Positions 1 to 46,085 of a DNA stretch of 46,085 nt are shown in pieces. The notes under the pieces were generated by a model. It had not been told where the DNA came from. It saw only the letters and a program-made list of their open reading frames with translations, and did no database searches. The stretch lies in the IMG/VR virus record IMGVR_UViG_3300035674_000149, positions 1-46,085 of that record. One strand, 5' to 3'. This stretch comes from a virus. Position 1 is the stretch's first letter; every line of letters starts with the position of its first letter. The position numbers and the translations under genes were made by a program.

Positions 1-288
1 GTGAGCGCCGTTCGCCTCTACCGACCTTCGAATGGGACCGAGGGCGAGTGGTTTCACAGCGCCTGGTGCTGCAAGTGCATCCGAGACGCGAAGACCCGCG
101 AGCCGGACGGGGACCCATGCGATGGCTGCGACGTCCTCGCCCGAACCTTTGCTTTCGGCCTCGATGATCCCGATTACCCGAACGAGTGGCGCTACTCGGA
201 CGACGGGCGTCCGATCTGCACGGCCTTCCGGTGGGACCCAGAGGACGAGAGCCTAGACCCGGCCGCGGTCGTGAGGCCGCTGCTATGA
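1..288 (+). CDS. Hypothetical Cys-rich small protein
   Basis: A 95-residue reading frame opens with GTG at the first base of the window, so the true start may lie further left. The N-terminal half has a cluster of cysteines (WCCKCI near 23-28, then PCDGCD near 39-44), which could bind zinc. The rest is acidic and rich in Asp, Pro and Trp. I do not recognise a family. It lies 118 bases upstream of the adenine methyltransferase on the same strand, so it probably belongs to the same accessory cassette. Confidence 0.55.
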   Translation: MSAVRLYRPSNGTEGEWFHSAWCCKCIRDAKTREPDGDPCDGCDVLARTFAFGLDDPDYPNEWRYSDDGRPICTAFRWDPEDESLDPAAVVRPLL

Positions 289-406
289 CCCGCCGCAAGC
301 TTCCCAAGCTTCTCCCCTCCCCGGTTTTCTGCGGTTCTGGATTCAAAACCGAGCGGGAAGCAATCGAAGGCGTAGGAGCCGGGTCTCAAAATGGCGGGGG
401 GCTCAA

Positions 407-898
407 ATGAGCCACTGGGAAAGCGGCGGGGCGTCCGACGAGTGGTACACTCCCGCTTATATCTTCGAGGCCTTAGGGTGCCAGTTCGATCTGGATGTCG
501 CCGCGCCCGAGGGTGGGCCGCTGCACGTGCCCGCAGGCGAGTGGCTGTTTCACGACGGCTTGAATGAGCCTTGGTTCGGCTTCGTCTGGATGAACCCGCC
601 ATTCGGTGGCCGGAACAGCCTCTCACCGTGGCTCACCAAGTTCTTCGATCACGGCGATGGGATCGCGCTCACACCCGACCGGACCAGCGCGCCGTGGTTT
701 CGGGAGGCCTGGGCTCGTGCGGATCTTGTGCTGTTCATGCCGAAGGTGAAGTTCATCCGACCGGACGGCTCTTCCGGAAAGTCGCCGTCCAACGGAACCG
801 CCTTGTGGGCTGCCGGCGAGCAAGCTGAGTGGGCGCTCCGCCGTGCGGCCGCTGCTGGGCTTGGCATCCTGTCCACTCCAGTGAGGCTCGCAGCATGA
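407..898 (+). CDS. Phage N6-adenine DNA methyltransferase
   Basis: The 163-residue protein resembles the phage DNA N-6-adenine-methyltransferase family (Dam_phage type). The N-terminus has the typical DEWYTP segment (11-16), followed by FDLDVAAP (27-34), and the catalytic motif IV NPPF is at residues 63-66. A Lys-rich PKVKFIRPDG segment follows, also typical. The length fits the family. Such enzymes transfer a methyl group from S-adenosylmethionine to adenine N6, which can protect phage DNA from host restriction or alter gene control. The target sequence cannot be read from the gene. The ATPase gene follows after about 45 bases on the same strand. Confidence 0.88.
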   Translation: MSHWESGGASDEWYTPAYIFEALGCQFDLDVAAPEGGPLHVPAGEWLFHDGLNEPWFGFVWMNPPFGGRNSLSPWLTKFFDHGDGIALTPDRTSAPWFREAWARADLVLFMPKVKFIRPDGSSGKSPSNGTALWAAGEQAEWALRRAAAAGLGILSTPVRLAA

Positions 899-942
899 CC
901 CTTCCCAAGCTCCCTGATACCTGAATGGATAGGAGACTGTTT

Positions 943-2613
943 ATGGGCGAGGTCGCCGTCTTGAAGCGCGATGATTATCCGATCCCCGCGGCGGCCCTCG
1001 ATGATCGCCTGGGGTGGGTCGGCACGTCCGGATCGGGCAAGACGTACAATGCCGGCAGTGGCGTAGAGCGCCTGCTCCAGTCCGGCGCGCGGGTGGTGAT
1101 CGTGGACCCGCTAGACGTGTGGTGGGGCCTTCGCCTGACCGCGACCGGCGAGCCCTCCCCGTACACGCTGCCGATCTTCGGCGGCGCGCACGGCGACCTT
1201 CCGCTGAACGAACATGCGGGCAAGCTGATCGGCGAGACCGTCGCCGGCATGGCCGAGAGCTGCATCGTCAGCCTGGGCGGACTCGCGACCAAGGAAGCCG
1301 AGCGCCGCTTCATGCTCTCGTTCCTGGAAACCTTGTACCGGAAGACCTCCGGCGATCCCGTCCACGTCATTTTCGACGAAGCCGACCTCTGGGCGCCGCA
1401 GCAGGCCGGCAAGGGTGCGGGACCGCAGCTCCAGGCCCTCATGGAGCAGGTCGTGCGCCGCGGCCGCGTGAAGGGCTTCATCCCCTGGCTCATCACGCAG
1501 CGCCCGGCCGTCATCAGCAAGGACGTTCTCAGTCAGGTCGATGGGCTCGTCTCCTTCAAACTCACCTCCAGCCACGACCGAGACGCGATCGGCGATTGGG
1601 TGAAGGGTCAAGCCGACCTCGACCAGTGGAAGGCTATCTGGGCGTCCTTGCCCACCATGCAGCGTGGCGAGGGCGTGGTGTGGGTGCCGGCGCGCGGCAT
1701 CCTCTCAACCGCAGCCTTCCCCGGTAAGCAGACCTTCGACAGCTCGCGGACCCCGAAGCGCGGCGAGCGCAAGGTCACGCGCGACCTGAAGCCGCTAAAT
1801 CTCGAGCGACTGAAGCAGAAGCTCGCCGCGGTCGAGCAGCACATGAAGGTCGACGACCCGAAGGCGCTGAAAGCAGAGGTGGCGCGGCTCACGCGCGAGC
1901 TGGCTGCGGCTCACAAGCAAGTCGCAGCCCCGCCTGCTCCGGAGCGCGTCATCGCCAATGCTGACGAGATCGAGGCGGCACGGAAGGCGGGCGAGCAGGC
2001 CGGCATTGCGATTGGCATAGCACGTGCGCAGCAGGCTCTTGCCGCGTTGCGGGTCGATGATCCACCCGGGCAGCCGGTTACCGCGCCCGTCCCGCGTCCG
2101 GCGCGCGCCCCCAAGGTGACCGCCTCGCCTGTGGCCGCTAATGGCTCGGTGCCCCAGGGCTGCGCCAAGCCGCTCGCCGCCCTCACCGGTGTCTTCCCGG
2201 CCGGAATGACGGAAGCGCAATGGGCGATTGCGGCTGGCTACAAGCGCTCCGGAGGAACCTGGAGCACGTACAAGAGCCGGCTCAAAGCCGCGGCCATGAT
2301 CGAGCAGCGCGAGGGAAAGTTCTTCGCGACGGAGGCTGGCGCTGTTGGGGATGTCGAGCTGCCCCCAGCGCCCGGCCCCGATCTGGTTCGCTGGTGGGCC
2401 GCCAAGCTCCCTGGAACGGCGCGCATGGCAGAGGCCCTGATCGGCGCTTGGCCGGAGCTGCTGAGTAAAGAGGAGCTTGCTGCTCGGATCGAGATGTCGG
2501 CGGCAGGCGGCTCGTTCGGCACATACGTCAGCCGCCTTGCCTCTCCTGGTCTGATCGAGCGCGGACCCGCTGGCATTCGGCTTTCCGATGCTGTCATGAC
2601 CGGAGCCGGATAA
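943..2613 (+). CDS. HerA/FtsK-like P-loop ATPase with C-terminal winged-helix modules
   Basis: The 556-residue protein has a Walker A motif, GTSGSGKT, at residues 27-34, and a Walker B motif, VIFDEAD, with Asp145-Glu146. ITQRP, a sensor-like segment, follows. This matches the DUF87/HerA-FtsK group of DNA-translocating ATPases. A helical, Ala- and Lys-rich stretch lies around 290-390. The C-terminal third holds two similar helix-rich modules, each with a Y-x-S-R-L core and resembling winged helices. The ATG at 943 is preferred over the in-frame ATG at 925 because AGGAGA lies six bases before it. Substrate and role are unknown. With the adjacent methyltransferase it could form a DNA-modification or defence cassette, but no nuclease is visible. 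Confidence 0.75.
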   Translation: MGEVAVLKRDDYPIPAAALDDRLGWVGTSGSGKTYNAGSGVERLLQSGARVVIVDPLDVWWGLRLTATGEPSPYTLPIFGGAHGDLPLNEHAGKLIGETVAGMAESCIVSLGGLATKEAERRFMLSFLETLYRKTSGDPVHVIFDEADLWAPQQAGKGAGPQLQALMEQVVRRGRVKGFIPWLITQRPAVISKDVLSQVDGLVSFKLTSSHDRDAIGDWVKGQADLDQWKAIWASLPTMQRGEGVVWVPARGILSTAAFPGKQTFDSSRTPKRGERKVTRDLKPLNLERLKQKLAAVEQHMKVDDPKALKAEVARLTRELAAAHKQVAAPPAPERVIANADEIEAARKAGEQAGIAIGIARAQQALAALRVDDPPGQPVTAPVPRPARAPKVTASPVAANGSVPQGCAKPLAALTGVFPAGMTEAQWAIAAGYKRSGGTWSTYKSRLKAAAMIEQREGKFFATEAGAVGDVELPPAPGPDLVRWWAAKLPGTARMAEALIGAWPELLSKEELAARIEMSAAGGSFGTYVSRLASPGLIERGPAGIRLSDAVMTGAG

Positions 2614-2657
2614 GCGCCAAATACTGTATTATCTCAGAAAGTAGAGGAGGAAGAGGG

Positions 2658-2930
2658 ATGTCGCGATGGCTGAACGAGTCTCGGGCCTTCATCGCCAAGC
2701 TGGACAGAGATATCCCGGCTGAGGCCGACTGGAAGCAGCGCCGCAAGGTTCTTCGCGAGAATGGCTGGCGTGTCCACGGCGGCACCTATTGGGGCCGGAA
2801 GCAGTGGGGCAAGGCAGTCCGGGAGTATCTCGCCCGGCACGGAGGGCCGCCGCTGCCCACCAAGCCGATTCAAGCAGCCCCGAACTTTGGTCCTGACATC
2901 ATCTTCCCGTTCCGCTCTCCCCAACCATGA
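2658..2930 (+). CDS. Hypothetical basic protein
   Basis: A 90-residue protein with a strong GGAGGAAGAGGG ribosome site before its ATG. The N-terminal half is helical and charged, the middle is rich in Trp, Arg and Lys, and the C-terminus is Pro-rich. I see no known motif. The stop overlaps the ATG of the next small gene by four bases (ATGA), so the two are probably translated together. It follows the ATPase gene after 44 AT-rich bases. Confidence 0.6.
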   Translation: MSRWLNESRAFIAKLDRDIPAEADWKQRRKVLRENGWRVHGGTYWGRKQWGKAVREYLARHGGPPLPTKPIQAAPNFGPDIIFPFRSPQP

Positions 2931-3034
2931 CCGACCCCCGCTTCATCCGTCACCCTCACTTCTGGTACGGCGTCGGCTGCACTCTCCTTGTGCTTACCCT
3001 CTCTATGGTGGTGGGGAGCTTACTGGCGGGGTGA
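2927..3034 (+). CDS. Small single-span membrane protein (35 aa)
   Basis: The ATG overlaps the stop of the preceding gene (ATGA). The product has a short polar N-terminus (MTDPRFIRHPHFW) and one hydrophobic helix of about 20 residues to the end, so it is probably an inner-membrane peptide. Function is unknown. It is too short for most gene finders, and the translational coupling is the main support. Confidence 0.45.
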   Translation: MTDPRFIRHPHFWYGVGCTLLVLTLSMVVGSLLAG

Positions 3035-3037
3035 GCG

Positions 3038-3062
3038 AACTACCGGAAAAGTTGCGGTAGTT
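3038..3062 (+). terminator. Hairpin downstream of the accessory cassette, terminator-like
   Basis: A perfect 8-bp inverted repeat, AACTACCG and CGGTAGTT, flanks a 9-base loop and starts four bases after the stop at 3034. No U-run follows, so it is not a textbook intrinsic terminator. It could still end transcription with Rho, stabilise the 3' end, or act as an operator. Confidence 0.4.
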
Positions 3063-3085
3063 GGGTATGCGGGGTGAGGTTGCGG

Positions 3086-3176
3086 GCCGGATGCGGGACT
3101 CGAACCCGCGACCTCCGGGTAAACCCAGCGCTCTCACGATGCCCTCACGACACCGCGCCTGCTGAGCTAATCCGAC
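3086..3176 (-). tRNA. tRNA-like element, degenerate, anticodon unclear
   Basis: On the minus strand a 7-bp acceptor stem (GTCGGAT with ATCCGGC, one G-T pair) encloses 91 bases. The T arm is perfect (GCGGG, TTCGAGT, CCCGC), and a D stem GCTC/GAGC is present. The D loop, however, is 30 bases and contains a near-tandem copy (GTCGTGAGGGC then ATCGTGAGAGC). The hairpin where the anticodon arm should be, CTGGG-TTTA-CCCGG, has a 4-base loop instead of 7. A type II reading with anticodon UGA is possible but lacks U33. No CCA is encoded. It is probably a tRNA pseudogene or a tRNA mimic. Confidence 0.45.
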
Positions 3177-3243
3177 ACCGCAACCGGGCCCATGCGTACC
3201 AGATAACGGTAGCTCCCGCAATGGGGATGGACTATGGTGGGGT

Positions 3244-3468
3244 ATGAGCGAGATGGTTGAGCGCCTAAGCACCGTATTCGCCGAAGCGATCGCGGACGGG
3301 GAGGACAACGCCGAATACTTCGCGCGCCTGGCCTTGACGACCCTGCGCGAGCCGACTGACGAGATGAAGGAAGCTGGTTACGCCAACAACTTCGGCTATC
3401 CCTCCTACGAGGCCTGGCAAGCCATGATCGACGCCGCTCTAGTTAACCCCAACACCCATCCAGCCTAG
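3244..3468 (+). CDS. Hypothetical small phage protein
   Basis: A 74-residue acidic, helical protein beginning MSEMVERLSTVFAEAI. I recognise no domain. It stands alone on the plus strand, after the tRNA-like element. Its stop overlaps the stop of the opposite 41-aa gene (CCTAGCC holds both TAG codons), so the two genes converge with no terminator between them. The ribosome site is weak (GGTGGGG). Confidence 0.5.
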   Translation: MSEMVERLSTVFAEAIADGEDNAEYFARLALTTLREPTDEMKEAGYANNFGYPSYEAWQAMIDAALVNPNTHPA

Positions 3469-3590
3469 CCCACCTTCGGCTTCTTCACCGCCCTCTTCAC
3501 CTCTTTGACGACTGCGATCACCACCGGCGCATTGGCGATCACGACCGGGGCGACCTTCCCTGCGATCTTGAGCAGTTTCTTCAGGTTCAT
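3465..3590 (-). CDS. Small basic amphipathic peptide (41 aa)
   Basis: A good ribosome site (AAAGGAGC, seven bases before ATG) precedes a 41-residue product. It begins MNLKKLLKIAGKVAP, continues with a Val/Ile/Ala stretch, and ends in a Lys-rich tail. The shape is one short hydrophobic helix between basic ends, as in membrane-active peptides or small phage lysis or inhibitor proteins. This function is inference. It is the last gene of a leftward group of small membrane genes starting at 4923. Confidence 0.5.
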   Translation of the reverse strand: MNLKKLLKIAGKVAPVVIANAPVVIAVVKEVKRAVKKPKVG

Positions 3591-3673
3591 GGCAGGCTCC
3601 TTTCTTTCGGAAGTGTTTTGATCTTGTGACCCTCGTAGGGTCCAGAAAGCGGCGGATCAACGCGGGACATCGC

Positions 3674-3922
3674 TCATCTCAAGGTCCTTTCTTTTCGGAT
3701 CATGCCAACAGGGATCGTGAATAGGTCGCTGCACGTTGGTTCTTCGCGACTGTCGCCGTAGCTCATCGCGAGAGTTACACGGCTCTCATCCCGCCGCAGT
3801 TCAAATCCGACCGTTCGGATAATCAACGGCTCGACGTGTTGCGGGATACTCTCAACCGTCAGCCATTCGTGGTTGCCGTTGTAGGCATCCTCCCACTCGA
3901 TCAGCTTGAGAGCGGGCTTCAT
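3674..3922 (-). CDS. Hypothetical protein
   Basis: An 82-residue soluble protein starting MKPALKLIEWEDAYNG. I see no signal peptide, membrane span or known motif. Its ATG overlaps the stop of the upstream membrane-protein gene by four bases, so it is part of the spanin operon. Its own stop lies about 80 bases before the next small gene. Confidence 0.5.
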   Translation of the reverse strand: MKPALKLIEWEDAYNGNHEWLTVESIPQHVEPLIIRTVGFELRRDESRVTLAMSYGDSREEPTCSDLFTIPVGMIRKERTLR

Positions 3923-4203
3923 GGCGCCCTCTGGGTCAGTTCGAGCGTGCCCCGCTCCGGCTCGACGTGCACCGGATCACCGGGCCGCCCACTCGGCTCG
4001 TCCTTGGCCTTGCTGCCCGAGCTGGATCCCAACCAGAAGCCGAATGCCAAGACCGCGAAGCTCTTCCACGTCCCGATGATATCGCCGGTCATGGTGGCAT
4101 CCTTCAGGATCACCACGGCATAGATGCTGAAGCCCGCATAGCCGGCGACGGCCGCGATACAGGCTGCGACCACTATCCGAAGGTGAGGGACGTGGCGGTT
4201 CAT
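3919..4203 (-). CDS. Two-span membrane protein, holin candidate
   Basis: The 94-residue product has two hydrophobic helices, about 10-33 and 45-64, then GSSSGSKAKDE and a charged, Pro-rich C-terminus. A GSSxGSK-type turn after the last helix occurs in small phage lysis-cluster membrane proteins. The ATG at 4203 overlaps the stop of the Rz1-like gene (ATGA), which favours this start over a longer frame. The position beside spanin genes supports a lysis role, and the 77-aa protein at 5932 is a second holin candidate. Confidence 0.6.
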   Translation of the reverse strand: MNRHVPHLRIVVAACIAAVAGYAGFSIYAVVILKDATMTGDIIGTWKSFAVLAFGFWLGSSSGSKAKDEPSGRPGDPVHVEPERGTLELTQRAP

Positions 4204-4661
4204 GCCTCGTTCCTCGATACCGTCCAGCCGCTCATCGCCGGCAGAGCTGTTACAGAGGCCGGAAGCGAAGCGAGCCAGCGAAACCCAAGCGCGCGGTTCT
4301 TGGCGATGGGAGTTATGCTCACACAGTTGGCCTGGTTCCCCCCGAGTACGTAGAAGTTGTCCGCGCTCTGGCCGACGAGAAAGCCGACGTGCCCCCCGCC
4401 TTCCCGGCCAAACACGACAACCGCGCCCAGAGCGGGCTGGGACGGCTTTCCCCACTCGTCCTTGTCGCGCTGGTGCTGACGGTAGCCTTCCTCGTCATTG
4501 TTGATGACGACGGCCGGGCTGAGCTTGGGGCGCGGCTCCTGCTTGAACGCAGCCGGCGCTGGCGAGGACAGCCTCAGCCTCTCCTTGGGCGCGCAGCTCG
4601 TTGCAAGCGTCGATGCGCTGGCGATCAGTAAGACCGGTGCGAAGCAGGTGCGCAGTCGCAT
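4200..4661 (-). CDS. Rz1-like lipoprotein fused to the C-terminal half of a CHAP-like lysin
   Basis: A GAGGAG site precedes an ATG inside the Rz gene, in another frame, the usual nesting of an outer-membrane spanin. Residues 1-23 look like a lipoprotein signal ending LATSC, and a Pro-rich segment follows, as in Rz1. From about residue 75 the protein changes: ALGAVVVFGREGGGHVGF, VLGGNQ and RALGFRW match the second half of TIGR02594/CHAP-type cell-wall hydrolases, with their His and Asn. The half bearing the catalytic Cys is missing. It is therefore probably not an active hydrolase but may bind or once have cut peptidoglycan. It is 153 aa, far longer than a normal Rz1. Confidence 0.65.
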   Translation of the reverse strand: MRLRTCFAPVLLIASASTLATSCAPKERLRLSSPAPAAFKQEPRPKLSPAVVINNDEEGYRQHQRDKDEWGKPSQPALGAVVVFGREGGGHVGFLVGQSADNFYVLGGNQANCVSITPIAKNRALGFRWLASLPASVTALPAMSGWTVSRNEA

Positions 4662-4923
4662 TGTCGAACTCCTCTCTTGCTTGAGCTTGTGCGGCGAGAT
4701 CGTCCACGGCGCGGTCGGCCATGTTCTGGTCGGCGGCCCGGCCTTGGCGCTGGAGCTGCGCCTCGATGGCGTTCTCGTGGCCGGCGATGATTTCCTCGTC
4801 GTGGTCGGCGAGCCAGACGTTCCAGGCGATGATCGGCCCGACGATGGCGAGCACAATCAGAAGACCGACTATAGCGCGCTGGGGAATGCCTGTTCGTAGC
4901 GCGAGACGGGCGAGAAGGCTCAT
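4495..4923 (-). CDS. Rz-like inner-membrane spanin (i-spanin)
   Basis: AAGGAG lies before the ATG. The 142-residue product has one N-terminal membrane helix (about 17-38, rich in Ile, Leu and Val), followed by a long charged, helical periplasmic part rich in Ala, Glu, Gln and Arg. This is the i-spanin plan, which links the inner membrane to an outer-membrane lipoprotein partner and fuses the two at lysis. The last third overlaps the Rz1-like gene in a different frame, as in lambda Rz/Rz1. It is the first gene of the leftward lysis group. Confidence 0.7.
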   Translation of the reverse strand: MSLLARLALRTGIPQRAIVGLLIVLAIVGPIIAWNVWLADHDEEIIAGHENAIEAQLQRQGRAADQNMADRAVDDLAAQAQAREEFDNATAHLLRTGLTDRQRIDACNELRAQGEAEAVLASAGCVQAGAAPQAQPGRRHQQ

Positions 4924-5022
4924 GGGGCCACTCCTTGAAAGATCCTCGGCCTGTGGTGGGGCAGCCGGATGGACGGCTGCCGCCGGACGCAATACGGTCC
5001 CCCCGTCTGGGCGGAGAGCGGC

Positions 5023-5541
5023 ATGAAGTTAGTGGCTGCAGTCATGGCGTTGCTGGTCGTCGGCGGCTGCGGCGGTGAAGCCGGCCAACCAGCCGAGGCG
5101 GAGGCGGACGCCTGGGAAGGTGGCGAGACGGTGAGCGGGGACGGCTCTCGTCTACAGCTCCTTTGCCTGGACGGAGAGTGGAAGGTGACGGTGAAGACGC
5201 CGGAGCGCTTGGTGCCGCCCGAGGCGGAGAGCCAGTGGGTAAACCGGGATGTCTCGTTCCAGTTCGACACTGGCCCGGCTCAGCGCACCAAAGGCACGCT
5301 GAACGAGAATCGCCTCGACCTGACCCAGGCCGACGTCGGCAGCACGGTTTCGCTAAACTATGCCCAGGACGTCGCGGCCGGGCTTCTCCGGGGTGGACGT
5401 CGAACCCTCACAATTCGGACGACCGATGGCGCCGGCCGCCCAAAGGAGTGGAAGTTCGACGCGCAGGGCGCGCGAAGAAATATCGCGAACGACACCATGT
5501 TGCCTTGCCCAATGCCCGGAGCAGGCGGCCCGGCGCGCTGA
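5023..5541 (+). CDS. Putative lipoprotein (moron candidate)
   Basis: Starting at the ATG at 5023 (GGAGAG before it), the 172-residue product begins with a signal ending LLVVGGCGG, a lipobox with Cys near residue 16. An acidic linker and a beta-rich domain with two further Cys follow. A longer frame from 4969 would put extra polar residues before the signal and is less likely. The gene points against the leftward lysis genes on both sides, which suggests independent expression from the prophage. Function is unknown, and surface change or exclusion of other phages is only a guess. Confidence 0.6.
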   Translation: MKLVAAVMALLVVGGCGGEAGQPAEAEADAWEGGETVSGDGSRLQLLCLDGEWKVTVKTPERLVPPEAESQWVNRDVSFQFDTGPAQRTKGTLNENRLDLTQADVGSTVSLNYAQDVAAGLLRGGRRTLTIRTTDGAGRPKEWKFDAQGARRNIANDTMLPCPMPGAGGPAR

Positions 5542-5553
5542 TGGAGTGGAGCT

Positions 5554-5874
5554 GTGCGGCTCACGACAGCATTGACGCTCTGCTCATTCACTCTCGCCTG
5601 TGAGGCCCGGCCGCCTGTCTACGAACAACAGGTCGCGAGCTGCGACGACGAGGCACGCAAAGCGGAGCAAATGCGCTCCGTCAGCGGCCACGATGATGAC
5701 ACCGATGTCCGAAGAAAGGCGGATGCGGTGGCGTTATCCGAATACTTCCTGGAGCGCTGCTTTCCCGAATCTTTTTCGGCGTCGCGGGGAGGTGGCACGT
5801 CAGGCACTGTAGGAGAGGCGATCGACTCTCAGCGAGCGCTTCACAATCAGAAATATCCCAACAACCCGATCTAG
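5554..5874 (+). CDS. Putative small lipoprotein (moron candidate)
   Basis: A GTG start 12 bases after the preceding stop, with GGAGTGGAG before it, opens a 106-residue product. The N-terminus MRLTTALTLCSFTLAC reads as a short lipoprotein signal with Cys16. The mature part is acidic with Cys30 and Cys69 and ends in YPNNPI. No family is recognised. It probably forms a two-gene unit with the lipoprotein just upstream. Confidence 0.55.
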   Translation: MRLTTALTLCSFTLACEARPPVYEQQVASCDDEARKAEQMRSVSGHDDDTDVRRKADAVALSEYFLERCFPESFSASRGGGTSGTVGEAIDSQRALHNQKYPNNPI

Positions 5875-5931
5875 GTCATTTCGTCGGAGATGCGGCGAAA
5901 AGATCCTGGAGGAATCGGAAGAAGCGAAAGA

Positions 5932-6165
5932 TCACGGCTGGGGGTCGGTCGGCACGGGCTTCGTGGGCGGATTGTCAACGGTGACGCTCCGCGCGCTGGG
6001 GAAGCGCAAAGCGCCGATCAATCCCCCGAGCACCGTGCCAATTCCAAGTGCTTCAGGAGACGTCAGGCGGCCTGACGCTGCCGCGATCAGCACTGCAACG
6101 AACATGAACGTGAGCGCGCCCAGCGTAGCCAGATACGCAATGAGCTGATCGCGGTGGTCCGTCAT
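5932..6165 (-). CDS. Probable holin (two-span membrane protein)
   Basis: The 77-residue product has hydrophobic helices at about 8-30 and 38-53 and a polar, Pro-rich C-terminus. Size and topology fit a small class II holin. Its ATG overlaps the stop of the endolysin gene by four bases (ATGA), so the two are coupled. That adjacency is the best support for the holin role. A two-span protein at 3919 is an alternative, and phages may carry both a holin and an antiholin. Confidence 0.6.
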   Translation of the reverse strand: MTDHRDQLIAYLATLGALTFMFVAVLIAAASGRLTSPEALGIGTVLGGLIGALRFPSARSVTVDNPPTKPVPTDPQP

Positions 6166-6995
6166 GCCCAGCCCCCCGCTTGGAGCGCTGCTTGGAAGCG
6201 CAGCGCCACGTTGGCGATCTCGGCGTCCTTGTCCCGGCCGTTGATGATCGGCCGCGACGCCTTGAACTCGGCGAAGGTGGCGGGGCGGTTGGTCGGCAGC
6301 GTGTCGGCGAGCTTACGGCCGGTGAACCAGCCCTGCTCCATCCCGAACACCATGACCGCAGCCGATATATCCGGCCGGAGCGCCAGTTCGGGGTTGCGGT
6401 GGAGATCCACGTCGGGCGTGATGATGCCACGCTTGCGGAGCTCGATCGTCGCCCGCTTGTAATTGTCGGCGCCGGTGAGCTGGACGTCGCCCTTGCCCGC
6501 CAGCGCCACCCCGTCGCCGTCTGCTTCGGGAGTGTTGCCCAGCCGGGCCGCGAGCGGGCCGGTGTCGTAGCGTTCAAGGTAATCGTCCCACTGGTCCGCG
6601 TCGGGACCGTCGCCGCTGCCCTTCTCGCGGCAGGGCTGCATCAGGTGACCAGTCTCCCAATAGGAGGTGCCGAAGCCATAGGCGGAGAACGCGAGCGGCC
6701 AGCCGGCCGCGCCGAAGGCGAGCAGCTTGGCGTTGATGCCGTCCACCTGGCTCTGCTTGAGCCCCTTCACGAACAGCCCGCTCTTGCGCAGGTTCTCGAA
6801 GAAGGCGTCGGGGCTGGCGAGCTTGGTCGCTCGCCGGACGGTCGGGACGGGCGCGGGCCGCGCGTCGTCGCGGGGCACGCCGGCCGCGTCCAGCAGCGCG
6901 TCGTAGCGGTCCACGAAGCCGGGGCGGTTGAAGCCCCCGCCTTCCTTGAACTCCGGGCGCAGAAGGGCGCTCAGCGCCGCGCGGTGCTGTGACAT
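6162..6995 (-). CDS. Endolysin, GH19 chitinase/lysozyme-like
   Basis: The 277-residue protein carries glycoside hydrolase family 19 features: WETGHLMQP with the likely general acid Glu114, and GKGDVQLTGADNY (168-180), the counterpart of the family GRGxIQLTG motif. Phage GH19 enzymes cut the peptidoglycan sugar backbone. There is no signal peptide or membrane anchor, so release through a holin is expected. An N-terminal segment (1-60) rich in Arg and Pro precedes the domain. The start at 6995 has GGAGTA before it, and a longer frame to 7115 is rejected for its shadow-like composition. Confidence 0.85.
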   Translation of the reverse strand: MSQHRAALSALLRPEFKEGGGFNRPGFVDRYDALLDAAGVPRDDARPAPVPTVRRATKLASPDAFFENLRKSGLFVKGLKQSQVDGINAKLLAFGAAGWPLAFSAYGFGTSYWETGHLMQPCREKGSGDGPDADQWDDYLERYDTGPLAARLGNTPEADGDGVALAGKGDVQLTGADNYKRATIELRKRGIITPDVDLHRNPELALRPDISAAVMVFGMEQGWFTGRKLADTLPTNRPATFAEFKASRPIINGRDKDAEIANVALRFQAALQAGGWA

Positions 6996-7021
6996 TGGCG
7001 TACTCCGAATGGGGTAGGCCG

Positions 7022-7447
7022 CTACTCGTCGCGGCCGAGCATCTGCTGTTTCAAGGCGATGACGGCGCGGCGAAGCGCCTTCACCTCCTGCGTGTTCTCT
7101 TCCATGCAGGCGCAATGCTGCCGCTCGGAATCGCGCGCGCTGCGCTCGGTCCTGTCGATCGTAACCTCTGCCCGGTCGATCGTCTGGTCGACCCGCGACA
7201 CGGTAGCCTCAAGGCGGGTGATCTCGTCGCGAAGGCCGCGCATCGTCGCCGTGTCGAACACGGCTCCCGCGATCATGGTCCCCTTCGACTCGTCCTTCTG
7301 ACCCGCTTCGCTGGACGATCCACCGCCGCCCTTCGAGTATTGCCGAAAGATCGCTATCGCGAGGCCGATCGCTGACCCGGCATAGAAGATGACCTGTGCC
7401 CAAGGGGGCAGCGCACTCGCGGCAGCGCTAGCGGCTTCCGTTGTCAT
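7022..7447 (-). CDS. Membrane-anchored coiled-coil protein
   Basis: The 141-residue product has one membrane span (about 17-35), a Gly/Ser-rich linker, and then a helical region (about 65-135) with heptad-like spacing. The order anchor, linker, coiled coil, between tail-tip and endolysin genes, suggests a lysis or envelope role, but it matches no family I know. It overlaps the preceding membrane-protein gene by about 20 bases. Confidence 0.55.
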   Translation of the reverse strand: MTTEAASAAASALPPWAQVIFYAGSAIGLAIAIFRQYSKGGGGSSSEAGQKDESKGTMIAGAVFDTATMRGLRDEITRLEATVSRVDQTIDRAEVTIDRTERSARDSERQHCACMEENTQEVKALRRAVIALKQQMLGRDE

Positions 7448-7886
7448 CGCTCACCGCCCTGCGCGTGAGGCGCGCCTTGTCGTCAGCAATGCGAGCATCC
7501 TTCGTGGCGTCGAGGACGGCGAACGCATCGAACAGGAGGAACCACGGCCAGATCGCGACCGTGACCCCGAAGAAGGGGGCCGACGCCGCCCCCAGGAACA
7601 GGCTGAGCCAGAGGAAGCAGGAGAGGAACGAGCCGAGCGCCCGGAAATGCGGCGAGGGCCGCCATGCCCCGTTGATGTAGAGCGCGGCCAGACGGATCGA
7701 GCCCACCGTCAACGCGCACGTGGCCCACGCCGATTGAGGCATGATCTCGCGCATGGTCGCGTAGTTCGGCAGGCCGAACAGGGGAGAGGCGAAGGCATAG
7801 ACGAATCCTATGCTGAGCGTCGTGAGGGCGAGCAGCCACTCTGCCCGCCGGTACGGCCATGTTTCCGAAAAGCGCACGATGATCAT
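7428..7886 (-). CDS. Multi-span membrane protein
   Basis: From the ATG at 7886 (AGGAG before it) the 152-residue protein shows about four hydrophobic segments, near 16-34, 50-67, 85-103 and 104-125, and a charged C-terminus. No family is recognised. It lies between the tail genes and the lysis genes, so a role in entry, exclusion or lysis is possible but unproven. A longer frame to 7949 adds an Arg-rich N-terminus unlike a membrane protein and is rejected. Confidence 0.6.
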   Translation of the reverse strand: MIIVRFSETWPYRRAEWLLALTTLSIGFVYAFASPLFGLPNYATMREIMPQSAWATCALTVGSIRLAALYINGAWRPSPHFRALGSFLSCFLWLSLFLGAASAPFFGVTVAIWPWFLLFDAFAVLDATKDARIADDKARLTRRAVSDDNGSR

Positions 7887-7908
7887 CCGCCGCTCCTGCC
7901 GCTGTCTC

Positions 7909-8496
7909 TCATGCCAGCACTCCCTCCCAGTCGACGGCCGCGGCCGCATGCTTCGCCTGCACGGTCGTCGCGGCGGTCACTGCGCGCTTCGCCCGGATCC
8001 GCTCGCCCTCGATCGCGCTGCCGATCGCTGCCCATTGCTCCGCCGCGGCGATGATCGTTGCGGCGGCATCGTCCACATCCGGCCTGGCCGAGGGATTGCC
8101 GCCGAGCGCCGTCACCTCGGCGGCCAGGAACGGGAAGTCCGCGATCTCCGGCACCGTCGCGGTCGCCCAGGCGAAGGCCTCGCGCTCCTTTCGCTCGTAG
8201 GTAAGCTGCTGGCCCGGCACGTCCGTGATGAAGCGGAGCCGGAAGGCGCCGGCCTCGGCATCAATCTTGGCGTGCAGCAGCGCGTCGAGCCGCTCCGGAT
8301 CGGGCGACCAGGTCCAGCTCGCCCGATCGATTACGTCCACCGCAGGATCGGGTGCCCGGTCGGTATAGTGGCAGATGTGCCGGTCCGGGTCCCAGTCCCA
8401 GCCGTGGAAACGCGGATGCGCGCCGTCGGTTATGAAGTCGGCGTGCAGCACCTCGCCGGTGACCGTGTCCTCAATGAGCCAGTGCGTCTCGGCCAT
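7909..8496 (-). CDS. Tail-tip associated protein, possible fibre-assembly factor
   Basis: The 195-residue protein begins MAETHWLIEDTVTGEVLHAD, which reads like small tail-fibre accessory proteins. The C-terminal two thirds are helical and Ala-rich. The segment around TYERKEREAFAWA recalls DUF4376-like or tail-fibre assembly proteins. It starts three bases before the end of the large fibre gene, consistent with a chaperone or partner of that protein. The family call is tentative. Confidence 0.5.
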   Translation of the reverse strand: MAETHWLIEDTVTGEVLHADFITDGAHPRFHGWDWDPDRHICHYTDRAPDPAVDVIDRASWTWSPDPERLDALLHAKIDAEAGAFRLRFITDVPGQQLTYERKEREAFAWATATVPEIADFPFLAAEVTALGGNPSARPDVDDAAATIIAAAEQWAAIGSAIEGERIRAKRAVTAATTVQAKHAAAAVDWEGVLA

Positions 8497-8499
8497 GGC

Positions 8500-10827
8500 T
8501 CAGGCTCCCGGCTGCTTGACGGTGAGGGAGCCGTAGGGACTGGTCGAACTCTGGCTGCTGCTCGCCTTGCGGCCCATGAAGCCGACCTCGTAATCGGCGC
8601 CGGCGGTCAGGCCCGTCTTGTCGACCGTGAAGCTTAGGACCCCGGTCTCGGCTTCTCCCTCGAGGCCGCCAGTATTGCTCGACTCGCTCCCCTGCTGTTC
8701 GGCTGCGAAGTCCGCCCAGGCACCTCCCGATCCGGCGAGCCGGTAGACGAGCTTGCCGACCAGCCTGAAGACGAGCGTGATCGCGCTGCCCGGCCTCGGC
8801 GGCGTGTATTCGAGGAACAGCACGCCCCGAAGCACGCCGCTGCCGTCGGCGCGCAACGTCAGCACCTGGTTAGGGCTCGCCGGATAGGTGGAGGCGGTCA
8901 CCTGCGCGAAAGTCGAACTCGACTGGCTGGTCGAATAGCCGCCCGCCGGCGGCGTCACGCTCGCCGGCGGCGGCGCGTCCGCCTTCTTCAGGATCTGCAC
9001 CCGCTTGGTCTGGTCGAACGCGCCATATTGGCAGCGGACATCCGCGAAGCCGTCGGCGGAGACGCCCGTGATGGTCAGCACGTTCGTCGCGATCGAGCTC
9101 GTGTTGCCGGCGGCCGCGGGGCGCGAGAAGGTCGCGCTCGCCGTCAGGTCGGTGGCGCCCGCCTTCAGCGTGGCGGTGATCGATCGCGGCAGCTCGCTGT
9201 CCTTCACCGTGCCGTCGCTGTTGGCGAGCACGGTGACCGAGAGGATCGACAGGTCGAAGCTCAGCCCGTCGGCGCCAACCACGCGCGCCGCCGCGCTCCA
9301 GGTCGAGCCACCGTCCGTCGAGCTGCGCAGGTACAGGTCGCCGACGGCATAGTCGGCATGCCAGCCCGACGTGCCGTTGACGCTCCACTGGAACATGGTC
9401 TGCGGCGCCGCTTGGCCGGGAGCGCCGGGAGCGCCTGGGTCTCCGGGTGCGCCAGGTGCCCCAGGAGCTCCGTTCTGTCCGGCCCGCGCCAGCACCCGCC
9501 AGTAGGCGTTCGACTCGGTCGGCAGCATCGGCGGCGCGTTCCCGCTCGCCGGCGTCGGATTGACGTACAGCCAGGACGAGCCCTGCTGCTGGACGATATG
9601 GCCCTCGCGATAGGTCTCTCCGGCCTGATAATCCCCGCGCTCGACCAGCACCGAAGTGAACGCGACGTCGGAAAGGGCATGAACGTCGTGCGTCACCTCC
9701 GTCTCGATGCCGAGCCGGTGGAAAGGCGAGTCGATCTCGATCTGCTCGACCCTGGCAACCGGAGGCAGCGAGGCACCGCCCGCGTCGAGCGCCAGCGATG
9801 GCGCCGAGAAGCCGATCGGAGCGACGAAGAGTTGGCTCGTCCAGCTCACCCCTGCGACTGCGTTGACGCTGGCCGCCACGCGCTGGATCAGCTCGCGCGC
9901 AGTCACCTGCTCGGCCAAGTGGATTGAGATCGGCCAAGGGCGTGCCGCGTCCAGCGCGTCGACTGAAGCCTCGTTGATCCGGCCCGAGCCACCCGCCAGC
10001 AGCGCAAGCCGCTTGATCACCGCGCCAGGCAGCCGGACCCATCCGTCCGGACCGGCCTTGTCGCCACGTACATGATAGGCGAAGCGGCCGCCCGAGACCG
10101 GCGGCGCGCCGTGCCGCACCAGGCCTGCGGCCAGCGAGGTCGCCCAGCGCCCCGCCGGAATCGAGGCCGCGACCAGGGCGGCATAGCTTGCGAAGTCGCC
10201 GACACTCGACCCGAAGCGCAGCAGCCGCTCGAACGCGACCTCCACCGCCTCGATCTGGCCGTAAGAGGATAGCTGGTAGACGTTGTTGACCGTGTCGATC
10301 AGCTTGCCCGGCACGAACCGCGGAGCGCCGATGCTGAGCGGTTTGGGGCTACCCTTCAGAGCGGCCTCGCCCTCTGCGCCAGTGGTGCCGGCATAGAGGC
10401 TGAGCAGCGGCGTATCGAGCCAGCGATCGTCCACCGCGATTGGCAGCTCCGCCAGCCCATCGGCGACCCTCGCCTGCGCCATCGCACGCCCATCGAACCG
10501 AAGCGTGTAGCTGCCCCAGGCAGCGCCAATCTGCCCACTCCAGAGCCTCACCCGCGCGTCGGCGAGCGCGTAGCGAGGCAAATTGGCAGCCGTGGGCCCG
10601 AGTCCCTCCACCGCCAAGCGCAGCGACGAGGCCGGCGCGTCGATGCGCCCCGAAAAGCCGCCGTCCACCAGATCGTAGCGGAGCGACGGAAGCTTCGCGA
10701 TCCCCGGCCACCAAATCTGGTCGCCGAGATGGCAGACTCGCTCATCATCGACGCTCGACCCGCGCAGCGTGACGGGAGCGCCGGCCGCGGGATCGTAGCC
10801 GTCGATCTGGACCAGGAAGGCGGGCAT
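8500..10827 (-). CDS. Large tail-tip/fibre protein with collagen-like segment
   Basis: The 775-residue protein lies at the distal end of the tail cluster. The N-terminal half resembles a tail-hub or baseplate protein. A collagen-like Gly-x-y run (GAPGAPGAPGDPGAPGAPG, near nt 9415-9480) separates it from a C-terminal half of beta-rich domains, with a Pro-rich linker before the last one. Collagen-like runs form trimeric stalks in phage fibres, so this is probably a receptor-binding protein. The ATG at 10827 overlaps the stop of the upstream gene and is preferred to a longer start at 10899. Confidence 0.75.
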   Translation of the reverse strand: MPAFLVQIDGYDPAAGAPVTLRGSSVDDERVCHLGDQIWWPGIAKLPSLRYDLVDGGFSGRIDAPASSLRLAVEGLGPTAANLPRYALADARVRLWSGQIGAAWGSYTLRFDGRAMAQARVADGLAELPIAVDDRWLDTPLLSLYAGTTGAEGEAALKGSPKPLSIGAPRFVPGKLIDTVNNVYQLSSYGQIEAVEVAFERLLRFGSSVGDFASYAALVAASIPAGRWATSLAAGLVRHGAPPVSGGRFAYHVRGDKAGPDGWVRLPGAVIKRLALLAGGSGRINEASVDALDAARPWPISIHLAEQVTARELIQRVAASVNAVAGVSWTSQLFVAPIGFSAPSLALDAGGASLPPVARVEQIEIDSPFHRLGIETEVTHDVHALSDVAFTSVLVERGDYQAGETYREGHIVQQQGSSWLYVNPTPASGNAPPMLPTESNAYWRVLARAGQNGAPGAPGAPGDPGAPGAPGQAAPQTMFQWSVNGTSGWHADYAVGDLYLRSSTDGGSTWSAAARVVGADGLSFDLSILSVTVLANSDGTVKDSELPRSITATLKAGATDLTASATFSRPAAAGNTSSIATNVLTITGVSADGFADVRCQYGAFDQTKRVQILKKADAPPPASVTPPAGGYSTSQSSSTFAQVTASTYPASPNQVLTLRADGSGVLRGVLFLEYTPPRPGSAITLVFRLVGKLVYRLAGSGGAWADFAAEQQGSESSNTGGLEGEAETGVLSFTVDKTGLTAGADYEVGFMGRKASSSQSSTSPYGSLTVKQPGA

Positions 10828-12056
10828 CAGACGGCGAAGGCCCTGGTCTCGCCTGCGCTCCAGGCCGGGATGGACGCATGCTGCGCCGCATTGAACCAAT
10901 CGCCGCCGTCGGAGCTGAAGTCGATGAACAGATTGAGCGGGTCCTCCCGGAACGCGTCAGGGCGAACCGTAAGCACCACCTCGCCGATCTCGACGGGCAC
11001 GCCGAAGTCGACCGCCAGCCAATGGCCTCCCGCCGGAGGCGCGTTGGTGCCGACCGTCCAGAAGGTCGCCGCATTGTCGTCGATCGCCGCCGAAGGAACG
11101 TAGGGCCCGCCGAAGTCGGCACTTGCGAACGCCGTCTTCCCCGCGGTCCGATCCAGACTGCCCGCCACCGTGCGCATCTGCAGCTCGGCGAGGCCGAAAT
11201 AACCCCCGGTTGCGGTGCTGGATGTGCGGACACGCCAGTAGCGGTACTTGCGCGGCTTGGCCGCGTCGGCGCTGGGGATCGCGACCAGGTCGACCAGGTT
11301 CGCGCGCCATTCCCATCCGCCCGGCCGAGCCCAGATCGTGCCATGGTCGCCAAACATCAGCCCGAACCAGCACCTCTTCTGCCGTTGCGGGTGCGCGTCC
11401 GGATCGGTCACCAGCACGATCGGCTCCTGCCCGGCGCTGAGCTCGATCAGCGGCTGTATCTTGGCCTCGACTTCGTCCTTCTTCACCGCCGGGAAGGTCA
11501 GCCCCAGCGTCCGGAGCTTGGCGGCGCGGCGGCGCAGCAGCGCCCCCGCCGACGAGAAATCCGCCTGGCCGAGGTCGCGCAGCCCGAAGCCGCCGCCGAA
11601 CGCGAAATTGCGCTCGAGCGTCAGCTTCCTCCCGATCGCGAGCCGCCCGATCGTCAGCGGCGCGCCGCCCAGATTGCGGAACTGGATGCGCCAGTAGCGC
11701 GCGCTCACCGGCGCACCATTCTCCCACAAGGCGACGCCGCGGCCGTGCGACGGCATCTCGGCGCCGGCGAGGAACGGCATCCACGCGCTTTCGACAAGGA
11801 TCTGGCTATAGTTGCCGGTGAGCGTGCCGAGCACTTTCCACTCCCACCCCGCCTCGGCTCCCGAGCAACCGAACAAGGCGATCGCGTCGACGGCGGCGAC
11901 GTCCGCGCCGAAGTCGAGCAGCAGCTCGCCGCCGGTGAAGCTCCGCCAGACCACGCCCAGATAGTCGCTGAACAAGGCGTCGGGTGAAAAGCCGGGCGCC
12001 GTTTCGTGATACACCACCGCCGGCTTCAGCGGTCGCATCACCCACGCCTTGCCCAT
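10827..12056 (-). CDS. Tail/baseplate protein with discoidin-like domains
   Basis: The 409-residue protein has two regions resembling F5/8C (discoidin) beta-sandwiches. The first is around 40-145 (LLLDFGADVAAVDAIALFGCS to ARYWRIQFRN) and the second around 275-400 (YWRVRTSS, AIDDNAATFWT, LAVDFGVPVEIGEVVL). Such domains often bind sugars, which fits contact with a cell surface or capsule. It overlaps both neighbours by four bases or less, so it is one step in a coupled tail operon. The exact place in the tail tip is inferred from gene order. Confidence 0.65.
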   Translation of the reverse strand: MGKAWVMRPLKPAVVYHETAPGFSPDALFSDYLGVVWRSFTGGELLLDFGADVAAVDAIALFGCSGAEAGWEWKVLGTLTGNYSQILVESAWMPFLAGAEMPSHGRGVALWENGAPVSARYWRIQFRNLGGAPLTIGRLAIGRKLTLERNFAFGGGFGLRDLGQADFSSAGALLRRRAAKLRTLGLTFPAVKKDEVEAKIQPLIELSAGQEPIVLVTDPDAHPQRQKRCWFGLMFGDHGTIWARPGGWEWRANLVDLVAIPSADAAKPRKYRYWRVRTSSTATGGYFGLAELQMRTVAGSLDRTAGKTAFASADFGGPYVPSAAIDDNAATFWTVGTNAPPAGGHWLAVDFGVPVEIGEVVLTVRPDAFREDPLNLFIDFSSDGGDWFNAAQHASIPAWSAGETRAFAV

Positions 12057-12418
12057 CAGACGAGCACCTCGAAAGAACTGGTTTCATCCTCGAGCCGGAG
12101 CTCGATCCGCGCCGCCAGCGCCGCCCCGCTCACCTTCTGCTCGGGGTCGATCAGCGTGAAGGTCGGCAGCCCGAGGCTCGGGTCGACCCAGACCAGCTCG
12201 GCCACCTCGATCACCAAGCCGCGCCGCTCGACGCCCCAGATCGCACCGCGCTGCGCCACCGCCGCGGCGCCATCGGCCGCATTGTCGAAGAAGCCCTCGG
12301 ACGGCTCGGCGGCACCATCTCGAGCGGAAGGATAACGCGCCTTGATCGCGGCACTTTCCCATGTCTCGACGCGCGCCCGGCGGATGCCGGACGAGATGTC
12401 CGCTGGATCTGCTGGCAT
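12056..12418 (-). CDS. Hypothetical tail protein
   Basis: The 120-residue protein lies between the tape measure and the discoidin-like tail protein. It begins MPADPADISSGIRRARVETWES, has a central Ala- and Asp-rich part and a beta-rich C-terminus, and I know no domain for it. The stop overlaps the next ATG (ATGA). A small distal-tail or hub-assembly protein is expected at this spot in siphoviruses, but that is inference. Confidence 0.6.
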   Translation of the reverse strand: MPADPADISSGIRRARVETWESAAIKARYPSARDGAAEPSEGFFDNAADGAAAVAQRGAIWGVERRGLVIEVAELVWVDPSLGLPTFTLIDPEQKVSGAALAARIELRLEDETSSFEVLV

Positions 12419-12427
12419 GGTCCGGTC

Positions 12428-15400
12428 CTAAAAGCTCGCGGCGCGTACAGAGCGCAGGGCGCCGCCGATGAAGCCGTCGCCTCCGCCACCCCCAGCGATC
12501 CGCTCCAGCACGCCCTCGATCGCGGCCAGGCGCTGGTTCGCCTGATCGAGGATGTTCGCCATCGAGCCGGTGTTCGCCGCCGTCTTCTCCGCGAACGGGT
12601 CGGCCGCGGTCCGGATCGGCACCGCGCTGTCGATCGTCGAGATCGCCTTGCCGGTGGCCGCCTGGATCAGGTCCATCGCCTCGAAGAACTTGCCAGTCGA
12701 ACCGTAGAGCTGACGCTCCACGTCGAGATAACGCTGGGCGGCCTCCTGATACTTGGCCTGGTCGATCCGCTCGCCCTTGCCGATCGCGGCGAGGAACGGG
12801 TCGAGCGCGAGCTTGGCCGCCTCCTCCTGCTGGCGCAGTGAGAGTGGGCTGGAAGATCCGAAGTTCAGATCCTTGAGGAAGTCCTTGAGTCCAGCCGAGG
12901 CTTCGGAGGTCCGGGACTTCGTCTCTTCCAGCTCCAGCCGATAGAGCTGTTGCGCTTTTGCCATTTCCTCGGCCGAGGCCCCGCCCTCCTTGAGGGCTTC
13001 GATCGTGTCCTTCCACCGCTTGTTCAGCTCGTCGAGCCCGAAGCCGACCGGATCGAGCATCTGCTGCAGGCGCTTGGGGATGTCGCCCACGAGTTGCGCC
13101 TTCGCGAGCGCCTTCTCGATCGGCTGCCCCGAGGCGAGCAGGCGCTTCTGCAGGTCGCTGATCCCGCCGATGACGCCCCGTTCCAGCATAAGCGCGGTCG
13201 CCTTGCGGACCGCAGCTTCCTGGTCCTGCCCGAAGTCGATCGCACCCCGCTTCGTCTTGGTGCGGCCCTGGCCGCTAGGATCGAGCCGGATGTTCTTGCC
13301 TCGCACGCCGAACGACACGCCGGTGACCGACTCCAGGTCGCCGCCAAGCTGCTCGGCTATCCGGCTGAGCGTATCGGCGAGCGTGCCGACGTAGCCCGAC
13401 GCCGCCTGGATGCGTGACCGGCTGTTGCCGCGGGTGGAGGTCACGCCGAGGTCGCCGTATTCGTCGAGGCCGATGGTCGCAGAGCCGCGCTTCACCGGCT
13501 GAAGCATCTTGAAGCCGAGTCCCCCCAGCACGCCGCCGAACAGCGTCGCGACGGGGTTGAGCTTCAAGAGGGAGCCGAGCCCCTGCTGAACGGCAATCGC
13601 CATTCCAGCCGGGCCGGCCGCCGAGGCCGCGCCTGCTGCCTGCGACGCCGCCGCTGCGCCCGAGCCGCCCGGTAGTCCGGCGTAGTTGCTCGCCACCTGT
13701 TGCGCGAAGAGGCGCATGTCCGGACCGGCACCGGGCGTCCCGAAATTGCCTCCGCCGCCGAAGAGAGAACCAAGAACGGACAGCAGAGGGTTCCCGTAGC
13801 CACCGCCGCCGCTCAGTTGGGCGAGAATACCCCCTGGTGCGGAGAGGGGCTGGCCCGACGCCAGTTGCACCGTCCATTGCGCCGCGAGCTGGGCAAGCAC
13901 CTCCAGGCCGGCATCCTTGAAGCTTTCCCAGATGCCGCGGCTGCCGCCCTCGAATGCGTCTCGGTAGAAGTCGGCCAGATCCTCGACCTGATCGCGCTGA
14001 CGCTGGATCATGTCCTCCAGAGCCGCTTCGACCGCCTTTGGCGCGTCCTGGGCGTAGCCGCTCCAGAAGTCATCGAGGCTGGTCTTCACCCTCGCCTGAA
14101 GCTCAGCGACGTCATCGGCCGCGTGGCGGGCCTTGATCCGCTCCAGCGTCAGCTTTTCCGCCGTGGCGAGCTGATCGAGCAGCACCTGCGCCTCGGCTTC
14201 GCTGAGCCCGAGGGTGGTGCGAAGCTCGTCGTTCGTCTTGCCTGCGATGTCCGGGAATTGGGCGCGGAGTTGAAGAATGGTCTCCTCGATCTCCGCCTCC
14301 CGCTCGAACCCGGAGCGGCGCATGTCATCGAGGCGGATGCCGTTCGCGATCTCGCTGTTCGCCTGCTCGATCTGCCGAAGGATGTCCTCCCGCTTCTCCG
14401 CCTGCTCCTTCAGAGACTGGTTGACCATCTTCTCGGCGTCGGCCGCGGCATCGCCAGTGTCGGTCAGGAACTTACCCTTGGAGGGATCGACGTACTTGCC
14501 GCGAACCTTCACGCGGTAATCAAGGTGGGGCCCGGTGCTGTTGCCCGTGTTGCCGCTGAGAGCGATGATGTCTCCCTGAGCGACAGCCTGGCCTCGCTTG
14601 GCCACGGCTCTGCTCAGGTGGGCATATTGAGAAACTGTCCCGGCGCCGTGATCGACGATCACCACATTGCCGAAGCCGGGCAGGGTGCCCGTCTGGATCA
14701 CAACACCAGCGGCAGCGGCCTTCACGGGAGTGCCGACTGGAACGCCGTAGTCGAGCGCCGGGTGGTACGTGGAAGCGCCAGCCTTCGGGCGGGCGCGAGC
14801 GCCGAAACCCGAGGAGATCGGTCCGCTCACTGGATCGATGAACGAGGTGAGCTTGGCAGCCCGCTTTGCCTGAGCTTCGGCTGCGCGCTCCGACTTGGTC
14901 CGGGCTCGCTCCGTTTCCTGGATGGCCTCGATCGCCGCGTCCTTGTTCTTGCGGACGCTTATGAGGGCCCGGTCATACTCTTGCCAGGTCAGCCTTCCAC
15001 GCACGACCATGTCGGTGAGGCGGCTTTCCGCCGTCGTCAGCCGCTCGGTAGCGGCCAGCGCCGGGTCCATGCGCGCCGCAACCTGGCGCCGCACCATCGC
15101 GGCCTGCGCGCGCCGCTCAATCTGATCCAACTCGACTTGGGCCAGGCTGAGCTCGCCGAGCTGGGCACGGGCTCGATTGACCGCCACCGCCCCGCCAATC
15201 TCGGCAGCGCGGCGCTCCGCCGGATCTCCGATGAACCTGTTCGCCTCGACAGCGGCTAGAGTGTCCCTCAGCCGCGCGACGGCTTTTGCGTGGAGTGCAC
15301 GAGCCACCTCGGTGTTCGCCCTCGCCTCATCGTAGGCCCTTTGCTCGGCTTCACGGGATGTCTCAGCGCCGCGCTTTTGCTCGTCGTTGAGCCGCTTGGC

Positions 15401-16225
15401 GGCTTCGCGGAGCTTGTCGATCGACATCTTCTGAACGTCGAGAGCCTTGGTGGACTCTTCCGCGGCGTCTTTCCCCCGCAGCATGTTCACAGCCATCAGG
15501 CCGAGCAGCGCGACGGTGCCGACCGGACCGGCGAGCAAAGTAGCAATCCGCCCCACAGCGCCGCCGACACCCGACAGGACAAAGGCTGCCTGCGGTGCCT
15601 GCTGGGTGAGGGCAGTCAGCACCGACTGGCCGGAGCTTACCTGAATTGCAAAGTCCTGCGCCTGTTGCCCTGCTTGGGCGAATGCAGCCGCATTTCCGCG
15701 AGTGGCGTGCGCCGCGCCCGCCTGCGCGTCCGTTATGACGCGATTGCCGGCAACAACCCTTTGAGTGGCCGACGCGGTCTGGTTCAGTTCGGCTTGCAGC
15801 CGCTCCATCGCGGTTGCTTGCTGGGTCGCTTCCCGCGCGACGTTCTCCGCCTCGATCGCCGCGGCGCGAGCCGCCTGCACATAGATGCGCGTCGACTCCG
15901 AAGTGTCGTTGTTCGACCGGGCTGCCCGATCCGCGGCGACCGCCACCTCACGGAGCGCAATCGCATGCACCTCGGCGGCCTGTGCAGCGGCCCGATATTC
16001 CGTGACACCGACATCGAGCGCGCCAGCGTCATTGCGCTTCACGGACGTGGCGCGTGCCGCGATCCTGTTGATCGACTCGAAGCTGGTCTCAAAGGCGCGC
16101 TGCTGCTTGCCAGCCGCGTCATTCGCCCGCTTTTCCAGCTCGGCGAAGATGCGCGCATTCTCTGAGCTGAACGCCTTACCGTCCAGGGTCATGCGCGCGA
16201 TGATCTCGCGATAATTGGCCGCCAC
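12428..16225 (-). CDS. Tape measure protein with embedded M23-like peptidase domain
   Basis: The largest gene (1265 aa), from a GTG with AAGGAG before it. Long Ala-, Glu- and Arg-rich helices fill the first 450 residues, and hydrophobic segments occur around 200-255. A LytM/M23-like domain spans about 455-585: HPALD gives the HxxxD zinc pair and HLSR follows, but the usual HxH is HLD. Gly-rich parts follow near 790-880. The protein sets tail length; at about 0.15 nm per residue this suggests a tail of roughly 190 nm. The peptidase would help DNA entry through the cell wall if it is active. Confidence 0.88.
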   Translation of the reverse strand: MAANYREIIARMTLDGKAFSSENARIFAELEKRANDAAGKQQRAFETSFESINRIAARATSVKRNDAGALDVGVTEYRAAAQAAEVHAIALREVAVAADRAARSNNDTSESTRIYVQAARAAAIEAENVAREATQQATAMERLQAELNQTASATQRVVAGNRVITDAQAGAAHATRGNAAAFAQAGQQAQDFAIQVSSGQSVLTALTQQAPQAAFVLSGVGGAVGRIATLLAGPVGTVALLGLMAVNMLRGKDAAEESTKALDVQKMSIDKLREAAKRLNDEQKRGAETSREAEQRAYDEARANTEVARALHAKAVARLRDTLAAVEANRFIGDPAERRAAEIGGAVAVNRARAQLGELSLAQVELDQIERRAQAAMVRRQVAARMDPALAATERLTTAESRLTDMVVRGRLTWQEYDRALISVRKNKDAAIEAIQETERARTKSERAAEAQAKRAAKLTSFIDPVSGPISSGFGARARPKAGASTYHPALDYGVPVGTPVKAAAAGVVIQTGTLPGFGNVVIVDHGAGTVSQYAHLSRAVAKRGQAVAQGDIIALSGNTGNSTGPHLDYRVKVRGKYVDPSKGKFLTDTGDAAADAEKMVNQSLKEQAEKREDILRQIEQANSEIANGIRLDDMRRSGFEREAEIEETILQLRAQFPDIAGKTNDELRTTLGLSEAEAQVLLDQLATAEKLTLERIKARHAADDVAELQARVKTSLDDFWSGYAQDAPKAVEAALEDMIQRQRDQVEDLADFYRDAFEGGSRGIWESFKDAGLEVLAQLAAQWTVQLASGQPLSAPGGILAQLSGGGGYGNPLLSVLGSLFGGGGNFGTPGAGPDMRLFAQQVASNYAGLPGGSGAAAASQAAGAASAAGPAGMAIAVQQGLGSLLKLNPVATLFGGVLGGLGFKMLQPVKRGSATIGLDEYGDLGVTSTRGNSRSRIQAASGYVGTLADTLSRIAEQLGGDLESVTGVSFGVRGKNIRLDPSGQGRTKTKRGAIDFGQDQEAAVRKATALMLERGVIGGISDLQKRLLASGQPIEKALAKAQLVGDIPKRLQQMLDPVGFGLDELNKRWKDTIEALKEGGASAEEMAKAQQLYRLELEETKSRTSEASAGLKDFLKDLNFGSSSPLSLRQQEEAAKLALDPFLAAIGKGERIDQAKYQEAAQRYLDVERQLYGSTGKFFEAMDLIQAATGKAISTIDSAVPIRTAADPFAEKTAANTGSMANILDQANQRLAAIEGVLERIAGGGGGDGFIGGALRSVRAASF

Positions 16226-16239
16226 TCGAACGCTCCTTG

Positions 16240-16908
16240 TTAGAGCCTGCCGCGCGAGACGAAGTTCTCTTCCAGCTTCTGCCCCCAGCGCGCGATGGTC
16301 GGCTCGACGGCGAAGCGGTTCGCGAATGAGACCATGGGGATCAGGACGAAGATGACGACGGTCTGCTCACCGCGGAGAAAGCCGCGCCGATCATCGGCCG
16401 CAGTGCGCTTGCGCGTGATGCGGCGATATGTGCCGGTCCTGGCATTCGTGGTGCCCATGTCGGCCACCAGCAGGGCCGATCGGCGGCCACCCCTGTAGAC
16501 GAAGCGAAGCCGGGTTCCGGTTCTCGCCTCCCATTCCCCCGGTGTCAGATTGCGAGCCCGCCCGCGCGAGCCGGCCGCGGGAGTGGGGATCGCCAGCCAT
16601 TGTCCCCGGCTTCCCCGAATTTGCCCCGGCTGCGAGTAGAACTCCATCGCGCCGCGTGAGCGCGCACCGCCGTTGACGAACACGGTCCCGGCGGGCGCAC
16701 GAGCGGGACCAATGCGGCGCGGGAACAACTCGCTCCGCCACGCCCGCCAGAGCCGGCCAGGCACAGCTTCGCGGGTTAGCTCTTCCAGTTCCTTCTCCAG
16801 CCCGCGAGTCGCGAAGTGGACCGCTGCCGTCGCATCCGACAGGACGGCTCGGGCCAGCTTGTCGCTGGCCTTCACCAGATCTTCGAAGCCAATGCTGGTG
16901 GAGATCAC
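16240..16908 (-). CDS. Minor tail protein, DUF6441-like
   Basis: The 222-residue basic protein has a helical N-terminus, a central beta-rich part (WLAIPTPAAGSRGRARN, FVYRGG), and a hydrophobic segment near 190-203. It resembles the DUF6441 phage proteins found next to tail chaperones in alphaproteobacterial phages. The GTG start at 16908 overlaps the stop of the G-T frame (GTGA), so it is translated right after that fusion. Function is unknown. Confidence 0.6.
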   Translation of the reverse strand: MISTSIGFEDLVKASDKLARAVLSDATAAVHFATRGLEKELEELTREAVPGRLWRAWRSELFPRRIGPARAPAGTVFVNGGARSRGAMEFYSQPGQIRGSRGQWLAIPTPAAGSRGRARNLTPGEWEARTGTRLRFVYRGGRRSALLVADMGTTNARTGTYRRITRKRTAADDRRGFLRGEQTVVIFVLIPMVSFANRFAVEPTIARWGQKLEENFVSRGRL

Positions 16909-17755
16909 TGCTCTGCGTCCCAGGTGTCGAGCAGAGCAAAGGCGTCCATCAACGCTGCGGGCTGGTCACCGACGCCCCCGGCATGCGGCAGGGGAGTGGC
17001 TGAGACGCCGAACATGCCAGCGGACCTCAGCCGCCGGCACTGGAGCCAGAGGTCGACGACCTGGAACGCCCACGGCGGGACGACGAGGAGCGGGTTTTCT
17101 TCTTCTCCCCAGACGAACTCTCCGGTTCGCCAACCCCCTTCGACTCGTCCGAACTCGAAGCTTCGGGGCTCGCGTCGGACGAAGAGGGCGCCTTTGAGTT
17201 TTTTTCCTGCCCTCGCCCATATTGGAGGTTGTAGGCGAACAGGCCGCTCGCCTGGATGATCAGCGGTTCGACTTCCTCCAGAAGGTCGTCCGGCACGCTG
17301 CCATCCAGTGCCTTCCGATACTCGGGGAGCCCCTCTCCTTCCCAGCCGGCGCAATACCGCCGAAAAGCCGCGATCGGCGTCAGCTCCTTGCGCCTCTCCG
17401 CCTTCCGGACGAGCTGCCGGTAGGGTGGGTAAAGCTGCGCGACTTGGGCGCGGGCTTCCTGCAGGGCGGCCCTGTCATCCTCGCTCAGCTCCTCGCCAGC
17501 CTCTGCGGCCTCCCGCTCGGCCGCGACCAGATCGAGGATCGCAGCGATGTCTGACTCGTCCGTGAGCACGGCTCGCAACCCGCGCTCGAGCGCCTCGTCC
17601 ACCTGAAAGGGGAAGACGCGCGGGGCAAGCAGTTCGCCGCTGAGCTCCGCCTCCATCTCGCCGCGCTCGATCACTCCGCCTGGGCGGAAGAAGAAGCACT
17701 GGCCCTTTTTCCACGGCACGGGCCACGGAACAGGAGCCTTTGATGTCCTGATCAT
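16905..17755 (-). CDS. Tail assembly chaperone G-T fusion made by -1 frameshift
   Basis: Ribosomes that start at 17755 and slip back one base at 17198-17204 read on in the -1 frame to a stop at 16905-16907. The fusion is about 283 residues: 186 shared with the G protein and 97 from the T frame (KLKGALFVRREP onward). In lambda and many siphoviruses the G-T product bridges the tape measure and tail tube during assembly. The T frame has no plausible start of its own near the slip point, and its composition (Trp, Phe, Glu rich) looks protein-like. Confidence 0.8.
17027..17755 (-). CDS. Tail assembly chaperone G (0-frame product)
   Basis: The 242-residue frame lies between tail tube and tape measure, the fixed place of gene G. 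The helical core (residues 50-180) is rich in Glu, Ala and Leu. After the slip site the 0 frame carries a Ser-, Lys- and Arg-rich tail of about 55 residues with no fold, overprinted on the T coding sequence. The start at 17755 has only a GGGGGGT-type site. It should coat the tape measure during tail assembly and be absent from the finished particle. Confidence 0.78.
   Translation of the reverse strand: MIRTSKAPVPWPVPWKKGQCFFFRPGGVIERGEMEAELSGELLAPRVFPFQVDEALERGLRAVLTDESDIAAILDLVAAEREAAEAGEELSEDDRAALQEARAQVAQLYPPYRQLVRKAERRKELTPIAAFRRYCAGWEGEGLPEYRKALDGSVPDDLLEEVEPLIIQASGLFAYNLQYGRGQEKNSKAPSSSDASPEASSSDESKGVGEPESSSGEKKKTRSSSSRRGRSRSSTSGSSAGG
17198..17204 (-). promoter_or_regulatory. Programmed -1 frameshift heptamer A AAA AAC
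   Basis: On the minus strand the G frame reads GAA AAA AAC, which contains the canonical slippery heptamer A AAA AAC within a run of seven A's. Both frames stay open past it. Tandem slippage of the P- and A-site tRNAs yields AAA AAA then CTC, joining G to the T frame. Spacing to a downstream stimulatory stem was not established by eye. Confidence 0.85.
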
Positions 17756-17767
17756 CCGACCCCCCGC

Positions 17768-19000
17768 TCAGAAGAAGCTGATGTAGCGGTCGCCGTCGCG
17801 CGTGTAGGCATCGCGGCCGGGCGAGAGAGCCTGGAAGCCCATTGCATCGGCGCGCAGCGCGCCCCGCATGGACGGGTCGGCGCTTACGGGCTGCGCCACC
17901 GGGACCACCAGACCCCAGCGGTTGCCGGTCTGCGTTCCGAAGCGCAGCGCGATCGGATAGTTCAGCGCGGCCTCGATCTCGGCAATCGCATCGCGCGTCG
18001 AGACCAGAGTGCGCAGCGGATCGGCCTCGAACATCGGCTTGCGGCCGACGAGCTGGCCGGCACCGAAGCCATAGGTCGTGTTCGGATCGACCACGTCCTC
18101 CACATTGCCGCCGCTGCGAAGCGCCCAGCGGCTGATCGGCAACTGCTTGCGGTTGATCAGCGCCGCCGGGGGCGTGCCGGAGCCCTTGACCAGAAGCGGC
18201 GCGCTGTGACCCGCAATTACGGCGTTGGTCGGGACTGCCGCAGCGGTCACGCCGAGATAGGTGCCCGAGAAGCGGAACGCGCCGAAACCCGGACGCGCTG
18301 TGTCACCCTCAAGGTCCGCGGTGCCGCGGCAATCACCCCAGCGATGAAGGTTGCCGTCCTCGTACCAGGAGATGGTGACCGGCGGGTGATCGGTGAGCCG
18401 AGCCGCCGCATCGGAGGGCGAGGTGCCCGCATAGGTCCAGTTCGCCGGGATCGCGCCCGTGCTGTCGGTGCCCAGCACCGGCGAGAAGCTGTCGGACAAG
18501 GTCGCGAGCCGGCCCGCGGTATAGTCGGTGATCAGCGGGACGTGACCGGCGGCTGCTCCGGCAAGCAGGAGCGGCATGCCGCGAAGGCCCTGCGCGGTGC
18601 CCGGAAAGCCCGCAGCCAAAGTCGCAGTCGTCGCACTGCCGGCGGTCAGGGCCGCCGCGGCGATGGCCGCCTGGAACTGCCCGCGCCAGCCGCAGCCCTG
18701 GAAAGCGGCGTGCAGGGGCGGCTTGACGCTCGCCGTATAGGCGACGCCGACGCCGGCTCCGCGGATGCGGCTCCGGAAGCCGATCGAGGCGGGCTGGCCG
18801 ACCACCATCGGCGCGCCCGCAACCAGGCTGCCAGTCACCTCATTCACATCTTCGGTCGTGAACGGGCTGCCATAATCGACGCTGCCGTCCTCCACGGACA
18901 CGGCCTGCGTGGTCGGATCGACCGCTGGATATGTCCCTTCGGCAGCCTGGAGGGCGATCAGCAGCAGCCCGTTCCGCGGGCGAATTACGGGATCCGGCAT
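17768..19000 (-). CDS. Major tail tube protein
   Basis: The 410-residue protein lies between the tail terminator and the tail chaperones, where siphoviruses place the tail tube gene. It is rich in beta-forming residues, Gly, Ala and Thr. AGGAG lies before the ATG. The length is above that of lambda gpV and suggests an extra surface domain, probably in the middle. The call rests on gene order and composition, as no short signature is visible. Confidence 0.7.
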   Translation of the reverse strand: MPDPVIRPRNGLLLIALQAAEGTYPAVDPTTQAVSVEDGSVDYGSPFTTEDVNEVTGSLVAGAPMVVGQPASIGFRSRIRGAGVGVAYTASVKPPLHAAFQGCGWRGQFQAAIAAAALTAGSATTATLAAGFPGTAQGLRGMPLLLAGAAAGHVPLITDYTAGRLATLSDSFSPVLGTDSTGAIPANWTYAGTSPSDAAARLTDHPPVTISWYEDGNLHRWGDCRGTADLEGDTARPGFGAFRFSGTYLGVTAAAVPTNAVIAGHSAPLLVKGSGTPPAALINRKQLPISRWALRSGGNVEDVVDPNTTYGFGAGQLVGRKPMFEADPLRTLVSTRDAIAEIEAALNYPIALRFGTQTGNRWGLVVPVAQPVSADPSMRGALRADAMGFQALSPGRDAYTRDGDRYISFF

Positions 19001-19012
19001 TGGTCTCTCCTG

Positions 19013-19447
19013 TTAGGCGAATTGCGCCGGGTCACCCCGGACGGTGGCGAACTGGATGGTGAAATCCTGCGCGAAGGCGATCCGGCGGGTCTCGGCGAGG
19101 GGAGCCAATTGAACCCGGCGCTGGCCTGCGATCTCTATCAGCTCGACCAGCCCCCCGAGGGCGCCGTCATCGGCGCACAAGGCCGCGACAGTGGCTGAGT
19201 GAAGCTCGATCATCTCGTCGTGAGTGGTGGCGCCGCCCTCCCCCTCGACATATCCTTCGACGGTGATCGCAAGCTGGAGTCTGCTCGTGTCCGTTTCCGC
19301 CTCGATCGGCTCGTCGCCATTGTCGTAGACGTGGAGCGCCGGGTAAGCTGCCGGATCGCCCGACGGCATGCGCTCGTATTCGTGGACGCTGGCCAGTGCG
19401 CCGAGCCGCCGATCGATCTCAGCAAAGATGAGTGTGAGAGCTGGCAT
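19013..19447 (-). CDS. Tail terminator-like protein
   Basis: The 144-residue protein begins MPALTLIFAEIDRRLGAL and contains PALHVYDNGDE and an ITVEGYVEG strand. This is the plan of tail-terminator or minor tail U-like proteins, a small alpha/beta fold that caps the tail tube and joins it to the head. It is directly upstream of the tail tube gene. The fold match is by pattern only. Confidence 0.6.
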   Translation of the reverse strand: MPALTLIFAEIDRRLGALASVHEYERMPSGDPAAYPALHVYDNGDEPIEAETDTSRLQLAITVEGYVEGEGGATTHDEMIELHSATVAALCADDGALGGLVELIEIAGQRRVQLAPLAETRRIAFAQDFTIQFATVRGDPAQFA

Positions 19448-19486
19448 AGGGATAAGCCTCTCAGGCTCGTCGGCGGAAAGTCGGCC

Positions 19487-21124
19487 CTACGAAACGTGAC
19501 TCGTTCCGCCCGATCCGGGCACGATCGCCGCCCAGGTCACCGCGCCCGACCCAATCGCACCGGCATCGACGGCACCCCCCAGGTCCGCCGGTCCGCCGGC
19601 CTTGCGCGCGAAAGCGGCAAGAACCTCCGCGCGGTTGGCAGGCGAGAAGGTCGGGCCGTCGAAGGCCGAGCTGTAGGCGATCGTGGCGCCGCCGAGCCCG
19701 AGCGTGATGTTGTCGGCCAGGCTCGGGCTGCCGCCGATCCCGAACGCCTCGGCAATGTTGCGCTCGACCCGGTGCGTTCCGCTGCTGGTGCTGCTGCTCG
19801 ATCCGGTGCCGACGAAGAGATTGCAGGTCGAAGGGTTCGACCCGCCAAATGCCACCCCGGTATTGTTCAGCACGACGCAGTTCTTGGCGTTCTCGATCTG
19901 GAGCGAGACCGAGCTGTCGCCGACGGTAACGTTGCCGATCATCTCGGCGATGAAGAAGCGGCCGCTGTCCGTGCCGCCCGATTTGAAGTCGGACAGCAGG
20001 GCGCCCTGCATGTCGTCGCCGCGCGAGCCGCCGGAGATCAGGATGTTGCGGTTGACCTTGACCGTCCAGTCGGTGGTCGCGGTGATCTTTCCGATCAGCC
20101 TGATCGCATCGACGTGAGGGCCGGCGCTGTCGGTCGGGCGGCCGACGCTCTGACCGACCACGTTGTCGGATATTTCAACCGGATTGTCCTGGCCGCCATA
20201 TTCGACGGCGATCCCGTCATCGTAGAAAAATTGAACGCGGTTGCCCTTGATGTTCACCACGGCTGTGGGGCCTAGCCGGCGCACGGAAACCGGGGTCGCG
20301 CCCCACTGGACCCAATTGTCCTCGATCGTGATGTTCCCGCCGACCGACCCATCGACGCCGCTGCCGCTCGCAATGATGTCGATGTTGTTGTTGGGATAAT
20401 TGCTCGAGGTCGAGAAGTCTCCGTAGGGGTCGGCCACGGCGCCCGACACATGGCAGCGCCGGATCGTGATGTTGTTGACGTTGTTGGCGCTCTCGCCGAT
20501 CAGGTCGAACTTCTTCTCGGCCGCCTTGGTGGTGGCGAGATCCTCGAAGACGACGCCGCGGGCCCCCCGCAGCACGAACCGGTTGACCGTCGTCCGGTCA
20601 CTCGCCTCGGTCGGCTCAGTCACGGTTCCGGTGAAGGCGGGGACCCGGCCCTTGATGACTAGCCCCCCATAATCGTTGCGGCGAAGCCTAGCGGCTACAC
20701 CGTCCACGCCAGTGACCAGGCTCGCGCCCCCGCGATAGCTGTCCGGGCGCACGAAAACCGTCTTCCCGCTCAGCGACGCGGCGGTCTGCGCGATCACAGT
20801 GTCCCATTCGGCCTGGGTGCGCACGTCCCAGGCATTGGCATCGATCGTCACCGTGACTGTCGACCCGTCACTCAGGCCGAGCACATAGGGCCCGCTAGCG
20901 AGGTTGGCGGTGTCACCAGCTGTCGAAGGCGACAGATACCCGCCCGTTACCTGCCAATGGCCGCTGGGATCACCGGAGGTGATCGAGGTGCCGGCAACCG
21001 GAAACCCGCCGGCACCTGCAGCGGTCAAAGCTCCAAAGCGCGTGGCGGCAGCTGGTGGTAGGACGCCACCGCCTTGGCGGTGCCGAGCCGCGACCTCTGC
21101 AACCGCGATGCCGCAGCCGATCAT
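19487..21124 (-). CDS. Beta-helix spike protein, probable head-spike fibre
   Basis: The 545-residue protein carries the repeated short turns of a right-handed parallel beta-helix: runs such as NNITIRRCHVSG, GNITIEDNWVQWG, VNIKGNRVQF and VEISDNVVG, each about 20-28 residues apart between 205 and 420. Such folds occur in phage spikes that bind or cut surface sugars. Its ATG overlaps the stop of the spike-base gene (ATGA). In the Rhodobacter capsules gene transfer agent, Rcc01079 (base) and Rcc01080 (fibre) form capsid head spikes that bind the host capsule. The same pairing here, between head connector and tail terminator genes, argues for a head spike rather than a tail spike. Confidence 0.7.
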   Translation of the reverse strand: MIGCGIAVAEVAARHRQGGGVLPPAAATRFGALTAAGAGGFPVAGTSITSGDPSGHWQVTGGYLSPSTAGDTANLASGPYVLGLSDGSTVTVTIDANAWDVRTQAEWDTVIAQTAASLSGKTVFVRPDSYRGGASLVTGVDGVAARLRRNDYGGLVIKGRVPAFTGTVTEPTEASDRTTVNRFVLRGARGVVFEDLATTKAAEKKFDLIGESANNVNNITIRRCHVSGAVADPYGDFSTSSNYPNNNIDIIASGSGVDGSVGGNITIEDNWVQWGATPVSVRRLGPTAVVNIKGNRVQFFYDDGIAVEYGGQDNPVEISDNVVGQSVGRPTDSAGPHVDAIRLIGKITATTDWTVKVNRNILISGGSRGDDMQGALLSDFKSGGTDSGRFFIAEMIGNVTVGDSSVSLQIENAKNCVVLNNTGVAFGGSNPSTCNLFVGTGSSSSTSSGTHRVERNIAEAFGIGGSPSLADNITLGLGGATIAYSSAFDGPTFSPANRAEVLAAFARKAGGPADLGGAVDAGAIGSGAVTWAAIVPGSGGTSHVS

Positions 21125-21390
21125 CAGTAGCCCGCGAACAATCCGGTCGCGGTGCCGCCGGCCCTGATCGCCCGAGCTGCCAGCGGATTGACGCCCGCGT
21201 TAACAGGGACGCCATTCCTTTGATCGCCGGCAATCGTCGTAAGGTTCACAGTGCCCGCGGCGGTCGCGAGTATGGCCCTGCACGGACCGTCTGGAAGGTC
21301 GCCGGCGCCTGGCGTGACCGGAACGTAGTCAAGCAGCGGGGCCGACGAGATTTGGCCGAAGATACCCGGCTCTGTGATGTTTTTCGCCAT
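21124..21390 (-). CDS. Spike base protein, RCAP_Rcc01079-like
   Basis: The 88-residue protein has the features of the RcGTA spike-base family: RAILATAAGTVNLTTIAGDQ, NPLAARAIRAGGTATGLFAGY at the end, and a small all-beta plan. In RcGTA this protein seats the spike fibre on the capsid vertex. AGGGGT precedes the ATG at 21390, and a longer frame to 21456 is less likely. It is coupled to the beta-helix gene by an ATGA overlap. Confidence 0.72.
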   Translation of the reverse strand: MAKNITEPGIFGQISSAPLLDYVPVTPGAGDLPDGPCRAILATAAGTVNLTTIAGDQRNGVPVNAGVNPLAARAIRAGGTATGLFAGY

Positions 21391-21394
21391 ACTG

Positions 21395-21718
21395 CTACCC
21401 CTGTTGCTGTTGAGGTGCTCGCTCGACGACCAGAAGCCACGCGGCGACGTCGTCACGGCGCGTGATGTCGTTCACCCGCCAGCGGAGGCCGTCATGGACC
21501 AGGGTGTCCGTCTTCGAGGGATCGCTCGGCAGGAAGCTGAACGGGACCTCGAACGCCTGCTTGCGCGTGGTCGCGCCGGGACCCTGATAAGCATCCGCGG
21601 CAGCTTCGGTCGGCACAGCCGTAATCGCCGCTTCGTCCAGGCCGGCACCGCTATAGACGACCGGCTCGGCGAAGGCGGCATGGATGGCCGCCAGCGCCAC
21701 GGTCTGGTGGCTAAGCAT
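21395..21718 (-). CDS. Head-tail joining protein (stopper/closure-like)
   Basis: The 107-residue protein begins MLSHQTVALAAIHAAF and later has a short beta-rich segment (DTLVHDGLRWRVNDI, WLLVVERAP). The size, the place after the capsid and the small beta-rich form fit the head-closure or connector proteins that joins portal to tail. The ATG at 21718 is preferred to a TTG three bases earlier. It ends a few bases before the spike-base start. Confidence 0.6.
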   Translation of the reverse strand: MLSHQTVALAAIHAAFAEPVVYSGAGLDEAAITAVPTEAAADAYQGPGATTRKQAFEVPFSFLPSDPSKTDTLVHDGLRWRVNDITRRDDVAAWLLVVERAPQQQQG

Positions 21719-21731
21719 CAAAATTTGCCGG

Positions 21732-21944
21732 TCAGGCGCTCTCGGCCGCGCGCTCTACTGCCGCAGCCTCAGTCGCGGAAACAGCGCAGCCGGTATCGAC
21801 CAGCCGTTTGACTTCTTCGGCGGAAACGAAGCCGGCCTTGGTTTCCTCGGCCTTTGTCGAGGCCACCGAAAGCTCGGTCCCGGAGTCGCGATATTGACCG
21901 GCATTGTCGATCGCCGGGCCATAGAGAACGATCTTCTTGAGCAT
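21732..21944 (-). CDS. Hypothetical small protein
   Basis: The 70-residue protein starts MLKKIVLYGPAIDNAGQYRDSG with GGAG eight bases before the ATG. It is acidic and Ala- and Glu-rich at the C-terminus. No motif is recognised. It lies between the DUF2190 protein and the connector, and may be a head-assembly or adaptor protein, but that is from position alone. Confidence 0.5.
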   Translation of the reverse strand: MLKKIVLYGPAIDNAGQYRDSGTELSVASTKAEETKAGFVSAEEVKRLVDTGCAVSATEAAAVERAAESA

Positions 21945-22031
21945 CGAATTACTCCGGAAAAAGAGGGCGGCGCAGTGAGCAGCCGCCCCTCAGGCAGCGT
22001 CGGGCGTGGGGGTTGGGGTGCCCTTCGCTGA

Positions 22032-22361
22032 TCAGACCTGGCCCGTGAGCTTGACGTTGACCGTCGCGTCGCCGCCGGCCGCCGCCTGCGTCGCGGCGCC
22101 GATCAGCTTGTTCCCGGACGCGGTGGTGGTGACGTTGCGGGCAGCGTTGTCCCAATAGGCCGCAGCGCCCTGCGTGAACGCGATGCCTGCCGCCTTGGTG
22201 AGGGTGAAGACGTCCTCGGTGACGCCGACGACCTCAGCGCCGGACGCGGCATCGGTGGACGCGACGGCGAAGATCACGCCGACCTGAAAGCCCTGCCCGC
22301 TGGTGAGCGCGTAGGGAGCGGTGAGGGTGAGATTCACACCCGGCTGCACAGTGTTGCGCAT
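22032..22361 (-). CDS. Capsid cement protein, DUF2190-like
   Basis: The 109-residue protein begins MRNTVQPGVNLTLTAPYALTSG and contains the DUF2190 pattern: GQGFQVGVIFAVA, GVTEDVFTLTKA, QGAAAYWDN, IGAATQAA and VNVKLTG. DUF2190 proteins decorate and stiffen the capsid. AGGAAAC is before the ATG. The place just after the capsid gene also fits. Confidence 0.8.
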   Translation of the reverse strand: MRNTVQPGVNLTLTAPYALTSGQGFQVGVIFAVASTDAASGAEVVGVTEDVFTLTKAAGIAFTQGAAAYWDNAARNVTTTASGNKLIGAATQAAAGGDATVNVKLTGQV

Positions 22362-22393
22362 GTTTCCTGTTCCTTCTCTGCTGCTTCAGCGGC

Positions 22394-22675
22394 TCAGCCG
22401 CCGGCTCCCACGCGCTTGGCGCGGATCGCCTGGATGATCGTGGCCTTGTTCGCGTCGCCCTCGAGCTGGACGCCTTCGCGCTCAGCGGTCTCGCGAAGCT
22501 GAGCGACCTTCATGCCGTCGAGATCATCGTGGACCGTGGCGTCCGGGTCTTCGGCTGCCTTGTCGTCGATGAGCTGCTGAGCGACCTGGTCGTCCTCGAC
22601 AGGGATCAGGCCCTCGGTCGGGTAGCGCACAACGCCGTCGATGACGCGCGGCGCGGTGAGGCGAAGTTCCTTCAT
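22394..22675 (-). CDS. SAP/HeH-like small protein
   Basis: The 93-residue protein has a C-terminal helix-extended loop-helix pattern: LDGMKVAQLRETAEREGVQ, then EGDANKATIIQAIRAKR, similar to SAP and HeH/LEM domains, which often bind nucleic acids. The N-terminal half has a beta-rich part with VRYPTEGLIPVEDDQVAQQL. It lies directly after the capsid fusion gene. Function in phages is unclear. Confidence 0.6.
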   Translation of the reverse strand: MKELRLTAPRVIDGVVRYPTEGLIPVEDDQVAQQLIDDKAAEDPDATVHDDLDGMKVAQLRETAEREGVQLEGDANKATIIQAIRAKRVGAGG

Positions 22676-22726
22676 GGTTCACTCTCCACGGGAAATGCGG
22701 GGCGACCGAAGCCGCCCCGTTCAGCC

Positions 22727-24109
22727 TTACTGGCCGGGGTTGCGGTACAGGCCGCGGTGATCGATGACGGCGGCGCCGACATCGAGGCGAGCCTTGTTCT
22801 CAACGCCATCCACGTCGAAGCCGACGCGGGTGTCAGTGAACAGCTCCTCCTGGCCGAGCAGGTGCGAGAGCTCGATCACGTCGAACGCACCCGGATCCGC
22901 AGCGAGGAACCACTGCAGGCCGGTGATGCGAGGCTCGATGATGAGCTGGAGCTTGCCGGGGAACGGGTTGACGTTGCTCGACTGAGCAGCCGCCACCGCG
23001 GTGAGGAACTGCTCGGCCTCCGTTTCGCGCTCGGGGCCGACGATCAGGTAAGCGGGGCGCACGGTGAGGAAGGCTCCGTCCGCGCTCTTCTGCTGCGACA
23101 TTGCCAAGCGCCCGGCTCCGACCGTGGCGACGGTGATCCCGCCCCCGGAAGCGGCGAGGTTGCCGTGGCTGGCGTGGAACAGCGGCACACCGTCCGCCAT
23201 CGCCGGGTTGCTGGTGAGCAGGCCCCAGACGAGATCGGATTCGAGGTCCGCCGCGCGCCGGCCGAACATGTTTGGGATGCGCCCGAACAGGTTCTGGTCG
23301 TCATTCACGATCGCCTGCCGGGTGATCGGGATGATGCGACCATAGGTCTGGAGGCGGTAGGTCATCCCGCTGTCGGTGATCGCGCCCCGCTTGAACTCGC
23401 CGTTTTCCGGCACGTTCAGCAGCACCGGAGCGTCGCCCAGGCTGATGATGCTGGTCGGCTTGAAGTCCGGCAGGGTGCCTTCGCTCACGATCGGACGGAA
23501 GGTCTGGGGAGCCGCCGCGAAAGCCGCCCGCACGCGCTTGTTGCTCGCGTTCGAGAGGGCAAGCGCGAAGTCGCTGGTCGTGAGCGCGCCGAACCGCATG
23601 CCGAGCGCGTGGCCCGCGACATCCAGGCGGCTGAGCCCCTGGTGCCGGATGCCGGTACGCTGGAGATAGTCCCGCGACATCTCCATCAGCGTCATGCCGC
23701 GGAACTCACGCGCCGCCTGCATCCGCTGGTCGTCCATCTTCACGCTCGGATTCGCGCGCAGGGTGATCGCGTCCTCAATCGCGTTGCGGTAGCCCTCGGA
23801 CTCGGTGCCGGTGGCGCCCGCGCGAGCGTCGATGCTCGGAAGCTTGCGCTTCTCGAACAGACGGTCGTTGACGGCGGTCAGCAGCTCGGTCTCGCCAAGC
23901 GGCGTCTCCTCGTGCCGCTCGATCAGCTCGAGCGCGAAGTCCGCGCCAAGGTCCGGGCTGCGGCTGCACAGCTCGCGGATGCGCTTGTTGGTCACGGGCG
24001 AGCCGCTGCGGGCGCCAGCAACAGGCTGCTCCGGAGCGGGAGCCGGGGCGGGTGCGGGGGTCGGCGACGGCGTGGGCGACGGCGCCGGAGTCTGGGTCTG
24101 TTCGACCAT
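22727..24109 (-). CDS. Possible internal-start capsid product of the fusion gene
   Basis: Within the fusion, an ATG at 24109 (MVEQTQTPAP) is preceded by AAGGAGAG with ideal spacing of about six bases. This is a stronger site than that of many full genes here. It would give a separate 460-residue product starting with the linker and capsid domain, free of the protease. Because one virion needs hundreds of capsid copies but few proteases, such initiation would set the ratio. The product itself is an inference from sequence. Confidence 0.6.
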   Translation of the reverse strand: MVEQTQTPAPSPTPSPTPAPAPAPAPEQPVAGARSGSPVTNKRIRELCSRSPDLGADFALELIERHEETPLGETELLTAVNDRLFEKRKLPSIDARAGATGTESEGYRNAIEDAITLRANPSVKMDDQRMQAAREFRGMTLMEMSRDYLQRTGIRHQGLSRLDVAGHALGMRFGALTTSDFALALSNASNKRVRAAFAAAPQTFRPIVSEGTLPDFKPTSIISLGDAPVLLNVPENGEFKRGAITDSGMTYRLQTYGRIIPITRQAIVNDDQNLFGRIPNMFGRRAADLESDLVWGLLTSNPAMADGVPLFHASHGNLAASGGGITVATVGAGRLAMSQQKSADGAFLTVRPAYLIVGPERETEAEQFLTAVAAAQSSNVNPFPGKLQLIIEPRITGLQWFLAADPGAFDVIELSHLLGQEELFTDTRVGFDVDGVENKARLDVGAAVIDHRGLYRNPGQ

Positions 24110-24718
24110 TTTACTCTCCTTGGGGGTCGCGGCGGCGCCGCGGATGATGCAGGGATGCCCGCCCTGCGCGGCGCTCCGGGCACGCACCTGCGCGCCGGCA
24201 TCGAATGGGACCGCGACCATGGAGACCTCGACGGGCTCCCAATCGGTGGCGAGGAGGTGCGGACGCTCCCCCTCGCTTTCGGTCCGCAAGTAGGTGTGGA
24301 CGGCGTAGCCGACGCTGACGCTCCGGATATGGCCGTCGATGATCTTCTGGTTCGTGTCGGCGACGTCGGGCGTCCGGGCTAGGCTGACGCGGGCAATCCC
24401 CTGTCCGCCCTCGATCCGCGCCGTGCCAGGTACGACCGAACCAAGGACGCTGCGCAAGGTGTAATCCTGGTGGCTGTCGAGAAGGCAGGCGCCGTTGTTC
24501 AGCCGGTCCAGCCGAACGGCAGTCGCCTCCATGCTCAGCTCTTCGACGTAGAACTCGCCATCCAGCCAGTCGAAGCGCATGCCAGCAGCACCGGTCGACC
24601 AGGTGATCTCGATCGAGTTGTCCTCTTCCTGATAGGACGCGGGCCGCACTGAGGCGGCCCGGACCATCATCGGAGCAATCGTGCGCTGCTCAGGCGGCTT
24701 CAGCCGGCTTGGGTCCAT
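22727..24718 (-). CDS. Prohead protease / major capsid protein fusion
   Basis: The 663-residue protein has an HK97-type prohead protease (S78) from about 20 to 185, with likely catalytic His83 (DSHQDY), Ser135 (RSVSVGY) and Glu164 in EVSMVAV. A Pro-, Ala-, Thr- and Ser-rich linker covers 205-235. A Mu gpT-like capsid domain follows, from about 330 to 660, with residues such as RQAIVNDDQNLFGR and SDLVWGLL. Fusions like this are known in phages. The protease cuts the capsid N-terminal part during maturation. GGAG is before the ATG. It overlaps the portal stop by 29 bases. Confidence 0.88.
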   Translation of the reverse strand: MDPSRLKPPEQRTIAPMMVRAASVRPASYQEEDNSIEITWSTGAAGMRFDWLDGEFYVEELSMEATAVRLDRLNNGACLLDSHQDYTLRSVLGSVVPGTARIEGGQGIARVSLARTPDVADTNQKIIDGHIRSVSVGYAVHTYLRTESEGERPHLLATDWEPVEVSMVAVPFDAGAQVRARSAAQGGHPCIIRGAAATPKESKMVEQTQTPAPSPTPSPTPAPAPAPAPEQPVAGARSGSPVTNKRIRELCSRSPDLGADFALELIERHEETPLGETELLTAVNDRLFEKRKLPSIDARAGATGTESEGYRNAIEDAITLRANPSVKMDDQRMQAAREFRGMTLMEMSRDYLQRTGIRHQGLSRLDVAGHALGMRFGALTTSDFALALSNASNKRVRAAFAAAPQTFRPIVSEGTLPDFKPTSIISLGDAPVLLNVPENGEFKRGAITDSGMTYRLQTYGRIIPITRQAIVNDDQNLFGRIPNMFGRRAADLESDLVWGLLTSNPAMADGVPLFHASHGNLAASGGGITVATVGAGRLAMSQQKSADGAFLTVRPAYLIVGPERETEAEQFLTAVAAAQSSNVNPFPGKLQLIIEPRITGLQWFLAADPGAFDVIELSHLLGQEELFTDTRVGFDVDGVENKARLDVGAAVIDHRGLYRNPGQ

Positions 24719-26168
24719 TATCGTTACTCCAGAGGCGGTGAATCAGGCCGACCAGGAACCGGAACTGCTCGGATCGGTCCTCAGGGAGGCTGCCGCCCTG
24801 GGCGGGCGCGAAAGGGTCGCCCTTGAACAGCAGACCGAGGCCCTGCTGCGCCTTCGTGTCCTCGGCGATCTCGGCCATCAGCGTGTTGAAGTCGTAGCCG
24901 CGGGCGTTCACCAGGTTACGGCGGCTCTCCAGCCCAGCCTGCATCAGCGCGATATTGCCGTTCGCTTCCTTCTCGGGATCGACGCTCTCGAAAGGCGGTG
25001 GCGTCCACTTGATCTCATAGGAGCGGGCCGAGATGATCGACCGCTCACGAGCATCGCGCTGGAAGCGCTGCCAGATACGCTCCAGCCCGACCGGGATGAT
25101 CGTGTTGAACTGGATGCGGCCGATCGACCGCTGGAACTCCAGGCTGCCGGCGCGATAGCTCGAATAATTGACGTTCGAGAGATCGCCGCTGATGTGCTCA
25201 TAGGTCGTGCCGACGCCGGCCGCGGTCGAAAGCAGGGCCAGCTTCACGATGTCGTTCAGCCCGCCCGAGGGCTTTGGATCACCGAACGTGACGGTCTCCC
25301 CCGGCCGCAACCGCGAGATCATGCCGGGCTCGAGGGTCTCAGTCGCAAACTTGTCAGGCCCCTGGTCCTGGACCCGGCCGACGTCCTCGTCGCCCTCCCC
25401 ATCCGCCGGGGTGATGAAGCCCGCGAAGCAGGCTTCGATGTTCTTGCGGATGATCTCGGCCTCAACGCTCTCGTCGATGTCGCCGAGCCGCTTCACGACG
25501 GGCTCGAAGACGCTGATCCCGTGCCGCTGTCCGACATATTCCTGCACGAACAGGTGGATCACGTCCTGAGCGGGCACGCGAACGGGCCGCGGATTGGCCC
25601 AACGCTGGCCGGGGCGGCCGATCGAGAAATGATAAGCCACCGGCCGTCCCTCGGCGTCGTACTCCACGCCGTTCTCGATGTTCTCCTGGACGAGGTGCGT
25701 CGCCAGCATGCCAGCATCTAGGAGCTGAAGACGGAGCGGGACCTCGCCGACCGGCACCCGCTCCGTCCGCAGGACGATGAAAACCTCGCCCTCCCGGAAC
25801 ATTGTCCGGACCGCCAGTTCCTGGAGGCCGTAGAAGTCGAGCCTCCCGTTGAAGTCGCAGACCTTGGTCCAGTCGCTCCACAGCTTTGCAATGGACTTGG
25901 GGCCTTTCGGCGCGCCCGTGATGCCCCAGCCGATCGCATTGTTGACCAGCGTGTTCAGCGCCTTTTTGCCGAACGGGTCCTTCGCGGCCAGATCGAGGAT
26001 CTTTCGGCGGTCGACGAGCCGCGCAGGGCGGGCATCGTCGGGCTTTCCAGTGTTTCGGCTCCAAGCCGCGCTGGCCGAACCCGCAAAGCGGAGCCCGCGG
26101 CGCGCCATCTGTCGCTTCAGCCCCCATTTGGGCGAAACATAGGAGATTGCGCGGTCGAGAGCGTTCAC
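24690..26168 (-). CDS. Portal protein, lambda family
   Basis: The 492-residue protein matches the lambda gpB-like portal family: LDRAISYVSPKWGLKRQMAR at the N-terminus, DFYGLQELAVRTMFREGEVF, PAQDVIHLFVQEYVGQRHGIS and NYSSYRAGSLEFQRSI in order. Twelve copies should form the ring through which DNA enters and leaves the head. The GTG at 26168 overlaps the gpW-like stop (GTGA), the same coupling seen all along this operon, and is preferred over a TTG at 26177. Confidence 0.9.
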   Translation of the reverse strand: MNALDRAISYVSPKWGLKRQMARRGLRFAGSASAAWSRNTGKPDDARPARLVDRRKILDLAAKDPFGKKALNTLVNNAIGWGITGAPKGPKSIAKLWSDWTKVCDFNGRLDFYGLQELAVRTMFREGEVFIVLRTERVPVGEVPLRLQLLDAGMLATHLVQENIENGVEYDAEGRPVAYHFSIGRPGQRWANPRPVRVPAQDVIHLFVQEYVGQRHGISVFEPVVKRLGDIDESVEAEIIRKNIEACFAGFITPADGEGDEDVGRVQDQGPDKFATETLEPGMISRLRPGETVTFGDPKPSGGLNDIVKLALLSTAAGVGTTYEHISGDLSNVNYSSYRAGSLEFQRSIGRIQFNTIIPVGLERIWQRFQRDARERSIISARSYEIKWTPPPFESVDPEKEANGNIALMQAGLESRRNLVNARGYDFNTLMAEIAEDTKAQQGLGLLFKGDPFAPAQGGSLPEDRSEQFRFLVGLIHRLWSNDNGPKPAEAA

Positions 26169-26377
26169 GGACGGCAAATCCGCCCGACAGTGGTCCTCCG
26201 GCGGGGTGAAACACGGGTTGCAGCCGCCTGCAGCTCCGCCTTCATCTCCTTGCGGAGGGCAATCATCTCACTCGTATTCTGGTAAACGGTCTGCCGGCCG
26301 TCCGCGAAGGTCACGCTCTTGACCCCGGCGGTGATCGCCGCGTCGAGCGCGTCCAGATCGCTCTGTGTCCACGCCAT
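26165..26377 (-). CDS. gpW-like head-tail connector protein
   Basis: The 70-residue protein has the gpW pattern: LDALDAAITAGVKSVTFADGRQ, then a tyrosine (TVYQNT) and SEMIALRKEMKAEL. In lambda, gpW closes the portal after DNA packaging. The gene lies between terminase and portal as in lambda, and its first base overlaps the TerL stop. The C-terminus is Arg-rich. Confidence 0.85.
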   Translation of the reverse strand: MAWTQSDLDALDAAITAGVKSVTFADGRQTVYQNTSEMIALRKEMKAELQAAATRVSPRRRTTVGRICRP

Positions 26378-28467
26378 CAGCGGCTCCTTCGGTTCAGCCA
26401 GTTCGAGGTTCGGCGCCGGTCGATGAAGCTCGGCTTCGGTTTGGGTCCGGCAGCCGCCTCAAGCGCCGTATTCGGGGCTGCAGGCACCGGCGACCGTTCG
26501 GCGACCTCTTCCACTCGCCGGTTGAGCTTCATGCCCATGTGCAGAAGGCCGGCCAGGGCCGCGTAGGCGTAGACCCGGCAGTCCAGCGCCTCGTTCGCCT
26601 TGCCCTTGGGCAGCTCCCAGACGCGGTAGCGTTGGCCGGACGCAGTTTTCACCACCACGCGCTCGGCCGTGAGCTGGGAGAAGTACCCAATATCTCGATC
26701 GTGCGGGAAGTGCATGTAACCGGCGCCGGGCTCCTCAAGCGCCAGGCGCGACCGGATCATGTCCTTTGCCGCATTAACCCCGATGATCACCGGCCGAAAC
26801 TTGGTCCGGTTCGCCTTGGTCGGTCGGGCAGTGGGCCAGACCGGGCTGCGCTGCCCGCCGCGGGCACTTTCGCCCTTTATCGCCCACACCTTTCGGCCCA
26901 GCCGAGCCTTCGCGAAGGCATAAACCGCCTGCGTGTGGTGACCGCCGCTGTCCACGCACGCTGCGGAGACGGTGAACTCGCGCCCATCGGCCCGCCTGAA
27001 GGTCCGCAGGAGCTGCTCGTCGACGCGCGTCCAGAACTCTGTGGTGGCGGGATCGCCGTCGACCACCTGATAGTCGATCGACCAGCTTTCCTCGTTTCGG
27101 CCCCAGCCGACGAACTCCAGCTCGACGCGATCGTCTTGCACGTCAACGCCGGCAGTGATGATCCCGACGCCCTCGGGAACCTCACCGGGCCATTGCTCTA
27201 CCTTTGAAGCAAGCGTCTCGGCCTTGACGTCCTTCCCGGCCTTCAGCCGGTACGGGAGCCCGAGCTGGGTGTTCCACCACGCCTGCTTCTTGTCCTCGTC
27301 GTCCTTGGCTTCGATCCATTTCGCGGCGATGTTCGCCGGCTTGTCCTTCGGCCAAGGGCTGAACAGCTTGCCGCAGGTGAAGCTGGCGTGCTCGTTCGAG
27401 ACTGGCCAGCCGCCGCAGCTAGAGCACCTCGCCCGGTAGACGGCGTGCCGGTCGGACGACCACCAGTCCCAGACTGCCTCGACGTCGCCAGACTGACCGT
27501 AAGCGGCCATCGGGTCCTGCCGCTCGCCGCAGCAGGTGAAAGGCCGGGTCTGGTGCCATCTGATCGTGGAGAGGGCCCGGAGCCGCTCGCCCTCTTTCCA
27601 CCCCGCGCCGCAGGCGTCGCAGTGGATCTGCGCCGTCCGAGGGATGTGGTTGCCGTCCTGGTCCTTGTCCCATTCGACATGCCGGAAGAAGTCCGGGAAC
27701 AGCCGGTGCTGACAATGCGGGCACTCGATCGATGCCTTGCGCTGGTCTCCGTCGAGGTAGCTGCGCTCGATCCGGCTCTCGTCCTCGATCGTCGGCGAGC
27801 AGGCGCGGATGCTGAGCCAGTTGGCAAATGTCGCGGTGCGCTCGTCGCCGAGCGTGATCGGGTCGCCTTCCTTGGTGACCGGGTACTTGTCGGTCTCGTC
27901 GTAGAACACCGCTCGCACCGGGCGGCGCGCAAGGTTGTCCGGACTGCCCGCCCCGGCGAGCGCCAGAAATCCACCGGGAAAACTCTTGTAGAGCAGGGTC
28001 TCTTCAGCGTTGCGCGTGCTGCGAGAGCCCATGATCTCGCGAAGCACCGGCGTCGCCTTGATCAGCGGTGTGATCCGCTCCTTCGAGAACTGCTGCGCCG
28101 CGTCGTCCTTGGGCTGGACGAGAAGCATGGGCGCCGGGTCGAGGTGGGCGAAATAGCCGACCGTGTTCTCGATCAGCGATGTCTTCAAAAGCTGCGTCGC
28201 GACCATGACGGTGACTATGTGAACGCCGGGCTCGGTGATCGCGAGCATCGGCCCGCGGGCCACCTCTACCCGGCTCGTCCGCCATGCGCCCGACGTGCTC
28301 CCGGCTTCCTTCGCCAGCTTGCGGTAACGGTCCGCCCAATCCGGAACGCTTATCCGTGGCGGGGGCGTCCAGCCGCGCCGCCGGCCCTGCTCAAGCTTCT
28401 GTCGCGCTGTCAGCGGCGGCGAAGTCTGCTTCAGGTTCGCCGAGCTCGGCGAGCTGCTGATGAACAT
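26377..28467 (-). CDS. Terminase large subunit, GpA family
   Basis: The 696-residue protein has an ATPase domain with a degenerate Walker A, ATQLLKT (90-96), and a Walker B, AVFYDETD, with Asp190-Glu191. A zinc-binding part carries CPHC and CDAC pairs plus CCGE and CSSC. The nuclease domain has GVDVQDDRVE near 440 and a second acidic site near CVDSGGHHT. This is the lambda gpA plan: it cuts concatemers and pumps DNA. The start at 28467 overlaps TerS by 77 bases and has no clear ribosome site, so re-initiation or a nearby start is possible. Confidence 0.9.
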   Translation of the reverse strand: MFISSSPSSANLKQTSPPLTARQKLEQGRRRGWTPPPRISVPDWADRYRKLAKEAGSTSGAWRTSRVEVARGPMLAITEPGVHIVTVMVATQLLKTSLIENTVGYFAHLDPAPMLLVQPKDDAAQQFSKERITPLIKATPVLREIMGSRSTRNAEETLLYKSFPGGFLALAGAGSPDNLARRPVRAVFYDETDKYPVTKEGDPITLGDERTATFANWLSIRACSPTIEDESRIERSYLDGDQRKASIECPHCQHRLFPDFFRHVEWDKDQDGNHIPRTAQIHCDACGAGWKEGERLRALSTIRWHQTRPFTCCGERQDPMAAYGQSGDVEAVWDWWSSDRHAVYRARCSSCGGWPVSNEHASFTCGKLFSPWPKDKPANIAAKWIEAKDDEDKKQAWWNTQLGLPYRLKAGKDVKAETLASKVEQWPGEVPEGVGIITAGVDVQDDRVELEFVGWGRNEESWSIDYQVVDGDPATTEFWTRVDEQLLRTFRRADGREFTVSAACVDSGGHHTQAVYAFAKARLGRKVWAIKGESARGGQRSPVWPTARPTKANRTKFRPVIIGVNAAKDMIRSRLALEEPGAGYMHFPHDRDIGYFSQLTAERVVVKTASGQRYRVWELPKGKANEALDCRVYAYAALAGLLHMGMKLNRRVEEVAERSPVPAAPNTALEAAAGPKPKPSFIDRRRTSNWLNRRSR

Positions 28468-29002
28468 GCGCGGTCAGAGCCTCGATGATCGGCTCCGGCT
28501 CGAGACCGAGGTCGGCCGCCATGAGCGGCCCGACCCGGCTCGGGAAGTTCAGCCAGGCGTCGCGTTCGGCGCGGGCGCTCTCGAATAGAACGCTCTTCGC
28601 GGTCTCGACGTCCACCAGGTCACCGGCCTTGCGGCGGGCGTCCAGCAGGTGCTTCAGCGCAAGGCCGTTTTCCTTGACCCGGATCGCATCGGCCTCGGTG
28701 GCAAACTTGCCGGAGAGGAGCTTGGAAACGAAGTCGTCGAGGAACTCGTCGGTCGCGTCCTCGACTTCGAAGTCACCATCTGGAGGGTGCGAACCACCCG
28801 ATTGGTTCGCAGTGCTGTTCGCACTTGGGTTCGCACGGCGGTTAGTCTCTCGCCACGGTGATCCGACTAGTGCCGGATCGAGCTTTCCACCGCCCGACAG
28901 CCGCAGTTTCCCTTGCTTTATGGCCTTTCGCACCAAGGTGTCGCTGCATCCTTCGCGCCTTGCGAACTCGCGGAGTGACAATCCTGCGAACACTGCGAAC
29001 AC
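28391..29002 (-). CDS. Terminase small subunit
   Basis: The 203-residue protein has an N-terminal helix-turn-helix (SLREFARREGCSDTLVRKAI), the DNA-binding part of Nu1-like small terminases. A linker rich in Asn and Ser follows, then a helical part (about 85-200) for oligomerisation and TerL contact. The GTG at 29002 is used here; a GTG at 28993 has a better ribosome site (AAAGG eight bases before), so the true product may be three residues shorter. It recognises the packaging site, which is not obvious in the sequence. Confidence 0.78.
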   Translation of the reverse strand: MFAVFAGLSLREFARREGCSDTLVRKAIKQGKLRLSGGGKLDPALVGSPWRETNRRANPSANSTANQSGGSHPPDGDFEVEDATDEFLDDFVSKLLSGKFATEADAIRVKENGLALKHLLDARRKAGDLVDVETAKSVLFESARAERDAWLNFPSRVGPLMAADLGLEPEPIIEALTAHVHQQLAELGEPEADFAAADSATEA

Positions 29003-29024
29003 CTTTCGAAACCTGTAGCTGGGC

Positions 29025-29309
29025 TCATTCCGAGCCTTTGCCTCCCGTATAGCACCGGGCCGGGGAAGGACCCGCGGCCACTCCGGTCACCCCGGCAAGG
29101 GTCGTGCCAGTTCGGGGGGCGTCGCCGATCAAATCGCCATCGTCGAGGTAGGGCTCGATGGTGACCGTGATGATCTGGTCGTCGACGCCCGGCTTGCCCA
29201 GCCAGCCGGTCGAGCGTGAGCCCTCGAACCTGACGTCGACAAGCCCGACGATGCCGAGCGGCTCGAGCGCGCGCTTGATGGCGTCGAAGACGTCGAGGAC
29301 CGTCATCAT
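29025..29309 (-). CDS. Hypothetical phage protein
   Basis: The 94-residue protein starts MMTVLDVFDAIKRALEPLGIVG from an ATG with AGGAG before it. A beta-rich middle (DVRFEGSR, ITVTIEPYLDDGDLIGDA) follows. It ends just before TerS. No motif is recognised. A longer frame to 29402 reads through a region without protein-like composition and is not used. About 115 bases to its right show no gene. Confidence 0.55.
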   Translation of the reverse strand: MMTVLDVFDAIKRALEPLGIVGLVDVRFEGSRSTGWLGKPGVDDQIITVTIEPYLDDGDLIGDAPRTGTTLAGVTGVAAGPSPARCYTGGKGSE

Positions 29310-29426
29310 GGGACAGGCTCCTGCGTTTAGGTTTTCCCATTGCTTGCGCAGACCCGGAGAAGCGCGGCTTCCCGGTAAGGTGGCGAGGGTCGCTACGCCC
29401 AATGGTGGGCCGGCCGTGCCTCTCGC

Positions 29427-30095
29427 CTATGCCGCTCGTGCGGCCTTGGCTGGTTTCAGCTCGTCAGCATGTACCGAATCGGGCGCCACGTCGCAAGCCT
29501 CCACCCTGATCTGCAGCAACCCGCCGAAGTCGAGCACCAGGTGACCGTTCCGAGGCGTCTCAAGCACCGTCGCCTTCAGCCCTTCGAAGGCCGGGTCTAG
29601 AACCGTCACCCTCTGGCCGAGCACATAGGCACGGCTCGGGTTGGAGCGGCCACGCCTGTTCTTGGTCTTCTTCTTGCGGCGGCGATCGAGGGCGGCCCTC
29701 TCTTCCGCAGCACAGAAGTCCCGCCATTCATCGGCCAGCCGGTGCTCGTGCTGCTTCAGCGGCTCAAGCTCGGCACCTTCGACGTGCGGGATAGTGCCGC
29801 GATACTGGAAGACGGTGAAGGCGGGATGATCTGAGACCGGCGAGTGCTGGATCTGCAGCAGCTGATCGAGCTGGTCGTAATCGGCGAACGCGAACGTCGG
29901 CAGCGCGGCGGCCGGCACGTCCCGATATTTGGTGGAGCGGGGCCGCTTCTGACGCTGCATGGCCTGAGGCGTCCAGGCGTCGATCCCGACCTCGGCTAGA
30001 AACCGCACGACCTTGAGCGTGCGCGGCCCAGCCATTCGGAGAATGCACCAGCGGGCACTTCCCTGGCCGATGGGAGCGGTGTCAGCCCCGGACAT
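29427..30095 (-). CDS. NusG-like transcription antitermination factor
   Basis: The 222-residue protein has an N-terminal NGN-like domain (about 14-105: WCILRMAGPRTLKVVRFL, then GIDAWTPQ) and a C-terminal KOW-like domain (about 158-203: VLGQRVTVLDPAFEGLKATV then GHLVLDFGGLLQIRV). A Lys/Arg-rich linker (139-152) joins them. NusG and RfaH-type proteins bind RNA polymerase and stop it pausing or terminating. A phage copy just upstream of the terminase genes and about 25 kb of leftward structural genes would suit a processive late antiterminator. That role is inference. Confidence 0.75.
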   Translation of the reverse strand: MSGADTAPIGQGSARWCILRMAGPRTLKVVRFLAEVGIDAWTPQAMQRQKRPRSTKYRDVPAAALPTFAFADYDQLDQLLQIQHSPVSDHPAFTVFQYRGTIPHVEGAELEPLKQHEHRLADEWRDFCAAEERAALDRRRKKKTKNRRGRSNPSRAYVLGQRVTVLDPAFEGLKATVLETPRNGHLVLDFGGLLQIRVEACDVAPDSVHADELKPAKAARAA

Positions 30096-30231
30096 CAGGC
30101 TCTTCCTTGTACCACCAGAAGGGTTCCCACTCGCCTCCAGGCGGCTGGTGCCGTGGATTGGGCGATTGGTCTCGCAGCCGGATGACCTCGTCGCTGCCGC
30201 AGACGAACAGCCCGTCCCTGCCCCAATTCAA
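30082..30231 (-). CDS. Small acidic Trp-rich protein (49 aa)
   Basis: A frame from TTG at 30231 reads WGRDGLFVCGSDEVIRLRD, then PGGEWEPFWWYKEEPDVRG, before a stop that overlaps the start of the NusG-like gene. The composition (Trp, Glu, Gly, Asp) is like a real small protein, unlike the Arg-rich frame on the same bases. The start codon is weak with no good ribosome site, so a different start or coupled translation is possible. Confidence 0.42.
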   Translation of the reverse strand: MNWGRDGLFVCGSDEVIRLRDQSPNPRHQPPGGEWEPFWWYKEEPDVRG

Positions 30232-30299
30232 TCACGACCATGTCGAGAGAAGGCAGACCTGCCGTCACCCTCTTTCTCCTGCGGTATGGGGAGGAATGG

Positions 30300-30773
30300 T
30301 CATGCGGCGTCAATTTCCCGAACATCGACGTACCGTTTCGGGGCTTGCCCGTTGACGAACCAGCGGCGATTAGACCGCATCCGCTCCTCGGACTCGTTGA
30401 GGAGATCGCAGTGCGCCTGAAGCTGGGCGAGGGCATGATCGGACCCGGCCTCAGCTTTTCGGGGCACGTTGTTCAGCAGGCTTTGAGCGAGCGCGATCAG
30501 CTCCGGCGCCTTGGGCAGGAACTGGCGCTCGCGAGCCCACAGTTGAGCGGCACGCTCGAGGAGGTGCGGAGGCACGTCGGCGCAGTCCTGAGCGAGCAGC
30601 GCGATCTTGGCACGGTGCTGGTCGGCCGCCTGTCCGCTCGGCAGATAGCGGAGCCCAAGCTCCTGAATGATCGCCTTCGTTTTAGCCGAGGCCTTTGCGA
30701 AGATTGGTGAGATATTGCTCTCCGGCGTCGATGAGGTCTGTTCCTGCCGGAAGTACGGATCGCCCTCGTCCAT
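30300..30773 (-). CDS. Hypothetical helical protein of the replication region
   Basis: The 157-residue protein begins MDEGDPYFRQEQTSSTPESN, then a long helical part (AKASAKTKAIIQELGLRYLP to RAAQLWARERQFLPKAPELI). It overlaps the end of the replication initiator by about 90 bases and lies before the NusG-like factor. The pattern is like that of small helicase-loading or replication-accessory proteins, but there is no motif to prove it. Role unknown. Confidence 0.55.
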   Translation of the reverse strand: MDEGDPYFRQEQTSSTPESNISPIFAKASAKTKAIIQELGLRYLPSGQAADQHRAKIALLAQDCADVPPHLLERAAQLWARERQFLPKAPELIALAQSLLNNVPRKAEAGSDHALAQLQAHCDLLNESEERMRSNRRWFVNGQAPKRYVDVREIDAA

Positions 30774-31476
30774 TGCGGGTCTCCACAGCAGCGGTGAGCC
30801 AAGCAGCGGGGTCGCTGTGGTCCTCCACTTCGGATTGTCGGATCAGCGTCAGCAGCTCGGCATCGCCGAGGGCCTTTCGCCAGCGGCCGATGAGCGATCG
30901 GGCAGCAGCGTCGGTTTTTCCGGCTCGGACCAGCAAGCTTACTCCGCTGTCGAAAACAGCTTTGCAGAAATCTGCTGCCGGGTGCGGCACGACGATGCCC
31001 GATGCGTTAGCATCGGAATATCTACTCTCCTCTGTATCTGTATCTGTCGTGACATTGCGTGACATTGCGTGACAGGGGCTCTCAAGCGGGCTGTCACGGG
31101 TGCCAGGCGGTGTCGTATTTGGCGGTTTTCCGCCGTTATTCGAGCGACTCCGGCGCTGCCTCTCGGCCGCGGTTTCGTCCTCTCGTTTGGGCTGTCGCTT
31201 GCCCCAGGCGGCAATGCGATCGTCTACGATCAGGCGCTTGTCGCGCAGCGTTGTGACAATGCGTGACACATGATCTTCTTCCATGCCGGCGAACAACGCG
31301 AAGGTTTCCACGTCGAAATCGCCGACATAGCCACGCTCGGGATGTTGTGAGCCATGGTCGAGAAGAGCCCACCACGTGCCTGAGACGTGGATAGGACGAA
31401 CCCCAGCGCGCTTGGCGATGAGGAGCCATTTCGGATCGGTGGGAGCACCGTGCCAGGAGCGGAACCAGTCAGCCAA
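30682..31476 (-). CDS. Replication initiator / replisome organiser-like protein
   Basis: The 264-residue protein has an N-terminal winged-helix-like segment (DWFRSWHGAPTDPKWLLIAK, then HVSRIVTTLRDKRLIVDD), a Ser/Pro-rich hinge, and a helical C-terminal part with RSLIGRWRKALGDAELLTLI. This is the plan of phage replisome organisers such as Rep_org_N proteins, which bind the phage origin and load helicase. The start is a TTG with AGGAG seven bases before it. A short frame upstream with an HTH overlaps it by 8 bases. No origin repeats are evident within the gene. Confidence 0.6.
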   Translation of the reverse strand: MADWFRSWHGAPTDPKWLLIAKRAGVRPIHVSGTWWALLDHGSQHPERGYVGDFDVETFALFAGMEEDHVSRIVTTLRDKRLIVDDRIAAWGKRQPKREDETAAERQRRSRSNNGGKPPNTTPPGTRDSPLESPCHAMSRNVTTDTDTEESRYSDANASGIVVPHPAADFCKAVFDSGVSLLVRAGKTDAAARSLIGRWRKALGDAELLTLIRQSEVEDHSDPAAWLTAAVETRNGRGRSVLPAGTDLIDAGEQYLTNLRKGLG

Positions 31477-31747
31477 GGCCCAGCTCCTGGCGCCACCGTG
31501 TCACGGTCCCGGATGCTGCGCCGTAATGGTCCCGCAGCTCCTGGTGCGTCATGTGGCGCGACTGGATGGCGAAGTCGTTCGGCATCGGCCGTTGGCGACC
31601 CGGCACGCCCTGCTTCCATCCTCGTTGGCGCATCCGGCAAACCGCGGACGGGTCGACGTGAAGGATTTCCGCCGTTGTGCGGATCGAGTGAACTTCCGAC
31701 AAGCGACGAGCGCGATCGCAAAGGCTCTGGGGCAGCGGAACAGCCAT
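31469..31747 (-). CDS. Small helix-turn-helix protein
   Basis: The 92-residue basic protein has two helix-turn-helix-like segments: TTAEILHVDPSAVCRMRQRG at 25-44 and LRDHYGAASGTVTRWRQELG at 71-90. It may bind DNA as a regulator or a terminase/replication partner. Its ATG overlaps the RusA stop (TGATG). Both HTHs together are unusual in such a short protein. Confidence 0.6.
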   Translation of the reverse strand: MAVPLPQSLCDRARRLSEVHSIRTTAEILHVDPSAVCRMRQRGWKQGVPGRQRPMPNDFAIQSRHMTHQELRDHYGAASGTVTRWRQELGLG

Positions 31748-32085
31748 CAGCCATCCCCCAAGACGAACGTAACCCGTCCATCCTTGACCGGCTCGCCGAA
31801 CAGGTAGGAAGGCAGGAACCGGCTATCGTTAACCTTCAGCGCGTCTGCGATGCCGTCCCAATAGGGTTTGATCCTGTTGGGAAAGTTGACCCTGTCACCC
31901 CGCCGATCCGGAGGGTAGAAGGCGACGATGGCGCGAATGTCGCCCGATGCTGGCACGTCCGGGCGCGCGGCCAGTGTGGCGTCCTTGGCCCACTCGCGAT
32001 GCTTCTTGATGATCGGTCGCATCCGCCAGAAGTGCTTGTCGCTGTGGCCGGATAGCGAGGCGGGAGGCCAGGGAAGCTCGATCAT
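31747..32085 (-). CDS. rusA: RusA-like Holliday junction resolvase
   Basis: The 112-residue protein shows the RusA plan: MIELPWPPASLSGHSDKHFWR at the start, YPPDRRGDRVNFPNRIKPYWDGIADALKVNDSR in the middle with the acidic residues that bind metal. RusA cuts four-way junctions during recombination or packaging. It overlaps its neighbours by a few bases on both sides. The ATG at 32085 is preferred over a longer start. Confidence 0.82.
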   Translation of the reverse strand: MIELPWPPASLSGHSDKHFWRMRPIIKKHREWAKDATLAARPDVPASGDIRAIVAFYPPDRRGDRVNFPNRIKPYWDGIADALKVNDSRFLPSYLFGEPVKDGRVTFVLGDG

Positions 32086-32540
32086 ACGGACATGCTCGCC
32101 GAGACGAGAGCGCCACGAACGCGATGTGAGCATCCGAACCGGCAACCACAGCGCGGGCAAGGATCGCGATCAACGCGGGCGGGTAGCGAAGCCAAAGGAG
32201 GCGGCAGAGCGATACGCTCACGCGGCGGCGAAGGCTTCAGTCCACGCTCGCTCCAGTGCGGCCTGGGGGCGGAGCCAGCGGTTCTCCTGCCCGTCCGAAG
32301 GATGGTGACAATCCGTCTGTTCGTTCCGCGGCGGACGGAGATGAGCCCAGCTTCCTCGAGGCGGCCAACCACCCTCGCCGCAGTGCTGATGCTCTTGGCG
32401 TGGATGATCTCGGCCAAGTCGCCGTTGGTCGGGCACGGCTCGCGACTATTGGCGGCGCGCTCGATCGCCTTGAACGCCGTCCAGTCGTAAGGTGTGAGCC
32501 CCTTGCCTGTCTCGCCTATGGGGAGAGGGTGGGAGGTCAT
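32082..32540 (-). CDS. Winged-helix DNA-binding protein with zinc motif
   Basis: The 152-residue protein has an N-terminal winged helix-turn-helix (LTPYDWTAFKAIERAANSREP, then SISTAARVVGRLEEAGLISV) and near the end a CPRCGCRFGC Cys cluster for a metal. Such proteins regulate or help replication. The ATG at 32540 overlaps the phosphatase stop by four bases. GAGG lies before it. A 10-base copy of the operator core lies in this gene at 32179-32188, without a palindrome. Confidence 0.6.
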   Translation of the reverse strand: MTSHPLPIGETGKGLTPYDWTAFKAIERAANSREPCPTNGDLAEIIHAKSISTAARVVGRLEEAGLISVRRGTNRRIVTILRTGRRTAGSAPRPHWSERGLKPSPPRERIALPPPLASLPARVDRDPCPRCGCRFGCSHRVRGALVSASMSV

Positions 32541-33259
32541 GACAACCTCGCGTCTGGGCGGCCGATGGCGTCTAGGATGCGAACGGGCCCCGGCTGAGTA
32601 TCGTCGAACACACCGATAGCCGAGCGGCCAGTTGCCCACGCGAAGCTGTCCAAGTTGGTCCGGTGCGGCTTCCTCAGCGGGTGCGTGGCCGACTGGTGGT
32701 GCCCGTGGACGATGTGCTTGCCGCTGACGTGGCGCTCGTCTGGATGGAACTCCGCGTCTCCGTGCTCCACGTCGCCCGGATAGAGCATCCACTGAAGCGT
32801 CTCAGGCTTTGCATCGCTCACCTGTTGGTCGAACGGGACGCCGGCATGGACAAAGATGCGGAGTTCGTCTTCGTGGACGATGGGCAGGCTCGCCAGCCAC
32901 TCCAGGTGCTCAGTCGGTATCTTGAGCGGCACCAGCGGGTCGCCATTCTGGTAGCCATAGGACTGAAGCGTCTGCCCGCCCCCATTCCCGATCCACCAGC
33001 GCAGGATGCCCGGATTGGACAGGCACTCCAGCATCATGGCCTCGTGGTTTCCCTGGAGCACGATCCACTGCCAGTTCAGACGCGATGGACCGGCCATGAG
33101 CAGGTCGATGATGCCGCGAGACTGCGGCCCGCGGTCAACGAAGTCGCCGAGCACAACGAGTTTCCCGCCGGCTTCGCCCGCGTCGGCCTCGATCAGGTCG
33201 ATAGCGCGGCAGAGGAGATCAAACCTGCCGTGCAGGTCTGCGATGACGTAGGTGTTCAC
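32537..33259 (-). CDS. Metallophosphatase, NinI/lambda-phosphatase-like
   Basis: The 240-residue protein has calcineurin-like phosphoesterase motifs in order: ADLHGRFD (DxH), LGDFVDRG (GDxxDRG), QGNHEA (GNHE), a later VHAG and a final VHGHHQ. This is the PPP/Ser-Thr phosphatase fold, like lambda NinI phosphatase. The GTG at 33259 has GAGGGCGGC before it and overlaps a tiny gene's stop (GTGA). It may remove phosphate from proteins or nucleotides. The target is unknown. Confidence 0.85.
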   Translation of the reverse strand: MNTYVIADLHGRFDLLCRAIDLIEADAGEAGGKLVVLGDFVDRGPQSRGIIDLLMAGPSRLNWQWIVLQGNHEAMMLECLSNPGILRWWIGNGGGQTLQSYGYQNGDPLVPLKIPTEHLEWLASLPIVHEDELRIFVHAGVPFDQQVSDAKPETLQWMLYPGDVEHGDAEFHPDERHVSGKHIVHGHHQSATHPLRKPHRTNLDSFAWATGRSAIGVFDDTQPGPVRILDAIGRPDARLS

Positions 33260-33318
33260 GCCGCCCTCACCGTCAGTCGGCGCAGAAGCTGGTCGATTGC
33301 TGGATATGACGTGCTCAT
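33256..33318 (-). CDS. Possible 20-residue coupled mini-gene
   Basis: An ATG overlapping the stop of the CII-like gene (ATGA) opens a 20-residue frame, MSTSYPAIDQLLRRLTVRAA, whose stop overlaps the GTG of the phosphatase (GTGA). It may be a real microprotein or only a coupling leader that carries ribosomes from one gene to the next. Nothing but the two overlaps supports it. Confidence 0.3.
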   Translation of the reverse strand: MSTSYPAIDQLLRRLTVRAA

Positions 33319-33788
33319 GCCGCCGCGAGCCCCACGAGCTGGGCACCGCGGTTCATCATCCGAACGCCAACCGGGCGAAGCGTCGTGCGCTCGATCGGGC
33401 AGAACACGTTGTCAGCAGCGGCGCGAACAACCGCGGCCGTGTCGTCAGCCATGTCAGCAGCGAGCGCGCCGGGGGGCGTTTCCTCCCTGTCCGGGAGATC
33501 ATATGCGCCCTGGTCTGCAAGCCGCATCCACTCAGTCGTGAACTCGGCACCAAGGAACTTCATCAGCGACAGAAGCTGGCCCATGTCCGCGTTCCGGTAT
33601 TCCCCGCCTTCCGGGTCCGACATCAGGCACTCGATGATGCGGTCAGGGACGCCCGTAGCGTTGCTGAGCTGCTTGACGGAGTAGCGGCGGCCGCGCCCCA
33701 CGTAGAGGCGCAGGGCATCGCCCAGAGCGCCCCTACCGGCTGCGCGGGAAACGAGCAGAGAGTTGTTCGCTGACTGACTAGCGGTCAT
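33315..33788 (-). CDS. CII-like helix-turn-helix regulator
   Basis: The 157-residue protein has a helix-turn-helix: YSVKQLSNATGVPDRIIECL near 38-57, followed by MGQLLSLMKFLGAEFTTEWM. It resembles phage CII-type regulators and XRE-like proteins that act in the early operon. The ATG at 33788 overlaps the stop of the upstream membrane protein (ATGA). A role as activator or repressor of the lysis-lysogeny choice is likely but not proven. Confidence 0.62.
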   Translation of the reverse strand: MTASQSANNSLLVSRAAGRGALGDALRLYVGRGRRYSVKQLSNATGVPDRIIECLMSDPEGGEYRNADMGQLLSLMKFLGAEFTTEWMRLADQGAYDLPDREETPPGALAADMADDTAAVVRAAADNVFCPIERTTLRPVGVRMMNRGAQLVGLAAA

Positions 33789-34003
33789 TCCGCATACTCC
33801 GAAGCATGATGGAAGTGGATCACAGCGCTGGGGAGACGGGGGCAGTCGCCATAAGCTCCTGCATCTCTCGCCTGCTTCGTGCGCTGCCACGATTGGCTGT
33901 GATTGCTGGCCCGACCGAGCGCGCGACCCATGAGAACCGCGACAGGGAAGCTCAGGACGATCCAGGCTGCGATGCCGAGGAGGGAGGCTTGCCAGAGGGG
34001 CAT
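33785..34003 (-). CDS. Small membrane protein
   Basis: The 72-residue protein has one hydrophobic helix at 5-25 (ASLLGIAAWIVLSFPVAVLM), followed by an Arg-rich polar part. It is coupled to the CII-like gene by an ATGA overlap. No family is recognised. It may be an exclusion or early membrane protein. Confidence 0.5.
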   Translation of the reverse strand: MPLWQASLLGIAAWIVLSFPVAVLMGRALGRASNHSQSWQRTKQARDAGAYGDCPRLPSAVIHFHHASEYAE

Positions 34004-34369
34004 CTAGGCGGCCTCCACTCTCGGAGTGACGTTCGGGTGCGGCCACTCGAAAGGAAACAGGCCGCCGAGGTCGCGTTCCAAGCGTCGGAGGAACTGGTTG
34101 GCCTCGTTGAGGTCGGCGGGCAGCTTGGTTGCCCACGCGACACGAACCCGCAGCCATCGCCGCTCGCTGTGAAAGGGGCGGAACTCCAGCCCACACAGCT
34201 TACGACTTTCGCCGGCCTTGGGGTGGCGCCACTGAAAACTTTGGAGTTGTGCCCCAAAGCCGCCGATCCATGTGTAAAGGCGCCCGCTCAACCAATAGAA
34301 GCGGCTGTCGAAGTAGGGCGACTTCAGGCCGTAGCCGTTGCCGAAAATGAGATGGTCGAGCCAGAGCAT
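34004..34369 (-). CDS. Hypothetical protein
   Basis: The 121-residue protein is rich in Trp, Phe, Tyr and Arg: MLWLDHLIFGNGYGLKSPY at the start, EFRPFHSERRWLRVRVAWA in the middle, and helical EANQFLRRLERDLGG. No motif is recognised. It is in the leftward early operon and starts where the preceding gene's stop lies. Confidence 0.52.
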   Translation of the reverse strand: MLWLDHLIFGNGYGLKSPYFDSRFYWLSGRLYTWIGGFGAQLQSFQWRHPKAGESRKLCGLEFRPFHSERRWLRVRVAWATKLPADLNEANQFLRRLERDLGGLFPFEWPHPNVTPRVEAA

Positions 34370-34663
34370 TCAGTCAGTCTCCCCGAACACGCCGAACCGA
34401 GGGTTGCGCGCTTCCGCGAGACCATCAGGGCGGGCAGCGAGATAGCAGCGCGAATACCGGTAAGGGGTCTTGCGGGTCTGGTCGCAGATCGGGCAGTGGC
34501 GCGGAGCATCAACCTCAGCGCAGGTGCGATCCCCCACGAAGGGCATGCGACCAACAGCCGCTTGAGGAATACCCCCGTCGTCGCCGGGAGGAGAGCTGAC
34601 GACGGGGGCTCCTGCGCCGGGGGTGTGGGCGGGCGGCGCGGGATTGCGGGAGAGGAGGGTCAC
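34370..34663 (-). CDS. Hypothetical protein with zinc-like Cys motif
   Basis: From a GTG at 34663 (GCGAGG before it) the 97-residue product has a Pro-rich N-terminal half and a C-terminal CPICDQTRKTPYRYSRCY segment that may bind a metal. No family is recognised. A longer frame reaches 34804 but its first 47 residues look like an antisense shadow of the plus gene at 34730. Confidence 0.5.
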   Translation of the reverse strand: MTLLSRNPAPPAHTPGAGAPVVSSPPGDDGGIPQAAVGRMPFVGDRTCAEVDAPRHCPICDQTRKTPYRYSRCYLAARPDGLAEARNPRFGVFGETD

Positions 34664-34729
34664 GCAGCCCTCGCTTCTGGCAAGCTGCCGGACTCGCGCG
34701 TGCTGGGGGCGCTGTGATATGCCCGGCCG

Positions 34730-35047
34730 ATGGACCCAGATGAATTCCAGCGCATACTCGCCGAAGCCAAGGAGGCCGGCGAGCGCAGAGCGCTTGAGGA
34801 GCACGAACCGGAGGCAAACGACGCATTCGAGATCGCCAGAGCGTTGCTACAGGTGCTCGGGCGGCGCTTCGGGGCCGCCTTTGTCGCCGAAGTCCAACGC
34901 GAGGTATTCCGCCGGGCTGACGATGTTGAAGGCCAAGAAGAGCCGTGGTGCCGAGACGCGGAAGAAATCCGCAAGGTCGCGAACGCAGGATACTTTACCG
35001 ATCTCATTGACGAGCTCGCTTCTGACGGGCCTTCTGGGCGAGCGTAG
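34730..35047 (+). CDS. Hypothetical acidic helical protein (antisense to left operon)
   Basis: The 105-residue plus-strand frame begins MDPDEFQRILAEAKEAGERR and is rich in Glu, Ala, Arg and Asp, the style of a real helical protein. The opposite frame 34660-35007 on the minus strand is Ser- and Arg-rich, typical of a shadow, though its ends overlap the neighbouring genes' starts and stops (ATGA at 35007, GTGA at 34663). The plus frame lacks a clear ribosome site. The strand choice is thus open, and the plus one is favoured by composition. Confidence 0.5.
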   Translation: MDPDEFQRILAEAKEAGERRALEEHEPEANDAFEIARALLQVLGRRFGAAFVAEVQREVFRRADDVEGQEEPWCRDAEEIRKVANAGYFTDLIDELASDGPSGRA

Positions 35048-35156
35048 CGGCGAGCATTTCCTCGCGAACGATGCGCCGGATACGCTCATTGAGTTCAGCG
35101 TCTGCCCGCCACCGAGCCTCCGTCTCGGGCGTGGCGGGGCCAGCAAAGATGCTCAC
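35004..35156 (-). CDS. Small helical protein (50 aa)
   Basis: A GTG overlapping the upstream stop (GTGA at 35153-35156) opens a 50-residue product: VSIFAGPATPETEARWRADA, then a basic helix, ERIRRIVREEMLAATLAQK, ending RQKRARQ. The composition and coupling support it. It may bind nucleic acid through the basic helix. It overlaps the end of the opposing plus gene by about 44 bases. Confidence 0.5.
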   Translation of the reverse strand: MSIFAGPATPETEARWRADAELNERIRRIVREEMLAATLAQKARQKRARQ

Positions 35157-35383
35157 GCCGCCCTCGCTGATTCTTGTGGGGTGTCGGGGCGGTACGTCGC
35201 CATGAAGCGCCGAACCTCCCGCTCAGTCTCCGGCCAGATGCGGCGGGGGCGGTCGCGCTTCTCCCCACGAAGGTCGCGGACGAACTTCCAATCCTTTAGG
35301 GCCTTTACGCCGAAGGATGCCTCCGACATGCCATGGGTTCGGCAGAACGCCTCAATGTCGGCCAGAAGAGGGTGATCGCTCAT
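35153..35383 (-). CDS. First leftward early protein, small DNA-binding-like
   Basis: The 76-residue protein has a helix-turn-helix-like stretch, ADIEAFCRTHGMSEASFGVK, followed by basic residues (RDLRGEKRDRPRRIWPE). It is the first gene of the leftward operon and likely a Cro- or early-regulator-type protein. The ATG lies only about eight bases after the leftward -10, so the mRNA is leaderless or nearly so. Confidence 0.58.
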   Translation of the reverse strand: MSDHPLLADIEAFCRTHGMSEASFGVKALKDWKFVRDLRGEKRDRPRRIWPETEREVRRFMATYRPDTPQESARAA

Positions 35384-35391
35384 GCCGATCT

Positions 35392-35420
35392 AGATATGCG
35401 GGTAGCGCCCCGCACGTCAA
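35392..35420 (-). promoter_or_regulatory. Leftward early promoter (PL-like)
   Basis: On the minus strand TTGACG (35415-35420) and ATATCT (35392-35397) are 17 bases apart. The operator at 35397-35414 fills the spacer, so a bound repressor would block RNA polymerase. Transcription should begin at about 35384-35386, right at the ATG of the first leftward gene. Confidence 0.65.
35397..35414. promoter_or_regulatory. Operator 1, in the leftward promoter
   Basis: TGCGGGTAGCGCCCCGCA is a near-palindrome (TGCGGG and CCCGCA arms, 6-base centre). It matches the other four operators in the GCGGG..CCCGC plan. It lies between the -35 and -10 of the leftward promoter. The binding partner is likely the adjacent repressor. 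Confidence 0.72.
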
Positions 35421-35427
35421 GCGCTTT

Positions 35428-35445
35428 TGCGGGTAGCGTCCCTAC
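35428..35445. promoter_or_regulatory. Operator 2, degenerate half-site
   Basis: TGCGGGTAGCGTCCCTAC keeps the left half GCGGGTAGCG and CCC, but the right arm is changed (CCCTAC instead of CCCGCA). This site may bind repressor weakly, or only with co-operative help from its neighbours 31 bases to the left and 20 to the right (start to start). Confidence 0.6.
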
Positions 35446-35446
35446 A

Positions 35447-35475
35447 TTGCGGGAAGCTTCCCGCGAGGCGATACA
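35447..35475 (+). promoter_or_regulatory. Possible repressor promoter (PRM-like)
   Basis: TTGCGG (35447-35452) and GATACA (35470-35475) are 17 bases apart on the plus strand, and operator 3 lies between them. Transcription would begin at about 35482, one base before the repressor ATG at 35483, so this mRNA may also lack a leader. The -35 and -10 are weaker than those of the other two promoters. Confidence 0.45.
35448..35465. promoter_or_regulatory. Operator 3, perfect palindrome
   Basis: TGCGGGAAGCTTCCCGCG contains a perfect 16-base palindrome (GCGGGAAGCTTCCCGC). It lies in the spacer of the candidate repressor promoter, so repressor could shut its own gene at high dose. Its centre AAGCTT differs from the TAGCGN of the other four. 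Confidence 0.7.
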
Positions 35476-35482
35476 CGGCCTC

Positions 35483-36226
35483 ATGTCCACAAACTCGAAT
35501 ATCGACTATGACGTGCTGCGCGGTCTGGTCAGGGAGCGCATCAAGCCGAGGGGTTCATTCACACCCCGGGGGCTCTCGATGCTCGCCAGCAAGAAAAAGA
35601 ACCCTGATCTTGTCCGGAACCTGCTGAGTGGCACCGATCCGTCATTCCCGAGCGTCTACGGGCTGTGTGAGGCGATGGCTGTCCCGCTTAACTCAGTCAT
35701 CAAGTCGCTGCCCCAGCGACCGGCAGAGGCGCCCCCTGTAGATGACGAGAAGCGGAGCTGGCTGCTCGTGAACGCGCAGGTGGAAGCCGGGGTCTGGAGA
35801 GAGCAGGTGGAGTGGGGTCCCGAGGAATGGATGGAAGTCGAGGTGGACCCGGCGAAGTTTCACCCGGCAGCTACAGGAGTGGTTGTGCGAGGTCGGTCTA
35901 TGGATCGGAAGTTCCCGCCTGGGACCTACCTGCATTGCGTCGATCTAATATCCTCTGGCGAGGCCGTGGATGATGGTGATTATGTGATTGCTGAAAGGCG
36001 ACGCGGTGACCTCGTGGAGCTGACCTGCAAGAAACTGGCCCTTCGGACAGACGGCAACTGGGAGCTGCGGGCAGAGTCGTACCTCGACGAGTTTGCAGAG
36101 CCAGTTTTCGTCGGCTTCTTGCACGACGAGCACAATGAGAACGATGTGCGGATACGCGCACTGGTGATTGACGCCACCTTGCCAATGCCCCGGCGCCGTA
36201 CCCGTTTTCTCGTCCGCGCTGCCTAA
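35483..36226 (+). CDS. CI-like S24-type phage repressor
   Basis: The 247-residue protein has an N-terminal DNA-binding part (about 1-75, with FTPRGLSMLASKKKNPDLVR), a linker with an Ala102-Gly103 pair (QVEAGVW) fit for self-cleavage, and a C-terminal S24 peptidase-like domain with Ser139 in VVRGRSMDRKFPPG and Lys183/184 in LTCKKLAL. Such repressors hold the prophage silent and cut themselves when RecA is active. The ATG at 35483 has no ribosome site within normal spacing, consistent with a leaderless mRNA. Five operators flank it. A longer frame from 35333 crosses the operators and is rejected. Confidence 0.8.
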   Translation: MSTNSNIDYDVLRGLVRERIKPRGSFTPRGLSMLASKKKNPDLVRNLLSGTDPSFPSVYGLCEAMAVPLNSVIKSLPQRPAEAPPVDDEKRSWLLVNAQVEAGVWREQVEWGPEEWMEVEVDPAKFHPAATGVVVRGRSMDRKFPPGTYLHCVDLISSGEAVDDGDYVIAERRRGDLVELTCKKLALRTDGNWELRAESYLDEFAEPVFVGFLHDEHNENDVRIRALVIDATLPMPRRRTRFLVRAA

Positions 36227-36233
36227 CTCAGAA

Positions 36234-36251
36234 AGCGGGTAGCGTCCCGCA
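36234..36251. promoter_or_regulatory. Operator 4, upstream of the rightward promoter
   Basis: AGCGGGTAGCGTCCCGCA has GCGGG and CCCGC arms around TAGCGT. It starts 30 bases before operator 5, so the pair lies on nearly the same DNA face (about three turns). It is eight bases after the repressor stop and just before the -35. Confidence 0.7.
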
Positions 36252-36259
36252 CTTTTCTG

Positions 36260-36288
36260 TTGACGCGGGTAGCGACCCGCACTTATAC
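36260..36288 (+). promoter_or_regulatory. Rightward early promoter (PR-like)
   Basis: TTGACG (36260-36265) and TTATAC (36283-36288) are 17 bases apart, close to the bacterial sigma-70 consensus. Operator 5 lies in the spacer. Transcription should begin at about 36295, about 34 bases before the first gene. This would drive the whole rightward operon to the integrase. Confidence 0.72.
36264..36281. promoter_or_regulatory. Operator 5, in the rightward promoter
   Basis: CGCGGGTAGCGACCCGCA has perfect 6-base arms GCGGGT and ACCCGC. It lies between the -35 and -10 of the rightward promoter, mirroring operator 1 on the left. A bound repressor would block polymerase. Confidence 0.72.
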
Positions 36289-36328
36289 CGTCCTCAAGGC
36301 CACTGATGGCCGGAATGAGGACGAGACG

Positions 36329-37066
36329 ATGCAGCTACCCACCGTCACAACCGCAGCCGAGGCTGCCCGGCGTTATGAAGAGGCGCTGGCCGGCGATCAC
36401 CTGATCCAGGCCGACTGGCACGATACGGCCAAGGACGGTCGCTGGCTCGCCTGTGCGCTCGGTGTAATCGGCGACAAGGTTCAGAGCCCCGCTGACTGCC
36501 CCGCATCTATCATGCCGCGCTGGCTGGCGAAGATGGTCCCCTGGTTCTTCGACCGGCAAAAGCAGGACGATGCCTTTGCTTGGGGCAAGGCTTTTTACGC
36601 CGAGCTTGCCCGGCTGAACGGCAAGGTTCCGTTTGAGGTCGTGTACGACTGGCAGGCAGAGACGGTCTGCCCGCTGGCAATTGAAGTTGCCGAGAAGCGC
36701 GGGCATGATCCGACACCGCACAAAGTCTTGCTGGAGCTTCACCGCCGCGCAGCGAAAGGCGACCGCGCAGATGAAGAGACGTGGCGCAAGGTGCTGCGCT
36801 ACGCCTACGCCTACGCCTACGCCAACGCCAACGTCGACGCCTACGTCGACGCCTACGCCAACGCCAACGCCAACGTCGACGCCTACGTCGACGCCTACGT
36901 CGACGCCTACGCCTACGCCTACGCCAACGTCGACGCCTACGTCGACGCCTACGTCGACGCCTACGCCTACGCCAACGTCGACGCCTACGCCAACGTCGAC
37001 GCCTACGCCATCAAACTCTTGGCAGACGGTATGGTTAAGGCTTTGCGTCGTGTGGTGCTCGCATGA
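36329..37066 (+). CDS. First rightward early protein with dipeptide-repeat C-terminus
   Basis: The 245-residue protein has an N-terminal alpha-helical part (1-157), with [17 protein letters not shown] and [19 protein letters not shown]. Residues 158-227 are 35 dipeptides of Tyr-Ala, Asn-Ala, Val-Asp and Ala-Tyr type, encoded by hexanucleotide repeats. The last 18 residues are a normal helix. Alternation of small and polar or aromatic residues suggests stacked beta-strands or a fibre-like rod. The function is unknown. It is the first gene after the rightward promoter, with AGGACGAG before its ATG. Confidence 0.7.
36800..37009 (+). repeat. Hexanucleotide tandem repeat array inside a coding region
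   Basis: About 35 in-frame hexamers built from TACGCC, AACGCC, GTCGAC and TACGTC units run for 210 bases. All three plus frames stay open across it. Because the unit is six bases, gain or loss of units keeps the frame and only changes the length of the protein rod. Longer units such as GTCGACGCCTAC recur several times, which suggests recent copying within the array. Confidence 0.9.
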
Positions 37067-37296
37067 GCTGGACCCACACCCCCCTAGCCCAGTCGCTCCT
37101 TGCCGACTGTGCCGCCTATCCCCCGCGCCGTGTGCGCCGTGAGCTTGGCGTTCTGTCCGGCCGCGCTTGGGGCGAGGGCTACAGCAACCACGACTGGCGG
37201 GTTCGCGGGCTCAAGCAGCTTGCCGAGCGCGCGGGTGACTTCGCGGTGGACATTGACGCGCTGATCGACGGCGCTGCGGTTCGGGAGGCTGCATAG
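37063..37296 (+). CDS. Hypothetical protein
   Basis: The 77-residue protein begins [20 protein letters not shown], has an Arg-rich middle, and ends with a helical [17 protein letters not shown]. The ATG overlaps the repeat protein's stop (ATGA), so the two are coupled. No motif is recognised. Confidence 0.55.
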
Positions 37297-37298
37297 CC

Positions 37299-37535
37299 AT
37301 GAACCTCCTCCGTTTCGCAGAGAAGCACATCGACCGCGATGAGACTTTCGGGGCGATGCCGCAAGCGGCCCGCGCTGCCAGTCCTTCGGACCTCAGCCGC
37401 GTTCCGCGTCTTCGCAAAGTGGCATCGACTATCGCGGGTGCCTGGCACGCCTTCCTCAACATGCCTGAGCGAGTGGCGGCGGGTCTGATGATCCTCACCG
37501 CCATGGTCGCGGCGCTCGCAATCGGGAGCTTGTGA
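37299..37535 (+). CDS. Small single-span membrane protein
   Basis: The 78-residue protein has a polar, Arg-rich N-terminal part and a hydrophobic C-terminal helix (about 60-78, VAAGLMILTAMVAALAIGSL), so the N-terminal domain faces the cytoplasm or periplasm as a tail-anchored form. Function is unknown. It is two bases after the preceding gene and overlaps the next (TGATG). Confidence 0.52.
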   Translation: MNLLRFAEKHIDRDETFGAMPQAARAASPSDLSRVPRLRKVASTIAGAWHAFLNMPERVAAGLMILTAMVAALAIGSL

Positions 37536-38185
37536 TGAACCAGCGAATTGCGTTTGACGGCTTCTGGGATCGCTACGGCCGGCAGGAGTTTGACGACACC
37601 GATTTCGCCAAGGCTCTGGCTCGACTGCCAAAGATCACGCCGGACGGGCCGTGGGTGGCTGGCGGGAGCGTTCGCAGGCTGGTCGCTCGGCAAGAGCAGG
37701 ACAGCGACTTCGACTTCTTCTTTCGCGATCAGGCGCAGTTCGACGCCTTCTGCGAGAACATGAAGGCTCTCGGCGGGCAGCGGGTCAACGAGAGCGACTT
37801 CAACGTCACCTTCCGCCTTCCGGCTGCGGAGGCCAAGCCGGTCGATCAGGACACGTTCGAAGGTGGCGGGCCGGAGCTTAAGATCCAGGCAATCCGCATC
37901 GCGTTCCACGAAAGCTTGGACGCTGTGCTGGACAGCTTCGACTTCTCGATCTGTCAGTGCGGGTTCGACGGAACCGACCTGCTGTTCGGCCAGTGGTCGC
38001 TGTTCGACATCGCCAGCAAGCGCCTCGTGCCCGGCAAGCTTCGTTACGGCACGTCCAGCCTGCGCCGAGTCATCAAGTACACGCGCCAAGGCTTCACGAT
38101 CTGCGGCGGGGGCTTGGCGGACATGCTGGAACAGGTCGTTGCCGATCCCGCGATCATCCAGCGCGAGGTCGAATATGTCGATTAG
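37535..38185 (+). CDS. Nucleotidyltransferase-fold protein
   Basis: The 216-residue protein has the signature of the NTase superfamily: VAGGSVRRLV (GGS at 43-45) followed 12 residues later by DSDFDFFF with the Asp58-x-Asp60 pair. This is the poly(A) polymerase/CCA-adding and MNT-type head. The third acidic residue may lie in ELKIQAIRIAFHE. A C-terminal helical part follows. The substrate is unknown. It may add nucleotides to RNA or AMP to protein; phage-borne forms can also belong to toxin or exclusion systems. GGGAG precedes the ATG at 37535. Confidence 0.6.
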   Translation: MNQRIAFDGFWDRYGRQEFDDTDFAKALARLPKITPDGPWVAGGSVRRLVARQEQDSDFDFFFRDQAQFDAFCENMKALGGQRVNESDFNVTFRLPAAEAKPVDQDTFEGGGPELKIQAIRIAFHESLDAVLDSFDFSICQCGFDGTDLLFGQWSLFDIASKRLVPGKLRYGTSSLRRVIKYTRQGFTICGGGLADMLEQVVADPAIIQREVEYVD

Positions 38186-38232
38186 CCCCAATCCTCCATC
38201 TTCTTCCCCCCTCTGAACGGGAGACATCATCA

Positions 38233-38499
38233 ATGTTCGTGAACAGCATCAGCATTCGTCGCGAAGGTTACTACGGCTACGGCTCGAAGCCCGACGCATC
38301 AAAGCCCTTCAAGGCCACGATTGAAGTTCAGGGCCAACACGGCAAGGTGGAGCTGAGCTTGTCGCCTGACATGTCGGCGCGCATCGTCGAGATCATCGCC
38401 GACGAGGTTGCCGCTGCTGGTCGCGCAACGGCCGAAGCGCTGGTCGCCAACGTGCTGACCGCGACCGCCACGCCGCGCCTTATCGAGCAGGTGGCGTGA
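38233..38499 (+). CDS. Hypothetical protein
   Basis: The 88-residue protein begins MFVNSISIRREGYYGYGSKP, has strands (FKATIEVQGQHGKVELSLS), and ends with an Ala-rich helix. A weak spacing of an upstream GGGAG is present. Small proteins like this with a beta sheet then a helix are common in phage early operons. No function is known. The stop overlaps the next start. Confidence 0.55.
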   Translation: MFVNSISIRREGYYGYGSKPDASKPFKATIEVQGQHGKVELSLSPDMSARIVEIIADEVAAAGRATAEALVANVLTATATPRLIEQVA

Positions 38500-38684
38500 T
38501 GGCTACGCTCCCGGACCTCAGCAACGTCCAGCAGCTCCCCGGCTTCCACTGGACCGGCCCCGTGGCTGAGCACGTCAACTGGCACCGCTTCGTGGACGAT
38601 CGGCCGCCGCTTCACCTCGACGCGGACGACTTCGATCCCTGGAGCGATGAAGTCGAACTCACTCTTTACGGACAGGCGAAATGA
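38499..38684 (+). CDS. Hypothetical small acidic protein
   Basis: The 61-residue protein is rich in Asp, Trp and His: GFHWTGPVAEHVNWHRFVDD, then LDADDFDPWSDEVELTLYG. A GTG three bases earlier is possible. It is coupled with genes on both sides by overlaps. No motif is recognised. Confidence 0.5.
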   Translation: MATLPDLSNVQQLPGFHWTGPVAEHVNWHRFVDDRPPLHLDADDFDPWSDEVELTLYGQAK

Positions 38685-38905
38685 GCGCGCCGACTGTCGT
38701 TTCTATGCACACCAAGCTTCTCGAGGCCTCGGTCCGCGAGACGATGGTCGATGACGTGACGCAGGTCGTCCAGCGCGTCCCTTACATCGAACGCTACCCG
38801 GCGCGGCTTTGGGATGCAGGCCTGGTGTCCGAGTTGGCCGAAGCAGCCGATCGCCTGTCCGCGAAGGTTGCCGAGCTGCAAGGGGCGCAAGGTGCTTCTC
38901 GATGA
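38681..38905 (+). CDS. Hypothetical helical protein
   Basis: The 74-residue protein has a mostly helical pattern: LLEASVRETMVDDVTQVVQR, later LVSELAEAADRLSAKVAELQ, which could form a coiled coil. The ATG overlaps the preceding stop. No motif is recognised. Confidence 0.5.
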   Translation: MSAPTVVSMHTKLLEASVRETMVDDVTQVVQRVPYIERYPARLWDAGLVSELAEAADRLSAKVAELQGAQGASR

Positions 38906-39188
38906 GCCGGCAGAGGGCTTCTATCAGCTCCGGCTCCGCAAGAAAGGGCCGTGGGTTCCGGTCCATGTCTGGCTGGAGGACGGCGAGCGCGACCCGGAGA
39001 CATGGGAACTGCTCAGCGATCAGGTCTGGAAGGCCGAGTGGGCGCCGCGCAGCGACAATCCCAAGCTTTTCCCGATTGACCCCATGCGGCTCCTCAACCG
39101 GCTGCACCCAATTTCAGAGGATGAATATCAATGGCTGCTGATCCTCAAGTCCATGCCTTCCCTCCCGAGATCGCTGGGGCGGTCGTGA
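38892..39188 (+). CDS. Hypothetical protein
   Basis: From a GTG with AGGGG before it, the 98-residue protein reads FYQLRLRKKGPWVPVHVWLE, then RDPETWELLSDQVWKAEWAP. It is rich in Trp and Arg. It overlaps the ERF start by about 58 bases. No family is recognised. A longer frame from 38814 has a Cys/Pro-rich N-terminus that looks like a shadow. Confidence 0.52.
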   Translation: MLLDEPAEGFYQLRLRKKGPWVPVHVWLEDGERDPETWELLSDQVWKAEWAPRSDNPKLFPIDPMRLLNRLHPISEDEYQWLLILKSMPSLPRSLGRS

Positions 39189-39796
39189 AGGTGATGCGCT
39201 CGCTCGGCACGCTGGGCAAGGAGAAGGAGAACAAGTTCGACCACTACGAATATGCCTCGATTGATGACTTCATCGGGCACGTTCGCGGCCACATGGCCGA
39301 TGCCGGTCTGTTCGTCATTCCGCAGGAAGCGGAGAAGCCGGAGCTTCAGGAGGTCACGAAGAAGGACGGCAAGCCGATGGTCGTCTGGAACAGCCGCTTC
39401 GCGCTGACCCTAGTCCATGAGAGCGGCGCCGTTGCCGGGCCGATCTACAAGACCGTGATGGTGCAGGCCAACGGTGCCCAGGCAGCCGGCTCGGCTCAGT
39501 CCTATGCCCTCAAGCAGACGTTCCGCGGCCTCTTCCTGATCAAGACCGGCGACAAGGACGACCCCGACAAGGAGAGTTTGGACATCAGCTCCAAGGGCGA
39601 ACAGCAGACCGACCTTCAAAAGACAGCGGGCAACATCCGCGCGAAGCTTCGCAAGGCAAAAGACCTTGCTGAACTCGGTCTCGTCTGGAGCGACAACGAG
39701 ATGGATCTGGGCCTGATCAAGGCCGCGTCCGAGACCGCCTACGACTTCCTCAAGAAGGAATACGACACCCGCAAGCGTGAACTGGAGAGCGCATGA
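39131..39796 (+). CDS. ERF-family single-strand annealing protein
   Basis: The 221-residue protein matches the ERF superfamily: GKEKENKFDHYEYASIDDFI at 29-48 (the family 'Y-Y-A-S/T..I' core), a beta-rich centre, and GAQAAGSAQSYALKQTFRGL at 114-133, the counterpart of the family G-s-x-x-(T/S)-Y-x-(K/R) motif. ERF proteins anneal complementary single strands in phage recombination. The C-terminal part is helical and charged. It is coupled to the SSB-tip protein. Confidence 0.82.
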   Translation: MAADPQVHAFPPEIAGAVVKVMRSLGTLGKEKENKFDHYEYASIDDFIGHVRGHMADAGLFVIPQEAEKPELQEVTKKDGKPMVVWNSRFALTLVHESGAVAGPIYKTVMVQANGAQAAGSAQSYALKQTFRGLFLIKTGDKDDPDKESLDISSKGEQQTDLQKTAGNIRAKLRKAKDLAELGLVWSDNEMDLGLIKAASETAYDFLKKEYDTRKRELESA

Positions 39797-40065
39797 GCAA
39801 TCGACTTGACGCCCTGACCGTTCGGGAAGCGAACGAGCGCAGCTTCTGGACCAAGATCGGCGTGGCCTTCCAGGGGCGCGACGGCGCAAGCTGGGTCGTG
39901 AAGCTGGACGCTATCCCAGCGCCGACTGACGGCCAATTTGTGATCCACCTTCGCGAGCCGCGGGAGAGCGCCGGCAACGGAGCCCCGCGCCCTACCAATC
40001 AGCGCGGTTCTGGAAGCGGATACTCCGGCCGGGACTTTGATGACGGGAACGGCGTGCCGTTTTGA
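39793..40065 (+). CDS. Small protein with SSB-like acidic tip
   Basis: The 90-residue protein has an N-terminal beta-rich part (KIGVAFQGRDGASWVVKLDA, then QFVIHLREP), a Gly- and Ser-rich linker, and a C-terminus, DDGNGVPF, close to the SSB C-terminal tip (DDDIPF in E. coli). It lies immediately after ERF, as SSB genes often do. The core is shorter than a full OB-fold, so it is not a classic SSB. It may share partners with SSB through its tip. Confidence 0.55.
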   Translation: MSNRLDALTVREANERSFWTKIGVAFQGRDGASWVVKLDAIPAPTDGQFVIHLREPRESAGNGAPRPTNQRGSGSGYSGRDFDDGNGVPF

Positions 40066-40457
40066 TGATCTCGCGCCGCGCCTTTAAGCCTCGGATCGAG
40101 AACTCGCACCGCGCCGACGAATGGAAGCGGTGCGAGCCCTTCCTGAAGTGGCTCAAGACACGTCCATGTCTTATCTCCGTGCTCGGCCACGGTGCCGATT
40201 GCTCGGGTCCAGTGCGCGCCTGTCACTTCGACCCCCGGGGCGACAAGGGCATGGCGACAAAGGTCTCGGACAGCGCGTGCATGCCGATGTGCAACGGGCC
40301 TGACTCGCACCACGAGGAGCAGCACAGGGTCGGGTGGCCGGCATTCCAGAGCAAGTATGGCTTCGACGGCCGCGATGCCGTCACTGCCTACTGGCTTGAA
40401 TGGCTGGACGGCACGTCCATGGGTGCGGCCTGGAAGCGCCGGATGGAGGAGGCATGA
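40065..40457 (+). CDS. DUF968-like putative HNH-type nuclease
   Basis: The 130-residue protein has Cys and His residues in the DUF968-style order: RPCLISVLGHGADCSGPVRA, HFDPRGDKGMATKVSD, CMPMCNGPDSHHEEQH. These resemble an HNH-like zinc-bound nuclease site. In phages such genes lie beside NinB and act in recombination. The ATG at 40065 follows the preceding stop by overlap (TGATG). Confidence 0.68.
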   Translation: MISRRAFKPRIENSHRADEWKRCEPFLKWLKTRPCLISVLGHGADCSGPVRACHFDPRGDKGMATKVSDSACMPMCNGPDSHHEEQHRVGWPAFQSKYGFDGRDAVTAYWLEWLDGTSMGAAWKRRMEEA

Positions 40458-40843
40458 AGACCTTCTTCATAGCAGGCGAAGCGTCCATTCGGCGGATCAT
40501 CGCAGCTCTTTGGCAGGCTCCTCGCGGGTGGATCGTCAAGATTGGTGAGCCGACACGAACCGATGAGCAAAACCGCAAGCTCTGGCCGATGATCGAAGAC
40601 TTGCGGCGTCAGGTGCCGGGGCTGGGCGAGTTCTCGAAGGAGGATGTCAAACTCCGGCTGATGAACGCTCTTGGCGTCGAGATGCGGTTCCTACCTGCGC
40701 TCGAGGAGCAGGGCATGTTCCCGGTCGGGCTGCGCTCTTCTACCCTCACTGTCGAGCAGTTCTCGGCACTGATCGAGCTCATTTACGAATATGGCGCTCG
40801 CCACGGCGTCGAGTGGTCCGAGCCCCGTCAGGAGGCCGCATGA
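40454..40843 (+). CDS. ninB: NinB-like recombination protein
   Basis: The 129-residue protein follows the NinB plan: MKTFFIAGEAS at the start, IVKIGEPTRTDEQNRKLWPM, then LPALEEQGMFPVGLRSSTLT and FSALIELIYEYGARHGVEWS. NinB (Orf of lambda) helps load strand-annealing proteins onto SSB-coated DNA. The ATG overlaps the DUF968 stop (ATGA). The neighbouring ERF and SSB-tip proteins fit such a role. Confidence 0.85.
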   Translation: MKTFFIAGEASIRRIIAALWQAPRGWIVKIGEPTRTDEQNRKLWPMIEDLRRQVPGLGEFSKEDVKLRLMNALGVEMRFLPALEEQGMFPVGLRSSTLTVEQFSALIELIYEYGARHGVEWSEPRQEAA

Positions 40844-40986
40844 CCGAGCTCCTCGCCCAGCTCCACGCCGCCCGCCGCACATTCGAGCGCGATCCCGAGA
40901 AAGCGCGCTGGGCCAACGAGCAAGCCATTCGCGCCCCGTTCGAGATCGACGAGCAGATGCTGAAAAAGGAAAAGTCCGGTGAGTGA
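40840..40986 (+). CDS. Small charged protein (48 aa)
   Basis: An ATG overlapping the NinB stop (ATGA), with GGAGG before it, opens a 48-residue helical product: MTELLAQLHAARRTFERDPE, then FEIDEQMLKKEKSGE. The stop overlaps the next GTG. It is helical and highly charged. The coupling on both sides is the main support. Confidence 0.5.
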   Translation: MTELLAQLHAARRTFERDPEKARWANEQAIRAPFEIDEQMLKKEKSGE

Positions 40987-41314
40987 AGCATCCAAGGTAG
41001 CTCGATCACTGAGTGAGGCGCAGCGGGAAGCATTGCCCAGCTTCTGCGGGCAGTGGATCGCAGGACCGTCTTTGCCTGACGGCATACTGGCCGAGATAGG
41101 CGCGCTTCGCGAGGCTGGTCTGCTTGATCGGGAGTTCATGGACGAAGGGCCACCTGTTCATTTCGTCGGCGACTGCTCTCTGACCATCAAGCTGTCGGCG
41201 TGCTGGCATTTTAGTCTGTCCCCGCTCGGCCAACAAGTCCGCGCCTACCTCGAAACCAACCCTGGAGGGACCGCTGATCCAGCGCCGTCCAAAATCACCA
41301 ACGAAGGAGAGTGA
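40979..41314 (+). CDS. Hypothetical protein
   Basis: The 111-residue protein starts with GTG inside the preceding gene's end. It contains LSEAQREALPSFCGQWIAGP and KLSACWHFSLSPLGQQVRAY, a helix and strand pattern like small HTH proteins. No clear function. It ends before a small protein with a GGAG site. Confidence 0.5.
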   Translation: MSEASKVARSLSEAQREALPSFCGQWIAGPSLPDGILAEIGALREAGLLDREFMDEGPPVHFVGDCSLTIKLSACWHFSLSPLGQQVRAYLETNPGGTADPAPSKITNEGE

Positions 41315-41316
41315 AC

Positions 41317-41526
41317 ATGTACGAAGTTCTGACTCGCCGTAGCGCAGACGACAATTGGGAACGCGAGAACACTACTCGCGTGTGGAGCGACCAGAGGGCC
41401 GCCGAAAGTTACGCCAAATACCTCGTCAACGAGAGCGGCTTCCACGAAGTTGCCGTTGTTCCGCTGCCCGCCGTCGCCAATACGTTTCGCAAGTGCGGCG
41501 TGTGCGAACTTGTGCTCGCCGCATGA
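41317..41526 (+). CDS. Hypothetical small protein
   Basis: The 69-residue protein (ATG at 41317, GGAGAG eight bases before) reads MYEVLTRRSADDNWERENTT and ends with CGVCELVLAA. It may bind a metal only weakly, having two close cysteines. An earlier GTG at 41311 is possible. It overlaps the next ATG. Confidence 0.5.
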   Translation: MYEVLTRRSADDNWERENTTRVWSDQRAAESYAKYLVNESGFHEVAVVPLPAVANTFRKCGVCELVLAA

Positions 41527-41633
41527 CGATCTCGAACATCCTCTGCTGGCTCATCTGGATCGTGGTTCGCGTCGATCTGCGCGACCACTTTCCGGGCGGT
41601 CACGGGCACGGGGAAGGGGAAACCCATGACTGA
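41523..41633 (+). CDS. Small membrane peptide (36 aa)
   Basis: An ATG overlapping the upstream stop (ATGA) opens a 36-residue product with a hydrophobic start, ISNILCWLIWIVVRVDL, and a Gly-, His- and Glu-rich end. It could insert in the membrane. The stop overlaps the next gene. Support is coupling and composition only. Confidence 0.42.
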   Translation: MTISNILCWLIWIVVRVDLRDHFPGGHGHGEGETHD

Positions 41634-41925
41634 TGACCTGCTCAGGCGGCTGCACACCCCCGTGCAGTGGGGATATATGTATATCGCGCGCGGTGGCTTC
41701 ATTGCCGATGACGCACCGGTCGAAGCTGCCGCCGTGCTCGGTAATATGGTCCTCCTTGTTCAGCCGTGTCCACCGCACAATTGGATGCACGCTCCTACGG
41801 TTGGTTACTTCTGCTGTCACAAGTGCGGCGCGCGCGTTGAACATGACGATCCGCGCTACGCTCATATCGAGCAGGAGTATCTCGCCCTAACCAACCCTGG
41901 AGGGACCGATGTCCAGCAGCTATGA
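41626..41925 (+). CDS. Hypothetical protein with zinc-ribbon-like end
   Basis: The 99-residue protein has a CPPHNW segment and a later CCHKCGARVEHDD, a zinc-ribbon-like pair of Cys motifs in the C-terminal half. The N-terminal half has hydrophobic strands. No family is recognised. Its start overlaps the small peptide gene and its end overlaps the next by about 17 bases. Confidence 0.5.
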   Translation: MTDDLLRRLHTPVQWGYMYIARGGFIADDAPVEAAAVLGNMVLLVQPCPPHNWMHAPTVGYFCCHKCGARVEHDDPRYAHIEQEYLALTNPGGTDVQQL

Positions 41926-42193
41926 TCTTGGCTGGAACGACGGCTATGCGGAAGGCTATGCGTGCAAGCTGACCGATGCCACTGAACCGTTTAGCCCACG
42001 CTCACTAAACAAGGCCGAGGCTGTCGAAGCAACGGCAAAGCGCCTTCACACTCGTTATGGCATCGAGCAGTCCGAAGCCATAGGCGCGGCCCGCATGATG
42101 TTCCGCATCGCGCGCGAGAAGGTCGCTGCGCCTAAACTCTCGTTCGTCGAGCGTGTCCGGCAGATCGTTTCTAGGGCGCGAGGCCAATCATGA
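41909..42193 (+). CDS. Hypothetical helical protein
   Basis: The 94-residue protein begins MSSSYDLGWNDGYAEGYACK, a short Gly-, Tyr- and Asp-rich part, then a helical region with EAVEATAKRLHTRYGIEQSE. The family is unknown. It overlaps the following large gene by four bases (ATGA). Confidence 0.5.
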   Translation: MSSSYDLGWNDGYAEGYACKLTDATEPFSPRSLNKAEAVEATAKRLHTRYGIEQSEAIGAARMMFRIAREKVAAPKLSFVERVRQIVSRARGQS

Positions 42194-43221
42194 CAGACCA
42201 AAGCACAACCGACTTTGAGCGGGAGGCGCTGATCGAGGGGGCGCGCTACAGCGTCGTTTCGCACGAGACGGGCAAAGAGGTCTGTCGAGTTTGGAAGCGA
42301 GATGACGCCGAGAAGATCGCTCATCTTCTGAATCTTTCCCGTTCGCCCACCCCCGCCCCGGTCAGCGGGGAGACGGAGCACGCGTGGTGTTCAGCGTGCG
42401 GCGGTACTGGTCGCATGGGGCCGTACTTCCCTGGAGGACTTTCTACGATCTGCGGCAACTGCACTGTCACCCCGCCTGCACCCTCTGCCACTGAGGGTCT
42501 CAGGGAGGACGTTGATGCGGTGGAGGTCGGGCAAGCTGATCGAGACGCCGCTTTCGACTACCTCACGAACGAAGCGCGCTTCCTCGACACCGCCCTCTAC
42601 CGCCGACAGGTTCAAAACGGCGAGCACGACGATAATCCGCTCGTTCAGACCTTCGCCCGCCACCGTCGCGCCCTGACCTCCTCAAGCACCGCCACGGTGG
42701 ATGAGGAAGAGGAGGCTTACGAACTCGGCAAGCGCGACGGCTACAGCGAGGCGGTTCAGGACATTGACCTGCTGACGGGCGGCGACGGCGAATATCGCTA
42801 TTCTACACTGGGCGGAGAGCGGCATTGTCCCGACCCTGACACCATGAAGGCGCGCATCGTCCAACGGTTCGCCACCCTCCCGAGCAGCACCGCCACGAGC
42901 GGGGATGTGGCAACCATTGATGAGGTTGCGCTTCGCTGTTGGCAAGAAAATCAGAAAGACAGCCAGCATCCCGGCGACTTCTGTCGCGCCGTTCGTAAAG
43001 CCCTCGCCTCCCCTCCTGTCCCCTCCCCCGACTTGCTGGAGGTGCTTAAGCCGTTCGCTGCCGTCGCGGACGAATATGACGAAGGCGAGGATGACACGTT
43101 TGAAGTCTGGCAGGACGCCGGGCCGCAGCGGCTAATTCGCGCCAGCTTCGCGCTCCGCAATTATCGCCGCGCTCGCGACCTCTACCAGAAGCTCGCCAAG
43201 CTGGAGAACCAACATGGCTGA
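42190..43221 (+). CDS. Hypothetical multi-module protein with zinc-knuckle
   Basis: The 343-residue protein looks like a string of phage modules. Residues 66-92 have a CSACGGTGRMGPYFPGG and CGNC zinc pattern similar to DnaJ-type knuckles. Helices lie at 110-165 and 225-340. Ser/Thr-rich linkers separate the parts. The modular form suggests fusion of several small proteins, and similar linkers rich in Pro or Ser-Thr occur in its neighbours. Function unknown. Confidence 0.52.
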   Translation: MTDQSTTDFEREALIEGARYSVVSHETGKEVCRVWKRDDAEKIAHLLNLSRSPTPAPVSGETEHAWCSACGGTGRMGPYFPGGLSTICGNCTVTPPAPSATEGLREDVDAVEVGQADRDAAFDYLTNEARFLDTALYRRQVQNGEHDDNPLVQTFARHRRALTSSSTATVDEEEEAYELGKRDGYSEAVQDIDLLTGGDGEYRYSTLGGERHCPDPDTMKARIVQRFATLPSSTATSGDVATIDEVALRCWQENQKDSQHPGDFCRAVRKALASPPVPSPDLLEVLKPFAAVADEYDEGEDDTFEVWQDAGPQRLIRASFALRNYRRARDLYQKLAKLENQHG

Positions 43222-43633
43222 TGCGCTGATCGAGCGGGCGCGAGAGATTTGCGCGCGACTGGCTGAGGATGACAGCCAGTCTGAGGGCCACGGCCGCTTC
43301 GGAGGGGAGGTCTACCGCGACGGCATGATGGACGACCGGATTGAGGTCCGCGCCGCTATCGCCGCCCTCAACTCCTGGCAGGACATAGAGACTGCGCCGA
43401 AGGATGGGACGCGCATCCTTGCCGTCTATCAAACGCGCGACGGCGAAGGGTATGCCGCTCGCCTTCATGGGCGCGAGTTTGTCGTCTGGCACGAAGGCGT
43501 GACAGATAACGGCTACGACTTGGGATGGGCGTTGTTTCCCGGCTTTGGCGGCGTGCCTGACAAATGCCTCTCACGATGGGCGCCTCTCCCTCCCTCCCCC
43601 GTCCCTGTCTCTGGGGAGGGATTGGCGAAATGA
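43214..43633 (+). CDS. DUF551-like protein
   Basis: The 139-residue protein contains SWQDIETAPKDGTRILAVYQ and RWAPLPPSP, the start and end of the DUF551 pattern found in many phages. A helical N-terminal extension (1-50) precedes it. The Trp residues of the motif are conserved here. Function is not known. The start overlaps the previous gene by about eight bases. Confidence 0.7.
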   Translation: MADALIERAREICARLAEDDSQSEGHGRFGGEVYRDGMMDDRIEVRAAIAALNSWQDIETAPKDGTRILAVYQTRDGEGYAARLHGREFVVWHEGVTDNGYDLGWALFPGFGGVPDKCLSRWAPLPPSPVPVSGEGLAK

Positions 43634-44013
43634 CAGGGGAGGTTGGACGGCCTGCGGGCTTCGATCCCTCGCGCGCCGTGCGGGTCATCGAAAGCAAGTC
43701 GCATCCTCACTTCGCTGACGGCCTAGTTGCCCAAGTCGCTCTCGGGGACGGCGCGTATTCCAGCATCCTGAACCCACGCTCGTTCGAGGATGGCGGGCTC
43801 GCTTGGAGGCTGACGTGGGGTGACGCGCATAAGGTGCGGTATGTCGCCGCCAGCGTCATAGAGAGCTACGATTACCTGCTGTCACCGCACCTCACCATGC
43901 GGGAGGCTACGGATCGTCTGCGAAAGCTGCGTGCTGCTCGGAAGCACCTTTGCGATAGCGATGGAAGCCCGACCGATCGGTCAACCAACCTAACCCATGA
44001 GGAGGAGAAGTAG
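43630..44013 (+). CDS. Hypothetical protein
   Basis: The 127-residue protein has a beta-rich middle (SHPHFADGLVAQVALGDGAY, then WRLTWGDAHKVRYVAASVIE) and a helical, Arg-rich end. ATG at 43630 overlaps the DUF551 stop. No known motif. It immediately precedes the excisionase. Confidence 0.52.
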   Translation: MTGEVGRPAGFDPSRAVRVIESKSHPHFADGLVAQVALGDGAYSSILNPRSFEDGGLAWRLTWGDAHKVRYVAASVIESYDYLLSPHLTMREATDRLRKLRAARKHLCDSDGSPTDRSTNLTHEEEK

Positions 44014-44316
44014 GTGGCGAGCCTGTCCGACCTGCTGACTCCAGAAGAAGCTGCCCGGCGAATCCGGGTCAGCACGAAGACCCTGCGCCAGCTCCGGCGA
44101 GACGGGCTGATCCGCTATGTCGCCGTCACACAGCGCAAGATACTCTACCGTCCCGAGGACTGCGCCGCCTTCGTCGAGGCGCGGCTTCGCACCGACGATC
44201 CGCAGCAGCCCCCCAAGCCTCGCCCGCGGCGCAGGACAGGGCTCAAGAAGGCTGGTAACGTGGTGAGCTTCACGGCCCGGCGGCGGGAGCGGCTTGGCCT
44301 CGGAGACGCCAGGTGA
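44014..44316 (+). CDS. xis: Excisionase-like helix-turn-helix protein
   Basis: The 100-residue protein has a MerR/Xis-like helix-turn-helix: LTPEEAARRIRVSTKTLRQL, then RRDGLIRYVAVTQRKILYRP at 8-47, the HTH_17 pattern. A basic tail follows. It starts with GTG and overlaps the integrase by four bases. Such proteins bend DNA to favour excision. The position fits the role. Confidence 0.75.
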   Translation: MASLSDLLTPEEAARRIRVSTKTLRQLRRDGLIRYVAVTQRKILYRPEDCAAFVEARLRTDDPQQPPKPRPRRRTGLKKAGNVVSFTARRRERLGLGDAR

Positions 44317-45425
44317 GCACCTACAAGCCCAAGAACAGCAGCATCTTCGTCTATGACTTCATGCTCGGCGGCGCGCGCTACAACGGCTCGACAGGCTGCA
44401 AGACAAAGCGGGACGCCGACAAGGTAGAGGCGAAGCTCAGAGCTCAGATCGCGCTCGACACCGGCCTCCGCAAGAAGCCGCCGATCACGCTGGACGAGGC
44501 GGCAGGGCTCTACGAGGACCGGCTGCGCGCGGACGGCAAGTGGTCGAAGACGGCTGACTATATCATTGCCGGCCTGGTCGAGAGCATCGGGGGAGACCGG
44601 CTGCTGTCCGAGATCACGCAACAGGACTTGTCCGACCACTTCGCGCGCCGAGCCGCGCTGGTCAGCGCCTCAAGCGTCAACCGTGAGATCGACGTGGCCC
44701 GCCCAATCTGGCGCCGACTCCGCAAGACCCATGACATCGGCGAAATGCCCGAGTGGGGAACGCTTCGCTACGCGGTCGCGGAGAAGGACCCGCGTGAACT
44801 TTTCCACGACGAAGAGGACAGGCTGTTCGATCGGGTGCGGGACGACTTCCGCGACTTCACGAAGTTCGCCCTGCTTTCGGGCTGGAGGCTTGCCGAGGTC
44901 CGCGGGCTGCGGTGGGTGGATATCAACCTCGGCCAGGCGATCGCCTGGACGCGGATCAAGGGCGGCGACACGGTGAAGCGTCCGCTCACGGACGACATGA
45001 TCGTGCTGCTTGCCAACCAGCCGAAGGTCGGCCCGTTCATCTTCACCTACGTCTGCCAGAAATCGCGCAAGGCCTTCACCGACACCAAGGGGCGCAAGCA
45101 CCCGGCCCGGCTCAAGGGCGAGCGCTACCCGTTCACGCAATGGGGGTGGCGCCGGCCATGGATGAAGGCGCTCCATGAAGCCGGGATCGACAGCTTCCGC
45201 TTTCATGACCTGCGCCATACCCGCGGGACCCGCATCCTGCGGCAGACCGGCAACCTCGCGGTCGCGAAAGAGGCGCTGAAGCACAAGCACATCAAGACGA
45301 CACTGCGCTATGCCCATGCGGCTGATGAGGACGTTCGGAAGGGGCTGGATGCTTCCGAGTCCCGTAGCATCACCAAAGTTTCAGCAGCGGTTGTTCAAAA
45401 ACCGCAGAAAACTGGGGAAATCTGA
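44313..45425 (+). CDS. int: Tyrosine-type phage integrase
   Basis: The 370-residue protein has an N-terminal arm-binding part, a core-binding helical part, and a C-terminal catalytic domain. Key residues: Arg in SGWRLAEVRGL, HDLRHT (His and Arg of the H-x-x-R motif), a His in KHKHIKTTL and the Tyr nucleophile in LRYAHA. It joins the phage to the tRNA-Val gene at about 45438-45477, only 12 bases beyond its stop. It is the last gene of the rightward operon, so the repressor that shuts PR would shut this too. Confidence 0.92.
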   Translation: MSTYKPKNSSIFVYDFMLGGARYNGSTGCKTKRDADKVEAKLRAQIALDTGLRKKPPITLDEAAGLYEDRLRADGKWSKTADYIIAGLVESIGGDRLLSEITQQDLSDHFARRAALVSASSVNREIDVARPIWRRLRKTHDIGEMPEWGTLRYAVAEKDPRELFHDEEDRLFDRVRDDFRDFTKFALLSGWRLAEVRGLRWVDINLGQAIAWTRIKGGDTVKRPLTDDMIVLLANQPKVGPFIFTYVCQKSRKAFTDTKGRKHPARLKGERYPFTQWGWRRPWMKALHEAGIDSFRFHDLRHTRGTRILRQTGNLAVAKEALKHKHIKTTLRYAHAADEDVRKGLDASESRSITKVSAAVVQKPQKTGEI

Positions 45426-45437
45426 GCCATGGCATCA

Positions 45438-45477
45438 CGGTGTAAACGAGATGCTCTACCAACTGAGCTAAGCGCCC
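45438..45477 (-). tRNA. 5' part of tRNA-Val(UAC), right attachment junction (attR)
   Basis: Reading from 45477 leftward, GGGCGCT is the acceptor 5' strand, TA, a D arm GCTCAGTTGGTAGAGC, A, then an anticodon stem TCTCG and loop TTTACAC with UAC for valine. The stem's other strand is CGTGA, not CGAGA, and no variable or T arm follows, so the gene is broken here. The 3' half should be at the left end of the prophage, outside the window. The core is no larger than this shared part. Confidence 0.72.
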
Positions 45478-45519
45478 GGATGCGCCGACCCTGCCAGCTT
45501 CGGCGTTTTGCGGCAAGCC

Positions 45520-46085
45520 TTAGGTGAGGACCGGGGTCACGCGCAGGGCGGTGCTGAGATAGGCTTCGAGCGCCTCCGCCGCCTGATCCGCCAGCTCGAT
45601 ATAGATGCGGCGGCCGTCTTGAGGATCGGCCACGCGAACGAACAGGCCGTGTTCGGTCAGCGTCTTGATCCAGCGAAGGGCGGTGGTCGCCGGCACCGCG
45701 GCGGCAATACAGAGGCTCGAGACGGCGACCTGGCGCCCTCGAGCCGCGCCGCCATCAGGTCCAGCAGCATGTCCCAGGCAGGGTCCGCGAACAGGTCGGA
45801 GCCGAAGAACTGGTCGCGGAGCCTGCGCGCGCGGATGATCGCGCGGACCCGCCCGGCATCGATCAACCGCTCCTGTCCCCCATGCCGCTCCGCCTCGGTC
45901 TCCGAAAGTGCGGCCAGCGCGCTGGCGATACGGCCTGCCTCCTCGCTCAGTTGCTGCAACCGAGAGCCGCCTTTGCCATTGTCGTGCAGTCTGGCAGGCT
46001 CGCGCCGGAGCGCCCAATCCAGCGCCTGGGCCTGTTCTTCCGCATCCGCGCCGAAGATGTGCAGGACGTTCTTGTTCCATGCCAT
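45520..46085 (-). pseudogene. MarR-like winged-helix regulator with frameshift
   Basis: The host-side gene starts with ATG at 46085 (MAWNKNVLHIFGADAEE). Its first 115 codons run in one frame to about MAARLEG. The rest, RQVAVSSLCIAAAVPATTAL to EALEAYLSTAL, a MarR-like winged helix, lies in another frame. The total of 566 bases is one short of a multiple of three, so a single base was lost near 45733-45743. The gene is either broken or holds a sequencing error. The protein would bind DNA as a regulator. Confidence 0.68.

Follow-up and report, generated by a model that had tools for sequence, protein, structure and literature searches.

Structural genes around the pair

The window, meaning the whole stretch of DNA analysed, is the 46,085-base virus record IMGVR_UViG_3300035674_000149. 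Because it carries a tyrosine integrase gene (44313–45425), we take it to be a temperate phage or prophage. A gene transfer agent (GTA) is recognized by structural genes alone, without integration or recombination genes of its own; in the window we detected the integrase, an adjoining HTH gene, an ERF recombinase and both terminase subunits, and the element is an ordinary temperate phage carrying a GTA-type spike. Beyond the integrase, positions 45370–45516 translate like tRNA read-through and may represent an attachment site; no tRNA was found there, and ARAGORN reported an unusually long tRNA-Ala at 3084–3176.

The structural genes form a block on the minus strand. In gene order, they are the terminase subunits (26377–29002), the portal (24690–26177), a fusion of major head protein and protease (22727–24718; PHROG 4523, E 9e-206) that would make up the capsid on which a spike would sit, a head decoration or cement protein (22032–22361; PF09956, E 1.4e-24; PHROG 122), and the head closure or head–tail attachment protein (21395–21721; PF05354, E 7e-8; PHROG 82 (Hc1), E 2.2e-5). 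Two intact open reading frames follow, encoding proteins of 88 aa (21124–21390) and 545 aa (19487–21124), and then the tail terminator (19013–19447), further tail genes, the tape measure (12428–16225) and the tail-tip region (8500–12056), which has PHROG tail-fibre matches and a Gly-X-Y stretch pointing to a collagen-like tail fibre. The tape measure also contains an M23-type peptidase domain at about residues 470–618. The terminator's own library match is weak (PHROG 176, E 0.39), and six related phages keep both its homology and its place beside head closure. The first-pass annotation had set the pair between the head connector and tail terminator genes, far from the tail-tip genes; PF05354 and PHROG 82 for the closure protein and the six relatives for the terminator agree with the former placement, and for the latter the tail-tip genes lie beyond the tape measure.

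The 88-aa protein as a member of the spike-base family

The 88-aa protein matched the NCBIfam family NF048002, 'spike base protein, RCAP_Rcc01079 family', at 30.2 bits against a cut-off of 28 (E 3.9e-7), and a six-frame search of the whole record recovered the same region. Because a margin of 2 bits is thin, the base was put to three further tests. It is 44% identical to a base from the sphingomonad locus L160, whose own score is 40.6 bits. A subfamily profile, A3, was built from the window base and 14 viral relatives found through L160, with no GTA member included; searched against the whole PDB, it had the base of the Rhodobacter capsulatus gene transfer agent (RcGTA) as its sole significant entry (E 2.5e-4), and a profile of the wider family reached Rcc01079 at E 1.7e-26. 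The AlphaFold model of the base (pLDDT 80.4) was compared by Foldseek with 350,542 PDB chains: the top two were the capsid spike bases of Carin1 and RcGTA, at probability 1.00 and TM 0.64–0.70 with E-values of about 0.02 (modest, as expected for 88 residues), and all remaining chains fell at probability 0.23 or below. Superposed on 6tb9_A1, the model gave TM scores of 0.67/0.70 and 2.0 Å over 74 columns, so that its predicted fold is the RcGTA-base jelly roll.

The window base is a divergent member of NF048002. Glu12 of the RcGTA base, which binds a capsid cation, aligns with Ser16 here, and most of the family also lacks Glu12. An alignment of 13 bases proved too divergent for a collection scan, and the only match when viral contigs were searched with the window base (L002) was a chance match within a long T4-like baseplate-type protein. 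The first-pass annotation had proposed an Rcc01079-like spike base, a proposal that stood or fell with similarity to the spike-base fold; we made that comparison and found similarity by sequence profile as well as by fold, which together with the NF048002 score above cut-off bears the proposal out.

Gene coupling and the N-terminal anchor of the fibre

The 88-aa and 545-aa genes follow each other directly and are translationally coupled. They overlap by one base, TGATG, rather than through the ATGA previously described, and the same −1 offset of the next gene was found in 33 of 54 family loci with a base HMM score of 40 or more. The order of base then fibre had been likened to that of RcGTA, and the likeness goes further than first noticed, extending to an N-terminal anchor. 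In RcGTA, a base pentamer on the capsid pentons holds one fibre, whose residues 2–10 (IALGLGLGL) fill hydrophobic pockets in the shape of a five-point star (PMC7296036). The window fibre starts M-I-G-C-G-I-A-V-A-E-V, with the anchor M-I-G-C-G-I-A-V-A at 21098–21124, in which I2, C4, I6 and V8 make an alternating hydrophobic/small run of four; as a sequence pattern this resembles the RcGTA-type anchor with four positions in register instead of five.

Over the same stretch, a run of at least four occurred in 7 of 1157 control genes and a run of five in none, the RcGTA fibre having five; the three-position form was present in 27 next genes of the 54 loci against 45 of 938 control genes. It was the published structure that suggested the pattern, and because the exact residue classes were chosen after some family members had been seen, both counts are supportive rather than a blind test. 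The partners of spike bases in cultured phages begin similarly (RcapNL MGLGLGIGLGL, P8625 MIGLGLDLSL, Pben1 MLIGLGIGIGF, ZHS MIGLGLNIW, immuto MYIGLGISL), and the partner in phage elemo starts without the pattern. In four loci (L208 8219–8371, L210 1636–1785, L133 and L141) the base is followed by a peptide of about 50 aa with the anchor motif and only then by a separate protein, three of the four peptides containing repeats such as LLLEDG; these peptides are possibly stand-alone adaptors joining a base to a receptor-binding protein.

The fibre body and its candidate ligand

The fibre body (approximately residues 28–523; 19556–21043) is the candidate polysaccharide-binding part. No library match named its family or fold, searches of viral contigs with the fibre found nothing, and a PDB profile search with two fibres gave no match. 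The only significant match among annotated phages, EBPR podovirus 2 gp38 (24% identity, E 1e-6), was set aside, its context telling nothing. Among 399 sphingomonad genomes we detected a single full-length relative, G092 (locus L190), 43% identical over about 490 residues, which directly follows the base that scored highest in those genomes (114 bits) and has its own anchor, MNGYGFGIA. Five coils of the [IV]x[IV]xxNx[IV] type were found in the window fibre (P = 0.0085 against shuffles), a pattern that G092 shows less clearly (P 0.08), and a single-sequence AlphaFold model was unusable (pLDDT 36.9). Of the 545-aa beta-helix protein first described, the intact 545-aa reading frame stands, and the five coils and the 43% relative suggest, tentatively, that the body may be a parallel beta-helix.

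The G092 locus also encodes a Wzx-type flippase, an O-antigen-ligase-like protein, a glycosyltransferase and an acyltransferase, and the L160 locus another such flippase together with two glycosyltransferases. In R. capsulatus, the spike genes adjoin the capsule genes rcc01081–01086 and the head fibres bind capsule (PMC10218006). Because relatives of the pair lie in polysaccharide loci and R. capsulatus has this capsule setting, a capsule or exopolysaccharide is the best guess for the ligand, and by analogy the window fibre would bind a sugar. Base/fibre pairs of sphingomonads were often found within exopolysaccharide loci with flippase, Wzc/Wza-like and glycosyltransferase genes (L192, L177, L184, L190, L160 and others), and the GTA hub gene of those genomes usually lies elsewhere than the spike pair. 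The GTA hub domain PF09931 occurred once in 14 of the 16 sphingomonad genomes with spike bases, and GTA_TIM (PF13547) in none of the 16, a Caulobacter control being positive for both; PF13547 is therefore no usable marker in sphingomonads.

The host of the window phage is probably a sphingomonad, as suggested by the fibre relative, by a Sphingomonadaceae MAG with a 66% identical terminase, and by relatives of the head protein in sphingomonad genomes.

The pair as an inserted cassette

Relatives of the terminase were uninformative for the question of a cassette, as they lack the base and their head genes were unmatched except for the portal and two weak closure matches. We therefore used the head protein/protease fusion, which had 17 viral relatives and others from sphingomonad genomes. 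In the six relatives with both flanks resolved (L226, L228, L229, L245, L246 and L248), the head closure gene runs straight into the tail terminator gene, sharing 4 bases with it (8 in L246), and no gene intervenes. Because the two genes abut in all six, the base and fibre appear as an insertion, spanning 19448–21394 of the window. The simplest reading of these sequences is that the window lineage gained the pair at a normally closed junction; loss of the cassette from all six relatives is less likely. A further relative, IMGVR_UViG_3300034175_000205, carries a base and a fibre starting MIGFGFGQ elsewhere, after its tail-tip genes.

Head spike, tail fibre or enzyme

We consider it likely that the pair encodes capsid head spikes of the RcGTA type, acquired as one cassette at the closure/terminator junction. 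This has a sound basis in the family and fold of the base, the anchor pattern, the gene coupling, a homologous fibre body beside a true base, and the empty sites of relatives. That the cassette instead decorates the tail, with base and fibre on the tail tip, is the least credible of the readings we weighed. Databases do label the base this way: PHROG 12296 and RefSeq call it 'tail fiber protein', as in JQ066768, NC_029047, NC_055853 and MW353176, and the pair is placed after the tail genes in RcapNL, P8625, Pben1 and L213, for which reason gene position is suggestive of the head and not decisive. Against this, the base lies among head or connector genes in the window and in several other genomes: directly between the major head protein and adaptor genes in L207, past the major head protein but still ahead of the adaptor, from which fibre genes separate it, in L204, inside the portal-to-head-protein block beside a 'putative head fiber protein' in Edwardsiella phage ZHS, directly after the major capsid gene in Flavobacterium phage immuto, and, with its fibre, between the major head protein and head–tail adaptor of the GTA-type cluster in genome G126 (L199 6660–18776). 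In L208 it follows the tail terminator. It is the solved structures that decide for a head location of the base family; both members, RcGTA and Carin1, come from capsid reconstructions and are capsid vertex proteins, and we rejected the tail location because of them. The 'tail fiber protein' label probably gives the wrong location. Rhodobacter phage RcZahn gp133 (92018–92302; L097/L189) is a spike-base homologue with a low score (19.9 bits); the gene after it encodes an acetyltransferase, and no fibre gene adjoins it.

An improbable alternative, though one we would rank above a tail location, is that the base is a true vertex protein acting alone as a small decoration, and the 545-aa product a neighbouring tail protein or free enzyme. 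Several bases of the same subfamily (L203, L205 and L207) have no anchored fibre next door, the next gene being the head–tail adaptor in L205 and L207, and beta-helix proteins are commonly tailspikes. Base partners, however, typically show the anchor motif and a one-base overlap, and the window fibre has both; the 43% relative, too, is the anchored partner of a base, and no tail-attachment domain was recognised in the 545-aa protein. A variant that keeps the head position makes the fibre mainly an enzyme, a depolymerase or deacylase that cuts capsule. The window fibre and its relative agree at many acidic and His residues (for example Y301-D302-D303 and H337-x-D339), a GDSL hydrolase domain occurs on the head-spike fibre of another phage (L217), and the RcGTA beta-helix tailspike degrades biofilm (PMC13420450). 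Yet no enzyme family was recognised in the fibre, an active site cannot be defined from two sequences, and the head fibres of RcGTA are known only to bind, so we regard a mainly enzymatic role as rather unlikely.

A model of the spike and its meaning

For the head spike, we infer its arrangement on the particle from these likenesses. Five copies of the 88-aa jelly-roll protein would assemble at each capsid vertex, and each pentamer would hold one 545-aa fibre by its first ~8 residues, with I2, C4, I6 and V8 plugging pockets in the subunits. Beyond this anchor the fibre would swing away from the capsid to bind, and perhaps also trim, a capsule or exopolysaccharide on an alphaproteobacterial host. 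Flexible spikes on up to eleven vertices would most likely give a weak, repeated grip on the polysaccharide coat, so that contact would begin loosely at the head and pass to the tail fibre afterwards. Both genes would have arrived as one cassette at the head-closure/tail-terminator junction. The phage may thus have two receptor systems, head spikes and a tail fibre; the context for this is that related pairs lie in polysaccharide loci and that the window has a separate tail fibre. The prophage could then attach to its host's sugar coat by head and tail alike.

Head spikes of this kind are already known from the RcGTA type structure, an earlier match in RcapNL, and the NCBIfam family. New, as far as the literature shows, are this type of fibre, the place where the cassette is inserted, the wide occurrence of the anchor, and the link to sphingomonad polysaccharide loci. 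Few particles are known to carry receptors on the head, and the genes for such receptors mostly bear the label 'tail fiber' or 'hypothetical'. A base followed by a short anchor offers a sequence signature for spikes in alphaproteobacterial, flavobacterial, verrucomicrobial and gammaproteobacterial phages, and the anchor a ready test for proteins that ride on capsid vertices. We suggest, as a speculation more doubtful than the head spike itself, that spike cassettes are modules which phages exchange with polysaccharide loci in GTA-producing sphingomonads, such that the prophage carries the ligand by which its host's own GTA recognises the capsule of kin, fixed to the capsid by a short, widespread anchor. 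The polysaccharide-locus link makes shared capsule ligands of phages and gene transfer agents a testable question.

Comparison with known systems

The window pair shares its fibre body with G092, likewise the anchored partner of a canonical base, which differs in lying in a cellular polysaccharide locus rather than in a prophage and in having a Pro-rich linker after the anchor that is missing from the window fibre. The Carin-1 spike base (PDB 8cjz) is a capsid vertex protein matched by fold (probability 1.00) and by profile (E 5.7e-7), though it belongs to a podovirus of Cobetia and is only 20% identical to the window base. RcapNL_00029/00030 of Rhodobacter phage RcapNL, whose match to the spike base has been reported before (as cited in PMC8601537), also combine a base and an anchored partner with a one-base overlap, but the partner has only 144 aa and the pair, annotated 'tail fiber protein', follows the tail genes. 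Compared with RcGTA (Rcc01079 GhsA and Rcc01080 GhsB, PDB 6tb9), the window pair is embedded among the structural genes of a prophage, with head closure on one side and tail terminator on the other, and goes with a different capsid type (the head protein/protease fusion), with a fibre of 545 rather than 325 aa, a weaker anchor, and a base without Glu12. The two systems have in common the base family and its jelly roll, the order of base then fibre, the hydrophobic fibre anchor, and a tie to surface sugars, relatives of the window pair lying in polysaccharide loci as the RcGTA spike genes lie beside capsule genes.
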